From: a virus
Virus record (IMG/VR): IMGVR_UViG_3300034198_008039
Coordinates: 1 to 43,990 of that record
DNA length: 43,990 bases
Direction: 5' to 3' (one strand)
Shown piece by piece: positions 1 to 43,990 of this stretch; positions within the stretch are counted from its first letter, which is position 1, and every line of letters starts with the position of its first letter. The notes under the pieces are model-generated. The model was not told where the DNA came from, made no database searches, and worked only from the letters and a program-made list of their open reading frames with translations. A program made the translations under genes and the position numbers.

Positions 1-1084
1 CCACATCATAAAAAATATTGTGTCCTGTTCCGTTGAGACTGATTGCACCCATTTCAATGCCCTGAGCATAAATGTTGTCAAACAAGTTGTGTATGATCCT
101 GGTGCCAGTTGGGCCGCCATTGACTGGAGTTGCGACACCTAGTACAATGCCTTTGAACAAGGTGTCAAACTTTGAATTTGACACTGTGACGCCATTGGTC
201 TGTTGTTCTGTGGCAATACCATAACTTGTGCCTGAAAACACACAGCGGTCAATTGTGACTGTGTTGCATACCAAACTTGCGGTACTGGCAAAGCGTATAC
301 CAGCTGTGTTATCAACCTCGGTGTCAAGATCTGCAGTAGTCAACGGGCCAGTAAATGTTACACCTGTGAAACTACAGTTGTTGATATCTTCAATCAAAAA
401 CACATCAACGTCAGGATCCAAACTTTGAAATCCCATATTGGCTATGGTGACAAATTGTGGAACAATAGCTCCGTTGGAGCCTATGTTTACACCAGTTTGC
501 TGTAGACTATCACCTGTGCGAGCAACATAGGCTCTGAAAGCTGAGTCGTCGCTGGATGTCATCTGAATAACACTGTTGTCTGCACCTTCGCCACACAGTG
601 TAGCAAATGGCGGAATTATAATTGATTGTGTGACCTTGTAAACTCCAGCCGGGAAAAACAATCCACGACGTATTTGAGGATTTACTTCTCTACAATAGAT
701 TTGATACAGAGCACGATTGATAGCTGCTGTGTCATCAGCAACACCATCACCTACTGCACCAAAGTCTTTGACTGTGGCAAATTGATCCAGCCAGTTTTGC
801 AAACTTTGACTGATTGGTGAACCAGCTGTGGGGCCTGTTTGAACGGCATAACCAGTGGCAGTTTGTCCACTGTAGGTGTAATTGGTTTGAAAAGCCAAAA
901 TATCAGAAAACTCTGTAAGAACTTCTGTGTTACCGATTACCGGAGCGCCTTCTTGCAGTGTGCCATTGCCAATGAACAATCTACGTTCATCAATTGACCA
1001 GCCAAATTCAGCACCAGCTAGTTGTGGTAAGTTTTCCTGTAGCCCTTTGCGTTGGGTAATTCGCGATATTTGTACAATAGCCAT
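1..1084 (-). CDS. Tailspike-like protein with pectate-lyase beta-helix domain (partial)
   Basis: The reading frame is open from an ATG at 1084 to the left window edge, so the C-terminus is missing (at least 361 codons). The N-terminus (AIVQISRITQRKGLQENLPQ) looks like a virion-attachment segment. About 100 residues in comes VKDFGAVGDGVADDTAAI followed by FFPAGVYKV. This is the signature start of the pectate-lyase-3 / right-handed beta-helix fold used by phage tailspikes and depolymerases. The downstream sequence is rich in short N, T, G and V repeats that fit parallel beta-helix coils. The likely role is binding or cleaving a host surface glycan. A CTAAATAC late-type element and a GGAG ribosome site precede the start. 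Enzymatic activity cannot be judged because catalytic residues vary in this fold. Confidence 0.8.
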   Translation of the reverse strand, partial: MAIVQISRITQRKGLQENLPQLAGAEFGWSIDERRLFIGNGTLQEGAPVIGNTEVLTEFSDILAFQTNYTYSGQTATGYAVQTGPTAGSPISQSLQNWLDQFATVKDFGAVGDGVADDTAAINRALYQIYCREVNPQIRRGLFFPAGVYKVTQSIIIPPFATLCGEGADNSVIQMTSSDDSAFRAYVARTGDSLQQTGVNIGSNGAIVPQFVTIANMGFQSLDPDVDVFLIEDINNCSFTGVTFTGPLTTADLDTEVDNTAGIRFASTASLVCNTVTIDRCVFSGTSYGIATEQQTNGVTVSNSKFDTLFKGIVLGVATPVNGGPTGTRIIHNLFDNIYAQGIEMGAISLNGTGHNIFYDV

Positions 1085-1098
1085 CTATAGTTCTCCGA

Positions 1099-1818
1099 TC
1101 ACGTATTTAGCACATAAAACTGCTCTACACGTTTCCACCACTGACTACGATAATGTTCAAATTCAGCACCTTCCAAAACAAATTCCTGATACTGTGGCTC
1201 TGTTAGTACATTGCCCATGTCATCTACTTCGGGCTTGACACACATCAAAATCACACCTTTTTTGATGTCAGTGCCGTGTAATTCATTATGTGCTTCTGCG
1301 TAGGCACAGAGTTGTAGGAAATAATCCTCGATCCACTCAATCTTTTTGGGCTTGTTGGTTTGCTTGTAGTCCAAAATAGCCGGTTCATTTAGATGCATTC
1401 CAGCGGCATCTGTGGTGCCTGCGTATATGCCGGGAAAATACAGCGGAACTTCGTAGCCCCAGAACTCATTGACTCGATCAGTTACCCCTTGATCAATCAC
1501 TGTTTGTGCCATGGCATGACTGGCCCACCCAAAAGGATTGGTTCCTCTATCTTTTAGTTCACCATGTTTGACATAGTGTTCCAAGTAGGTATGCATACGT
1601 GTTCCACGGTTGGCAGCTTCTGTGGTGATCTGCTGTGCTTTGGCTTCGCCCACACGTTGGCGCCATTGTTGCAACGCCTGTATTTTTTCTGCTGGTTTGG
1701 TTCGATCCAAGATAGTTGTAACTGAAGGCAACTTGTTGCCGTCGGGTGTAGCATAAAAACGTTTGCCATTGACTTCTACTCTAGGAACTGGTGCATATTC
1801 AAATCGAGGATTGAACAT
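1099..1818 (-). CDS. PD-(D/E)XK exonuclease, MGME1/RecB-like
   Basis: A 239-residue protein with the core of the PD-(D/E)XK nuclease fold. The visible elements are PSVTTIL near residue 32, EAANRGTRMHTYLEHY near 68-83, E123 in GYEVPLYF, D137 in AGTTDAAG, and D150-x-K152 in ILDYKQTNKPKK, followed by the helix DYFLQLCAYAEAHNE. This order matches the MGME1-like/RecB-like single-domain exonucleases common in T4-like marine phages, which probably degrade ssDNA or flaps in recombination or host DNA breakdown. It lacks the four-cysteine Fe-S cluster of Cas4/AddB. The ATG at 1818 shares bases with the iscA stop (TGATG), so it is translationally coupled to the Fe-S genes. Confidence 0.8.
   Translation of the reverse strand: MFNPRFEYAPVPRVEVNGKRFYATPDGNKLPSVTTILDRTKPAEKIQALQQWRQRVGEAKAQQITTEAANRGTRMHTYLEHYVKHGELKDRGTNPFGWASHAMAQTVIDQGVTDRVNEFWGYEVPLYFPGIYAGTTDAAGMHLNEPAILDYKQTNKPKKIEWIEDYFLQLCAYAEAHNELHGTDIKKGVILMCVKPEVDDMGNVLTEPQYQEFVLEGAEFEHYRSQWWKRVEQFYVLNT
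1103..1110 (-). promoter_or_regulatory. T4-type late promoter element (CTAAATAC)
   Basis: CTAAATAC on the minus strand, 19 bases before the tailspike ATG at 1084, followed by a GGAG ribosome site. It lies over the end of the upstream nuclease gene. Confidence 0.5.
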
Positions 1819-2138
1819 CAAATTCTAAAACTTTCTCCGCAACCACAGCGGTCTTTTTCTGCATCGTTGATAAATTGAAATCCTTCGTTGAGTCCTTGTC
1901 GTACATAGTCCACAGTGAGATTTTTGAAATAAGGTTGATCTTTGCGATTGATCACCACACTGAATCCATCATGTAGTTCTGCGTCATCGCCAGGTTGTAG
2001 AGTGTCCACATACTCCAGCACATAAGCCAGCCCACTACATCCGGTGGTTCTAACACCTATGCGTATGCCCATGCCACCACCACGTCGATCTAGGTTGCGT
2101 GCTATTTTACTGGCAGCTGCCGGAGTAACTGCAATCAT
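1818..2138 (-). CDS. iscA: A-type Fe-S carrier IscA
   Basis: A 106-residue HesB/IscA-family protein. The three conserved cysteines are present: C34 in [12 protein letters not shown] and C98 and C100 in CGCGESF. The C-terminal part [16 protein letters not shown] is typical of IscA rather than ErpA. Such carriers accept clusters from IscU and deliver [4Fe-4S] clusters to target enzymes. I chose the ATG at 2138 because it overlaps the erpA stop (ATGA) and gives the usual N-terminus ([12 protein letters not shown]); an upstream ATG at 2159 would add seven unusual residues. It is the third gene of the iscU-erpA-iscA-nuclease operon. No IscS, HscA, HscB or ferredoxin gene is visible in the window, so host partners would be needed. 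Confidence 0.93.
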
Positions 2139-2446
2139 GCCGAGAAGCTTGATCCACAACCGCAGGTTGTTTGGGCGTTAGGATTCGTGATTGAAAAGCT
2201 ACTGCCATTGACATCGTCTTTGAAGTCAATCACTGCACCAGCAAGATATTGCATGCTCATGGCATCTACCAGCACGCCGCTGACTTCAAAGTCATCTTCG
2301 CCGGTTACTTCATCCAGTGTAAATCCATATTGAAATCCTGAGCATCCGCCGCCTTGCACAAATGCACGAACCTTTAGATTGGCGTTGTTTTCTTCGGCCA
2401 AAATGTCGGCAATTTTTGCCTGTGCTGTTTCAGTTATTGTTATCAT
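2135..2446 (-). CDS. erpA: A-type Fe-S carrier ErpA-like
   Basis: A 103-residue A-type carrier, distinct from its neighbour. It has [15 protein letters not shown] (C35), [13 protein letters not shown] and [16 protein letters not shown] (C95, C97), which match the ErpA subgroup of proteobacteria closely. ErpA delivers [4Fe-4S] clusters to essential host enzymes including radical SAM-type enzymes of isoprenoid and cofactor pathways. It overlaps the iscU stop and the iscA start by four bases each, so the three are likely translated together. Having both ErpA-type and IscA-type carriers side by side in a phage is notable. The family call is very secure; which subgroup it belongs to is somewhat less so. 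Confidence 0.93.
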
Positions 2447-2826
2447 ACTGTTCCTTGTTTGTTTCGGTAATCTTGGATGGCGGCTTTGATTGCGTCTTCG
2501 GCCAAGATGCTACAGTGTATTTTCACAGGCGGCAACGCAAGTTCTTCGGCAATTTGACTGTTCTTGATTGAGCCTGCTTCGTCGAGACTTTTGCCTTTGA
2601 CCCATTCGGTAACCAGCGAGGAGCTCGCAATCGCCGATCCACAGCCGTAAGTTTTGAACTTGGCGTCTGTGATTACTCCATCTTCCACTCGGATTTGTAA
2701 ACGCATCACATCTCCGCAGGCAGGAGCACCCACTGTTCCTGAACCCACTGAAGGGTCAGTGGCATCCATTTTGCCCACGTTGCGTGGATTTTCATAGTGT
2801 TCAATTACTTTTTCTGAATAGGCCAT
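2443..2826 (-). CDS. iscU: Fe-S cluster scaffold IscU
   Basis: A 127-residue scaffold protein, the same size as bacterial IscU. The three cluster ligands are visible: C37 in GAPACGDVM (with D39), C62 in [12 protein letters not shown], and H104-C105 in [11 protein letters not shown]. The LPPVK motif at 98-102, recognised by the HscA chaperone in bacteria, is intact, so it could use the host chaperone. The sequence is close to the gamma/beta-proteobacterial type, suggesting relatively recent capture from a proteobacterial host (inference). A sigma70-type promoter and a strong AAGGAG ribosome site lie directly upstream, so it probably heads the operon and is expressed early. Confidence 0.96.
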
Positions 2827-2834
2827 GTTGGTAT

Positions 2835-2840
2835 CTCCTT
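2835..2840 (-). promoter_or_regulatory. Strong Shine-Dalgarno of iscU (AAGGAG)
   Basis: AAGGAG lies eight bases before the iscU ATG. It is one of the clearest ribosome sites in the window and falls only a few bases after the predicted transcription start. Confidence 0.8.
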
Positions 2841-2846
2841 AAGGAT

Positions 2847-2875
2847 AGTATAACATATTGCTAGAGTATTTACAA
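2847..2875 (-). promoter_or_regulatory. Sigma70-type promoter of the Fe-S operon
   Basis: On the minus strand there is TTGTAA at 2875-2870, a 17-base spacer and TATACT at 2852-2847. The predicted start is near 2840, giving a very short leader to iscU. The -10 and spacing are near consensus; the -35 is weaker. Confidence 0.6.
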
Positions 2876-2884
2876 CCGTTTTGG

Positions 2885-3223
2885 TTACTTCATTCGGCGC
2901 TTGAGCGCGGCCTTGGCATTGGAATCCACTGTGGCTCTGGCTTGGTCCACTGTCATACCTGTGTCAGTTTCCAGTTCACCTTTGAATCTAACTACCCCTG
3001 AATTTGGATCCAGAGGCTCTAGCACATTTTTGAGAGGAACCTGAGAAATAAGTTCGCCCAGGTTTTCTTTGGTAACGTTTACATCAAGACTTTTGGCAGC
3101 TTTGATAAATGCATCTTGACTGATTTGTCCGCGGGCATTTTCATCTTTTGCTCGATCTGCTAACCATGTGGTCAATGCCAACAATCTTGTGTTGTTGTCA
3201 TCTGCAAACTCACGCAGTCTCAT
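2885..3223 (-). CDS. Phage protein of unknown function, small
   Basis: A 112-residue, helical, charged protein. It starts MRLREFADDNN, a pattern that recurs in neighbouring genes and resembles the short N-terminal capsid-targeting peptides of T4 internal head proteins. The middle carries KSLDVNVTKENLGELISQVP and the C-terminus is basic (ALKRRMK). The ATG overlaps the preceding stop (TAATG), so it is co-translated with the gene at 3223-4083. From memory such pairs occur in marine T4-like phages as unknown or virion-associated proteins, but I cannot assign a function. Confidence 0.7.
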   Translation of the reverse strand: MRLREFADDNNTRLLALTTWLADRAKDENARGQISQDAFIKAAKSLDVNVTKENLGELISQVPLKNVLEPLDPNSGVVRFKGELETDTGMTVDQARATVDSNAKAALKRRMK

Positions 3224-4083
3224 TATCTCTTGCCGCGGCCCAAACTGACTTCTAGGTCAGAAACTTCTTCTTCGGGCTCAGGTGCTGGTAATTCTTCTGT
3301 GCCCATGTCAGGCATTTCTGCAGGAGCCATGTCAGCACCAGGAACAGCAGGAGCTTGGCCAGTGACCACACCCAATGCTATTTCTAGCTGACCTTTGGAT
3401 CCTTGCAAGTTCTGTGTCAAACCTGCTAGAGCTGCTGTGGCATCTGCATTGAATTGTTGAGCCTGGTCAACGCCAACTTCATTCTTTATTGAATCAACCA
3501 GGGCTGGCAAATCTTTGAACTGCATTGAAGTAACTTGTTCAATCATTTTTTGTACTTGGTCAACCATGTCTTGTGACGCCAATACAACTTGAGCCTGTTG
3601 AACTTCTGATTCTTTTAAACGACGACGCAGACTGTGAGCTTCCATGGTAGGCATGGGTTTGTTCAATTCTGCTTTTTCTTTGTTTAACTCAGCCATTTGA
3701 GTATCAATTTCTTTGCGACGATCGTCGCGTTGTTTTTTTGCCTTGGCCATTTCGGCGGATTTCATTGCAGCGGCTTGCTGTGGAGTTTGTCCAGCTGGTG
3801 CAGTTGTTGTTTGTCCTACCATAGGGGCTACATCTTGCTCACTGATACGACTGGCCAAAGCCTGTTCCATCATGACCAATTTTAAATAAGCAGGATTTTT
3901 CTCACTGCTGTGAAATTCAGGTTGGCGACGATGTTCGCTGATCAGGCCACGCACACGGTTCAACATCTCATGTGCTTGGCGCTTTGAAATTGATTCAAAG
4001 CTAACAGCAGTACCAAAGTGACTTTCCATCACTTTAGCGACTTGTTTGGTTTTTTGTGGTGCGGCCAGATCTTGCAGTTTCAT
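3223..4083 (-). CDS. Probable virion-associated protein with coiled coil
   Basis: A 286-residue protein. Residues 100-150 are a strongly charged heptad-like stretch (AKKQRDDRRKEIDTQMAELN), probably a coiled coil. The C-terminus is rich in proline and glutamate and ends in a basic tail. It starts MKLQDLAAPQKTK, similar to the start of the next gene. I chose the ATG at 4083 (ribosome site AAGGA), not the in-frame TTG two codons earlier. A CTAAATAT late-type element lies 23 bases upstream, pointing to late expression and a structural or assembly role. No enzymatic motif is visible. Confidence 0.75.
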   Translation of the reverse strand: MKLQDLAAPQKTKQVAKVMESHFGTAVSFESISKRQAHEMLNRVRGLISEHRRQPEFHSSEKNPAYLKLVMMEQALASRISEQDVAPMVGQTTTAPAGQTPQQAAAMKSAEMAKAKKQRDDRRKEIDTQMAELNKEKAELNKPMPTMEAHSLRRRLKESEVQQAQVVLASQDMVDQVQKMIEQVTSMQFKDLPALVDSIKNEVGVDQAQQFNADATAALAGLTQNLQGSKGQLEIALGVVTGQAPAVPGADMAPAEMPDMGTEELPAPEPEEEVSDLEVSLGRGKR

Positions 4084-4528
4084 TATCAAATCCTTTTTGT
4101 TGTAAATATTTAGCTGAATTAATGTATTTGGTCAATTGATTTTCCAGTTCTTTTCGGCGAATTATTTTGGTTTCTAATTTTGTGTCAATTGATTCTCGAA
4201 AATCAGGACTTTTGCTTCGATTGGCAACCCCCATTCTAACAAATATATCATTGGCAGCATGGGTCAAACGATTGTCTGTGTGCAATATATCACGTGCCAA
4301 ATTGTAATTACAATACTTGTCTGCCACACACCAACTCACTGCTGATCTAGTGGAACTGAATTCACCCACGGCATCTGCTGCACAATACACAGTGTATCCG
4401 GGACGATTGGATGTTATTCTATATTTTCCAAACAACTCATAGTCACCGTGATCATTGCGCCAAATAATGTTGGGCATCACGGTGCGTAATTCTTTTGACA
4501 CCCAGGCTTCTAGTTCTTGGTCTTTCAT
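4034..4528 (-). CDS. Hypothetical phage protein
   Basis: A 164-residue protein not recognised. The N-terminal half has aromatic-rich beta-like sequence (WRNDHGDYELFGKYRI, GYTVYCAADAVGEFSSTRSA) and a WCVADKYCNY segment. The C-terminal third is basic and helical. It overlaps the start of the following gene by 50 bases in another frame, longer than usual here, so the C-terminal end may tolerate change. It begins one base before the stop of the membrane-anchored gene upstream, in a co-directional run. Function unknown. Confidence 0.65.
   Translation of the reverse strand: MKDQELEAWVSKELRTVMPNIIWRNDHGDYELFGKYRITSNRPGYTVYCAADAVGEFSSTRSAVSWCVADKYCNYNLARDILHTDNRLTHAANDIFVRMGVANRSKSPDFRESIDTKLETKIIRRKELENQLTKYINSAKYLQQKGFDNETARSGRTTKNQTSR
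4106..4113 (-). promoter_or_regulatory. T4-type late promoter element (CTAAATAT)
   Basis: CTAAATAT on the minus strand, 23 bases before the ATG at 4083 and spaced from it like other late elements in this window. It lies inside the end of the upstream gene. Confidence 0.45.
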
Positions 4529-4792
4529 TTATTTAAAAACGTAGGAAGCCATTAGCCAACCAATTGCGCCAATCAACATGCCAATCACACCCACACCCCA
4601 GGCAATCAATCTATCGTTGTGTTTTTCCACGTGATCAGCCAACATTTCTCGGATGTCAGCAACACATTGTTCTACCTTGTTGACTTGGTCGGCAAGATTG
4701 TCCAATCGCATATCTAGACTGCTGTAACGTTCTGCACACAGTTCAACGTGTGCTTCTAGACTCTTTTTTTCAATTTCAGTGGTTTCAGACAT
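4529..4792 (-). CDS. Small coiled-coil protein with C-terminal membrane anchor
   Basis: An 87-residue protein. Residues 1-60 are amphipathic and heptad-like (SLDMRLDNLADQVNKVEQCV), followed by one hydrophobic segment (AWGVGVIGMLIGAIGWLMAS) near the C-terminus. This is a tail-anchored layout with the coiled coil probably in the cytoplasm. The ATG at 4792 has an AGGA ribosome site and a late-type element 22 bases upstream; an ATG at 4810 overlapping the previous stop (ATGA) is possible and would add six residues. Similar small coiled-coil/TM proteins occur in many T4-like phages; possible roles in lysis or membrane attachment are speculation. Confidence 0.7.
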   Translation of the reverse strand: MSETTEIEKKSLEAHVELCAERYSSLDMRLDNLADQVNKVEQCVADIREMLADHVEKHNDRLIAWGVGVIGMLIGAIGWLMASYVFK

Positions 4793-4806
4793 GGTTAGTT
4801 TTCCTA

Positions 4807-5220
4807 TCATGTATTTATTTCTGTTGCTTCAAACCATATGTTTGTGTTCACTGCCAAAACTGTGCCATTGACCAATGATTCATTTAATCCTGTCAGCATG
4901 GGCACGCCCTCACAGTCTGCTTTCAACACTGCCAGACTGTCTGTGCCATCTGTAAAAAGATTTTGATTTTCCACTTCAAATTCAAAACACCAACAATCCT
5001 GGTTTTTCACAGGATCTTGTAAATTATCAACCTGTGTACGCAAACTGATCAACTGAGTGACAGTTTCCCAATTGCGTTGTTGATTTCTAGATCTATTCCA
5101 TTGTGCAACGTCAGTTATCTTGGACCCAGCCTGATCTTGAAAAGGCATACGATTGTGTTTGACATGTCCTGTGGTACCTGTGGCAGTGATATCAAAAAGA
5201 GTTTGACATTGAATTTTCAT
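4807..5220 (-). CDS. Conserved phage protein of unknown function
   Basis: A 137-residue protein that starts MKIQCQTLFDITATGTTGH and contains an arginine/asparagine-rich patch (DVAQWNRSRNQQRNWETV) and a beta-rich C-terminus (NQDCWCFEFEVENQNLFTDG). From memory, similar proteins occur in marine T4-like phages without a known role. It is followed by the anchored coiled-coil gene with an ATGA overlap, and preceded by an intrinsic terminator that ends the 5297-5713 unit. How it is transcribed is therefore unclear; readthrough or a weak promoter at the TAAATA near 5230 are options. Confidence 0.7.
   Translation of the reverse strand: MKIQCQTLFDITATGTTGHVKHNRMPFQDQAGSKITDVAQWNRSRNQQRNWETVTQLISLRTQVDNLQDPVKNQDCWCFEFEVENQNLFTDGTDSLAVLKADCEGVPMLTGLNESLVNGTVLAVNTNIWFEATEINT
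4814..4821 (-). promoter_or_regulatory. T4-type late promoter element (AATAAATA)
   Basis: AATAAATA on the minus strand, 22 bases before the ATG at 4792. One base differs from TATAAATA. It lies at the end of the upstream coding region. Confidence 0.5.
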
Positions 5221-5241
5221 TGGCAGACATATTTAATGGCC

Positions 5242-5270
5242 AAAAAGAAACCCCAGTAATAACTGAGGTT
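5242..5270 (-). terminator. Intrinsic terminator after the gene at 5297-5713
   Basis: On the minus strand, AACCTCAGT, a four-base loop and ACTGGGGTT form a nine-base-pair stem (one G-U pair), followed by TTTCTTTTT. It lies 27 bases past the stop at 5297. Confidence 0.85.
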
Positions 5271-5296
5271 CTTTTGTTACAACGGTTAATACGAAA

Positions 5297-5713
5297 TTAA
5301 ACTGTTGTGAATGATGCTGTTGTTGATACGTTTGCAGTTGGGATACCAATTGCAGAGTTGGCTGTTTGAGCAGCTGCTACCAATGTTGCTGTTGTGTAAG
5401 CACCAGTTGGGTAGATAGCGATACTCAATGTTACGCCGTCAGCAGCAACTTGATACATTGCAACTGTACCACCTGCACCAGTGACTGGACCACCGTTTTG
5501 GATAGCTTGCAATACGTTACCTACGTAACCGTTTACACCGCCCTGTAGAGAGATGTTGCCGTTAGCTACCAAACTGAAAAAGTCTAGTTTTGGACCTTGT
5601 GGTTGAACTGGACCAGCAATGTTCAAAGCTGCACCTTGAGCTGGTGAACCGTTGCGAACGTCCAAGTTAAATACTGGTTGTGTTGAACCATTTGTTTTTG
5701 CGAATATTGCCAT
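5297..5713 (-). CDS. Probable abundant virion protein (head or tail decoration)
   Basis: A 138-residue protein rich in A, G, T, V and N with almost no charge (NGSTQPVFNLDV, QGGVNGYVGNVLQAIQNGG), like many small phage capsid-decoration or tail proteins. It is the only gene of its transcription unit. It has a perfect TATAAATA late promoter 39 bases upstream, an AGGAG ribosome site and a strong terminator directly downstream. This arrangement implies high late expression. The function itself is not recognised; decoration protein is an inference from composition and expression signals only. Confidence 0.75.
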   Translation of the reverse strand: MAIFAKTNGSTQPVFNLDVRNGSPAQGAALNIAGPVQPQGPKLDFFSLVANGNISLQGGVNGYVGNVLQAIQNGGPVTGAGGTVAMYQVAADGVTLSIAIYPTGAYTTATLVAAAQTANSAIGIPTANVSTTASFTTV

Positions 5714-5751
5714 TTTAAATCTCCTAAGTATGTGGGTTTTGACCCTACACT

Positions 5752-5759
5752 TATTTATA
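5752..5759 (-). promoter_or_regulatory. T4 late promoter, perfect TATAAATA
   Basis: Exact TATAAATA on the minus strand in the gap before the gene starting at 5713. In T4 this octamer is the whole late promoter, read by the gp55-gp33 modified RNA polymerase. It is the best match in the window for a minus-strand gene. Confidence 0.85.
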
Positions 5760-5780
5760 CCGTTTGGTAAAAATTAGAGT

Positions 5781-7661
5781 TTACTCGCCCAAATTGGGAT
5801 TGTTTAAAATTCTGTTGCCTGCCGAGAAACCAAAGCGATTGACCAGTTTGGCGCGACCTGCGTCAGACGCAATGACCCATCCTTCTTGGCCGGGTTGTTG
5901 ACGATCTAGCTGAGCCAACATGTCTGTTTTGATTTCATGTAGTAACAAGAAGGCAGTAAAGGCAGCTGAAATACCATCCAGGTTTGATCTTGGACTCTGT
6001 AGGTATTCCACAATGTTGTTGTACTTGCGCGGTGTCACTGACTGTTGCAACCATGGGCCAAAGTCTGCCAGCAAGTTGGAGTAGTCTGTGTCAATTCTCG
6101 AATTGATATAACGCTTGCATAGCTGTGGCAAATCTGTGATGCCTGCGGCCCGCAAATCAGCAGGATTAAACAGCGAATCAATTGCGGCGCCATTTTGTGC
6201 TACCACACTACGTAATTCACGTTCTAGCTTTCTGTTGGGTGTGACATTTTTGATGTCTTTTTGTGTGGGCTCAATCAACAACAGGCCCGGATGCGGGTTA
6301 AATTCAATGCGTCGGATTGGTTCTGCTGGCGCGGCAGGATCAGCATAACGTGTGTGTACAGCAATGCCCACTTCAGAGTTGCCAATAGCTTCGCCTAACG
6401 TACTGGCAACAGGAATACGATATTCAACAAAATTGGGTTTGAACACATAAGCACCTGCTTGCTCAGGAGGAGTTTCAGTATAAAGTAAATCACCCTGTAC
6501 ATAGCCTTTAAAATTGCTCGGAGTAGCGGCCTCCAACATGGGCCATAGTTTTGCGTAAATGCCAATTAATTCACCACGTTCACCGCTACGCATGTTCTGT
6601 ATGCGTGCCAACTGATCAGGACTGGTTGCTAATCCATCATAGCCCTTGGCCAAAAATCCTGATTTATCTGTCAGCACAAAACGACCGTCGGGTTTGCGGC
6701 CCCAAATGATTGCTGGTTTTCCGTCCCATTTGACTGTGGTTGTTTCTGCTGTGTTTGTGGCGGCTGCTTGAATAATGGCCAGAGCTTCTCGTATGCCACG
6801 GGTGCCTTTTTCAAACACCAGATCTTCAAGATGTTCAATTCTGGCAGCAGCTTCCGTCAACTGTTGACGTTCAAATATAGGAGTCATGCCTTGATTAACA
6901 ATTCTATCTCGTAGACGTGCCAAAAAGTTTACTTCTGTGTATCCGGTAGGTGGCGGTAATTGCATGCCTTCCATAAAAGGCACACCTTCGCGAGCAAAAT
7001 GCTCACGTGCATCTTTTAATTTTGCATCCTTTTTGGGATCTGTCGCCAAGGCTGCTATAATGGATTCTACACTGAGTAAGTCTTCTTTTGTAGCGGATTT
7101 ATTTAAAAGAATTTTTGCAATGGCATCAGGATCATTGGAAATGATTTTGTTTGTGGCACGATCCTGTAGTCCCGCTGTTTGATTTAATTTATAGCCCATT
7201 GATTTGGCCATTGAATTCATCAACACATTACGATCCTGTCCGCGATATGCACTGTCAGAGGAAGCCGATAACATGAATTTTGAAAATGGCACATCTTTTA
7301 AAAACATAAAGTCTGTTTGTACATAGCCTTGATCAGGACGTCCATTGATGGGTGTTTTAAAATGCACTGAGATACCGCTTTTGCGAACGTATTCTTCGGG
7401 CTTTAGTTTGTTTGTTTGTGCCCATTGTGTTAGCTGTGCAACCATTTGTTCTTTGGTGAATTCATTGGCATCCACTGCTAGATCTAGGTCACCAGATGTG
7501 GGCTTGCGTCCTGTTGAACCCAAGGTGGCATCCTGCAGGTCCATGCCTGTGAGTTGTTCTAGCCAAGCTATGGTGCTTCGAACATCTGTTTGATTGATAC
7601 GCTGTGTTAATGCTCGGTTGGAAGCATCTTTGAAGATGTTGCCGCCCTCAGTTATGTGCAT
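5781..7661 (-). CDS. Two-headed nucleotidyltransferase: Pol-beta-type NTase + ligase-like KxDG domain
   Basis: A 626-residue protein. Residues 47-64 read LGSTGRKPTSGDLDLAVD, the complete Pol-beta-superfamily NTase signature (GS, then D58-x-D60), with a likely third carboxylate D117 in YVQTDFMF. A second domain contains TVKWDGKPAIIWG (K311-x-D-G314), the motif I pattern of DNA/RNA ligases and capping enzymes, then FVLTDKSGF, GELIGIY and YVQGDLLY, which could be later ligase-fold motifs. Substrates are unknown; options are RNA end repair, tRNA or protein nucleotidylation. I chose the ATG at 7661 (TAATG overlap with the preceding stop) because MHITEGG is the natural start; a 25-residue extension is possible. 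The N-terminus resembles capsid-targeting peptides. From memory the family is present in marine T4-like phages, uncharacterised. Confidence 0.75.
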   Translation of the reverse strand: MHITEGGNIFKDASNRALTQRINQTDVRSTIAWLEQLTGMDLQDATLGSTGRKPTSGDLDLAVDANEFTKEQMVAQLTQWAQTNKLKPEEYVRKSGISVHFKTPINGRPDQGYVQTDFMFLKDVPFSKFMLSASSDSAYRGQDRNVLMNSMAKSMGYKLNQTAGLQDRATNKIISNDPDAIAKILLNKSATKEDLLSVESIIAALATDPKKDAKLKDAREHFAREGVPFMEGMQLPPPTGYTEVNFLARLRDRIVNQGMTPIFERQQLTEAAARIEHLEDLVFEKGTRGIREALAIIQAAATNTAETTTVKWDGKPAIIWGRKPDGRFVLTDKSGFLAKGYDGLATSPDQLARIQNMRSGERGELIGIYAKLWPMLEAATPSNFKGYVQGDLLYTETPPEQAGAYVFKPNFVEYRIPVASTLGEAIGNSEVGIAVHTRYADPAAPAEPIRRIEFNPHPGLLLIEPTQKDIKNVTPNRKLERELRSVVAQNGAAIDSLFNPADLRAAGITDLPQLCKRYINSRIDTDYSNLLADFGPWLQQSVTPRKYNNIVEYLQSPRSNLDGISAAFTAFLLLHEIKTDMLAQLDRQQPGQEGWVIASDAGRAKLVNRFGFSAGNRILNNPNLGE

Positions 7662-8275
7662 TATACTTTGGCCAATTCTTGATCTAAAAATTTTGTGAAC
7701 GCTTGGTCTGGAACTGTGCCTGTCTGATCTGCCCACACTCCTTGATCATTGATAGTGTATGTTTTGTTTCTAAATTGTAGTACAGCAGGATTGACACTGA
7801 TTACCTTGACTGCTAGGCCACCACCACTGGCGGAAATGTCTGGTGCAGATAGGCCAGCCTGTTGAACTAATTTGGAAAATAATTGTGCCACTTGATTTGG
7901 GTCTGCTTCCGCCGCAGTGATCTGATCAATCAATTGATTGAGTTCTTGACGATTCACAGCGTTATTGATTGATTGTCCAGCCAATAAATTCTTTTGTACA
8001 AATGCTTGCAATGTTTGTTTGTACAGTGTGGCATATCTAGCAGGATCAGGATTGGCTGCTTTTAATTGTCTAGCATACTGTAACCAAGCAGGAACAGCTT
8101 TGTCAATTACTGTTTGCATTTTTTTTGCACTGGCACGGTCAGTTTTGGCATTTATGCTAGCAGCGGTGACATTGCCGCGTTGCTTGGTCAATGCGCCAAC
8201 AGCACCAGCAGCAGCGTTTTTAATACCTTGCAGTATACCAGCTTCATTTAGCTGTGTGATTTCATGAATTTGCAT
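7661..8275 (-). CDS. Unknown protein, possible internal virion protein
   Basis: A 204-residue protein that starts MQIHEITQLNEAGILQGIKN. The first 13 residues follow the M-x-I/L-x-E pattern ending in E-A-G, like T4 head peptides cut by the gp21 protease after glutamate. The rest is alanine- and glutamine-rich and helical (AVPAWLQYARQLKAANPDPA), ending in a beta-like segment (LQFRNKTYTINDQGVWADQT). It is translationally coupled to the two-headed nucleotidyltransferase. Its composition and context fit a protein packaged in the head, but this is inference. Confidence 0.65.
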   Translation of the reverse strand: MQIHEITQLNEAGILQGIKNAAAGAVGALTKQRGNVTAASINAKTDRASAKKMQTVIDKAVPAWLQYARQLKAANPDPARYATLYKQTLQAFVQKNLLAGQSINNAVNRQELNQLIDQITAAEADPNQVAQLFSKLVQQAGLSAPDISASGGGLAVKVISVNPAVLQFRNKTYTINDQGVWADQTGTVPDQAFTKFLDQELAKV

Positions 8276-8510
8276 CTGTTTTTCTCACTGTGCGGGTAAA
8301 CTTACCAGGGTCACGAAGCTTGATGGCATTCAACAATTTGCGTGTGAGATTTTCAGCTTGCTCTGGTGTGTATGATTGGTCAATGGATTCCAGCAAACGT
8401 ATAGCCGACGCAATAACGTTGGACGCACGACTTTCAATTACATGGCGTTGATCACGCTCGATGTACATTGAATCCAATTCTTCTAATAAGCTACGAGTTT
8501 TCTTTTGCAT
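8262..8510 (-). CDS. Small conserved phage protein
   Basis: An 82-residue, all-helical charged protein (TRSLLEELDSMYIERDQRHV, ASNVIASAIRLLESI) with a basic C-terminus. From memory, similar small proteins are common in marine T4-like phages; no function is known to me. A GATAAATA late-type element lies 20 bases upstream and the ribosome site is AAAGG, so it probably heads the late unit running to 5781. It overlaps the next gene by 14 bases. Confidence 0.7.
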   Translation of the reverse strand: MQKKTRSLLEELDSMYIERDQRHVIESRASNVIASAIRLLESIDQSYTPEQAENLTRKLLNAIKLRDPGKFTRTVRKTDANS

Positions 8511-8529
8511 ATGGCCGGAACCTTTTTAT

Positions 8530-8537
8530 TATTTATC
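8530..8537 (-). promoter_or_regulatory. T4-type late promoter element (GATAAATA)
   Basis: GATAAATA on the minus strand in the 35-base gap upstream of the gene at 8510, one base from the T4 consensus. Confidence 0.6.
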
Positions 8538-8545
8538 GGTTAAGT

Positions 8546-9553
8546 TTAATTAGTGGTTCCACATACATCATTACAAATAACCAAACGACCTTGCTCAAAT
8601 GTAGGAATAGTCCAGGTTTTTTCTACTTCGGTAAACCATTCTATGCATTCTTTTAAAGAATATTCTAACGCATTGTTTTTTTTCATAATGGGTTTCAATT
8701 GAGCGTTTGCAGCTTGGTGATATTGGCCAGCGCCATAAGTGTGTGGGTAAAATCCGGTGTGACAACAGGGACTAACATCACCATTGGCAGCAATATAAAC
8801 ACTGCGTTGTTTTTTGACGGCACATTCTATTTGTCTGGGTATTCTGTCAGCAACAATATCTTCCAACAACACTGTGTCTGTGATTTTTTTATGAAACAAC
8901 ACGGTAAATTCTTTTTCTCCGGTGTAGTTACCCATGACATGGGTCAGCTTGCCTTGTTTGTCAAATACTGGCGCTGTGTTTCTACCCTGATTCACCCGGT
9001 GAAAATTTTTAAATCCCAGAGTTTGACTTAATTTTTCACATTGATCAATTTGATGAAGATTGTGATCAAATTCAATCATTTTCCATGTGGCATGTCCTCC
9101 AGCTTGAATAAAAGTTTGGGCATTTTTAATCACAGTGGACCATGACGTATTTTGTCTGTACAAGTGATGCGTGTCTTCAAGTCCGTCTAATGCAAATGTC
9201 ACATGAACTTGAGCTTGCGCCAATCTCTTCCAAAAATCACCGTTTCTAGCTGATCCATTGGTACTGATCTCAATTGTTAAATCTTTGTTGTGCTGTCGAA
9301 AGTACTCAACAATGTCAGGAGTTTCTGGATTCATCACAGCATCTCCATAGTTGCCATTGATCATGATGACCGTTAATTGAGATAAAAATTCAGGTGTAAA
9401 GATATGTTGAGCATAGTCCACTGTGAAATTCAATTCAGGATAGCCGCCGTTGTATGGGTATCCCCAAAATGTTCTTGGACACCATGGACAACTGGCATTG
9501 CACAGTGTGGATATTTCTAAATGGACATGGCGTATTTCATCAACAGAATACAT
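8546..9553 (-). CDS. Radical SAM enzyme with C-terminal SPASM-like cysteines
   Basis: A 335-residue protein with the radical SAM triad C18-x3-C22-x2-C25 (CNASCPWC) near the N-terminus, which should bind a [4Fe-4S] cluster. The later motif YIAANGDVSPCCHTGF with a preceding C (IECAVKK) and a C-terminal ICNDVCG resembles a SPASM/twitch auxiliary-cluster domain, often found in peptide-modifying enzymes. Substrate unknown. Its start overlaps the stop of the helicase gene (TAATG), so it is co-translated with gp41, an odd place for such an enzyme. It lacks the N-terminal cysteine domain seen in the four radical SAM proteins at 30-37 kb and so belongs to a different subgroup. Confidence 0.85.
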   Translation of the reverse strand: MYSVDEIRHVHLEISTLCNASCPWCPRTFWGYPYNGGYPELNFTVDYAQHIFTPEFLSQLTVIMINGNYGDAVMNPETPDIVEYFRQHNKDLTIEISTNGSARNGDFWKRLAQAQVHVTFALDGLEDTHHLYRQNTSWSTVIKNAQTFIQAGGHATWKMIEFDHNLHQIDQCEKLSQTLGFKNFHRVNQGRNTAPVFDKQGKLTHVMGNYTGEKEFTVLFHKKITDTVLLEDIVADRIPRQIECAVKKQRSVYIAANGDVSPCCHTGFYPHTYGAGQYHQAANAQLKPIMKKNNALEYSLKECIEWFTEVEKTWTIPTFEQGRLVICNDVCGTTN

Positions 9554-10953
9554 TAGAAATTCGCCTTTATTGAACCCAACAGTTGCTTCAATTTGGCACT
9601 CTGTACATCTGCCACCGGTGACACAGTTTCCTCATCACCGGCATCCTGTATTCCCACTCTGCTGGATGCTTTGATTTGATCCATCACGTTGGGTCGTTTG
9701 ACAAATCCTGAACTCTGTTGCTGATCTTCGGCCAAGTCTGTGATACGCATGGTTTCAATGTTGTATTCCAAATCTACCTTTTGTCCAACACCTGTTGAAC
9801 TACGCGATTTCATACACTGAATTTGATAGCGTCCACGCTCTTTCATGGCGCGACTTGTAAAAATACCAAACACGTTGTCAGCAGTGTTAATTTTAGAGAT
9901 ACCACCCGAAATATGACTGTGGTCAAATTCTACTTCTTCCACTGCTCCGCGATTCAACTGTGAAGCTGTGACCAACAATACATTTAATTCTTTGGCTAGA
10001 TTACGTAATTCTTCCGAAACGTATTTGTCTTTTACAAACAAATCATTGGGACTTACTTTGGCACTCACGGGCATCAGCAAGTCCAAATAGTCAACCATCA
10101 CAAAGTCCACCTTTATTCCCGTTTGTACCTGTACCTCTTTAAGATATGCTCTGACATCATTGATATTGCTCTGTGCCGGCAATGCTTTGATTCTATATTG
10201 CCCGGCCTTTTTGCTGTACAGTTTGACCTTTAATTCTGTGGTGTCTATGTCGCGGCGGATGTCTTTGGTGCTCATTCCTGCCAACATAGCATCTGTACGC
10301 AAAGCACACAGTTCTTCCGACAGTTCCAAACTCACATACACGCCACTGAGTCCTTGTTGCAACCAACTCAATGCAATGTTCATCATCACAAGCGATTTAC
10401 CCGATCCGGATCCGCCGGCGAAAATGTTTAATTCGCCGCGGCTGAATCCACCATACAGCAATTTGTCCACTGAGGGCCATCCTGTGGACACCTGCCCACC
10501 CGAATTGAAATACTTTTCCAGACGCATTTTGGGATCATCAAAATAGTCTGTGCCCATGTCCTTGGTCAATGATATCTGTACAGCATCTTTGATCAGTTTT
10601 TCCACAGGATCAAATTCACCCTTTTCCAACAAGTCTGCTGACTTTAAAATTGCACGTTCTAGTTCTTGACGCTTGGTAAATGATTCGAACTGTTCCATAA
10701 ACCAGTTGAAATGATCTTCGTTCAAATCTGGAATATGATTGAGTTTGATACCAGTTGATGCTGCAATTTGTTCTGTAACTGGCATGGTTTTGAATTCATT
10801 TACGTGCTGAGCAATAAACTCTGCTGCTGGACGCAATGATCTATCAAAGTTTTCAGCATTGTAGATGTTTTGTACCCGCACATAACTGCCAGCATCCTGG
10901 AGCATCATTTCCAAGAACAATCTTTGTACTTCAGTTCCGTAGTCTTTTAACAA
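9553..10953 (-). CDS. gp41: Replicative DNA helicase, T4 gp41-like
   Basis: A 466-residue DnaB-family helicase. The N-terminal domain includes VNEFKTMPVTEQI, as in gp41. The RecA-like domain has Walker A GGSGSGKS at 180-187, the Walker B region VDFVMVDYLDLL, and TASQLNRG (sensor). It unwinds the lagging-strand template as a hexamer together with the primase encoded just upstream, whose gene it overlaps. The frame opens with TTG at 10953, preceded by AAGGA at good spacing; no ATG occurs before residue 16. I therefore accept the TTG start, with an internal ATG as the alternative. Confidence 0.93.
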   Translation of the reverse strand: MLKDYGTEVQRLFLEMMLQDAGSYVRVQNIYNAENFDRSLRPAAEFIAQHVNEFKTMPVTEQIAASTGIKLNHIPDLNEDHFNWFMEQFESFTKRQELERAILKSADLLEKGEFDPVEKLIKDAVQISLTKDMGTDYFDDPKMRLEKYFNSGGQVSTGWPSVDKLLYGGFSRGELNIFAGGSGSGKSLVMMNIALSWLQQGLSGVYVSLELSEELCALRTDAMLAGMSTKDIRRDIDTTELKVKLYSKKAGQYRIKALPAQSNINDVRAYLKEVQVQTGIKVDFVMVDYLDLLMPVSAKVSPNDLFVKDKYVSEELRNLAKELNVLLVTASQLNRGAVEEVEFDHSHISGGISKINTADNVFGIFTSRAMKERGRYQIQCMKSRSSTGVGQKVDLEYNIETMRITDLAEDQQQSSGFVKRPNVMDQIKASSRVGIQDAGDEETVSPVADVQSAKLKQLLGSIKANF

Positions 10954-11887
10954 TTTGCTTTTTCCTTAATTCAATCTTTATCTTACTGTGTTCTCGTGCT
11001 TGCATTATAATTAGCAATGCTCCTAGTCTGCCATACTCAATCACTGCATCGTTTACATCTTTTATTTCATCTCCCCACTGGGGCATGCTCACTGACCACC
11101 CTAGTTCAATGGCACGATCCACCAGTTTCATTCCTGCTGCATCTTGATCGGGTACCACAACAACTTCTCTACCCAGACTTCTGATCACCCGTACTTGCGC
11201 ATCGTTAATTTCGGCATGTAGCACTGCCAGTCCTCCAATGCTGAGAGCATCAAATACACCTTCCATGACCAACACTGATTGCCATGCGTTGCGTTGTAGG
11301 TCAGTACCAAACACATACCCGGGTTGCATGTCATTTAGATATTTGGGGGTACGATCGTCTAGAAATCTGGTACAATTTCCCACCACTTGATTGTCATGCG
11401 TGAATGGAATAACAATGCCTGGACGTGGTGTTGCCTTGAACAAAAATGGATAGTCCAAACTGATACTTCTACGGTTCAAATATTCTATTGCTTGTGCTGA
11501 CAACTCTTCAGTGTCTGCAGGTAAATCACGTTCTTCAAATTCGATATCCACTGGCTTTTCAACTAGCTGTCTAGATTCTAAAATACCATTAATTGATTTG
11601 TGTCGTAGACTTTCTAAGTTAATACGTTCTATTTCTTCCTGGGGAACCATTAACCATGACAAAAACTTGCGTGCTTTGAATGTTAAATTACGCCCCAACA
11701 CAAAGCTGGCAGTATATCCACAGTTAAAACAATGATAGCTCCATCCTTCCTCGCCGAGCTTCAATCCGCCACGCGATCTTCGATCTTGGTTTTCACCATT
11801 GTGTACACAACAAGGTGCATTGAAACTTATCCAGCCCGAACTTGATGTCTTACGTCGAGCAGGTAGATAAGCGAGAATGTCTAGCAT
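10931..11887 (-). CDS. gp61: DNA primase, T4 gp61-like
   Basis: A 318-residue primase. An N-terminal zinc-binding region has C26, C27, H29 and the pair C53-x2-C56 (HCFNCGY). The TOPRIM domain has E209 in VLVMEGVFDALS and D247-x-D249 in VVVPDQDAAGM, the metal-binding residues. It makes RNA primers for lagging-strand synthesis with gp41, whose gene it overlaps by 23 bases. An SGNH-type gene ends inside its first codons. The layout SGNH-primase-helicase-radical SAM is a single tight transcription unit. Confidence 0.92.
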   Translation of the reverse strand: MLDILAYLPARRKTSSSGWISFNAPCCVHNGENQDRRSRGGLKLGEEGWSYHCFNCGYTASFVLGRNLTFKARKFLSWLMVPQEEIERINLESLRHKSINGILESRQLVEKPVDIEFEERDLPADTEELSAQAIEYLNRRSISLDYPFLFKATPRPGIVIPFTHDNQVVGNCTRFLDDRTPKYLNDMQPGYVFGTDLQRNAWQSVLVMEGVFDALSIGGLAVLHAEINDAQVRVIRSLGREVVVVPDQDAAGMKLVDRAIELGWSVSMPQWGDEIKDVNDAVIEYGRLGALLIIMQAREHSKIKIELRKKQIVKRLRN

Positions 11888-12621
11888 TCATACATTGTAC
11901 AGGAATCTATTTGGGAAATCAAGCGATCGCGGACAATTTGATGTCCAAGTTCGTTGGGGTGGCCGCCAGGCATGATCAGTTGTCGTTTTTGGTTGTCCAC
12001 ACGGTCTCTAAAATGCATGGTCCAAGAAAAATCAGGTTCTATAATGGTGTCCAAATTCACAGTCATTGGGGGAGGCATAATATGAAATTGCATAGTGGGT
12101 ATTTTTCTTTTGTGGCTCACACTGTCAAACAATAGCACTGCCTGTTGATAGTTCAATGCCGACAATTCTCTTGAATCAGTCAATACCAAATAGCGTTTGA
12201 TCATGTCAGTGAATTCGGGTCCAATTACACTGCTGCCAAAATGTATCCATGTGCTGTGTACAAACTTGTTCCAAGGAGGGTCGTTTGAATAATGCGTATG
12301 ATTGGGATTGTAGAAACTGGTTCGATCTGCTTCAGTCAATGCTACCAACACCAGACATTGATCCGGGTTGGGCTCATGTTCCAGCCACCAGAGATAAGTC
12401 CAAATAGTGCTTTGTAAACTGCCTCCGGGGATACCAAAATTTTCAGTGGGTACATTGTAATGTTGGCCCAACAACCCTAAAAAGCAATGCTGTTCTCTAT
12501 AGGGTACATTTTGTACCCAACAAGAGTGTGCATCTTTTTCAGTTGCAACCAACACAGGATCCAACAATTCGTCGCCGTACATCCAGGAGTCGCCAAACCC
12601 AACAATCTTTTTGAATTTCAT
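11881..12621 (-). CDS. SGNH/GDSL-family hydrolase-like protein
   Basis: A 246-residue protein. It opens with VGFGDSWMYGDEL (block I, nucleophile Ser in GDS), has FGIPGGSLQSTIW (block II-like Gly), and ends with GGHPNELGHQIV, the block V region with the catalytic His. SGNH hydrolases cut esters, often acetyl groups on glycans or lipids. No signal peptide, so it should act in the cytoplasm. Many phage members may modify or bind sugars; the real substrate is unknown. It overlaps the primase start by seven bases. A second, diverged SGNH protein lies at 33910-34842. Confidence 0.75.
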   Translation of the reverse strand: MKFKKIVGFGDSWMYGDELLDPVLVATEKDAHSCWVQNVPYREQHCFLGLLGQHYNVPTENFGIPGGSLQSTIWTYLWWLEHEPNPDQCLVLVALTEADRTSFYNPNHTHYSNDPPWNKFVHSTWIHFGSSVIGPEFTDMIKRYLVLTDSRELSALNYQQAVLLFDSVSHKRKIPTMQFHIMPPPMTVNLDTIIEPDFSWTMHFRDRVDNQKRQLIMPGGHPNELGHQIVRDRLISQIDSCTMYEC

Positions 12622-12639
12622 CTAGTAATTATCGATGAA

Positions 12640-13752
12640 TTATCTGTACTTTAAATTAACCACGTGTCCGGTTGAAATAATGACTTGTGCAGCAGTCATT
12701 GTGGGCGGTACTGGTCTATAGCCCGATCCGCCTGTGACCACAGAGATACTGGCAATTTGTCCATTGGACACAGTAGACACTGCTGACGCTCCTGCTCCTT
12801 CGCCCACGATTTGAATCAATGGCGGAGCTTGGTATCCTTGACCTGCGTTCACAATGCTGATGCCTGTAACCACACCATCTGCAACTGTGGCAGTGGCCTG
12901 TCCAGCATAGCCCATGCTCAGGTTGCCGCTTTCACCAGTGGTGTAGATTGAGTTGTTGAAACACAATCTAATCAAAGGATGCCAGCCCACAATGGTCATT
13001 GACACTGTGCCAGTACGGTTCAAATACTGTGTGGATTCTGTGATATTGTAAAATATGCTTTGATATGTTTCGGCTGCTTGTGCCTTGATAGTACCTGTAT
13101 ATCCAATCAAATCAAACTGAACAGTGGTAATGGCGCTGCGGGGTTCAATGAAACTTGAGTAAAATTCAGTGGATTGATACGGGGTGTAGTTGTTGATGGG
13201 TGACCCGCCCTGCAATGCCCAATCTGGATAGTTGCTGGAACTGGACCCACCATAGCTGTCTCGGGCTGTTAGATCTGTTGTGGGTATTGTGAGCTCTGCA
13301 CTGGGCACAAATTCAGGATATATTGAGTCCACAATGTCCACTGGAGCTGCAGCGCCTGCCTGTGCATCAGTGAACACTGCTTCTGTCAAGTTGCCCGAAG
13401 TTCTGCTGATACTGTAGTTTGCTGGTTGTGCTTCAATATAGTTCAGTGCATCTGCTGTCAGTGTGACTTTGGCACGTCCTGCTGTGGCATTGATAATCAC
13501 CATTTGGGTGGCCGTCATCAGCTCTACACCGTCTTGACTGATCAAGCGAAATATCAGGCTACTACCCGAAATATTTACAGGCTTTTGATCTTGGTTGATG
13601 AACTCAAATAGTATGACATTATCAACACCTTTGTTTATGGTTAGTTTTTTTGCGTACACAGGGTCGTACCTCATAGTAAAGTAAGCACCACTGGTGTCTA
13701 CTGCCAATACTCTGGTTTTTTGTTGATATAGATACGCCGTGGTTGAATACAT
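12640..13752 (-). CDS. Phage fibre or baseplate-associated structural protein
   Basis: A 370-residue protein. Residues 30-120 (KKLTINKGVDNVILFEFINQ, KVTLTADALNYIEAQPANYS) resemble the Ig-like N-terminal domain of baseplate upper/fibre proteins. The C-terminal region has two copies of a G-I/A-S-I-x(5)-G-x-GY-x(3)-PP motif (ISIVNAGQGYQAPPLIQIVG and ISVVTGGSGYRPVPP), a repeat common in phage tail fibres. The middle is S/T/Y-rich. It probably forms part of a fibre, whisker or baseplate. There is no chaperone gene next to it. The ATG at 13752 has no obvious ribosome site. Confidence 0.7.
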   Translation of the reverse strand: MYSTTAYLYQQKTRVLAVDTSGAYFTMRYDPVYAKKLTINKGVDNVILFEFINQDQKPVNISGSSLIFRLISQDGVELMTATQMVIINATAGRAKVTLTADALNYIEAQPANYSISRTSGNLTEAVFTDAQAGAAAPVDIVDSIYPEFVPSAELTIPTTDLTARDSYGGSSSSNYPDWALQGGSPINNYTPYQSTEFYSSFIEPRSAITTVQFDLIGYTGTIKAQAAETYQSIFYNITESTQYLNRTGTVSMTIVGWHPLIRLCFNNSIYTTGESGNLSMGYAGQATATVADGVVTGISIVNAGQGYQAPPLIQIVGEGAGASAVSTVSNGQIASISVVTGGSGYRPVPPTMTAAQVIISTGHVVNLKYR

Positions 13753-13795
13753 AGTTATTATTTAGCGATTTTAGAATTGGTAAATATCTCTGCTT

Positions 13796-14173
13796 ATGGG
13801 CAATGACATCTTTACCAAACTTGCAGACAAATATCCTTTTATAACTTTGTGTATCTACGCCACCACAGAATATGTGGGAATTATACAAAACAAAGACGAC
13901 ACTATCACCACGATTTACGATTTTGGCAGCATACAAGATCCGGATTTGAAACGAGAATTTTTGGAATTGGCCAATGTATGGTGGTGGGAAAGCAACAGAT
14001 CAATTCCTATCAATATTTTCCTAAAATCTGAGTGGGATCCATTCCGAGCCTATCTCAAAACATTTGTAAACAAGGATTTGGAAGTGGTCCACGGACCTGT
14101 GTGCAGTCTTGTTGATATGGCTCGTAAAAAGAGCAAACGCAAGAGTATTACACTGGTTCGGCGGGTTGACTGA
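13796..14173 (+). CDS. Conserved phage protein of unknown function (lone plus-strand gene)
   Basis: A 125-residue protein with KYPFITLCIYATTEYVGIIQ, a tryptophan-rich core WWWESNRSIPINIFLKSEW and a basic C-terminus (ARKKSKRKSITLVRRVD). I recall similar WWWESNR proteins in marine T4-like phages, function unknown. It is the only plus-strand gene in the first 22 kb; it diverges from the fibre gene and converges on the DnaE-like gene with a 26-base tail overlap. The basic tail could bind nucleic acid (inference). A TAAATA lies 10 bases before the ATG, which seems too close for a promoter with a normal leader. Confidence 0.75.
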   Translation: MGNDIFTKLADKYPFITLCIYATTEYVGIIQNKDDTITTIYDFGSIQDPDLKREFLELANVWWWESNRSIPINIFLKSEWDPFRAYLKTFVNKDLEVVHGPVCSLVDMARKKSKRKSITLVRRVD

Positions 14174-14726
14174 GCAAGTTCATATGCAAAGTCACCAGCA
14201 TTGCATATCCCAGGCTGTGAGCTTTTTTAAACACAAATCCTCGACTGGCATCGCCATCCCAAACTGATTCAAATACTTCGCTCCAGGGTCGACCTTGCAA
14301 ATGAGCCTTGCCCGGCCTAATGATTGAGATAAATGCTGCCATTCTAGGTATCGAATCTGGCTTCATTTGTTTCAGTAATTCTGCGTAATTGCCCACGTGA
14401 ACCAGTTGTTTGACCCACTCTATATCTGTCCACAAGCGTGCCCAATTGGGTTCTTTGTTCAACATAGTTTGATAATGCTCGGGACTCTTGACCAGATTGT
14501 ACACACTCATATTGAGCAAGTCTATTTTGAAGTAGCCACGTTGTTCAGCTGTTTCATAGTCTATGGCCGCACACTGATTCACTGGATCGTAGGGTATGCC
14601 TGTGACATAAACACCTGAGTTATGACGGCGTACTTGCCCTTGATGCATTTGTCTGGCCGGAATAGCCTGTATCAACTTTAACAGTTGATCTCTATCGGCC
14701 AAGTCCAAATCAATATCTGCACTCAT
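14148..14726 (-). CDS. Miniature DnaE-like protein (DNA polymerase III alpha palm/fingers motifs)
   Basis: A 192-residue protein in which blocks align by eye and in order with bacterial DnaE. ADIDLDLADRDQLLK (D4, D6) matches the PDxDxDF catalytic block. VRRHNSGVYVTGIP matches the GKHAGGVVIAP block. AAIDYETAEQRGYFKIDLLN (D69) matches the block carrying the third catalytic Asp (VKFDFLGL). PDSIPRMAAFISIIRPGK matches the FRPGP block. FKKAHSLGYAML matches FNKSHSAAYAL. DnaE is over 1100 residues, so nearly everything else is gone: no PHP domain, beta-binding or OB domains are seen. Whether it polymerises, acts as a nucleotidyltransferase or is structural is unknown. Its start overlaps the stop of the zinc-finger gene (TAATG). 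Confidence 0.75.
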   Translation of the reverse strand: MSADIDLDLADRDQLLKLIQAIPARQMHQGQVRRHNSGVYVTGIPYDPVNQCAAIDYETAEQRGYFKIDLLNMSVYNLVKSPEHYQTMLNKEPNWARLWTDIEWVKQLVHVGNYAELLKQMKPDSIPRMAAFISIIRPGKAHLQGRPWSEVFESVWDGDASRGFVFKKAHSLGYAMLVTLHMNLLSQPAEPV

Positions 14727-15397
14727 TACCAGCCTGCTTTCTTTAGTATATCTCTAGCGTATTCACGATCTGCCATGTAATCGGAGAACTTTTTGGTCCA
14801 TACTTCCGAGTCAATATAAGGCCAAACCATGGCAACTTGTGTAGCGTCTAGCTCACTTAGAAATTTCTGACCCGACTCTGAATTGTACAAAACCCAAGGG
14901 CTGATACGTCCCGACGTTACAGCATAGGCCATGGCATTTGAGTTGCCATATCTCAAACAGTCATGCGCCGGATGTCCGGATTTTTCGGCCCAGTCCATGC
15001 CAAACTCAATGGCACGAGCCAGGGCATCATTGATATTTTCCACTCGCAAATAATCCAACAGGTACTCTGTGTAGATCGAATCCTTGCACCAATGATCAAT
15101 TTTTTTGTTTTGACGGATTAGCCACTCAGTGAAACGCATAGGATTGATTGCTCGTATGGCCACACAGTGTCTGCCAAACTTGACAAATGCACGATAAAAA
15201 CTTGACTCTGCAAAGTCATCAAACGTTTTTAGTTTGGCCGAACCTTGAGTTATTTCGTAGAACTTTAGATATGCCTGAAGACCCAGTTGCACACCGCGTT
15301 CGTTGCATTCTTGATGTCGACGTCGGGGCTCACACACGTGAACCGCTAGTGTACTTTCTTTAAGGAAATCTTTTTTGCAATATCTACATTGATACAT
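14726..15397 (-). CDS. Zinc-finger protein partnered with the DnaE-like protein
   Basis: A 223-residue protein. The N-terminus holds a CCHC-type finger: C4, C7, H20, C22 in YQCRYCKKDFLKESTLAVHV followed by CEPRRR. The rest is helical and aromatic-rich (GVQLGLQAYLKFYEITQGSA, YGNSNAMAYAVTSGRISPWV). From memory it is conserved in marine T4-like phages with no assigned role. It is coupled by TAATG overlaps to genes on both sides, so it, the DnaE-like protein and the gene at 15397 should be made together. The finger suggests nucleic acid binding, possibly helping the DnaE-like partner (inference). Confidence 0.75.
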   Translation of the reverse strand: MYQCRYCKKDFLKESTLAVHVCEPRRRHQECNERGVQLGLQAYLKFYEITQGSAKLKTFDDFAESSFYRAFVKFGRHCVAIRAINPMRFTEWLIRQNKKIDHWCKDSIYTEYLLDYLRVENINDALARAIEFGMDWAEKSGHPAHDCLRYGNSNAMAYAVTSGRISPWVLYNSESGQKFLSELDATQVAMVWPYIDSEVWTKKFSDYMADREYARDILKKAGW

Positions 15398-15846
15398 TAT
15401 TTGTCGTTGCCGTGTGCCTTGACGTAAGCATCAAGTTCTTTTTTGGTAGTGATGGCCGCTAGCACTGCCAGCTCATCGGATTTCATGTTGGGGAATAATT
15501 CTGCCAATTGTTTCTTCATGGCACTGGCTCCAGCACTAGTTTCTTTCTTTTTGGGTGCAATCCAGTTGTGTCTGTGAATGCCCATGCCGGGACTGACTGC
15601 TGTGGCCATGAGCCACTGTAATTTAGGATGACGACTCAGTGCAAAGAAGTGCTTGTTGAGATAGTGATTGGTGCTTTGCACATAGTATTCCTGCATCTCA
15701 CGGGAACCTTGTATGCTGGATCCCCACCGTAGCATCAAGAATGTTGAGAACTTTTTGCGTTCTTCGTCAGTTAAGCTATCGTAGAATGTTCGATCCTTGC
15801 GGTCAAACACACTCATCTCGTTGGCAATGTTTAGTCGATCACTCAT
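15397..15846 (-). CDS. Conserved phage protein of unknown function
   Basis: A 149-residue protein with SVFDRKDRTFYDSLTDEERK, FLMLRWGSSIQGSREMQEYY, NKHFFALSRHPKLQWLMATA and HRHNWIAPKKK, then a helical C-terminus. The pattern is familiar from marine T4-like phages but has no known function to me. It overlaps the start of the zinc-finger gene (TAATG) and the end of the gene at 15839 by eight bases. Position within a DnaE-like/UvsW block suggests a link to DNA replication or repair (inference). Confidence 0.75.
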   Translation of the reverse strand: MSDRLNIANEMSVFDRKDRTFYDSLTDEERKKFSTFLMLRWGSSIQGSREMQEYYVQSTNHYLNKHFFALSRHPKLQWLMATAVSPGMGIHRHNWIAPKKKETSAGASAMKKQLAELFPNMKSDELAVLAAITTKKELDAYVKAHGNDK

Positions 15847-16084
15847 CTTTGCTTAAATTGTATAGCATTACGCATTGTTCAAGAGCTGTTTTCAATGCGG
15901 AATTGGTCTTTGCGGCTTCGCATATTTTGTGCCAGTCCACTGTGGTTCTATAAGGATCGTAATCTGCACCGCTTTCATACCCAACAACTCGCCGAGTACT
16001 GGGGTCAGCACCATGTTCGCGAGCATAGACTATGCCGCCAGCTCGTTCGTAAATCAATGTTGCTCCGGGTGTAAGTGTGCCCAT
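15839..16084 (-). CDS. Small conserved phage protein
   Basis: An 81-residue protein starting MGTLTPGATLIYERAGGIVY, with AREHGADPSTRRVVGYESG and a helical C-terminus (KTALEQCVMLYNLSKDE). From memory this is a frequent small protein of marine T4-like phages with unknown role. It starts one base past the stop of the gene at 16086 and overlaps the next gene by eight bases, so it belongs to the operon led by the promoter at 16593-16621. Confidence 0.75.
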   Translation of the reverse strand: MGTLTPGATLIYERAGGIVYAREHGADPSTRRVVGYESGADYDPYRTTVDWHKICEAAKTNSALKTALEQCVMLYNLSKDE

Positions 16085-16085
16085 G

Positions 16086-16586
16086 TTACCAAGCCTTGTT
16101 GTAGTCTACAATTTCACAGTTACGACTGATGTCTTTGACAAAGTAAACACATTCTGGCCGTTCACTGTCGTCCAACGGAACACACAGCATCTGTCCGTTT
16201 TTTAGTTTGGGAGCATACCAACTGACTTCTTGGTATACGTCTATAATTTCAATGTCTGGAAAGCTGGGTCTAAAACTGCTGAGTGGATTGAACTGAAATG
16301 CTTTGAATCCGCGATCGTTGATTGATGTCAAAGGCAACACTTCTAGATCACCCAAGTCTGGCTCACCAATCAAGATTTGCCAGTCTACGGGCATTTTGAT
16401 TTTCTTGTTGCCAATGCGCAACACCAGTGCAGGAGCATTAAAACTCTCTAAAAATATCAACGGAATGTAGTGATAATCGGGATCAGCTGGTGTGCTGTTA
16501 TCTAAGATAGCAAAACGCATGTCATCTACTTCTTCCGGCAAATGATCAAGGTCAAAGCTCTGGTCGTCTAAGGTTAATATTCTCAT
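16086..16586 (-). CDS. Conserved phage protein of unknown function, beta-rich
   Basis: A 166-residue acidic, beta-rich protein (ILTLDDQSFDLDHLPEEVDD, FPDIEIIDVYQEVSWYAPKL, NGQMLCVPLDDSERPECVYF). Not assigned to any family. It is the first gene after a near-consensus sigma70 promoter in the 36-base gap behind uvsW, so it and the four genes after it can be expressed early and independently of uvsW. The ribosome site is weak. Confidence 0.75.
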   Translation of the reverse strand: MRILTLDDQSFDLDHLPEEVDDMRFAILDNSTPADPDYHYIPLIFLESFNAPALVLRIGNKKIKMPVDWQILIGEPDLGDLEVLPLTSINDRGFKAFQFNPLSSFRPSFPDIEIIDVYQEVSWYAPKLKNGQMLCVPLDDSERPECVYFVKDISRNCEIVDYNKAW

Positions 16587-16592
16587 GTTTAT

Positions 16593-16621
16593 ATAATATA
16601 GGATTGTTGATCAAAAGTCAA
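16593..16621 (-). promoter_or_regulatory. Sigma70-type early promoter
   Basis: TTGACT at 16621-16616, a 17-base spacer and TATTAT at 16598-16593 on the minus strand, filling the gap between uvsW and the gene starting at 16586. Confidence 0.7.
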
Positions 16622-16622
16622 G

Positions 16623-18098
16623 TTATTTTAACTTCATCCACTCAAGTTTTTCTTGTGTAAAAGGGTACTTGGCTTCTTTGTAAAACTGCTTGCGTTTGGT
16701 CAAATGACGTTTGGCAAACTTGCAGGTACTGGTTAAATCCCAGATCTGCACAAAGTCTTTGTCTTCGGCTTTTCTAATACCTCGTCCTATGCTTTGAATT
16801 ACCCGAACAAAACTCTTGCCAGGTTCCACCAGCACAAGATTAAATATGCGAGGAATATTGATACCCACAGCAGCCACTCCGTAGGTGGCCACAATGATTT
16901 TATCATTGACGTCTGCCACTTCATCGTATTCTTCCTTTCGGTCCTTGGCCTTGGTAGCACCCGACACAAACACAGCACGTTCACCTAGTCTCTTGACCAG
17001 CTCTTGCCCAGCGGCCACACGATCTACCAACACCAGAGTATTTCCAGTTTCGTTTACTCGAGCAATCACACTGGCCATAGCATCCAATCTGCCAGACTCT
17101 TCCAACAGGTATTTTAATTCACTTTGATAGTTTGAGTATTCTACATGATCCTGTAACTGCACAATGTTCACGTGACAATTCGATAAGTGGCCCATTTCTT
17201 GTAGTTCGCTGGCTGCCAATCTTGAAATTACTGGACCAATACTGACATGTAGGCTTTGGAACTCAAACTGTTCTTTGGGCACAGTACCGGTCAAGCCCCA
17301 ACGAATAGGAATACGGCTCATTACACCTGTGAGCAATGACTTAAGAGCATCCGCTTTGGCCATGTGTACTTCATCTACCATAACACATACCACATCCTCA
17401 ATAAACTCTGTGATTGTGCAATCTTCTGCGGCAGAACCCTTCTTGGTATTCTTCAGCAACACATTCAAACTTTGCCAAGTACAGATGGTATGTGTGCGTC
17501 TCCACTCTTTTCTATCACCAAAGTAAACTCCCACATCCAAGCCCATGTTGCGATAGTCATCTTCTGTTTGGGTTACTAGACTTTTGTTGGGCACAATCAC
17601 AATGGTACGCCCATAGGGTTCACATCGTTGACTCAAGGCCGCTGTCATAATTGTTTTGCCAGCGCCAGTGGCAATCTCTTGCAAGCACTGTGGATTTTTT
17701 AAAAAGTTGTTGACTATGGCGCATTGGTAGTCACGCATCATTATGGGTTTGCCGGCGGCAGGATGCTTCTCGGGCCATAACACATGAGCAAAACTGTCTT
17801 CGGCCACAGGTTCAAAGTCAAACACAGTCTTGTATTCGCGTTGATCATCTAGCTCAATGTCGTAGTTAAACTGTTCTAGTATAGGAATAATCTCGGGCAA
17901 CAAGTTTACATAAGTGCTACCGCCCAGTTGAAAATAACTGACTTTGCCATCCCACCGTCCCAGTCTCACTGCCGGAAGATATCTAGCATAAGGTACGTCG
18001 TATTTGAATTTGTTAACCAGAGCTTTGCGTGCATCAAGTTCTAGTCCTTCAATCTTGATGTTTACTTCGTCTCTGATTATAATTGTTGCTGTTCTCAT
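16623..18098 (-). CDS. uvsW: RNA-DNA/DNA helicase UvsW
   Basis: A 491-residue superfamily 2 helicase. The N-terminal part (ARYLPAVRLGRWDGKVSYFQ) is the UvsW-specific domain. Walker A ATGAGKT is at 143-149, the DEVH box at 242-245, GLTGT follows, and motif VI is QSIGRGIRKA. T4 UvsW unwinds R-loops and branched recombination intermediates and helps switch replication from origin- to recombination-dependent mode. Its start overlaps the stop of the unknown gene at 18095 (ATGA). Length matches T4 UvsW. Confidence 0.95.
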   Translation of the reverse strand: MRTATIIIRDEVNIKIEGLELDARKALVNKFKYDVPYARYLPAVRLGRWDGKVSYFQLGGSTYVNLLPEIIPILEQFNYDIELDDQREYKTVFDFEPVAEDSFAHVLWPEKHPAAGKPIMMRDYQCAIVNNFLKNPQCLQEIATGAGKTIMTAALSQRCEPYGRTIVIVPNKSLVTQTEDDYRNMGLDVGVYFGDRKEWRRTHTICTWQSLNVLLKNTKKGSAAEDCTITEFIEDVVCVMVDEVHMAKADALKSLLTGVMSRIPIRWGLTGTVPKEQFEFQSLHVSIGPVISRLAASELQEMGHLSNCHVNIVQLQDHVEYSNYQSELKYLLEESGRLDAMASVIARVNETGNTLVLVDRVAAGQELVKRLGERAVFVSGATKAKDRKEEYDEVADVNDKIIVATYGVAAVGINIPRIFNLVLVEPGKSFVRVIQSIGRGIRKAEDKDFVQIWDLTSTCKFAKRHLTKRKQFYKEAKYPFTQEKLEWMKLK

Positions 18099-18919
18099 TG
18101 AGTTAGTCGGTTAGGGTAGTTGTTATTTTTAAATCTTTGCTGTAACTCGTCGAAGTTCAGTATGCGCCCAATGGGTATTTTAGCACTCATTTCATCGGGA
18201 TGCCAATCAGTTATTCCCCAATGTTGGCACCATTGGTCCTTATACAAAGCAAACCATTGTATAAAATCATCAGGAATAGGTTTAGGACTTGTGGGTTGCA
18301 TTGCTATGTTTAATGTAGGAATAAGATTTATCCAGGGCTTACAGACCTTGCACATAAAATCAATGTCATTGGGTTCTTGATCAAAATAGTACGTCAATGG
18401 ATTCTTTCCTAGCTCTTGTTCGGTTAAAAAGCAAGTGCCCGGGATAACTGAGTGTACTGCGTATTGTAAATAAGATCTATCAAACTTTTTGTAAAGCAAT
18501 CCGGCATCGTTACGATAGTTAAACAAGATCACTGATGGTTTATTTCTGTGCTGGTTGTGTGTTTCTAATAGATGTATTGTGTCGTGGGCATAGGTCCACT
18601 TGGTATAATGTTTACGATCCTGCGTGTTACACTGTTGAAAATAGATGTCGTGTAAATAGTTTAGATAAGTTTGATTGTGTAGTTGATTAATGTCAACATC
18701 GATACCCAATTCAGTGAGCTGTGCTTGTAGTAATTGTTGAGATTGTTCAATATCATTGTTCAATGGATGGTAAGGTGTTTCTCGCGGACCAAACAATAAA
18801 TCCAGTTTCTGAAGTCTACGTATGCAAGAATAATAAAAATCTGCCACTGGATTATTGGCTAACTCTAAGTCAACTGTTGTGCCATCTGTCCATTTTATTT
18901 TTAATAGTTTTGCTGTCAT
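18095..18919 (-). CDS. Unknown protein upstream of UvsW
   Basis: A 274-residue protein, not recognised. Features are KIKWTDGTTVDLELANNPVA at the start, many His, Trp and Tyr residues, WTYAHDTIHLLETHNQHRN, FNYRNDAGLLYKKFDRSYLQ, and a CKVCKPW segment. It may be soluble and mainly helical. It is translationally coupled to uvsW by an ATGA overlap and preceded by a strong sigma70-type promoter. Thus uvsW is probably expressed through this gene. From memory related proteins occur in uncultured marine myoviruses; function unknown. Confidence 0.75.
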   Translation of the reverse strand: MTAKLLKIKWTDGTTVDLELANNPVADFYYSCIRRLQKLDLLFGPRETPYHPLNNDIEQSQQLLQAQLTELGIDVDINQLHNQTYLNYLHDIYFQQCNTQDRKHYTKWTYAHDTIHLLETHNQHRNKPSVILFNYRNDAGLLYKKFDRSYLQYAVHSVIPGTCFLTEQELGKNPLTYYFDQEPNDIDFMCKVCKPWINLIPTLNIAMQPTSPKPIPDDFIQWFALYKDQWCQHWGITDWHPDEMSAKIPIGRILNFDELQQRFKNNNYPNRLTQ

Positions 18920-18925
18920 TGATTA

Positions 18926-18954
18926 AGTATATACTTATCTAATACAAAAGTCAA
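18926..18954 (-). promoter_or_regulatory. Sigma70-type early promoter, strong
   Basis: TTGACT at 18954-18949, a 17-base spacer and TATACT at 18931-18926 on the minus strand, before the gene at 18919. The -35 overlaps the T-tract of the upstream terminator, so the units are separated with almost no spare sequence. Confidence 0.8.
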
Positions 18955-18984
18955 AAAAACCGGCACCTTTTTAGGGGCACCGGT
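18953..18984 (-). terminator. Intrinsic terminator after the AAA+ ATPase gene
   Basis: On the minus strand ACCGGTGCC, an eight-base loop and GGTGCCGGT form a nine-pair stem with two G-U pairs, followed by seven T. It lies 40 bases past the stop at 19025. Confidence 0.88.
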
Positions 18985-19024
18985 ATAAAATGAGCAGTAT
19001 CTCTACTGCTCTGGAGCTAACCAA

Positions 19025-20053
19025 TTATGTTGCTTTCATACAAGTTACGCGAGCCATGTCTCTCCAACGAAGTGCAAAGCTCTTGCGTAATTGTGCTATC
19101 TTGATTGCCATACGTAGCGACACTTCACGCAATGAGTTCTTGTGCTCTTCCAAAAACTCAATCACTTCTGTCTCTGCTTCTTTGTCTAAGTCCATGTTTT
19201 CAAACAATGCACCGTCAGAAGCAATTTGTTTGATACGCAAGATCTTGTCACGCATGGTGTCCAGAGTCAAATCCAAATAGTGACAACGACTTTGTAATGC
19301 ATCCAGGTGATCCTTGAGCTTTTGGCTTTTCATCTTGTCAAACTTCAAGTTTGTGATAAAGATGATTGAACCGTTGAAGTTAAACGAATCCGGAATTCCT
19401 TCACGACGCAAACTGCTGGATTCTGATAACCATGAAATCTTACGCTTGGAACCAGAGTCCAACGCACCTTTCAACAAGTTAAGAGCCACGTCATCTACCA
19501 AGATTGAGTCGCAATCATCAAACACCAACATACAGTTCTTGTCAGAATACTTGTACAATGTTTGATACAGGCCAATAGGTGTGGCACTACCTTTTACAAC
19601 TTCTGCTCGCAATCGCTTGCCTGACAACTTGTCAAACAAACAGGCCTGTTCCACAATCTTTTCTACACCATAACTTTTTCCCACGCCCGGGGGTCCTGAC
19701 ACAATCATGGCACGGATGTCGCCTGTGGTTGCTGCCTTGGTCATTTCGTCCAAGATTTGAAAACGGGTACGAATGCGTTCAATGGCTTGCTCATCGGTTT
19801 CTTGTACAACTTCTGTATGAGCCATTGGTGCTACAAATTCACCTACAGGAACTGATTCGGCAGTAAATTCAACGTCTTCAATTGAGTCTACTTTGACACG
19901 CACTTCATCAAATTCTGGCCCAAAGTAGCCATCTGATTTAACTGTGACAAAGTTGCCCTTGGCTCCAGTTTGAAAACCTTTTACCAATTGAAAACTTACA
20001 TTGGCCACAGGCTTGTTCCTATAACTGCCTGATTTAATTGTAATTGTTGACAT
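19025..20053 (-). CDS. AAA+ ATPase of unknown role
   Basis: A 342-residue protein. Residues 1-80 are a beta-rich N-terminal domain (TITIKSGSYRNKPVANVSFQ). The ATPase core has Walker A GPPGVGKS at 120-127, Walker B LVFDDCD near 177-182 and a sensor 1 Asn in FITN. It is not a gp44 clamp loader by its motifs. The Walker B second acid is replaced by Asp (DD rather than DE). I chose the ATG at 20053 (ribosome site AGGAG) instead of a longer frame that would cover the promoter. It sits alone between a promoter and a terminator, so it is a single-gene early unit. Possible roles are remodelling of a host or phage complex. Confidence 0.85.
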   Translation of the reverse strand: MSTITIKSGSYRNKPVANVSFQLVKGFQTGAKGNFVTVKSDGYFGPEFDEVRVKVDSIEDVEFTAESVPVGEFVAPMAHTEVVQETDEQAIERIRTRFQILDEMTKAATTGDIRAMIVSGPPGVGKSYGVEKIVEQACLFDKLSGKRLRAEVVKGSATPIGLYQTLYKYSDKNCMLVFDDCDSILVDDVALNLLKGALDSGSKRKISWLSESSSLRREGIPDSFNFNGSIIFITNLKFDKMKSQKLKDHLDALQSRCHYLDLTLDTMRDKILRIKQIASDGALFENMDLDKEAETEVIEFLEEHKNSLREVSLRMAIKIAQLRKSFALRWRDMARVTCMKAT

Positions 20054-20086
20054 CTTTTTAGCTCCTACTTTAGTTAATATACTAGT

Positions 20087-20115
20087 ATTGTAACGCTGAT
20101 GCCGTTTCTGGTCAA
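20087..20115 (-). promoter_or_regulatory. Sigma70-type early promoter of the AAA+ ATPase
   Basis: TTGACC at 20115-20110, a 17-base spacer and TACAAT at 20092-20087 on the minus strand. Both hexamers and several flanking bases (GGTTGACCA, GTTACAAT) are the same as in the promoter at 20568-20596. Confidence 0.85.
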
Positions 20116-20201
20116 CCAGAGTTGTCCATAGATCGCGCCTTAGTTTATAGCTGCGTAAGTGCTTGATTTTTAAGCGTTTTTTTATTGTTCTTTTGTTGCA
20201 G

Positions 20202-20537
20202 TTACGCAACACCGTAATACATCGCATCTAATTCTGCCATTGCTTCTGCTTGCTCACGCTCGCGTTCTTGGGACAACCACTGAGCTTGTTGGGCTAATTC
20301 TGGGTTGGGTTCTTCGATGATCCAACCTTGCTCACGCAATTGCTCACGACCTTCAAATGTCTGTTTGAGCTGGTCCATTTGATCGTGTAAAAGATTGATT
20401 TGAATCACTAGATATTGTTTACTGTTCCACTCAGTGGCGGATGCAAATCTTGGACGGAAGCCGTTGAAATCTTTGTGTAAATCACTATAGTAACCCTGTA
20501 ATTCTTCTACTGAAAAATCTTTAAATTCACGTACCAT
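20202..20537 (-). CDS. Small coiled-coil protein of unknown function
   Basis: A 111-residue, strongly helical and charged protein (FSVEELQGYYSDLHKDFNGF, AQQAQWLSQEREREQAEAMA). It is probably a soluble coiled coil. The ATG at 20537 follows TTGGAGC (ribosome site GGAG). It is transcribed from its own promoter, 31 bases upstream, and ends 148 bases before the ATPase start with no terminator seen, so it may read into that gene. I do not recognise a family. Confidence 0.75.
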   Translation of the reverse strand: MVREFKDFSVEELQGYYSDLHKDFNGFRPRFASATEWNSKQYLVIQINLLHDQMDQLKQTFEGREQLREQGWIIEEPNPELAQQAQWLSQEREREQAEAMAELDAMYYGVA

Positions 20538-20567
20538 TGTTAGCTCCAAAATCTAATTTATAACAAC

Positions 20568-20596
20568 ATTGTAACAAAAAGTCTGTTTTTGGTCAA
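20568..20596 (-). promoter_or_regulatory. Sigma70-type early promoter of the gene at 20202
   Basis: TTGACC at 20596-20591, a 17-base spacer and TACAAT at 20573-20568 on the minus strand, directly after the terminator of the previous unit. Confidence 0.85.
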
Positions 20597-20600
20597 CCAT

Positions 20601-20628
20601 AAAAAAACCCTTGTAAAAACAAGGGTTT
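20601..20628 (-). terminator. Intrinsic terminator after the gene at 20650
   Basis: Minus strand AAACCCTTG, a six-base loop and CAAGGGTTT form a perfect nine-pair stem continuing into a T-run. It lies 22 bases past the stop at 20650. Confidence 0.9.
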
Positions 20629-20649
20629 GTGATGTAATATTTTGTAGTA

Positions 20650-21366
20650 TTACGGAAGTGGTACGCCTGGCGCAATTTGAAGAGTAGCCGAAAATACATC
20701 CCCAGCTGACAATTCCCACCACCATGGTCCATTCAAATTTCCTGTACGATCAATGGGTTGGGCAACACCGTTGATAGTAGCATTGGCCCAAGTGTTACTC
20801 ACTGAATCAACAAAATCGGGTAATGCTCCAAAGCCGTCGGGCCCCGAACTCAACTGGTTAATCACTGCGTTGTGAGCATTGATTATAGCCTGAACATCTG
20901 CTGGATACGGAAAACTAGTAATTGCTTGTATCTGTGCTATTTCTTCAGCGGAAAACGGAGGATTTGCAATGTCAATTGTTACTTGTTGTTTTTGGGCAAC
21001 TGTTGAATTTGGATCTGTAACAATGGCCTGTTGTGCTGGGGTCAATGCTGGGTTAAAATGCGGATCTAAAACATAGTTTGAAATAACTGAGCCGAACCAT
21101 AATGGGCCACCCGATGCCTGAATGGTTAAAGTTGCAGTACCATTATACTCAACTGGCTCGCTGATGCTGAACAATGCTGTTTTTGATGATTCTAACTGTT
21201 GTTGTAACACGCTACGTGCATCCACGGAAACGTTTGTAACACTGATGTTTTGGTCGATTGTAGGAATTGTACCATTGTGTACAACATTTCCGTTCAATGT
21301 AGCCACTACTGATACAGGTGTTGGGTTGTATCCTTGTCCGATTATATATATGGTTCTATTAGTCAT
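20650..21366 (-). CDS. Probable virion or tail-associated protein
   Basis: A 238-residue protein rich in N, T, P and V. The first third is beta-like (IYIIGQGYNPTPVSVVATLN, FSISEPVEYNGTATLTIQAS). The middle has LTPAQQAIVTDPNSTVAQKQ and a helical segment, and the end has RTGNLNGPWWWELSAGDVF. No enzymatic motif. It has a CATAAATA late-type promoter 18 bases upstream, a GGAGG ribosome site and its own terminator. Composition plus late promoter suggest a structural protein; the exact part is not known. Confidence 0.7.
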   Translation of the reverse strand: MTNRTIYIIGQGYNPTPVSVVATLNGNVVHNGTIPTIDQNISVTNVSVDARSVLQQQLESSKTALFSISEPVEYNGTATLTIQASGGPLWFGSVISNYVLDPHFNPALTPAQQAIVTDPNSTVAQKQQVTIDIANPPFSAEEIAQIQAITSFPYPADVQAIINAHNAVINQLSSGPDGFGALPDFVDSVSNTWANATINGVAQPIDRTGNLNGPWWWELSAGDVFSATLQIAPGVPLP

Positions 21367-21383
21367 GGTCTTTCCTCCATGTT

Positions 21384-21391
21384 TATTTATG
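21384..21391 (-). promoter_or_regulatory. T4-type late promoter element (CATAAATA)
   Basis: CATAAATA on the minus strand in the gap upstream of the gene at 21366, one base from TATAAATA and followed by a GGAGG ribosome site at proper spacing. Confidence 0.7.
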
Positions 21392-21423
21392 CTGCAGATT
21401 TATTTTTGCAATCAATTGCAACA

Positions 21424-22260
21424 TTATTTCCAATTTTTTATTACCACCAAATCCTGTGTTTGATCTGGTTTGGGATCCCCGTGAAATACCAATATAGCTG
21501 TACTGTCATTGATGTTGGTGCCCGACCCTGGAGATTTCCACATTCTACGCTTGAAATCATATCCGCCATCCAAGCACTGCCAGCGCCAGCTTTTTACCAG
21601 ATCTGTGTTGAAATATCTACGTTGTTGCTCCGTAATTACAGAATTAATGTAATCTTGATCTCCGTGAAATCGTTTTATTGTTTGTGCTAGATCTAACTCT
21701 TGAAAATTACGCCATACCCAGTCAAACTGTGTGGTATCCCACCACATTATACTGGAATTAATTGATTGATACATTGGACGCCAAATATGCTTGAAGTCTT
21801 TGACCGCCCAAAAATGTCGGAGTTTTAATTGCCAGATCCAGTCTATGTTTTTTGTGATGACCACGTCTAAATCAAAATATAGCAACGAGCCACGATGGTG
21901 CTCAGTGTTAAACAATTGTACTTTGTACCACCATGCTTGTTTGGGTTCAGTGATGTTCCAATCAGTTAATTCGTGCTTGATATAAGGTGTCGGAACTGTT
22001 CTATTGCTTTCTGTGTAAACATGTAGACGCACCGGGCGAGACAGGTTTCGAGATAACATGTTATACAAAGTATCGACATATTGCCAATGATATTTGTTGC
22101 CATGGATTACACAAGCACAGTCAATAGGAGTAGTAACAGTTGGAGTTTCCAAACACGTGGGTGCAACAACTACAGGACCATCTTTGCTGTGTCCTTTTAA
22201 TTGGCGTTTTTGTTCTTTGCTTAGTGTCAAGATTCTATATTTACCGTTATATACGCACAT
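21424..22260 (-). CDS. Glycosyltransferase, GT-A fold with DxD motif
   Basis: A 278-residue protein. SLLYFDLDVVI contains the DxD motif of GT-A transferases, preceded by WWYKVQLFN and followed by FHGDQDYINSV, a layout shared with the gene at 23715. It probably transfers a sugar from a nucleotide-sugar. The ATG at 22260 leaves only 10 bases to the divergent gene at 22271; a longer frame to 22500 would overlap that gene and has no family-like sequence. The N-terminal 50 residues are K/T/P-rich and poorly conserved-looking. Substrate unknown. Confidence 0.75.
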   Translation of the reverse strand: MCVYNGKYRILTLSKEQKRQLKGHSKDGPVVVAPTCLETPTVTTPIDCACVIHGNKYHWQYVDTLYNMLSRNLSRPVRLHVYTESNRTVPTPYIKHELTDWNITEPKQAWWYKVQLFNTEHHRGSLLYFDLDVVITKNIDWIWQLKLRHFWAVKDFKHIWRPMYQSINSSIMWWDTTQFDWVWRNFQELDLAQTIKRFHGDQDYINSVITEQQRRYFNTDLVKSWRWQCLDGGYDFKRRMWKSPGSGTNINDSTAILVFHGDPKPDQTQDLVVIKNWK

Positions 22261-22270
22261 AAATATCTTT

Positions 22271-23035
22271 ATGAAAAAAATTGTATTGGTAACAGGTGGG
22301 TTTGACCCAGTCCATAGCGGACACATAGCGTATTTTAAATCTGCACGATCAATGGGCGATATGCTGATTGTGGGCTTAAACAGTGATGAATGGTTGGAAC
22401 GCAAAAAAGGTCGAGCATTCATGCCCTGGAACGAACGTTTGTGTATTGTCAATAACTTGGCCATGGTCGATGAAGTGTACACATTTGATGATGAAGACAA
22501 CAGTGCCCGACATTTTATTCAACAGGTGCGAGCACACTACCCTGCGTCAGAGTTAATTTTTGCCAATGGCGGTGACCGAACTCAAGACAACATACCAGAA
22601 ATGGATGTAGTAGATTCAAATTTGACTTTTGCGTTTGGAGTTGGCGGATTCAATAAAGCTAATTCTAGTTCGTGGATCCTTGAAGAATGGAAAGCACCCA
22701 AGACAGAAAGACAATGGGGATACTATCGAGTGTTACACGAAACTGCTGGTATGAAGGTAAAAGAACTCACTGTGAATCCTGGATGCAGTTTAAGTATGCA
22801 ACGACACTGGAAACGTGCTGAGTATTGGATTGTGAGTGAAGGTAGTTGCGTAGTCAACATGCGGATGGATGGCGGCTATCAGTTGCCCAGTGTTCAATTG
22901 AACAAACACCACAGCCACAAAATACATGTTGCTGAATGGCATCAGCTGACCAATCCTGGTGATGTACCGTGTAGAATTGTAGAAGTGCAATATGGTGAAA
23001 ACTGCCGTGAAGAAGACATTGAAAGACAAGCATGA
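22271..23035 (+). CDS. Nucleotidyltransferase-cupin fusion (HldE-C-like + ManC-C-like)
   Basis: A 254-residue protein. Residues 1-135 form a cytidylyltransferase-like domain: VTGGFDPVHSGHIAYFKSAR has the HxGH motif (H15, H18), as in HldE/RfaE C-terminal ADP-heptose synthases and TagD-like enzymes. Residues from about 150 on (WGYYRVLHETAGMKVKELTV, PGCSLSMQRHWKRAEYWIVS) match the cupin of type II phosphomannose isomerases (C-terminus of ManC). Such a pairing may make and isomerise or activate one sugar nucleotide for the nearby glycosyltransferases. It overlaps the next gene by four bases (ATGA). Confidence 0.82.
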   Translation: MKKIVLVTGGFDPVHSGHIAYFKSARSMGDMLIVGLNSDEWLERKKGRAFMPWNERLCIVNNLAMVDEVYTFDDEDNSARHFIQQVRAHYPASELIFANGGDRTQDNIPEMDVVDSNLTFAFGVGGFNKANSSSWILEEWKAPKTERQWGYYRVLHETAGMKVKELTVNPGCSLSMQRHWKRAEYWIVSEGSCVVNMRMDGGYQLPSVQLNKHHSHKIHVAEWHQLTNPGDVPCRIVEVQYGENCREEDIERQA

Positions 23036-23718
23036 TCCCTATTCCAATCTTTGTTGGATATGATCCGAGAGAAGCTGTGGCCTATCATACCTGCGCTAAC
23101 TCAATTATTAGACAGGCCAGTCAACCTGTGGCCATTGTGCCTTTGGCATTGAATTTGTTCACGGACTACAACGAAACACACACAGATGGTAGCAATCAGT
23201 TTATCTACAGTAGATTTTTAGTTCCGCATTTAATGGGCTACTCGGGCTGGGCTATCTTTATAGATGGTGACATGATTGTGCGTGACGACATTGTCAAACT
23301 TTGGAACTTACAGAAAAGCCACGTTGACGTTATGGTGGTCAAGCATGATTACAAAACACGAATGACTGAAAAATATCTTGGTTCCAAGAATGAAGACTAT
23401 CCACGTAAAAATTGGTCGAGTGTGATACTGTGGAACTGTGCCAATCATCCCAACAGAAAGCTAACTCCAGAATTTGTCCAACAAGCCACTGGAGCATACC
23501 TACATCGGTTTAGTTGGATTGACGACAACCGTATTGGAGAACTACCTCCGGAATGGAACTGGTTGCCCGACGAATACGGTGCCAACCCCGATGCCAAACT
23601 GCTACACTACACACTGGGTGCACCATGCTTTCACGAGTTTGCCACAACACCACAAGGTGACGAGTGGCATCGCGAACACATGTTGGCTGACTATTGTTTG
23701 CAACGATCTACAGATTAA
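23032..23718 (+). CDS. Glycosyltransferase (GT8-like)
   Basis: A 228-residue protein starting PIPIFVGYDPREAVAYHTCA, a start typical of GT8-related proteins in bacteria and phages. The DxD motif is in WAIFIDGDMIVRDDI, and LHYTLGAPCFHEF near the C-terminus is the usual His-containing end of the catalytic site. It would transfer a hexose from a nucleotide-sugar. It is co-translated with the nucleotidyltransferase-cupin gene and converges on the next glycosyltransferase with a four-base overlap of stops. Confidence 0.82.
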   Translation: MIPIPIFVGYDPREAVAYHTCANSIIRQASQPVAIVPLALNLFTDYNETHTDGSNQFIYSRFLVPHLMGYSGWAIFIDGDMIVRDDIVKLWNLQKSHVDVMVVKHDYKTRMTEKYLGSKNEDYPRKNWSSVILWNCANHPNRKLTPEFVQQATGAYLHRFSWIDDNRIGELPPEWNWLPDEYGANPDAKLLHYTLGAPCFHEFATTPQGDEWHREHMLADYCLQRSTD

Positions 23719-24356
23719 ATCCAGTGAGCCTGGACCAATGAATGATAGCCCATGGTGCTGGGCTTTTGTGATACTTTTCTAAACAGCAACATTTTTATCT
23801 GACTGAGATCTCTGCGTACATCTTTGTGGCTTGCTATGTGAAACCACTCCGCAGGGCAATGATCAGTGAGTACAGTGTGTGGAGTGTACTCACTGATGAT
23901 AGCTTGATCACCATACAAAGGCGGAACGCTATACAATGACTCCCAATGGCTCAGTGGCTTGTTGACGAATGTATTCCAGAGATTGCTGTGATCTCCGTGC
24001 CAATACATAAATGCACTGGAGTGTATGTTTTTATCTGCTTCAATCCACATCACAAATTGTTTGTGTTGAATACGATCAATTATGTCATCAAGGTTGCCAC
24101 AAATCACAGTGTCTAAATCTAAATACAAGGATGGACCTGTGAGTGCGCCAGGTTTGAACAGTTGCATTTTTGACCAAAATCCATAATCACCCGATTCAAG
24201 TTCAATTCTTTCACAGTTGACCGCACAGTCACTGAAACAAACAAATCGATGTGGTTGGGTTAAATTGCGTTGAACACCACGTTGTAATTTGTCAACCCAT
24301 TCAGCTGTGTAACCTACTTTGCCGCCTTGGCGCAACACACATACAACGTTAAGCAT
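23715..24356 (-). CDS. Glycosyltransferase, GT-A fold with DxD motif
   Basis: A 213-residue protein with GPSLYLDLDTVICGNLDDII (DxD) preceded by FWSKMQLFKPG and followed by PPLYGDQAIIS. This shares its layout with the protein at 21424-22260, so the two are probably paralogues with different acceptors. The start MLNVVCVLRQGGKVGYTAEW is as expected for this group. It is the last gene of a minus-strand set with two methyltransferases. Confidence 0.78.
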   Translation of the reverse strand: MLNVVCVLRQGGKVGYTAEWVDKLQRGVQRNLTQPHRFVCFSDCAVNCERIELESGDYGFWSKMQLFKPGALTGPSLYLDLDTVICGNLDDIIDRIQHKQFVMWIEADKNIHSSAFMYWHGDHSNLWNTFVNKPLSHWESLYSVPPLYGDQAIISEYTPHTVLTDHCPAEWFHIASHKDVRRDLSQIKMLLFRKVSQKPSTMGYHSLVQAHWI

Positions 24357-24888
24357 AGCGTTCTAGTACCACTAGTCCAGAGCCCCGATTACAGTGTTCT
24401 ATGATATGCCATTCATGATTGTAATGCAAAAATGTAATCACGGCCTCAAACACTCCAGGCCACTCGGTGGGATCGTGAAGCACAATATACTTTTGAGCAC
24501 GACAAGCATGACGATCTAACTCTGCCAAACAATGTTTTTTGGTATGCACAGTATCAATAAAAAGTAAATCGCAAGGCTCAATTTCTATTTCCAGACTGTT
24601 GGCTATGGCAAATTCAAAGTCAACACCACTGGTATTGGCACAATGTTTTAGTTCATCCAATATAGACAAGTAGGTGTCTGTGATATCATAACTGCGTAAT
24701 TTTTTTGGACTGCCAGATAACCAGGCACAGGTACTGAGTCCGGTGTAAACACCAAACTCAACTATGCTGTCAACTTGGCTGGCATATCGTTGATAGGTAT
24801 CAAACCGATCTGGACTATCGCCTAGCCAAGCAATGGGTTGAATTTTTAGTTCAATGAAATCTTTTCGAAGTTCTTGTAAGTTTCTCAT
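24349..24888 (-). CDS. Class I SAM methyltransferase
   Basis: A 179-residue protein. Motif I is VEFGVYTGLST, followed by LRSYDIT and DLLFIDTVHTKKHCLAELDR, with a C-terminal YIVLHDPTEWPGVFEAV. This pattern fits the Methyltransf_24 group often found in surface glycan loci, which methylate sugars. I chose the ATG at 24888, four bases past the previous stop; ATGs at 24903 or 24945 are possible. It overlaps the glycosyltransferase at 24356 by eight bases. Confidence 0.78.
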   Translation of the reverse strand: MRNLQELRKDFIELKIQPIAWLGDSPDRFDTYQRYASQVDSIVEFGVYTGLSTCAWLSGSPKKLRSYDITDTYLSILDELKHCANTSGVDFEFAIANSLEIEIEPCDLLFIDTVHTKKHCLAELDRHACRAQKYIVLHDPTEWPGVFEAVITFLHYNHEWHIIEHCNRGSGLVVLERYA

Positions 24889-24892
24889 AATT

Positions 24893-25576
24893 TTAACCAG
24901 CATATTTGTAAACAGTGTCGTGAACCCACGCAACGTGAATTTCATAATTCCACGATTTTAACAGATTGTTAATTTTTTCTTGTGACCAGCCATATTCATC
25001 ACCGCTGCCATTTGTTTCCAACACAATCAATGGCCGTGATTTGGCAATGGTTTCTTTGGCTCCTAGCAACGCAAATGCTTCAAATCCTTCTATGTCTAAA
25101 TGTATTAAATCTGGATCTAGATTCAATGAATCAATTGTGATTTGTTTTATATTGCCGTGCCCTTTTATTTTTAATGCACCAGTGTTGGTTTCATTCCATC
25201 TTGGGTTGGTTTCTAGTTCAATCATTGATTCTATATCACCTAAGGCTGCTTGATACTTTACAACATTTTCTTCTGGAACATTGCGACACAAACAAGTAAA
25301 GTTTCTATGGTCTGGTTCTAGTGTTACAACTGATCGAAACAGTCGACTATACTGTTTGGGATAAAGTCCAGCATTGCCGCCGGCCTGAACAACTAAGTTT
25401 TTACGTTCACACAAGCAGGCAATTTGAACAGGCAAATCCCAATGCCCTATTTTGTTTAACCATTTCCATGCCCAGATATCTTCGCTAGGCCACAACCATG
25501 CTCCAGAATGCCTACGGCTTTCTCTATATTCTAAACCCAGCAATTCATCGGTATCTTGCACCCTGTGTTCCTTCAC
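24893..25576 (-). CDS. FkbM-type methyltransferase
   Basis: A 227-residue protein of the FkbM group: NLVVQAGGNAGLYPKQYSRL (SAM motif I), VVTLEPDHRNFTCL, ITIDSLNLDPDLIHLDIEGF and RPLIVLETNG. FkbM-type enzymes O-methylate sugars or polyketides. The frame opens with GTG at 25576; a second GTG at 25561 has a better AAGGA ribosome site and is an alternative start. An AATAAATA late-type element lies upstream, back to back with a plus-strand TATAAATA. Confidence 0.85.
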   Translation of the reverse strand: MKEHRVQDTDELLGLEYRESRRHSGAWLWPSEDIWAWKWLNKIGHWDLPVQIACLCERKNLVVQAGGNAGLYPKQYSRLFRSVVTLEPDHRNFTCLCRNVPEENVVKYQAALGDIESMIELETNPRWNETNTGALKIKGHGNIKQITIDSLNLDPDLIHLDIEGFEAFALLGAKETIAKSRPLIVLETNGSGDEYGWSQEKINNLLKSWNYEIHVAWVHDTVYKYAG

Positions 25577-25584
25577 TATAAATA
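25577..25584 (+). promoter_or_regulatory. T4 late promoter, perfect TATAAATA (plus strand)
   Basis: Exact TATAAATA in the 32-base gap between divergent genes, 25 bases before the ATG at 25609. It should start the plus-strand glycan genes. Confidence 0.82.
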
Positions 25585-25596
25585 AACGACTACTAT

Positions 25597-25604
25597 TATT
25601 TATT
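25597..25604 (-). promoter_or_regulatory. T4-type late promoter element (AATAAATA)
   Basis: AATAAATA on the minus strand, 21 bases before the GTG at 25576, in the same gap as the plus-strand TATAAATA. Confidence 0.55.
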
Positions 25605-25608
25605 CACC

Positions 25609-26451
25609 ATGAAAGCCTACATAATTTACCTTCCAGACCGTGAACACAGCGTAACGCACAGTGCGTACATGTTGGAGACACTAAAGTCATATGGACTAGA
25701 CGCTTACTTGCACAAAGGTGTACCCGGTGATCATGCGGTAAAACTTGCTGCCAGATCCAAAAAAACTCTGTATCCTTACAGCATTAAAAATCGCACCATC
25801 AACGACGCAGATCTTAAAAGACTAATTCGTCCTGAATTATACGAAGAATTCAAAAAAAGATATCACTACACAATCATTGAACGTCAACTGATTGGCGAAA
25901 ATCACATAGGCAAACTAAGTCGTCCTGGGGTAGTCGGATGTTTTTACAGTCATTATTCATTGTGGGAAAAATGTGTTCAACTCGGCGAACCTATAATGAT
26001 CTTTGAAGACGATGTTAAGTTTTATCGAGGTTGGAATCCTATATCGTTCACCGGTGTTTTAATATTGAGTCTTGGAAAATCAAGTTTTTTAACTGAGCCC
26101 AACAAAACTTATTTGGAAAATCCCACTGGTGTGCCACGTGCAGTACCATGGAGAAATTTCAGCATGCCCGGTGCCAGTGGATACGCTCTTACCCCAGACG
26201 CAGCTCTGGGCTTGATCAAGTTTTATAGACCTTATTGGTATCCTGCAGACAATGCTATCAATCAGTACATTACACCCATGTACATACACAACTATATCAT
26301 GGGCCGAAACACATTGCCCGAAGAAGGCAATATATCCATGACCAAGTCAAAGGATTGGAATCAAGCAATGGGGACTGAAATAGTCGACAATGACTACAAA
26401 GAACTGGTTATTACTGCATCAACCGATCCCGGCACCGAGATTGATCAATGA
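25609..26451 (+). CDS. Glycosyltransferase family 25-like
   Basis: A 280-residue protein starting AYIIYLPDREHSVTHSAYML, with RPGVVGCFYSHYSLWEKCVQ and MIFEDDVKF. This is the layout of GT25 LPS-type transferases (GxxGCxxSH then EDD). MPGASGYALTPDAAL matches the later GT25 Y-x-I/L-S/T motif. It should transfer galactose or a related sugar onto LPS-like or protein acceptors. It is the first gene after the perfect late promoter and overlaps the next gene by four bases. Confidence 0.85.
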   Translation: MKAYIIYLPDREHSVTHSAYMLETLKSYGLDAYLHKGVPGDHAVKLAARSKKTLYPYSIKNRTINDADLKRLIRPELYEEFKKRYHYTIIERQLIGENHIGKLSRPGVVGCFYSHYSLWEKCVQLGEPIMIFEDDVKFYRGWNPISFTGVLILSLGKSSFLTEPNKTYLENPTGVPRAVPWRNFSMPGASGYALTPDAALGLIKFYRPYWYPADNAINQYITPMYIHNYIMGRNTLPEEGNISMTKSKDWNQAMGTEIVDNDYKELVITASTDPGTEIDQ

Positions 26452-27368
26452 AAGTAGGAATATTTTATAACTCTATTAGCAATCCGGCTAAGTTTTCAAA
26501 CAAAGTGATGTTAATGGACAACTTTCAAGCTGGAGTCATAAGTCAAGGCGATGAAGTAGTTGAATATAGAGAAAATACATTACCAGATCAGCCTCTGGAT
26601 GCTGGCTTTGTATTGGGCTATACACTTGAAGATAACTTTAGAAAAAAAATTATCAACAGTTTAAAAGCTCAAAAAACTCCACAGGTGTTTGTGGACAGCA
26701 ACATTTTACACTATGCAAGAAAAGAACACGAGTGGCATCGTTATAGTTTGAACAGTGTGTATCCCAACGATGGTGCATATTTCTTTCAGGCATTAGATCG
26801 TTCTAAATGGACAACATACAGCCAATGGCATGGTGTTGAACTGCAACCTTGGAGAACTGGAGCCAACGGACAACACATATTGATCCTGTGTCAGCGTCCC
26901 AAAGGTTGGAATATGTTTGGCAATGATCAGGATGCCTGGTTGGACAAGATGATAGACAAGATTCGCAAGATTGAGCGTAAACGTCCAATTGTGGTTCGCA
27001 TGCATCCGGGTGATGGTTCAAGATTTAAACAGATTGAAAAATTACAAAAAAGGTATGGTGCCAGTATCAAAATCTCCAACCAAGATAACATTAGAGAAGA
27101 TTTGGTCAACTGTTGGTGCACTGTGGGCTACAACTCTACTCCCAATGTGATTGCTGCTATTGAAGGCGTGCCTGGATATATAGAGGATCCGCAACATAGT
27201 TGGGTTGCTGACGTGGCATTCACTGACCTTGCTCACTTACTACAGCCACCCTTGCCTGGGCGCAATGAGTGGATTCACAAAATTGCCAACATACACTGGA
27301 GCAATGAAGAAGTACGCACTGGTCAACTATGGTCGGCTATTAAGACGTATATTTCTGCTTCTCGTTGA
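26448..27368 (+). CDS. Putative GT-B-like transferase, copy 1
   Basis: A 306-residue protein, probably a capsule/KDO-transferase-like or GT-B-type protein. The key segments are ILILCQRPKGWNMFG, RPIVVRMHPGDGSRF (HP motif), CTVGYNSTPNVIAAIEGVPG and NEWIHKIANIHWSNEEVRTG. The same segments recur in the gene at 28160-28993, so the two are paralogues. It is translationally coupled to the GT25-like gene. Function in glycan assembly is inferred from motifs and neighbours. It ends in a 29-base convergent overlap with the next gene. Confidence 0.7.
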   Translation: MKVGIFYNSISNPAKFSNKVMLMDNFQAGVISQGDEVVEYRENTLPDQPLDAGFVLGYTLEDNFRKKIINSLKAQKTPQVFVDSNILHYARKEHEWHRYSLNSVYPNDGAYFFQALDRSKWTTYSQWHGVELQPWRTGANGQHILILCQRPKGWNMFGNDQDAWLDKMIDKIRKIERKRPIVVRMHPGDGSRFKQIEKLQKRYGASIKISNQDNIREDLVNCWCTVGYNSTPNVIAAIEGVPGYIEDPQHSWVADVAFTDLAHLLQPPLPGRNEWIHKIANIHWSNEEVRTGQLWSAIKTYISASR

Positions 27369-28137
27369 CAAAAACTTCTAGATCTTTTCTAGTACCTTTG
27401 GCAGTCCAGATATAACTGCTGGGTTGCATGTTCCAGTCAATGTATTCTGTTGGTAAATTTTCCCAACGATATTGCGGTACCAAGTCTGTCAACACGTCTT
27501 GATCAATTCCCCAATGTAAATTATCCAGTTCAATGTTGTTTTTTAATACAGCAACATACTGTTTTAAAAATGCATAACCTTGGGTGTTGCCGGTTAGATA
27601 CAAACCCCCGGCCAAAAATCTAGCCTTGCGTCCAGAGATATAGTGTATGTAAAAATCTTTGCTGTTGTCGAATTCTGGAAAACTTCTGCGCACAACAGCA
27701 TCAATGTCTATGGCCAGCAATCGAGTGGTGGGTTGAATCAACTGTTGCAATCGAATAAATCTTGCAGAAGCAAAGTAGGTTCGTTGTATTCGCTGTTGTA
27801 TGCTGGTATCACGGCCTTTGGTCATTGCAGTCAAAATTCTTTTGCGGCGATCTGCCATCTCTGGATCTGTAGGTACTGTTGCCCATTTCTCAGACGCTGT
27901 TTTAAACAACTCCAAAGGAACCTGCTCGTATGTGATACTGACACGTTGGATTGATCTACAATATGAAATTTGCTCTGGAGTAGGATTGTACAAGTGTAGA
28001 TGTACACCAAACTGAGTATTTTTAAGCGCACTGCGGATCAATGCTGGACCGAATTCAGTGAAATAGTCGCAATCGCAGGCAACATAGATAAAGAATGATG
28101 GCTGGTCAAGGTTTCCGAGCAGTGGTGGAATAATCAT
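27340..28137 (-). CDS. Glycosyltransferase, GT-A fold (GT8-like)
   Basis: A 265-residue protein with PSFFIYVACDCDYFTEFGPA at the start and RLLAIDIDAVVRRSF (DxD) in the middle, then KARFLAGGLYLTGNTQGYAF and DNLHWGIDQDVLTDL (D near the end of the active site). It fits the nucleotide-diphospho-sugar transferase fold. It sits singly between two convergent/divergent plus-strand genes, with only a 22-base gap to its divergent neighbour. Acceptor unknown. Confidence 0.75.
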   Translation of the reverse strand: MIIPPLLGNLDQPSFFIYVACDCDYFTEFGPALIRSALKNTQFGVHLHLYNPTPEQISYCRSIQRVSITYEQVPLELFKTASEKWATVPTDPEMADRRKRILTAMTKGRDTSIQQRIQRTYFASARFIRLQQLIQPTTRLLAIDIDAVVRRSFPEFDNSKDFYIHYISGRKARFLAGGLYLTGNTQGYAFLKQYVAVLKNNIELDNLHWGIDQDVLTDLVPQYRWENLPTEYIDWNMQPSSYIWTAKGTRKDLEVFVNEKQKYTS

Positions 28138-28138
28138 A

Positions 28139-28150
28139 TTAAATATTTAA
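28139..28150. promoter_or_regulatory. Palindromic TTAAATATTTAA between divergent genes
   Basis: A perfect 12-base palindrome that carries a TAAATA on both strands, in the 22-base gap between genes starting at 28137 (minus) and 28160 (plus). It could be a bidirectional late-type element, but leaders would be very short. Confidence 0.35.
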
Positions 28151-28159
28151 CTATAAATT

Positions 28160-28993
28160 ATGCGTGTAAGTATTTTTGATCAGTATGGAGCTTTGAACAG
28201 TGCGCCAATCTTTGCCGCTATTCGTGCTGGTCTTGATCACATAGGTATTGAACATACCAGCATGGATAGCTCAGCCGATGTGGCTGTGATCTGGAGTCTG
28301 CTGTGGGCCGGACGAATGAAGCCCAATCAACAGATATGGGAACTGTACCGATCTACTGGGCGTCCTGTGATTGTGGCAGAAGTAGGAATGTTGCGACGTG
28401 GCTTTACCTGGAAACTGGGCATCAACGGTACAGGGTTGACTGCTGACTATGGTCAAGAATTAATAGCCAATCGTGCCAGTGCATTGGGACTCAGTACAAA
28501 ACCTTGGAGCAACGCAGGATACAACATTGTGATTGCGTGTCAACGCAGTGACAGTGAGCAGTGGGTCGGACAACCACCTACGGTTGCATGGTTGACAGAA
28601 ACTGCACGCAAGATCAGACAATACAGTGACAAGCCCATGGTAATACGTCCGCATCCAAGACAGCGCATTGCCGACATTCCAGGTTGTGTTATTGAAAGCC
28701 CTCAACCTATTCCAGGCACCTACGACAGTTTTAATTATGATCAGTGTCTTAAAACAACATGGGCCGTGATCAATCACAACTCAGGGCCTGGAGCTCAGGC
28801 CATTTTAAATGGTGTGCCGGCATTTGTTGGAGCCACAAGTTTGGCAGCGCCAGTGGGTAATGCAGACATTGCTGATATAGAAAATCCACTGCGTCCTGAT
28901 AGAACACAATGGATTGAACAACTAGCGCACACTGAATGGACTATGCCAGAAATTGAATCTGGTATTCCATTGTTGCGTTTATTGAAGCCCTAG
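28160..28993 (+). CDS. Putative GT-B-like transferase, copy 2
   Basis: A 277-residue paralogue of the gene at 26448. Matching segments are IVIACQRSDSEQWVG, KPMVIRPHPRQRI (HP motif), WAVINHNSGPGAQAILNGVP and TQWIEQLAHTEWTMPEIESG. The N-terminal 100 residues differ more, as expected if the two accept different substrates. It is likely a glycan-related transferase, inferred. The gene is a single plus-strand unit ending in a 15-base convergent overlap with the methyltransferase at 28979. Confidence 0.7.
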   Translation: MRVSIFDQYGALNSAPIFAAIRAGLDHIGIEHTSMDSSADVAVIWSLLWAGRMKPNQQIWELYRSTGRPVIVAEVGMLRRGFTWKLGINGTGLTADYGQELIANRASALGLSTKPWSNAGYNIVIACQRSDSEQWVGQPPTVAWLTETARKIRQYSDKPMVIRPHPRQRIADIPGCVIESPQPIPGTYDSFNYDQCLKTTWAVINHNSGPGAQAILNGVPAFVGATSLAAPVGNADIADIENPLRPDRTQWIEQLAHTEWTMPEIESGIPLLRLLKP

Positions 28994-29737
28994 GTGAGAC
29001 AAGCTCTTGTCGAGCCAAGACACAATCAATTCGTGTTGGCGTAGTTCCCCGTGACGCTGAACACATTCATCCGCGGATTCGGGCAACAGTTTTCGATCAG
29101 CTAACTCATACCACGTGGTTGTTTTTGGATTCATCGGCATGTGAGAACTTTTGTACACCACTGCACTTAACCATGGATTGTTTGACTCTTTTTTAAAAAA
29201 TCCTGATCTACAATCCCACCCGGCAACCGCCAGCATATGAATCAAACTGACCATGGTGTGATGGTAATACACACCGTTGGGCTGATTGAACACTTGTTGT
29301 CTGGCTTGATAATTTGTTGTTTGTGGAACAACAATTGCCAACATGGCGCCATCACTGGCAATATTCCACCATTTGCTTAGAGTTCCTATTGGATCTAGAG
29401 CATACTGGAAAGAATCATGACACCATAGCACATCAAACAATGTTTTCTGTTTGGGTATGATTGTGGTTTCAAAGTCCACGGATTGATATGTAATGTTTGA
29501 ATATTTTTTTGCTATTGTCAACTGAGGGGCTAAATCGACTCCAATACAATCAATATTCAGCGGCTGAGGAGTGTCTTCTCTTGTGGTGCGAGTAGCCCAC
29601 CATTCTAAATCTAAGCCAGAGCCACAACCTAGATCTACCAAGGTTCCGATACTGGCCATGAAATCGTCGTATTCGTACAACATGTTCAACGTGTTTAAAC
29701 TATGTGCGTGACTTTCTTCTGCGTTTCGAAATGTCAT
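28979..29737 (-). CDS. Class I SAM methyltransferase
   Basis: A 252-residue protein with a clear SAM-binding motif TLVDLGCGSGLDLEWW, then IDCIGVDLAP and LFDVLWCHDSFQYALDP. This is the UbiE/Methyltransf_11-type layout, acting on small molecules or sugars. I chose the ATG at 29737, which overlaps the preceding stop (ATGA); an upstream start would add an unrelated 31-residue extension. The C-terminal half has no familiar motif and may define the substrate. Confidence 0.82.
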   Translation of the reverse strand: MTFRNAEESHAHSLNTLNMLYEYDDFMASIGTLVDLGCGSGLDLEWWATRTTREDTPQPLNIDCIGVDLAPQLTIAKKYSNITYQSVDFETTIIPKQKTLFDVLWCHDSFQYALDPIGTLSKWWNIASDGAMLAIVVPQTTNYQARQQVFNQPNGVYYHHTMVSLIHMLAVAGWDCRSGFFKKESNNPWLSAVVYKSSHMPMNPKTTTWYELADRKLLPESADECVQRHGELRQHELIVSWLDKSLSHLGLQ

Positions 29738-30186
29738 ATTGTGATATCCTCCATTCCTGCTGTGCGTAATCTCACAATGTGCCCCATTTGCCATTGTTTG
29801 GCATCTAACCCTTTGAGTATGCCCAGCCACTTGTTGCGTAACAGTGCTACTTCGTTGATAATGGTTTCAAAGTCAATGACTTCGTCTTCGCCGTCTACGT
29901 ACTTTTCAGCATCGCGACTGGTCAGTGCTCTAGCATATGCTTCCAAATATTTTTGAAAGTGTCGACGACGAATTTTACGTAATTGTATATTGAGAAAGTT
30001 AAGCACCGCTTCAATTTCTTGTAACTGATTGAAACGATGCTCAGTGATACCCGGCAACGCAGAGATGTTTTTCTCTACCAAGCCACCTATTCTACAATCA
30101 CGCTTGGCATCTCCTAACTCTCGTTCGTAGTGTTGAATAAAATCAGGAATGTTGCCCAACGATGCTACAACTTTGCTATACCACAT
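29734..30186 (-). CDS. Conserved phage protein of unknown function
   Basis: A 150-residue helical protein: MWYSKVVASLGNIPDFIQHY, GITEHRFNQLQEIEAVLNFL, RRRHFQKYLEAYARALTSRD and KYVDGEDEVIDFE. From memory it is highly conserved in marine T4-like phages, which would make it a core gene rather than part of the surrounding accessory genes. Size and helical, basic/acidic character could suit a recombination or replication accessory protein such as a UvsY-like mediator, but I see no specific motif. The ATG at 30186 overlaps the previous stop. Confidence 0.75.
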   Translation of the reverse strand: MWYSKVVASLGNIPDFIQHYERELGDAKRDCRIGGLVEKNISALPGITEHRFNQLQEIEAVLNFLNIQLRKIRRRHFQKYLEAYARALTSRDAEKYVDGEDEVIDFETIINEVALLRNKWLGILKGLDAKQWQMGHIVRLRTAGMEDITI

Positions 30187-31465
30187 AATTATCCATATAT
30201 TGTTTTTCAATCTCTATAAGCCAAGGAAACAACTCTCGCCAGTTTGTGCCACGGCGTTGATCTTTTTCATTTATGTATATTAACATTTTTTTGATTTCTT
30301 GCCAATCTCTTTGGTGATTAGCAATGCCCTTTCCTATACCTTCGATGTAGTTACAAATCACCTGATCCTCGTCAGTATCAATTGGCATGGCAGACACTAT
30401 CTTTTGAAAATCTTCCTCAAACACACCAGGTCCAAAATGTTTGGGTATAAAATAAGATGGGTCTGGGGATATAGTTCCGCTATATAGACTTACATGACGA
30501 ACCTGTCTCCACTCTTTTAATTTATGCATAAGTTCGGGCGCAGTTTTAATAGTCAGAGGACTAAAGACTTGATTCAATGCCAGTTTGATCCATTTTTGAT
30601 CCAATAGATATCGAAAATTTTTCTCCCAGTGTACCAGGTCCAGTCCATATCTTACATATTCTTGTTGGGGGCCCCAACAATCAATACTGGCAAGAATTTG
30701 TAAACTTTTGAGTTTACGATTGATCAACAATTTCCTAATTTTAACAATGTACTTTTCTAACAATGCCGGCGGGATCATCAAATTAGAAACTATATTTAAT
30801 TCACAATCTGCATTAGGAAACTGATCTACATAGTCTAAAATTTTGTCAAATTCTTTTTGAAAAAAAGGTTCTCCGCCTAGTATGTTCAGGCGGCGCAGAT
30901 ATTTAAACTCTTTTTCAAACCATTGTTGAAATGCAGGTAACAAATCTGTATAGCGAGGCTCCTCGACAACCTCAAGAGCTGCGAATTCAATTTCCTGAAT
31001 TTTAGATTGCCCAAAGCGACGATTTTCGTTGTTGATTGTACTACTCAGATCTGGAGAACAATACAAACAACTTAGTTGACAGGTATTGTTTAAAAAAACT
31101 TCAACTACCACTGGTTTTATTTCTACAGCAGTAGAATTTTGATCTAATTCCCGAGGATACATATTTGGTATGCTTAGATGCCACAATCGATCACTTACGC
31201 CACCAGCTGCCTCAATTTCTTTACAGTAATGGCATGTTGCTCCTTGTTTACCGCCGGGCCATTCGCCGGCTAACATTTTTTTTCTGTCTGCTATTTTTTC
31301 TGGAGTATTGTGGAAGTTATGAAAGTTTTCAGGAGTTAATTTACTTTCACTAGAGCGATAACACGACCTAGTGATACCAGAATTGAGTAGCAAGGTGCTC
31401 CAACTCCATTTGAGTTGGCAAGCGGTTTCAGTGTTAATAGGAAAGAATTTTTTTTCAGATGTCAT
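30176..31465 (-). CDS. Radical SAM enzyme with N-terminal SPASM/twitch-like domain
   Basis: A 429-residue protein. The radical SAM triad is C129-x3-C133-x2-C136 (CQLSCLYC), with RRLNILGGEPFF as the SAM-contacting GGEP motif. Before the barrel there are C16, C35 and C78-x2-C81 (CHYC), with spacing like a SPASM/twitch auxiliary cluster but at the N-terminus. It shares this layout with the genes at 31462, 34839 and 36523. Such enzymes modify peptides or small molecules through a radical; the substrate is unknown. It starts with an ATGA overlap with the radical SAM gene upstream. Confidence 0.85.
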   Translation of the reverse strand: MTSEKKFFPINTETACQLKWSWSTLLLNSGITRSCYRSSESKLTPENFHNFHNTPEKIADRKKMLAGEWPGGKQGATCHYCKEIEAAGGVSDRLWHLSIPNMYPRELDQNSTAVEIKPVVVEVFLNNTCQLSCLYCSPDLSSTINNENRRFGQSKIQEIEFAALEVVEEPRYTDLLPAFQQWFEKEFKYLRRLNILGGEPFFQKEFDKILDYVDQFPNADCELNIVSNLMIPPALLEKYIVKIRKLLINRKLKSLQILASIDCWGPQQEYVRYGLDLVHWEKNFRYLLDQKWIKLALNQVFSPLTIKTAPELMHKLKEWRQVRHVSLYSGTISPDPSYFIPKHFGPGVFEEDFQKIVSAMPIDTDEDQVICNYIEGIGKGIANHQRDWQEIKKMLIYINEKDQRRGTNWRELFPWLIEIEKQYMDNYVV

Positions 31466-32610
31466 TGTGTTTGATTGACCCAGTCTATAAATGAGGTTGG
31501 AAATATCTGTAACGATAAATTTCTTCTTCTTGCAAATTCTTTAATGTAAGTTACAAAATTTAATTTCTGTTGCTTACTGTATCCACTGTCTAGTGCTGTT
31601 TTAATCAACGAATCGTTCCATTGATACTTAGTTAATTTTAGATTGGCAACGGAGTCTGAATCCATTACTCCAACAGCAAGATAATCAGGATCGTTACAAA
31701 ACTGTACTGTGTTGTTGTCTTGTCCAAACTGATCTTCGAATTGTTGATATCCAAATAGTGTGAGATTAGTCAGAGTGACGGAAAATCTATACGGTATACC
31801 ATGTTGTTTGATAATCTCCATATTTTTCAAAAAGTTCTGATAAGAATTTCCATACCGAACAAACTCATACAAATCACCAGTGGATTCCCCGCTGATTACT
31901 AAACTTATATTGCTTTTTAATTTGTCAAGAATGGCAGAAAATCTCACTGGGTTAACTCCTAATCCTGTGAAAATTTCTATCGGACTTGAAAACTTATTTG
32001 TTAGTTCTTCTAGCCCGTTATACAAAAAAGGCTCTCCGCCGGTAATAGATATTGACCTTAGATTTTTGAGTTGCTCAGTTGAATCTAAAATGACTTTGAC
32101 TACTTGACTGTTTTTAAGCTGTTTCTGCCCAAGAGCTTCAATGATACGATCTTCAATATTGATTGTGTATCGTGCATCATTTAGATAAGATCCATTGGTC
32201 TGTATGTCTTTGTACCATGCGTTGCTATATTGTTTGCAACAATAAACACAAGTCATATTGCAGGCTGTACTCAGTACAATGTTTAATACCTCGGGCTCGG
32301 CATAGACTGCATTGTGTGTTTGAACTTGACCATTCATGCTCGTTCGACGACTTACAGCCAACTGATCTTCTGCGGCCCAACAATTGGCTTCACATGAAGC
32401 CACACGAACTCCATTGAGCATATTTTCTCGATCTTGTACTAATTCCGGAGTATTAAATATTTTTTCTGGATTTTGTTCAAGCCATTTTGTATTAATTGTG
32501 TAAGGACTGGCAGAACAACATGATGAAAGATTTTTACGTTCTAAATTTACAGTCAACCACCAAAATTTTTGATTACAATAAAAATCTTTAATAATCGTTT
32601 TCGTCTTCAT
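31462..32610 (-). CDS. Radical SAM enzyme, same group
   Basis: A 382-residue protein with radical SAM triad C117-x3-C121-x2-C124 (CNMTCVYC) and RSISITGGEPFLYNG. N-terminal cysteines C12, C31/C32, C73 and C77 suggest an auxiliary cluster. The recurring YEFVRYGNSYQNFLKNME resembles segments in the genes at 30176 (YVRYGLDLVHWEKNF) and 34839 (YIRYGGRWVDFLENL), showing common ancestry. The ATG at 32610 overlaps the end of the acidic-tail gene by 23 bases; longer frames are out-of-frame readings of that gene. Coupled to the next radical SAM gene. Confidence 0.83.
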   Translation of the reverse strand: MKTKTIIKDFYCNQKFWWLTVNLERKNLSSCCSASPYTINTKWLEQNPEKIFNTPELVQDRENMLNGVRVASCEANCWAAEDQLAVSRRTSMNGQVQTHNAVYAEPEVLNIVLSTACNMTCVYCCKQYSNAWYKDIQTNGSYLNDARYTINIEDRIIEALGQKQLKNSQVVKVILDSTEQLKNLRSISITGGEPFLYNGLEELTNKFSSPIEIFTGLGVNPVRFSAILDKLKSNISLVISGESTGDLYEFVRYGNSYQNFLKNMEIIKQHGIPYRFSVTLTNLTLFGYQQFEDQFGQDNNTVQFCNDPDYLAVGVMDSDSVANLKLTKYQWNDSLIKTALDSGYSKQQKLNFVTYIKEFARRRNLSLQIFPTSFIDWVNQTQ

Positions 32611-32842
32611 CATACTCGTCTTCGTAGTCTTCCTCGTCGTCCTCGTCGGCATGATCATCAAGATACTGTTTGAGTGCTTGCTTGACTTCGCTGTCGCTTT
32701 TAAACGCAGATTTGATTTCTTCGACACTGACGTCGTTGTCAATCAATACACTGACCAATGCTTCGGCAGCTTCGGCACGATCCATGCCGTTGACGTAACG
32801 TTTGATTTCTTGCCAAACTTCATTTGCTAATTCTACTGCCAT
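32588..32842 (-). CDS. Small protein with strongly acidic C-terminal tail
   Basis: An 84-residue protein. Residues 1-60 are helical (AVELANEVWQEIKRYVNGMD, VSVEEIKSAFKSDSEVKQAL). The last 20 residues are almost all D, E and Y. It lies one base downstream of uvsX. Acidic tails next to recombination genes often recruit partners or mimic DNA, as the gp32 tail does in T4; that role here is inference. From memory it is a conserved small protein of marine T4-like phages. Confidence 0.75.
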   Translation of the reverse strand: MAVELANEVWQEIKRYVNGMDRAEAAEALVSVLIDNDVSVEEIKSAFKSDSEVKQALKQYLDDHADEDDEEDYEDEYDEDENDY

Positions 32843-32843
32843 A

Positions 32844-33908
32844 TTATGCTTCTCCTTCTAAAGTTTCTTCAGGAGTACTTACCTCAGTGTTTTGATTTTT
32901 GAAATCAGCAATAATTTTGTCCAGACAACCATCGTCGTTGGCTTCCCACTTTTTGCGGAATTGTTTGATAATTTCGCCATCACTGGTAACAAATACTAGG
33001 CTATTGCCTTCTTTCTTGAGTAGACCTTTTTTCTCGGCCAAGTCGGTCATGCCTGAGTATGGACTCATTCCTGTGGTGTAAGGAATTTTAACTTGTACTC
33101 CTTCAAACGGTTTGGCATAACGTGTTTTCATGATCTTACAGGCTGCTCTGATGCCATTGACTTCTGAAACTTTGTTGCCATCTTCGTCTTCTTTGAGTTT
33201 GAGTTTTTTCATAGCAACCACAATACTTGATGCATAGATAAAACCTTGACCTCCTGAAATCTTGTCATCTGGATCAAACATGTCCTGACTTGCATATGTA
33301 TGGTTAGTACATACCATTCCAATATTATAACTGCCAAACATGTTGACACAGTTACGAACCAGGGCAGTAAGTGCTTTGGGTTTGCGGCCCAAGTCACCTT
33401 TCATTTCGCCTGCTTCAAACTGGTTGACATCAGTGGGAGTCAACAACATACCCAATGAGTCAATCACAAATAATACCTTTGGACGTTCGCCATCCGGTAA
33501 CGCTTTGTAATCACTCATGAATGTGGAAATCGTTTTGGCCACATCGTCGATCATGGCCATTGATAGTTTGAGCAACTTGCCTTCGCTGGTATCTACTCCC
33601 AAGGCCTGCAACCATGCTTCGTCTAGGGCATTTTCACTGTCTACCAACACAACAAAGATACCTTGCTCTTGTGCGTGTTTGACAATGTTGCCACTGCAGA
33701 TGTAACTCTTGCCTGCACCAGAATCTCCCGCAAACACAGTAACCTTGCCCATTGGAATACCTTTGTTAAAGTCTCCCGAGATCAAATAGTTCAAGGCAAA
33801 ATTGCCTGTTGAGATCCAGTCTGTTGGATCGTTAAATCCAATACTAAGACCGTCGATTGATTTTGTAATTTCCTTGCGGAACTTTGATACGTCAAATGGT
33901 TTTGCCAT
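32844..33908 (-). CDS. uvsX: RecA-like recombinase UvsX
   Basis: A 354-residue recombinase. Walker A is GDSGAGKS at 61-68, Walker B is VLFVIDSLGML, and the DNA-binding loop region is TNHTYASQDMFDPDDKISGG. It forms filaments on ssDNA and drives strand exchange for recombination-dependent replication and repair. I chose the ATG at 33908 with an AAGGA ribosome site; 13 more upstream codons would be unlike the family. Its length is slightly shorter than T4 UvsX. It is flanked on both sides by accessory radical SAM and SGNH genes. Confidence 0.96.
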   Translation of the reverse strand: MAKPFDVSKFRKEITKSIDGLSIGFNDPTDWISTGNFALNYLISGDFNKGIPMGKVTVFAGDSGAGKSYICSGNIVKHAQEQGIFVVLVDSENALDEAWLQALGVDTSEGKLLKLSMAMIDDVAKTISTFMSDYKALPDGERPKVLFVIDSLGMLLTPTDVNQFEAGEMKGDLGRKPKALTALVRNCVNMFGSYNIGMVCTNHTYASQDMFDPDDKISGGQGFIYASSIVVAMKKLKLKEDEDGNKVSEVNGIRAACKIMKTRYAKPFEGVQVKIPYTTGMSPYSGMTDLAEKKGLLKKEGNSLVFVTSDGEIIKQFRKKWEANDDGCLDKIIADFKNQNTEVSTPEETLEGEA

Positions 33909-33909
33909 G

Positions 33910-34842
33910 TTAATTTTCCTTAATAAAATTGTATAACTTTTCTGCATACTGTTGATGTTGCTTGACTCCAGGATGCAAATTGTCTGTTCCTAAATCTATA
34001 AACTTTATAGTATTTCCATTTATAATTAATCCCTGTGTTAAATCTATAAAATTGGGTAAGTCTTTTAATGCTATGCTGACCCAAGCAAAATCTAAAATAT
34101 TTGCAATGTATAATTTTACTTTTATTTTTTGACAAAAATTTACAACTTGTAAAATTTCTCTCAATGAAGTTAATACTTGGGTCTCGCTTTCAAAATAATC
34201 AAGTGACCAATATTGATTTTCTTTGTCTACTGTGAAATAATCACTAATAGGTACTGGATTAAAATTCCAATTTTTTGATATTGCAACCCTAGAAACGTTA
34301 GTTAATCCCCAAACTACTATATCTCCAGATCGTATATCGGATCTCAACAACTGATCAGCAGCCCAAAAAATTGAGGATCCTCCTTGTGATAATGTTATCT
34401 CGGGTAAATTTAAATAGTTGGCCAGTAAACTTCCCCATCTATCATTGTAATCAACACCGTTGCCATGCGTTACAGAACACCCAGCAGTCCATAAAACTGG
34501 ATTGTTATCAGTCCTTGTATTTTTTAAAAAATTAAAATCTTTTTTCCAAGTAAAAAAATTAATCTTACCAGGGTGTCTTGCAAGTTCGTTAAACAGTCTC
34601 CCATATGAAAAACAATTATCATTTGTAATATTAATATCCTCAGTGAGGTTAACCACTACAATTTCACTAGCATTGCTACATGCCACACTGATGTTTTCAC
34701 AAGATAGATCTTCTACCGATGTGTGACAATTTACATCGGTGCTGCTAGCAACAATTTTATCTATGTTATGTCTGTCAAGCAGTATAGAATCGTTACCATT
34801 CCAGTCATAATTAACGGTTGAAATATATAATTTATTAATCAT
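33910..34842 (-). CDS. SGNH-hydrolase-like protein, diverged
   Basis: A 310-residue protein. The first 110 residues have no known motif. Then WTAGCSVTHGNGV is a variant block I (GCSxTxG), followed by ITLSQGGSSIFWAADQLL, IVVWGLTNVSR and DNLHPGVKQHQQYAEK (block V, with the likely catalytic His). This type is seen in proteins that act on glycans or in secondary metabolism. It is visibly more AT-rich than the uvsX gene behind it, which suggests later acquisition. It overlaps the radical SAM gene at 34839 by four bases. Confidence 0.7.
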   Translation of the reverse strand: MINKLYISTVNYDWNGNDSILLDRHNIDKIVASSTDVNCHTSVEDLSCENISVACSNASEIVVVNLTEDINITNDNCFSYGRLFNELARHPGKINFFTWKKDFNFLKNTRTDNNPVLWTAGCSVTHGNGVDYNDRWGSLLANYLNLPEITLSQGGSSIFWAADQLLRSDIRSGDIVVWGLTNVSRVAISKNWNFNPVPISDYFTVDKENQYWSLDYFESETQVLTSLREILQVVNFCQKIKVKLYIANILDFAWVSIALKDLPNFIDLTQGLIINGNTIKFIDLGTDNLHPGVKQHQQYAEKLYNFIKEN

Positions 34843-35984
34843 TTTAATTTGTATAACTCTGTAAAAATCTTGCTGCTGTCTATTCCACGTCGTTGATCCA
34901 TTGCGGCTAACTGTTCAAAAGATCCAGCTAAATCTTTTTCAAACGGTTGCTCTATATAACTCAACATATTTTTGTAGCTGTCCTCGAGCAAATAACCCGG
35001 TTGGTCAGTGATTCTTTGTTGTATTTGATACTTTATTGATTGTAACACATGTTCTGGCAAATGTCTAATATTTAGGTATTCTGGAGTCAATAATGCACCA
35101 ATGATAAAACTGTTGTTATGAAACCCTAAATTTTTCAAATAATCCACACAGTCAAACACGGAACGATGATTTAACAGGAACCAAAGCATGTTAAAACTAA
35201 TTTTATGGTTTAGTTGTTTTATCTTTTGCAAATTTTCTAAAAAATCCACCCAACGGCCGCCATATCTGATGTATTCAAATGCATCGGTAACAGTTTCCAC
35301 ACTGACGGTCCAATGTACATTGGGAAATTCACAAATTCGATCAAATACCTGTGTGTCTGTTTTACTCAAATTGGTGTTGATACGTAGGTTTACATTAGGA
35401 TTGGTTTTTTGCAACAGTTCCAATAGTTCTAAATTTTCTTTCATCAACAACGGTTCGCCGCCGGCCATGTACACATGTTTGAGTGTGGATGCATGATCAA
35501 AGATATATTGTTTAAAACTTTCCAGTTGATCAAGGCCAGGGCGCACTATTTCTTCGTTTAATTCGTCGGCCCAGCGACTGCTAAATTCGGGGCTACAGTA
35601 CACACAAGAGAAATTGCACAAATTAGTCCACCGCACATCAATGGTATGCAAGTCATGTTGATTGGGTTGGTACGTATCCAATGGTATTTTTTTAAGTTCT
35701 TTTATGTAAAAAATTCTGTCACTGATAATATCAAACCCAGTTTTATTGCCTTCAAGATCATAACAAGTGTGGCAGTTTTTTCCAGGTTGATTGGTCAGCA
35801 TGCGTTGTTGAGTATCAAGATTGGTGGTGCCGTGTAGAATTTCTTTGATAGTGTTATCTTTGAGATTACCTATTGTTCCTGAACTACGAATACAATTTTT
35901 TACTTTGCCGTCAACATTGTACATCAGTCCAGTCCATGGCATGGGGCAAAAATTACGATTGGTCAATACGTCTTTTGGAGTCAT
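34839..35984 (-). CDS. Radical SAM enzyme with N-terminal SPASM/twitch-like domain
   Basis: A 381-residue protein, the clearest of the four. The N-terminus NFCPMPWTGLMYNVDGKVKN followed by CIRSSG, then CHTC (C13, C31, C71, C74), reads like a textbook SPASM half-domain placed before the barrel. The radical SAM triad is C123-x3-C127-x2-C130 (CNFSCVYC); HVYMAGGEPLL is the GGEP motif. NCBI-type twitch-domain radical SAM proteins have this layout. The stop of the SDR gene is three bases upstream, and the SGNH gene follows with an ATGA overlap, so the three may share a pathway. Substrate unknown. Confidence 0.88.
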   Translation of the reverse strand: MTPKDVLTNRNFCPMPWTGLMYNVDGKVKNCIRSSGTIGNLKDNTIKEILHGTTNLDTQQRMLTNQPGKNCHTCYDLEGNKTGFDIISDRIFYIKELKKIPLDTYQPNQHDLHTIDVRWTNLCNFSCVYCSPEFSSRWADELNEEIVRPGLDQLESFKQYIFDHASTLKHVYMAGGEPLLMKENLELLELLQKTNPNVNLRINTNLSKTDTQVFDRICEFPNVHWTVSVETVTDAFEYIRYGGRWVDFLENLQKIKQLNHKISFNMLWFLLNHRSVFDCVDYLKNLGFHNNSFIIGALLTPEYLNIRHLPEHVLQSIKYQIQQRITDQPGYLLEDSYKNMLSYIEQPFEKDLAGSFEQLAAMDQRRGIDSSKIFTELYKLK

Positions 35985-35986
35985 TG

Positions 35987-36526
35987 TTACAACGGTCCCA
36001 GTGATATATCTGGAATTGTTAGCCCATTATTGTTGGCAAGATCCAGCAAGTTTACCAATGTTTTTGCCCAGTTATTGACATCAGCTGCTGGTGGAACAGT
36101 TTTGTCTAAACTGGTAGCTATGTTACCAGGACGAACTATGGTAATTTTTACACCAAGTCGACGGTTTCGTATTTGTCTTACCGATTCCTCAAGTGTTACT
36201 TTTTGTATTCTATATTGATCCATGTCTAACCCCGGTAGCGTTGATACTGGATCTTGAGTCATCATAGTGCTGATCACAATGATATGTTTTTTTGTTCCTT
36301 GCCAACGTTGAGCCATTTCAAACAACAACTCAGTTTGTGCATATCCAGCTTGTGCATTGTTAACAAAAATATCGCATGGCTCAATTTGATCACAAATCTT
36401 GGGTGTATTCCTAATATTATTGCCTTCGCGTTTACTCAAACCAATGATCTCATAACCGTTGAGAGAGTATTCTTGTGCAAGAGCTTGTCCTATACCCGCA
36501 GTATGTCCAGTGATTGCTATTTTCAC
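35987..36526 (-). CDS. Short-chain dehydrogenase/reductase (SDR)
   Basis: A 179-residue compact SDR. TGHTAGIG at 6-13 binds NAD(P), NNAQ at 56-59 is the structural NNAG-like motif, S86 in VISTMMT, and Y105-x3-K109 (YRIQK) complete the catalytic set. IVRPGNIATS is the usual PG motif. The protein is shorter than typical 240-250-residue SDRs, so the substrate loop is reduced. It starts with GTG at 36526 (ribosome site AGAGGA). Its place between two radical SAM genes suggests it reduces or oxidises their product. Confidence 0.87.
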   Translation of the reverse strand: MKIAITGHTAGIGQALAQEYSLNGYEIIGLSKREGNNIRNTPKICDQIEPCDIFVNNAQAGYAQTELLFEMAQRWQGTKKHIIVISTMMTQDPVSTLPGLDMDQYRIQKVTLEESVRQIRNRRLGVKITIVRPGNIATSLDKTVPPAADVNNWAKTLVNLLDLANNNGLTIPDISLGPL

Positions 36527-37398
36527 GTGATTCCTCTCAGTTGTTTTTGTTTGCTTATGTATGCCTCTCTAGCATCGACATTGGCATTATCAACCGACAA
36601 TTCAAACGGCTGTTTAAGATAAGCGTAACTGTGATCAATACTATGTTCCTTGGCAAATGCCTGTATATTGGGTAAGTCCGTGACATTCAATATACTAACT
36701 GTGGTCCATAAGTTCAACTTAATAGGCATTGTTTTATATGTCATTAAGTTATTGTAAAAAGTATCCCACTTGATAGGCCAACGCATGAATTCGTGTACTG
36801 GGCCAATGCCATCACAACTTACAGTCACAGTGACTTCTATTCCCTTATCGACAATATCTGTTAACTCATTGAGTACTACATTACAATTAGTGTTGAGCCT
36901 GAGAGTCCGCAAATTTGGTGGCAAGTTGGCCAATAATTGTTTGTAATTTTTACTGTAACTTGGCTCACCGCCGTTGATATCTAAATGTACAATACGGTCT
37001 TGCGGTAAATTCCAAAAGCGACTACTGTTGTTTACAATAGGAAAAGTTTTGCCGACAAGGGCCCCGATTCGTGTACTACATCCAGGATTACACGTTTGAC
37101 AAGCAGCATTACATATGTTATCTAATACTCCGCCTACTTGTAAATAGTCTTTTTGTGTGGTTTGATTGTTCAATTGTGTGGCATATCCCCGTATGCTGTC
37201 GGGCTCAGTTTCCTGGCATCTTGCACATTCACTGGGCCATTGATCTGCTAGCATTGTTGCTTTGATTTTTGACAGCCATTCACTTGATTCCATCTGTTCC
37301 AGTGATTCAAATTGTGGTGGCGATACCATGTGCCCGCAACGACTCACTGTTCCGTTGGGATTAAATCTTACAAAGTGATCAAGTCTTGGGCAATGCAT
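36523..37398 (-). CDS. Radical SAM enzyme with N-terminal SPASM/twitch-like domain, short form
   Basis: A 291-residue protein. N-terminal cysteines C3, C21, C58 and C61 (CARC) form the auxiliary set. The triad is C96-x3-C100-x2-C103 (CNAACQTC) and HLDINGGEPSYSKNY gives the GGEP motif. It is about 90 residues shorter than its relatives at 34839 and 31462, with the loss at the C-terminal end. I chose the ATG at 37398 instead of the TTG one codon earlier. It is co-directional with the sulfotransferase gene, which it overlaps by 20 bases. Confidence 0.86.
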   Translation of the reverse strand: MHCPRLDHFVRFNPNGTVSRCGHMVSPPQFESLEQMESSEWLSKIKATMLADQWPSECARCQETEPDSIRGYATQLNNQTTQKDYLQVGGVLDNICNAACQTCNPGCSTRIGALVGKTFPIVNNSSRFWNLPQDRIVHLDINGGEPSYSKNYKQLLANLPPNLRTLRLNTNCNVVLNELTDIVDKGIEVTVTVSCDGIGPVHEFMRWPIKWDTFYNNLMTYKTMPIKLNLWTTVSILNVTDLPNIQAFAKEHSIDHSYAYLKQPFELSVDNANVDAREAYISKQKQLRGIT

Positions 37399-38050
37399 CA
37401 ATGATATGTTGTGTTTTTTTAAAAATTAAATCATACAGATTTGGATGTTTGAGTTGTATGTCGGTTACCAACTCATTGACTGTCACTGACTGACCTATTC
37501 GGTCAAGCAATAATTGGTCTAGATAAAAATATAAATCAAGTTTCTTCCAGTTAAAATCGTTGATACTTTCTAAAAATTTACTTGATGGAGGATCAACCTC
37601 TGCACGAAAATTCATGTTAGCTAACCCGTCGATATCACTGATTGAACATAACTTTAACTGAGTTTCTGGGTGTAGATATTTATTGAGATTTAACAACCAA
37701 AAGAATTGTGGGCAATAGTGCCGATTCAAAAACAAATAATTATTCACAAACCATAAAATGGTTTTGTGATCTAGCTCAGGAAAATCTCTGTTGAGATGCT
37801 GTAGATAAGTGTTAACTCCGCTGATAAATCTTTCTTTTGGTGCCCGTAAAAAAACAGTTATGGGCTGACGTATTTTTGTAATACAATCATTGGTTAAAAT
37901 TTCCCAGTCAGTTCGATAACCTTTTTGAATTTGTACAAAAAATGAACTACTACCGTTTTTCATTATAGGAAAAACGTATTGCTGTGAGGAACCCAAATAG
38001 ATCACCTCACAGCGTTCTGGAAAGATAGTGTTATCTATCTCACTAAACAT
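37379..38050 (-). CDS. Sulfotransferase-like protein
   Basis: A 223-residue protein. YVFPIMKNGSSSFF is a PAPS-binding 5'-phosphosulfate loop (KNGSSS, K31), and ITVFLRAPKERFISGVNTYL is the 3'-phosphate-binding motif (R69, RFxSG). Both match the Sulfotransfer_2 group of carbohydrate sulfotransferases. It would move sulfate from PAPS to a hydroxyl or amine. No signal peptide or TM segment. It is directly after gp32 and leads into the radical SAM/SDR set. Confidence 0.8.
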   Translation of the reverse strand: MFSEIDNTIFPERCEVIYLGSSQQYVFPIMKNGSSSFFVQIQKGYRTDWEILTNDCITKIRQPITVFLRAPKERFISGVNTYLQHLNRDFPELDHKTILWFVNNYLFLNRHYCPQFFWLLNLNKYLHPETQLKLCSISDIDGLANMNFRAEVDPPSSKFLESINDFNWKKLDLYFYLDQLLLDRIGQSVTVNELVTDIQLKHPNLYDLIFKKTQHIIDALPKT

Positions 38051-38053
38051 TGA

Positions 38054-39040
38054 TTACTTCTGTTGACGTGCTCTAATCATTGCCAAAATATCTTCGGCTT
38101 TGTTGGCACCTGCTGCTGGCGCAGACACCGGAGCAGTCGCTGCCACTGGTTCGTCATCATCAAACGAACTTGTCACTGGTGCGGCTTTGGTCACTGGTGC
38201 TGGTGTGTCTTCGTCATGATGAACCACTGAGGCAGTGCCACCTGCGGGTGCTGTAACACCGGCTGGACGGAAGTACTGACCCCAACGCTCTGTGTCATAT
38301 GGTTGACCATCCACTGATGCTTCGAACATTTCTTTCATGACCTTGAGCTCAACGTCTGAGGGCTTTTTAGGTAAGAATGTTGATAGATCAAACAAACCGT
38401 GTGCTTCAATGGCTGCTTGTTCTGCTTCAGTCAATGCTGACTCTTTGCGAGCCCACTTTGAAGTTGAATAGTCTGCGTAGCCACCTTTGGCTGTTTTTGT
38501 GATACGGAAGTCTAGACCACGCATTAAGTCTGTTGGTAGTTCTTCCAGTTCTGGATCCATCAATGCTGACTTGATAGTGGCAAAAATTTGTGGACCAATG
38601 ATGAATCTACGAATTGGATTCTCTGGCGTCTTGTCTTCGTTCATTGGGTTTTCACGTACAAAGCCTTGGAAAATGTATGAACGTTTTTTCCAATACTTAC
38701 GACCCATTTCTTCTAGTGATTTGTCTTTGAACCAAGTGCGTACTTCTGCTAGGATTGGACAAGCTTCTTGCCACATTTCAACGCAGGGTACTTGTACCAT
38801 GACTTGTTTGGAATCCATTTCGCCTTTGATTCCGTTGAATGGCAAACGAATCATTGCTCGTTCTGCCCAGAAAAATGTGTTCTTTGGATTTGCGTCTGGT
38901 AAGAAGCGTAGTGTTGCTGATGAACCTTCTTCCATATTCCAGTGTGCGTAAATTGAATTATCGCCGCCTGATGATTGACCGCCTGGTTTATTTGTTTCTG
39001 TAGCTGCTAGTCTTGCTCTGATTTCTGCTAATGATGCCAT
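38054..39040 (-). CDS. gp32: Single-stranded DNA-binding protein, T4 gp32-like
   Basis: A 328-residue protein. The core (YAHWNMEEGSSATLRFLPDA, KYWKKRSYIFQGFVRENP, RRFIIGPQIFATIKSALMDP) matches the gp32 OB-type domain of marine T4-like phages. It binds ssDNA during replication and repair with UvsX, UvsW and gp41. Only two of the zinc-site cysteines remain (VPCVEMWQEACPIL), so the T4 zinc site looks lost. The C-terminus (SFDDDEPVAATAPVS) is a P/A-rich linker, and it ends with ILAMIRARQQK rather than in a strongly acidic tail. The ribosome site is weak. Confidence 0.9.
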   Translation of the reverse strand: MASLAEIRARLAATETNKPGGQSSGGDNSIYAHWNMEEGSSATLRFLPDANPKNTFFWAERAMIRLPFNGIKGEMDSKQVMVQVPCVEMWQEACPILAEVRTWFKDKSLEEMGRKYWKKRSYIFQGFVRENPMNEDKTPENPIRRFIIGPQIFATIKSALMDPELEELPTDLMRGLDFRITKTAKGGYADYSTSKWARKESALTEAEQAAIEAHGLFDLSTFLPKKPSDVELKVMKEMFEASVDGQPYDTERWGQYFRPAGVTAPAGGTASVVHHDEDTPAPVTKAAPVTSSFDDDEPVAATAPVSAPAAGANKAEDILAMIRARQQK

Positions 39041-39084
39041 TTTAAGTTGCCTTTCTAAGTTGTATAAAATGTATGCCTATCTAT

Positions 39085-39114
39085 TGTATAGATCTTACGT
39101 TGCCTGTGACACAA
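39085..39114 (-). promoter_or_regulatory. Possible promoter of gp32 (TTGTGT-N18-TATACA)
   Basis: Weak sigma70 match on the minus strand: TTGTGT at 39114-39109, an 18-base spacer and TATACA at 39090-39085, inside the 163-base gap before gp32 and past the terminator of the previous unit. Other TATAC-like sequences in the gap are alternatives. Confidence 0.35.
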
Positions 39115-39116
39115 TG

Positions 39117-39155
39117 TAAAAAGCGTATATCACTGTAGTAGTATATACGCCTTTT
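39117..39155 (-). terminator. Intrinsic terminator after the large structural gene
   Basis: On the minus strand GCGTATAT and ATATACGC form an eight-pair stem around a 12-base loop, followed by TTTTT. A-runs on the other side make it nearly symmetrical, so it could act on both strands; only the minus strand has a gene ending nearby (39204). Confidence 0.8.
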
Positions 39156-39203
39156 TAGGTAGCGTCAATAGATATTTATGACGCTGTTGTTCTAAATGCA
39201 GTT

Positions 39204-41273
39204 TTACTTTGCCAATATGCCGGCCAATGATTTCATTCTGGCCAACATTGGATCCACTGACTCACTGCTCATATTGCTGGGCTTGGTCATCATAACACCG
39301 TCGGTGTCTAAATTTTCCATGTATCCACATTCTTTCAAACCGTGCATTGGACATTGTTCACCTTCGGCAGTCATGTTGCAACGGCCTTCTTCAAATGAGC
39401 TCAAATTGTCAGCTTCCATTGGCTCAGAGCCCTTCATTGCATCGGCACGATTGGCTTGTTGATAACTGGCCAACTGAGATGCTGGAATAACTTCTGAGCC
39501 AGCAATTCGTTGAGCAATGGCTTGTGCTTGTTGTTGGTCTATAGGACCGTATGGTGATTGTCCATCATCAAACACCACAAAATAACTGCCGCCCATGCCT
39601 TCATCAAATTGATTTTCAATTTCATTACCAACGGCACTGCCAACTGCACCAGCTGCTGCTTTTTCAAGTGCACCTGCGCCTGCGCCTACTACTGCTCTGC
39701 CCAACACTGCGCCCAATACCGGAAGAATTTCGGCTAACTGTTGTTCATTGACCTGTTCAGCCAAATTGTCATAATCGCCGGCGGCCAACATTTGAGCCGC
39801 ACGTTTTACATATGCACTGACATCACTGGAGCCAATCTCGTCCACATCACCGATCATTTCAGCAACGTCTCGAGCTGCTGCCATCACAGCGGCTGGACCA
39901 TATTGTTCCAACAACTCCAAATGATGGTTCATGATACGACGTATGATTGCTCCTTCAACTGGCAATACTTGGTTGTCTTCACGAAGTTCATCTGCCGGAT
40001 CTTCTGTTTCAGCCGGAGTGTCTGTATCAATGTTGAGTTGATTTAGAACTTCAGCAATGCTAGAATCATCGGATAACTCTACCAACCGATCGTAAACAAT
40101 CTGACGAGCATCGGCATCGGCATCTTGGTCGGCCAGTGTTTCCAATTGATCAAACAACAGATCGTCGCCCACTAGATCATATAGTTGTTCTGTGGCATTG
40201 GTAGCATCGGCGCCCACTGGAAACTCTTTTGATAGTAGTTCTACTAACTGAGCTTGTTTTTCAGGGGTGTCTGGTGTTGCCCATGTTCCTTCTACCAGGC
40301 GATTGGCCCAGGCTTCAAATATGTGTGCTTCTTTCATAGCTTGTCCTTGTTGTTGTATTCGAGCCAACACCGGCAGTGCTTGCTCAATCCTTGTGTCGAT
40401 TGTTTCTCGCACAAATAAATTCTTGATGCTTTCAATTACCACATCTTGTTCCGTGATCTCTGCTGGGTTCCATGATTCAAAATAGTTTGAGTACCCACGA
40501 TGTGTACTCAACCCTTTGAGCATTTTGTTTAGATTTTCGTAGTAGGCATTGGTTTCTGAAATTAACTCTGCTGTGTTGCCTTCAAATATCTGACCTTGGT
40601 TGGCTCTGCGAAAACGACTCAATACATTGAGTTCTTCTACCACTGACACAATGTGTTGTCCACGTAGATCATATGGTCGACCACCATTGCGCACATGTTC
40701 TACCATGGCACGTCCACCTGCTAACTTTGTAAATGGCAGTTTGAATCTTTCACCATCTGCAGTTTCAACATACAAACTTTCAACATAGCGATAACGGGCA
40801 TCGCCTTCGCCAATGGGTTTTTTGTGACGGATCATCAAACGCACTGCTTCAGGTCGATCGTTGTAGCTCACTGTTCGTGTGCCACGCCATGATTCAAAAA
40901 GTCCTTCTTTGATTGCTGCTTGACCTTGCATTGAGTAACGCAATCTGTTCAAATTCTTCAGACCAAAACTCATTAAGTTTCTGGTGCTGAAATGCTTTAA
41001 TTGCTCTAGGAAACTGAACCACTCTCGTTTGTCTGCACCTTCCATGCTTTTTCCCACATTGTCGCCAAAGTAAACTTCAAGGTTGTTGTCGTTGCCGATC
41101 ATGATGACCACTGTGCCGTAGTCATTGCCAGATTGTGTGGTAAAATCAAAACTGAATACTTCAGTTTCTGCAGGATCAGCAGCTGGTTTTCCAGCCGAAT
41201 CCAGCAGCTCAGGGTCAAAGTTTCTGCTGACCAGTAGATCAAATAGTTGTTTTGCGGATGTGTTTTGCGCCAT
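39204..41273 (-). CDS. Large probable virion structural protein
   Basis: A 689-residue acidic protein. The N-terminus AKQLFDLLVSRNFDPELLDS and following VFSFDFTTQSGNDYGTVVIM and EWFSFLEQLKHFSTRNLMSF are, from memory, typical of a large uncharacterised virion-type protein of marine T4-like phages. RYRYVESLYVETADGERFKL and FTKLAGGRAMVEHVRNGG follow. The C-terminal part is helical and acidic with an A/G-rich patch (AVLGRAVVGAGAGALEKAAA) and a CNMTAEGEQCPMHGLKECGY cysteine cluster that could bind metal. It is the gene just behind terminase and ends at a strong terminator. Exact virion location unknown. Confidence 0.75.
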   Translation of the reverse strand: MAQNTSAKQLFDLLVSRNFDPELLDSAGKPAADPAETEVFSFDFTTQSGNDYGTVVIMIGNDNNLEVYFGDNVGKSMEGADKREWFSFLEQLKHFSTRNLMSFGLKNLNRLRYSMQGQAAIKEGLFESWRGTRTVSYNDRPEAVRLMIRHKKPIGEGDARYRYVESLYVETADGERFKLPFTKLAGGRAMVEHVRNGGRPYDLRGQHIVSVVEELNVLSRFRRANQGQIFEGNTAELISETNAYYENLNKMLKGLSTHRGYSNYFESWNPAEITEQDVVIESIKNLFVRETIDTRIEQALPVLARIQQQGQAMKEAHIFEAWANRLVEGTWATPDTPEKQAQLVELLSKEFPVGADATNATEQLYDLVGDDLLFDQLETLADQDADADARQIVYDRLVELSDDSSIAEVLNQLNIDTDTPAETEDPADELREDNQVLPVEGAIIRRIMNHHLELLEQYGPAAVMAAARDVAEMIGDVDEIGSSDVSAYVKRAAQMLAAGDYDNLAEQVNEQQLAEILPVLGAVLGRAVVGAGAGALEKAAAGAVGSAVGNEIENQFDEGMGGSYFVVFDDGQSPYGPIDQQQAQAIAQRIAGSEVIPASQLASYQQANRADAMKGSEPMEADNLSSFEEGRCNMTAEGEQCPMHGLKECGYMENLDTDGVMMTKPSNMSSESVDPMLARMKSLAGILAK

Positions 41274-41283
41274 AGTTTAGTAT

Positions 41284-42861
41284 TTAGTTAAAGGAAGCAA
41301 TGAATGGAAGTGGTTCAACAATGACATCGCCATGATCTTTCATTTGACTGTCTAATTCTCCGTGATAGCTCTGTAGTTGTTGCATCATGCGTACTGCTAG
41401 AATAGTGGCCATGACCAAGTCGTCAGTTTCGCCTATTTTGGCAGCATAGCTGGTGCCATGTGCCACAAATGTTTTTAGCTCACTAACCAAGGGCGCACTG
41501 TGTATTCGCATGCGTCCAGATTCTATCATGACTTTGAGTTTGTTGCAGGCCGAAAGTTTTGATTTGTTTGTGGTGTTGAATCCTTTGCGATATCTACGTC
41601 CACTGGCAGTGGTCACTGAGTTGTCGCTTAGGAAATAGCCCTTGATGTTTTCTTCACCGTATTCAGCAATGGAGATTAGGGCAGCTTCTCCAATGGTGTT
41701 GTTTTCTATTGAAAAGTAAATTGAGTTAGTATCTTTCACAATATCATTGATGTATCTACAGATGTCTGCCAAGATACGTATCTGTTCCGGAATTGTGGTT
41801 CTGTTGTGTCGCCATTCACCAATCTGTGTTGTGGTGTTGGCTTCAAATATTTGTATGGCTGCCGGGTCGCCACCTGTGCCCAAACTTGGGTCCAAGGCTA
41901 CGGTATAAATCTTACCAGGTTGGGGTTGCTGGTACCAACGCACTTGTCCTGTTCTAAACACAGGTTCTGTGCCTTTTAAATCCAACAGCTTGGTAGGAGC
42001 AATTAGCGTTTCATCGTTGATGATAAACTCACAGCCAATCTCTCTACGAAAACGATCTGAGCCTAACTGTGCTTCCATGTTCTTGCCCCAGTCCTCGTCA
42101 CGATCTGGGTGTTCTTGCCAGTAGCTACGATAAGCACGGAATCCGTTGGTACCTACTTCTGTGGGGTTGCCGTATTCATCTTCTTGTTTGAGGGCCATTT
42201 TCCACATCAAAGCAAACTGATCTTCATCTGAGTTGGGTGTTGACGTAATAATTGCTTTACCACCAGTGGCCAAGGTGGGTGAAATTGAAGTCCAAAACTC
42301 TTTGGCAATGCCTGGTCGCACAAATGCAAATTCGTCAGCGTATAGCAGTGTAATTGACATACCACGACCAGTAGTTTCGGTTGTTGTTGCACTTACAATA
42401 CGACTGCCGTTTTCAAAGTCTATTGACCCTTTGTTGTAACTTGTGACTCCGGCACGAATAAAGTCTGGGCATAGCTCATAGGCAAAGCGTATACGTTGCA
42501 TGATTTCTTGTGCACCTGTGAACTTGTGTGCTGCAATCAAAATGGTTGAGTCGGGAACAAACATGGCGTACCACAGCAAATAACCTGCTGCCGATGTTGA
42601 TTTGCCGGTTTGTCGGGGCATCATTGATATTGAGAAACGATAATTGTGATAGGTGTGAATCAGTCTCTGTTGATATTCATAGGGATGATACAACATTTTG
42701 CCACGTGTTGGATGCTGAATATAGAAGTAGTTGTCCAAAAAGTATGCCGGTCCGGTCACAGGGTCAGCACACAGCATAAACTCTCGTAGTTGGTCTTCGG
42801 TGAATACTTGTTTTTTGTGTGCTGGTTTTACCAGTACACCTTCTAGACTTCTTGAACTCAT
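41284..42861 (-). CDS. terL: Terminase large subunit, T4 gp17-like
   Basis: A 525-residue DNA-packaging motor. ATPase motifs are MPRQTGKST at 81-89 (Walker A) and LLYADEFAF (Walker B, YADE 174-177), with ITSTPN as motif III (coupling). The nuclease domain has VALDPSLG (D324), IENNTIGEAAL and DDLVMATILAV as the metal-binding acids. It cuts concatemers and pumps DNA into proheads. It is somewhat shorter than T4 gp17, mainly at the N-terminus. A large structural gene follows 10 bases downstream. No small terminase is seen in the window. Confidence 0.96.
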   Translation of the reverse strand: MSSRSLEGVLVKPAHKKQVFTEDQLREFMLCADPVTGPAYFLDNYFYIQHPTRGKMLYHPYEYQQRLIHTYHNYRFSISMMPRQTGKSTSAAGYLLWYAMFVPDSTILIAAHKFTGAQEIMQRIRFAYELCPDFIRAGVTSYNKGSIDFENGSRIVSATTTETTGRGMSITLLYADEFAFVRPGIAKEFWTSISPTLATGGKAIITSTPNSDEDQFALMWKMALKQEDEYGNPTEVGTNGFRAYRSYWQEHPDRDEDWGKNMEAQLGSDRFRREIGCEFIINDETLIAPTKLLDLKGTEPVFRTGQVRWYQQPQPGKIYTVALDPSLGTGGDPAAIQIFEANTTTQIGEWRHNRTTIPEQIRILADICRYINDIVKDTNSIYFSIENNTIGEAALISIAEYGEENIKGYFLSDNSVTTASGRRYRKGFNTTNKSKLSACNKLKVMIESGRMRIHSAPLVSELKTFVAHGTSYAAKIGETDDLVMATILAVRMMQQLQSYHGELDSQMKDHGDVIVEPLPFIASFN

Positions 42862-42884
42862 ATGTTAATTTATGAGCTTTTTGC

Positions 42885-43589
42885 TTACTTGAGATTAAAA
42901 CGCATGCCAGTGGCCTGTTCAACTTCTGTTACTGTGGTTTGATATTTGGGTAAATCTGCTACAGGAAGTGCGGCATTAGGCATCAAATAGGCCATGGTCT
43001 GACCTGATGCTTTTTCGTGGATAACTTTGTAGAGTCGTGTGGGTATGCCTAGGCCGTTGCCGGTGACAGGATGTCCTGGATCAAAGATACCACCTGAGAT
43101 GATGTAAAAGTCTCCACCTTTGGATGCCCAATCACGTTCCCAAGTTTCCAACTGCTTCCAGATACCACGATTGTTGTTGGCCACTTGTGCTACCATGTTT
43201 GATAAGAAGAAGCTTTCGCTCATGATCTGATCATTAGTAGTGTTGTTGCCAGCTGGAGCCATGTGTCCGCGGTCGTGTGTGCGACCTACAGTGGCATAGT
43301 CAGCCAGTGTGGCACGGCATTGTTCATGCACATCTGGATCTGGTCGGAAATTGTCTCGGCGTTTGGCAGGACCCGTCATTGATTGCACTGTTAGGTGTTC
43401 AAATACAGCCACAGGTGCTTTTACTGAGCAACGATGTATCACAGCATAGTTTGTTCTACACAGTTCTTGATCACCTGGTTGTGCTTGATAAGCTGGAGTA
43501 CCGTGGCTGGTAAATTGTGGACATTGAGCATTGATTTGTGCCAGGGCCAGAGCAGGCAGGGACAATAGGATCAATAGTAGTTTTTTCAT
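42885..43589 (-). CDS. DNA/RNA non-specific endonuclease with signal peptide
   Basis: A 234-residue protein. Residues 1-17 (KKLLLILLSLPALALA) are a classic Sec signal peptide with cleavage probably after ALA. The beta-beta-alpha-metal nuclease motif DRGHMAPAGN is at 106-115, with H109 as the general base, and NNNRGIWKQLE near 138-148 carries the metal-binding Asn. It matches the NUC/endonuclease G type. Cysteines at 23, 44, 54 and 91 could form disulfides, fitting a periplasmic or secreted protein. In a phage it may degrade DNA outside the cytoplasm or block other phages. It sits 23 bases before terminase. Confidence 0.87.
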   Translation of the reverse strand: MKKLLLILLSLPALALAQINAQCPQFTSHGTPAYQAQPGDQELCRTNYAVIHRCSVKAPVAVFEHLTVQSMTGPAKRRDNFRPDPDVHEQCRATLADYATVGRTHDRGHMAPAGNNTTNDQIMSESFFLSNMVAQVANNNRGIWKQLETWERDWASKGGDFYIISGGIFDPGHPVTGNGLGIPTRLYKVIHEKASGQTMAYLMPNAALPVADLPKYQTTVTEVEQATGMRFNLK

Positions 43590-43600
43590 TTAGTTTTTTC

Positions 43601-43990
43601 CTATGCTGTTGAGAAGATCACAGAGCCAACCAATCTGGTAGTGGCTTTGAGCCTGCTGTGCGTCAATGGATCCATTTTGGTGTCCGAAGAACCTTGCCAA
43701 AACATGGTCACGGTGTTTCCAGATCCAGGCACAGTGCCAGACACAACATTGGTAGGTGAGTTCATGCCAGTGTAAAATGATACCGTCAGCGATCCAGTGG
43801 TGGCCGCCGTGGTGGCGGATGTAAAGGGCAAGTTGCCCATGATCACATTGCCGTTTGGTGTGGATTGGCTGGCAATGGTGATGTCAAAAGTACAGAAGGC
43901 CATGCCGCCGATCTTTTGAAAATAAGTGTTGTTTATGGTCAAACTATAAGAGCCAGTTTCAGGAACCAGAGTGGGTGTCCAAGTGCCCGA
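43601..43990 (-). CDS. Tail fibre C-terminal fragment (partial)
   Basis: The frame is open through the right window edge (130 codons), so the N-terminus is missing. The visible part begins SGTWTPTLVPETGSYSLTIN, a sequence typical of phage tail fibre/tailspike C-terminal receptor-binding or trimerisation domains (GTWTPTL ... Y.KIG), then NTYFQKIGGMAFCTFDITIA and GNVIMGNLPFTSATTA. No catalytic motif is visible. It is followed 11 bases later by the secreted nuclease gene. It probably binds the host surface. Confidence 0.75.
   Translation of the reverse strand, partial: SGTWTPTLVPETGSYSLTINNTYFQKIGGMAFCTFDITIASQSTPNGNVIMGNLPFTSATTAATTGSLTVSFYTGMNSPTNVVSGTVPGSGNTVTMFWQGSSDTKMDPLTHSRLKATTRLVGSVIFSTA

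Follow-up and report, generated by a model that had tools for sequence, protein, structure and literature searches.

A split, minimal DNA polymerase III (Pol III) alpha subunit was described in 2021 in the jumbo phages of group 2.2, which carry an NTP-binding N-terminal half (N-half), a Mg2+- and template-binding C-terminal half (C-half) and a B-family polymerase alongside, with the other Pol III domains absent (PMC7824862). Jumbo phages of group 3.2, such as phage G and c-st, likewise encode a C-family polymerase, but theirs is a full-length DnaE, a PHP-containing, host-like single chain that defines the replication system of the group (PMC7824862). A possible functional analogue is DnaE of B. 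subtilis, a second polymerase beside the main replicase, but again full-length; it extends RNA primers and then hands off to PolC (PMC5627055). Our literature search, which covered open-licence papers, found no experimental study of the split Pol III family.

We analysed a 43,990-nucleotide stretch of virus DNA (IMG/VR record IMGVR_UViG_3300034198_008039; hereafter, the window). Relative to the group 2.2 phages, the window represents an uncultured relative of which only the C-half is in hand. The C-half is encoded on the minus strand at 14148..14726, in an open reading frame that starts with ATG at 14726 and specifies 192 residues; as in the split minimal Pol III alpha, it is a separate small gene. 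From N to C terminus, the protein contains DIDLD at residue 4, RHNSGV at 34, YFKIDLLN at 65, RPG at 137 and FKKAHSLGYA at 166. The reading frame and the five ordered Pol III alpha blocks reported in an earlier, sequence-only reading are thus all present. When the protein was shuffled 200,000 times, the five blocks never appeared in order; this serves as a sanity check only, the block patterns having been composed after the match was seen. Searches of Pfam, NCBIfam and, with the single sequence, the PDB gave weak or no matches for the protein alone, so that profiles were needed. In profile searches, the protein matches PHROG_11778, annotated 'DNA polymerase', with E = 2.9e-53, and the full-length DnaE-type family PHROG_405 with E = 3.2e-6 over residues 50–141. 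The C-half is under purifying selection, with a dN/dS of ~0.12 against its nearest relative and values of ~0.1 or saturated for other pairs. It is a further member of the split Pol III family known since 2021; the group 2.2 proteins are the same as those considered here (PMC7824862), and named members of the group, Atu_ph07 for one, turned up in our search as carriers of C-half homologues.

Structural comparison also points to the C family of polymerases. A PDB search with the C-half family profile returns Pol III alpha chains only, each match being weak (E = 0.14–0.68) but collinear. The AlphaFold model of the C-half has a mean pLDDT of 82, and when it is searched by fold against the PDB, the top 16 matches are C-family polymerases, with noise thereafter. 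The best match is the T. aquaticus ternary complex 3e0d (E = 0.015, probability 0.99); the fold matches cover parts of the polymerase and are individually weak. With C-family polymerases ranking first in both profile and fold searches, the proposed DnaE homology of the 192-residue protein is upheld, and the comparison favours DnaE over a protein lacking DnaE matches or having a palm unlike that of Pol beta.

Across the C family, residues D401, D403 and D555 (E. coli DnaE numbering) are absolutely conserved, D405 is conserved in DnaE but not in PolC (PMC3919608), and H760 of E. coli DnaE is the steric gate that keeps ribonucleotides out (PMC8485763). In the alignment to E. coli DnaE, D4, D6 and D8 of the C-half, which lie in the DIDLD motif (14703..14717, minus strand, positioned from the translation), correspond to D401, D403 and D405; H35 corresponds to H511, K67 to K553, D69 (codon 14520..14522, minus strand) to D555, R137 to R639, and H170 in FKKAH (codon 14217..14219, minus strand) to H760. 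In an alignment of 106 homologues, a number that takes in the window copy, the three metal-binding aspartates D4, D6 and D69, the DnaE-type D8 (Asn in PolC) and the steric-gate H170 are present in 106/106. Equally invariant are H35, G38, P45, A60, K67, Y76, W95, P123, I136, R137, P138, K140, W156, F166 and K167. The three catalytic aspartates pointed out from the sequence alone are therefore borne out as D401, D403 and D555 equivalents, and the third aspartate of DIDLD is D405. Since the equivalents of D401, D403, D405, D555 and H760 are invariant, the active-site parts borne by the C-half are, as judged from sequence, intact and DnaE-type. The likeness to bacterial DnaE extends to H511, K553, the RPG motif and the FxKxH motif that contains H760, and to a GRGS motif in the partner protein.

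The C-half is nevertheless a strongly reduced DnaE. It begins three residues ahead of the catalytic DxD and consequently lacks the palm strand before that motif and the GRGS loop; the GRGS triphosphate-binding element is not found in the C-half chain and is supplied in relatives by a separate gene. The thumb is mostly deleted, D403 and D555 being 152 residues apart in E. coli versus 63 for D6 and D69 in the C-half. The segment of the fingers from RPG to the steric-gate helix is 121 residues long in E. coli versus 33 in the C-half, and LRRAMGKK is gone. Because the thumb and most of the fingers are missing, the halves may bind DNA and triphosphate poorly without partners. PHP and (HhH)2 domains are nearly universal in C-family polymerases. 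In the 11 carrier genomes searched, we found neither PHP (PF02811; 0/11, controls positive 14/14) nor (HhH)2 (PF14579; 0/11, controls positive 11/14). Compared with bacterial DnaE, the phage pair thus lacks the PHP, HhH and further C-terminal parts, is cut before D401, and amounts to ~365 residues in all versus 1160.

The N-half of the relatives is a protein of ~170–180 residues (~175) with a GRGS motif. Pfam family DNA_pol3_alpha (PF07733) finds this small gene in all eight reference jumbo phages with scores above the cut-off, and with a sub-threshold score in a relative of the window that is 149 kb long. The N-half aligns to residues 210–393 of E. coli DnaE (E = 2.3e-6), its PDB profile matches are all Pol III alpha except one with E ~1 (E. 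coli span 321–393), and C-family polymerases head the fold matches of its AlphaFold model, although the E-values are weak. Residues R104, E108, L121, G139, G141-R142-G143-S144, V146, S148, L151, Y164 and E170-F171 are common among N-halves, and G139, G141–S144 (G-GRGS) and E170-F171 are invariant. Because the N-half stops at about residue 393 of E. coli DnaE and the C-half starts at about 398–401, by D401, the alignments identify the two proteins as one palm cut in two. Among the homologous C-half loci examined, no open frame is long enough to hold both halves, the longest being 242 residues. In 121Q, Phosso, the 149-kb relative and Slickus01, the N-half adjoins a GroES/gp31-like gene, as judged from translations. 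An N-half inside the 44-kb window was considered and rejected after a window search that found none; from the relatives, we infer that the genome to which the window belongs carries one.

The two halves occur together in a nearly one-to-one fashion. Of 50,697 phage records, 90 contain the C-half and 94 the N-half. The tallies by organism name are equal for phages of Escherichia (34), Pseudomonas (11), Salmonella (8), Erwinia (8), Xanthomonas (3), and Agrobacterium, Cronobacter, Pectobacterium and Serratia (2 each), and are 11 C-halves versus 10 N-halves for Klebsiella. Weak surplus N-half matches probably fall in full-length phage DnaE, such as that of Thomasclavelia phage TR-TP2 (annotated DNA polymerase). 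The 90 records with C-half homologues are nearly all jumbo phages (~28–43% identity), and homologues are present in 319 virus-contig stretches; both counts require coverage of at least 80% of the C-half protein. Single-sequence queries recover far less in viral contigs, with only 19 loci for the N-half and only 4 for the Phosso C-half. The 11 matches in genome contigs, considered as possible bacterial carriers, are all in MAG records, several of them on short contigs; these are most likely misbinned phage, and we claim no cellular carrier.

Two virus contigs of 320 and 337 kb each carry an N-half, a C-half and a B-family polymerase, with the two halves ~100 kb apart. Since their C-halves are 78% and 75% identical to the window copy, respectively, the window is most likely part of a jumbo phage genome like theirs. 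A B-family polymerase gene was not found in the 44-kb window, but each of the eight reference jumbo phages also has one, as does Slickus01. The contrast drawn in the sequence-only reading, between a DnaE-like protein and the B-family polymerase expected of a T4-type phage, is accordingly a real one, as the relatives do carry such an enzyme. In Pseudomonas phage vB_Pa-PAC2, B-family polymerase matches lie in two open frames ~2.5 kb apart (202949-206726), a layout that points to a polymerase gene that is interrupted or split.

The earlier description of the split pair covers jumbo phages. We find the pair also in Alishewanella phage Slickus01, a complete, circular, non-jumbo genome of 141.6 kb, in which the halves lie ~11 kb apart and contain the motifs DVDID, KVD, RPAK and FKKSH (C-half) and GVGRGSS (N-half). 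Slickus01 also has a B-family polymerase and a similar gene block and, like the eight reference jumbo phages and the two large contigs, gave no match to PHP or HhH. The split system is therefore not limited to genomes above 200 kb. Relatives of 111–152 kb were dropped as further medium-sized genomes, being classed as linear and possibly fragments. The B-family polymerase matches of Slickus01 fall in two adjacent open frames (W09:C1:3596-4198 and 4339-5100), so that this gene, too, is possibly split or interrupted.

In the window and the references, the C-half lies in a conserved block with the order UvsW, small genes, PHROG_11058, C-half, convergent PHROG_11637, a structural-like protein, primase and DnaB helicase. 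Specifically, the window encodes on the minus strand a UvsW-type helicase (16623..18098) at the upstream end of the block, the conserved small genes PHROG_11279 (16086..16586) and PHROG_11758 (15397..15846), the C2H2 zinc-finger protein PHROG_11058 (14726..15397, assigned by profile and synteny) and, downstream of the C-half, a DNA primase of T4 gp61 type (10931..11887) and a DnaB-like replicative helicase of T4 gp41 type (9553..10953). The plus-strand PHROG_11637 (13796..14173), a ~120-residue protein with a basic, KR-rich tail, lies directly downstream of the C-half, as it does in 8/8 reference jumbo phages. In the window, its 3′ end runs 26 bases into the C-half, and in 7/8 references the overlap is 4–20 bases; in Vibrio phage 2.275.O, the two genes are 6 bases apart with no overlap. 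Around the C-half gene, a search for DNA repeats gave only one 12-mer pair, which is at chance level.

The zinc finger is backed by a profile match to Gfi-1 (E = 1.2e-4). In the window, the stop codon of its gene overlaps the C-half start in the sequence TAATG, which suggests coupled translation of the two; in most of the jumbo phages, a small gene lies between them. A profile search with the zinc-finger family retrieved C2H2 fingers and a few weak matches to unrelated proteins but nothing from Pol III, and the zinc-finger gene was rejected as the missing half for lack of DnaE similarity. The partnership suggested from the sequence alone thus survives in part: the zinc-finger protein is a conserved neighbour of the C-half, but is without polymerase homology, and the half that is truly missing is encoded beyond the window.

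Elsewhere in the window, genes for Fe-S cluster assembly stand in a row on the minus strand at 1818-2826, an unusual phage cargo. The row consists of genes for an IscU/NifU scaffold (Pfam NifU_N, E = 1e-52) and for an A-type carrier (Fe-S_biosyn, E = 5e-15), which flank the gene of a second small protein whose end shows a similar C-x-CGC pattern. The 44-kb window also encodes at least four radical-SAM proteins on the minus strand (8546-9553, 30176-31465, 31462-32742 and 34839-35984), and these proteins might be served by the Fe-S assembly genes of the phage itself. A 651-residue protein with the uncharacterised domain DUF6267 (E = 5.5e-34) is encoded at 5781-7736 (minus strand).

We consider it probable that the C-half is the catalytic part of a two-subunit, minimal C-family polymerase of T4-type, mostly jumbo, phages, acting beside the B-family replicase. 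The N-half would contribute a strand and the GRGS loop that binds the incoming nucleotide triphosphate, and the C-half the three metal-binding aspartates, the steric-gate histidine and the template-holding part of the fingers. The halves would assemble into a single palm, broken just ahead of the DxD, and the assembled enzyme is predicted to be active and to incorporate dNTPs. C-family palms have the Pol-beta nucleotidyltransferase fold, reduced fingers could loosen template dependence, and the block lies near the UvsW and UvsX recombination genes, all of which would also suit assembled halves working as a template-free nucleotidyltransferase, in end tailing, adenylylation or ligation-like repair, like other enzymes of that fold. 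We regard this as unlikely, as the RPG-ending fingers segment and the steric-gate helix, which position the template and the sugar, rank with the most strongly conserved regions. That the C-half alone could be a minimal polymerase, primer extender or transferase, as put forward in the sequence-only reading, runs against the finding that its chain starts at the DxD strand and that in relatives a second, co-occurring gene supplies the GRGS palm element. The TAATG coupling to the zinc-finger gene, the zinc-finger homologues in the same block of jumbo phages and a similar CxxC protein in Slickus01 would fit a stand-alone C-half aided by the zinc-finger protein, but that family has no Pol III match, and such an arrangement is very unlikely.

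The losses relative to DnaE could also mean that no working polymerase is formed. The phage already owns a B-family replicase, and with the thumb, most of the fingers and the PHP and HhH regions missing, the halves might be a mimic that binds host Pol III parts (clamp, tau, epsilon) or primer termini and disturbs host replication. Such a decoy, also raised from the sequence alone, is disfavoured because the metal-binding aspartates and the steric gate are invariant in the 106 homologues and the halves co-occur; these residues and the invariant GRGS loop of the N-half would be superfluous for a decoy, and the clamp- and tau-contacting regions of DnaE are among the missing ones. We therefore judge it quite unlikely. 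Least probable of all, and already contradicted by the conservation data, is a functionless, decaying remnant of a captured host dnaE: large deletions would be expected of it, but the gene is present in more than 300 virus-contig stretches with an invariant active site and a dN/dS of ~0.1, and its size and gene order are kept across phages of diverse hosts.

The two-subunit polymerase would most likely serve as an auxiliary primer-extending or repair DNA polymerase. Most speculatively, it would carry out distributive synthesis beside the primase and helicase, extending primers before handing off to the B-family enzyme, a role that we propose the pair may have by analogy with B. subtilis DnaE. 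Alternatively, and also speculatively, it would fill gaps linked to recombination-dependent replication; the gene neighbourhood fits both roles alike. A more specific and tentative idea, which we hold to be doubtful, is that the thumbless enzyme is a dedicated primer-extending polymerase and a Pol alpha-like partner of the primase, with the zinc-finger and convergent basic proteins as DNA-binding subunits that replace the thumb.

To the family described in 2021, our analysis adds the break point, the conservation of the steric gate and D405, the near one-to-one co-occurrence of the halves, the lack of PHP and HhH domains, a replication gene block that is conserved, and a carrier that is not a jumbo phage. 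With more than 300 contig stretches, the family is common in environmental phages. We know of no C-family polymerase that approaches the small size of the ~365-residue pair, should it be active. If so, the pair would reveal which DnaE regions catalysis can do without, and would be a naturally occurring example of a phage replication system that combines replicative polymerases of bacterial type and of the B family.

Follow-up and report, generated by a model that had tools for sequence, protein, structure and literature searches.

Radical SAM genes are common yet unexplained in aquatic phages, and the phage papers cited here class them among generic auxiliary genes of Fe-S or PQQ type. T4-like marine phages rich in radical SAM genes and equipped for Fe-S assembly have already been published, with about a dozen radical SAM genes sharing one phage genome with A-type carrier or IscU genes, similar to the content found here; the relevant section is a gene list and does not describe the cassette treated below, its order or its mobility (PMC5332604). 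In pelagimyophages, radical SAM cassettes vary among close relatives and lie in a host-recognition cluster, a location different from the present one, and the text names no sulfotransferase (PMC7029224). The Baikal methylotroph phage VP_139, a freshwater T4-type phage, encodes radical SAM, MetK and MTA/SAH nucleosidase genes, a content comparable to families f23 and f48 in some of our loci; its authors assigned the radical SAM genes to PQQ biosynthesis (PMC7678222). We rejected that assignment for ST-RS4-SDR-RS3, the four-gene core described below, as nothing ties it to PQQ.

A four-gene cassette between gp32 and uvsX

The window, that is, the whole stretch of 43,990 nt of viral DNA that we analysed (IMG/VR record IMGVR_UViG_3300034198_008039), carries four radical SAM genes (RS1 to RS4), a short-chain dehydrogenase (SDR), a sulfotransferase-like gene (ST) and an SGNH-type gene (Table 1). 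All the genes named in the first-pass annotation were found on the minus strand at their annotated coordinates, and are intact; the listed TTG start of RS2 is too early, the likely start being near 32613. That annotation had taken these genes as a single island interrupted by uvsX. The locus is better read as the T4-type replication genes gp32, uvsX, the 84-aa gene and uvsY plus separate cargo: uvsX, whose nucleotide sequence is about 65-68% identical to RecA/UvsX genes from cultured jumbo phages, is a resident gene with cargo on both sides. The gene that we call gp32, assigned from T4-type gene order and sequence with no family match behind it, is the conserved upstream neighbour of the slot across loci.

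Table 1. Genes of the locus and Fe-S assembly genes of the window
Gene	Position	Strand	Remarks
gp32-type ssDNA-binding protein, resident	38054..39040	-	upstream border of the slot; T4-type order and sequence
ST, divergent Sulfotransfer_2-like protein, 223 aa	37379..38050	-	core cassette gene 1
RS4, short radical SAM enzyme, 292 aa, N-terminal four-Cys twitch	36523..37401	-	overlaps ST
SDR, minimal short-chain dehydrogenase, 179 aa	35987..36526	-	motifs and Pfam Epimerase/adh_short
RS3, N-terminal-twitch radical SAM enzyme, 381 aa	34839..35984	-	NF033640 and BtrN twitch match
SGNH-type protein, 310 aa	33910..34842	-	optional add-on between RS3 and uvsX
uvsX recombinase, resident replication gene	32844..33947	-	jumbo-phage RecA/UvsX likeness, conserved slot
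84-aa acidic gene, resident	32588..32842	-	occurs with or without cassette
RS2, N-terminal-twitch radical SAM enzyme	31462..32613	-	separate optional cargo; NF033640, 147.8 bits
RS1, N-terminal-twitch radical SAM enzyme, 429 aa	30176..31465	-	separate optional cargo; NF033640, 209.7 bits
uvsY recombination mediator, resident	29734..30210	-	phrog_231, E=1e-13
IscU-type Fe-S assembly protein	2443-2826	-	PF01592, E=1e-52
IscA/HesB-type Fe-S assembly protein	1818-2159	-	PF01521, E=5e-15

Comparison with other loci showed that ST-RS4-SDR-RS3 form a single phage auxiliary cassette in the gp32/uvsX slot, and this unit is well supported. The carriers are many uncultured lake and sea phages. Two samples of up to 80 loci were used, one selected by uvsX and the other by RS1, and counts refer to the matches listed. 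Among the 61 uvsX-selected phage contigs listed, the slot held none of the four genes in 48, all of them in 11 and ST-RS4 only in two; the corresponding numbers among the RS1-selected contigs listed were 29, 8 and 0. On a quick uvsX tree, which recombination may distort, presence of the cassette changed 11 times, at least eight of them forced, and was scattered like shuffled labels, indicating that gain or loss of the whole block has recurred. In one lineage (L125, L129 and L153) the order is permuted to SDR-RS3-ST-RS4, and in marine phages the genes occupy other genomic sites, as 2OG-SDR-RS3-ST-RS4, 2OG-SDR-ST-RS4, 2OG-ST-RS4 or ST-RS4, where 2OG is a 2OG-Fe(II)-oxygenase-like gene. ST and RS4 overlapped in 165 of 165 pairs, mostly by 14-20 nt, while 4-nt overlaps joined RS4 to SDR in 108/126 pairs and SDR to RS3 in 117/164. 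The site is empty of the cassette in the cultured phage Phosso, and in other phages the slot houses unrelated cargo, by sequence amidinotransferase-like and glycosyltransferase-like genes. Purifying selection acts on every one of the families, with a median dN/dS of 0.07-0.12.

The expectation that the neighbours are conserved together with the radical SAM genes thus held, near all-or-none, for ST, SDR, RS3 and RS4, and failed for RS1, RS2 and the SGNH gene. In an unbiased sample, RS1 and RS2 each occurred independently of the core (Fisher p=0.19 for RS1 and 0.67 for RS2), and RS1 occurs with and without it. The SGNH gene is a rare add-on, present in 6/92 core-bearing and 0/71 core-free complete loci. 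We rejected the 84-aa gene as a precursor peptide because it is likewise seen whether or not a locus carries the core; it lacks cysteines, and a gene of similar size lies behind the recombinase of Phosso. The earlier remark that no precursor-peptide gene was seen was borne out: none was found, and in most loci adjacent core genes share 4-20 nt, leaving no room for one. Pfam gave no match to an RRE (PqqD-like) leader-binding domain in the radical SAM proteins of the window.

Sequence families of the cassette proteins

The ST protein alone had no match in Pfam, where it stays under the gathering score, NCBIfam or PHROGs, and a PDB search with its profile returned chance matches only. In an alignment of 54 sequences, K31 (FKNGSSS), R69 and R74 (RxPxxRYxSG), H111 and Q115 were invariant. 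Sulfotransfer_2 (PF03567), a Pfam family that includes carbohydrate O-sulfotransferases, gave weak matches in 7 of the 54 relatives, and comparison of the ST family with bacterial Sulfotransfer_2 by hhalign reached 77%, against 0.4% or less for nine controls. The 5′-phosphosulfate-loop lysine, the R-x-P-x-x-R-x-x-S 3′-phosphate motif and the H-xxx-Q register align with that family, and the PAPS-site residues R69xPxxR74xxS77, invariant or near-invariant, fall in its register, although ST is too divergent to reach the Pfam threshold. ST is thus most likely a divergent Sulfotransfer_2-like protein, a predicted PAPS sulfotransferase. Sulfotransfer_2 is mainly a carbohydrate family. The SDR, which matches Pfam Epimerase/adh_short (PF01370 above its cut-off), conserves TGxxxGIG and has invariant Y105 and K109 (YxxxK) in 37 aligned sequences. 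The SGNH protein, without a Pfam match, keeps the catalytic Ser and DxxH, GCS and DxxHPG being invariant in ten sequences.

All four radical SAM enzymes matched NF033640 (N_Twi_rSAM), with its twitch-before-barrel domain order, over most of their ORF length, RS3 with 258.1 and RS4 with 140.8 bits (Table 1 for RS1 and RS2). By these scores, and with a curated whole-protein cut-off of 170 bits, RS1 and RS3 are members of the family and RS2 and RS4 are relatives; RS4 differs in stopping just past the barrel, and the name of the model carries no function. The cysteines C13/C31/C71/C74 and then C123/C127/C130 of the barrel were invariant in 44 RS3 sequences, as were C4/C22/C59/C62 and then C97/C101/C104 in 45 RS4 sequences; RS1 and RS2 share this layout, and in all four families the twitch cysteines N-terminal to CxxxCxxC are invariant. 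The claim that SPASM- or twitch-like cysteines lie ahead of the barrel therefore holds for all four enzymes as far as the order is concerned, but the domain is a twitch with one cluster, not a seven-cysteine SPASM, because only four conserved cysteines precede the barrel. Although unusual for a solved enzyme, this order already defines a curated family, and the shared YxRYG-type segment is [FY]xRYG in RS1, RS2 and RS3 but RWP in RS4. As for the proposal that the four genes arose by duplication, recent local duplication is rejected by the tree, in which they fall in four long-stemmed deep groups, each common to many phages (support 100/100 for the RS2, RS3 and RS4 groups, weak for RS1).

The N-terminus of RS3 aligned to the twitch of BtrN, the 2-deoxy-scyllo-inosamine dehydrogenase of the butirosin pathway (E=4.6e-4; best-scoring stretch, residues 11-87), and this profile comparison reported no match to the BtrN barrel at E<0.01. 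The four cysteines of the BtrN twitch fully ligate one auxiliary cluster (PMC6231123). RS3 shares the four-cysteine twitch with this aminocyclitol dehydrogenase, and differs in that its twitch is N-terminal and that of BtrN is C-terminal. The best PDB match of both the RS3 and the RS4 barrels was the peptide enzyme SkfB, and the RS4 barrel also matched cytosylglucuronate decarboxylase weakly. Substrate class is not predictable from twitch and SPASM similarity (PMC6231123).

Candidate pathway and alternative readings

The suggestion that these genes resemble a modification pathway of the phage is supported, and ST, SDR, RS3 and RS4 are strictly co-conserved. RS3 and RS4 would employ a 5′-deoxyadenosyl radical derived from SAM, along with an auxiliary [4Fe-4S] cluster fully ligated by the N-terminal twitch, with a role as in the C-terminal twitch of BtrN; their target would be a carbon bearing a hydroxyl group, which they would oxidise or epimerise, in a sugar or sugar nucleotide, the inferred substrate. 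The SDR would reduce or epimerise the keto group so formed, and ST would transfer sulfate from PAPS to the product; the SGNH protein, or the 2OG-Fe(II)-oxygenase-like protein in other phages, may contribute further, optional tailoring with acyl or hydroxyl groups. The outcome would be an unusual sulfated glycan, either of the host envelope, where it would alter a receptor or exclude superinfection, or of the virion. We regard this mechanism, the best of those weighed here, taken jointly with the propositions that the cassette moves and works as a unit and that RS1 and RS2, though encoded close by, are distinct members of the same enzyme family, as evenly poised between right and wrong.

The window holds GT8, GT25, FkbM and heptose-nucleotidyltransferase-like/cupin genes, and in L243 ST-RS4 follows a fusion of CMP-sugar cytidylyltransferase with RraA as well as a sugar-1-phosphate nucleotidyltransferase; the cassette itself usually has no glycosyltransferase. 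APS-kinase-like proteins adjoin it in L054 and L090, which is suggestive but weak as to PAPS supply; they are rare and also occur without the cassette. A single contig can hold up to 13 NF033640 matches. IscU, found in 5/10 large contigs, and IscA may help in loading Fe-S clusters. MetK was rejected as a support gene, as it occurs in 1/10 large contigs, whose slot lacks the cassette.

That the radical SAM enzymes instead modify a peptide or protein, of host or virion and encoded elsewhere, which ST would sulfate, e.g. on tyrosine, is a minor but real possibility. Peptide substrates are common among twitch/SPASM enzymes (PMC6231123), SkfB is the best PDB match of both barrels, and many NCBIfam side matches are peptide maturases, all far under cut-off. 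Against it stand the missing precursor gene, the lack of an RRE match in Pfam, the overlaps that leave no space, the cysteine-free 84-aa neighbour that also occurs without the cassette, and the resemblance of ST to a mainly carbohydrate family. A diffusible small molecule or cofactor, such as a sulfated inhibitor or signal, with no decoration of a polymer, appears distinctly unlikely: SDR, radical SAM, sulfotransferase and 2OG-oxygenase enzymes all commonly act in tailoring and the cassette holds no glycosyltransferase, but it also lacks a scaffold-building enzyme and an exporter, and some phages keep ST-RS4 alone, which fits modification of a pre-existing host molecule.

The conserved place beside gp32 and uvsX might point to a DNA or nucleotide modification shielding the phage genome, a reading that we consider improbable, given that marine phages carry the unit at other sites and that unrelated cargo shares the slot; moreover, we know of no sulfation of phage DNA. 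Finally, RS1, RS2 and the SGNH gene do behave as chance neighbours piled up in an insertion hotspot with no joint function. Extending this to ST, RS4, SDR and RS3 is disfavoured and very improbable, since these are near all-or-none, occur in permuted order and keep the same partners at a second genomic site.

Distribution and implications

Searches of cultured phages by tblastn with RS1, RS3, RS4, ST, SGNH and SDR gave no match, and a pattern search of 84,980 genomes with the RS3 profile, reaching close relatives only, found nothing. In cellular genomes, the sole match to RS4, again among close relatives, was a phage-like contig that had been binned with a Porticoccaceae MAG; at E<=1e-25, NF033640 matched 2/274 genomes of the class of this MAG, one of them through that same contig. 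On these close-relative searches, a cellular origin was rejected. No description of the ST-RS4-SDR-RS3 cassette was found in the literature searched.

The most far-reaching interpretation, tentative and held at somewhat less than even confidence, is that a mobile cassette, exchanged as a block between phages, may couple radical SAM dehydrogenation or epimerisation by N-terminal-twitch enzymes to the sulfation of a glycan on a surface or on the virion. Such a sulfated modification would be new and would presumably govern host recognition or superinfection. Through repeated joint gain and loss, two radical SAM genes are now linked to fixed partners, ST and SDR, which provides a concrete four-gene unit for expression and assay; the minimal form of this unit is ST-RS4. 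Should a sulfated glycan prove to be the product, phages would be seen to remodel surfaces by oxygen-sensitive radical chemistry, and a function could be assigned to NF033640.

Organisation and movement of the gp32-uvsX cargo

The window (43,990 bases) carries T4-type replication genes (gp32-type single-stranded DNA-binding protein, uvsX, uvsY, DnaB-type helicase, primase and UvsW-type helicase), some of which were named from sequence and gene order. On the minus strand the order is gp32, ST (a Sulfotransfer_2-like protein), RS4, SDR (a short-chain dehydrogenase), RS3, SGNH (an SGNH-type protein), uvsX, an 84-aa acidic gene, RS2, RS1, uvsY and a methyltransferase gene, where RS1 to RS4 are radical SAM enzymes with an N-terminal twitch. 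The gene list and coordinates of the first-pass annotation proved correct; the start of RS2 had been set too early (Table). The G+C content of the cargo genes is 0.31-0.41, compared with 0.46 for gp32 and 0.42 for the whole window.

ST, RS4, SDR and RS3 constitute a compact core. ST and RS4 overlapped in 165 of 165 pairs, mostly by 14-20 nt, while 4-nt overlaps linked RS4 to SDR (108/126) and SDR to RS3 (117/164). These overlaps leave no space for a precursor-peptide gene, whose absence had already been remarked upon. Median dN/dS values were 0.07-0.12 for families of the cassette region and 0.05 for uvsX.

To follow the core, relatives were gathered from IMG/VR with RS3 (177 found, 80 kept), RS1 (78), RS4 (at least 593 confirmed, 80 kept) or uvsX (at least 600 confirmed, 80 kept) as query, and their genes were called with a simple ORF caller and profile searches. 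The uvsX and RS1 draws did not select for the core; the RS3 and RS4 draws were biased. With frequencies being rough, because most contigs are fragments and a draw holds at most 80 relatives, the complete gp32-uvsX slots of the uvsX draw comprised 48 without core genes, 11 with all four and 2 with ST-RS4 only, and no other subset was found among them. The corresponding figures in the RS1 draw were 29, 8 and 0, and in the two biased draws all four genes were present in 114 of 116 slots. On a quick uvsX tree the 11 carriers were scattered, with 11 changes, at least 8 of them forced by starred branches, and their distribution was no better than that of shuffled labels. Thus, close relatives have repeatedly gained and lost the core as a whole block. 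In the cultured jumbo phage Phosso the site is empty, with a gene at the gp32 position before the recombinase and a 77-aa gene behind it, both annotated only as hypothetical.

The genes outside the core behaved differently from what a single island interrupted by uvsX, as first proposed, would imply. RS1 and RS2, located between uvsX and uvsY, occurred independently of the core (uvsX draw, P = 0.19 and 0.67), and SGNH was present in 6 of the 92 complete loci that carry the core and in none of the 71 that lack it, an indicative difference (P = 0.036) since loci were pooled from all four draws. A 2OG-type gene (f19, with invariant H80, D82, H129 and R141), which also accompanies the unit in marine contigs, is a common insertion in the slot: in the same pooled and likewise indicative set it occurred in 14 of the 92 complete loci with the core and in none of the 71 without it.

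Features located in the window and in relative contigs (L-numbers)
Sequence	Position	Feature	Context
Window	8546-9553	Fifth radical SAM gene, ordinary type, C-terminal SPASM-like cysteines	Adjoins DnaB helicase
Window	11881-12621	Second SGNH-like gene, by sequence motif, without Pfam match	Adjoins primase
Window	near 32613	Likely start of RS2
L054	9908-10738	APS-kinase-like domain fused to HIGH-type nucleotidyltransferase	Between RS3 and uvsX; DUF2061 gene follows
L090	6500-7330	Same fusion	Between RS3 and uvsX; DUF2061 gene (PF09834) follows
L243	1729-3036	CMP-sugar cytidylyltransferase (PseF/KdsB-like) fused to RraA-type aldolase domain
L243	6533-7717	RuBisCO-large-like ORF (PF00016, E = 2e-36; scores below the cut-offs of the rubisco_III, OiaX and MtnW models)	Flanked by sugar-nucleotide genes on one side and RSx-ST-RS4 on the other; phage contig with DnaB helicase
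L086, L093, L102		Amidinotransferase-like f37, glycosyltransferase-like f101 and f102 (by sequence)	Other cargo in slot of core-free phages
L100, L164, L185, L189, L222		Second copy of SDR in tandem, sharing about 34-44% identity with known SDRs	Before RS3
L246, L247, L248		Tandem clusters, each of five to six radical SAM genes with N-terminal twitch	Several SGNH-like genes flanking
L246, L247		NodU-like carbamoyltransferase (L246, Pfam; L247, by sequence)	L247 also amidinotransferase-like (by sequence)

Radical SAM enzymes and the sulfotransferase-like protein

The unusual order described in the first-pass annotation, which proves to be four cysteines before CxxxCxxC, is real, because the N_Twi_rSAM model NF033640 matches RS1 to RS4 over most of their length and profile-profile alignment links the four families (98.8-100% probability); it is, however, already the defining feature of that curated family. 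The earlier proposal of local duplication did not survive a tree of 56 proteins, in which RS2, RS3 and RS4 were each a single clade (100/100) and RS1 was a single but weakly supported group. RS1 and RS2 grouped together (100/98), and RS3 and RS4 were distant. Every family was represented in many other phages, and the four are therefore old paralogues.

Residues 11-87 of RS3 match the C-terminal twitch of BtrN, an aminocyclitol dehydrogenase (E = 4.6e-4), whereas the RS3 twitch is N-terminal. The BtrN twitch binds one fully ligated cluster through four cysteines (PMC6231123), and the four invariant cysteines here would permit the same ligation. As SPASM is defined by seven cysteines (PMC6231123), the pattern in RS1 to RS4 is a twitch, with four cysteines and one cluster, and not a SPASM domain.

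No direct family match was found for ST. Nevertheless, K31 (within FKNGSSS), R69-x-P-x-x-R74 with S/G after it, H111 and Q115 are conserved across the 54 members of its family. Bacterial Sulfotransfer_2 proteins, collected and aligned for the comparison, matched this family at 77% probability with these motifs in register, compared with at most 0.4% for nine control families. The fold assignments made here are based on sequence profiles. The APS-kinase-like fusion of L054 and L090 is a possible PAPS source for ST.

IscU and IscA-type genes are present in the window, and among large contigs IscU and A-type carriers each occur in 5 of 10. Phages that combine a dozen radical SAM genes with genes for Fe-S assembly have been published (PMC5332604), and in Baikal phages MetK and an MTA/SAH nucleosidase lie beside radical SAM genes, an arrangement interpreted as PQQ-related (PMC7678222). 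A full-text literature search, whose coverage mostly leaves out subscription papers and preprints, returned no description of the ST-RS4-SDR-RS3 unit.

Marine forms of the unit and its possible substrate

In six marine contigs that look phage-like (L238-L243) the unit lies at other sites; proteins of L238, where identity was measured, are 29-49% identical to the family proteins. The order is 2OG-oxygenase-like/SDR/RS3/ST/RS4 in L241, 2OG/SDR/ST/RS4 in L238 and L239, and 2OG/ST/RS4 in L240, while L242 and L243 have ST/RS4 alone; in L238-L241 an SGNH-like gene, assigned by motif, follows on the opposite strand. From these forms we conclude that the unit has ST-RS4 as its minimal pair, to which SDR-RS3 forms a second. 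A permuted lineage (SDR-RS3-ST-RS4 in L125, L129 and L153) swaps just these two blocks.

What the core modifies may be considered from its enzymes and from its neighbours. RS3 and RS4 have barrels that match SkfB (1.1e-6 and 8e-6), a peptide enzyme, and among enzymes of this kind clustering does not follow function (PMC6231123), which counts against a sugar; we assign a peptide or protein substrate about a quarter of our confidence. RS4 also has a weak match to cytosylglucuronate decarboxylase. The neighbours count for a sugar: the window contains GT8, GT25 and FkbM-type genes and a heptose-nucleotidyltransferase-like/cupin protein, ST-RS4 follows the cytidylyltransferase-RraA fusion and a sugar-1-phosphate nucleotidyltransferase in L243, and large contigs of the same phage group have tandem N_Twi clusters among SGNH-like genes, with a carbamoyltransferase-like gene in 2 of 3 regions. 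In pelagimyophages, radical SAM cassettes vary in the host-recognition region (PMC7029224), which also counts for a sugar. We regard a carbohydrate as the substrate of the core with about even confidence.
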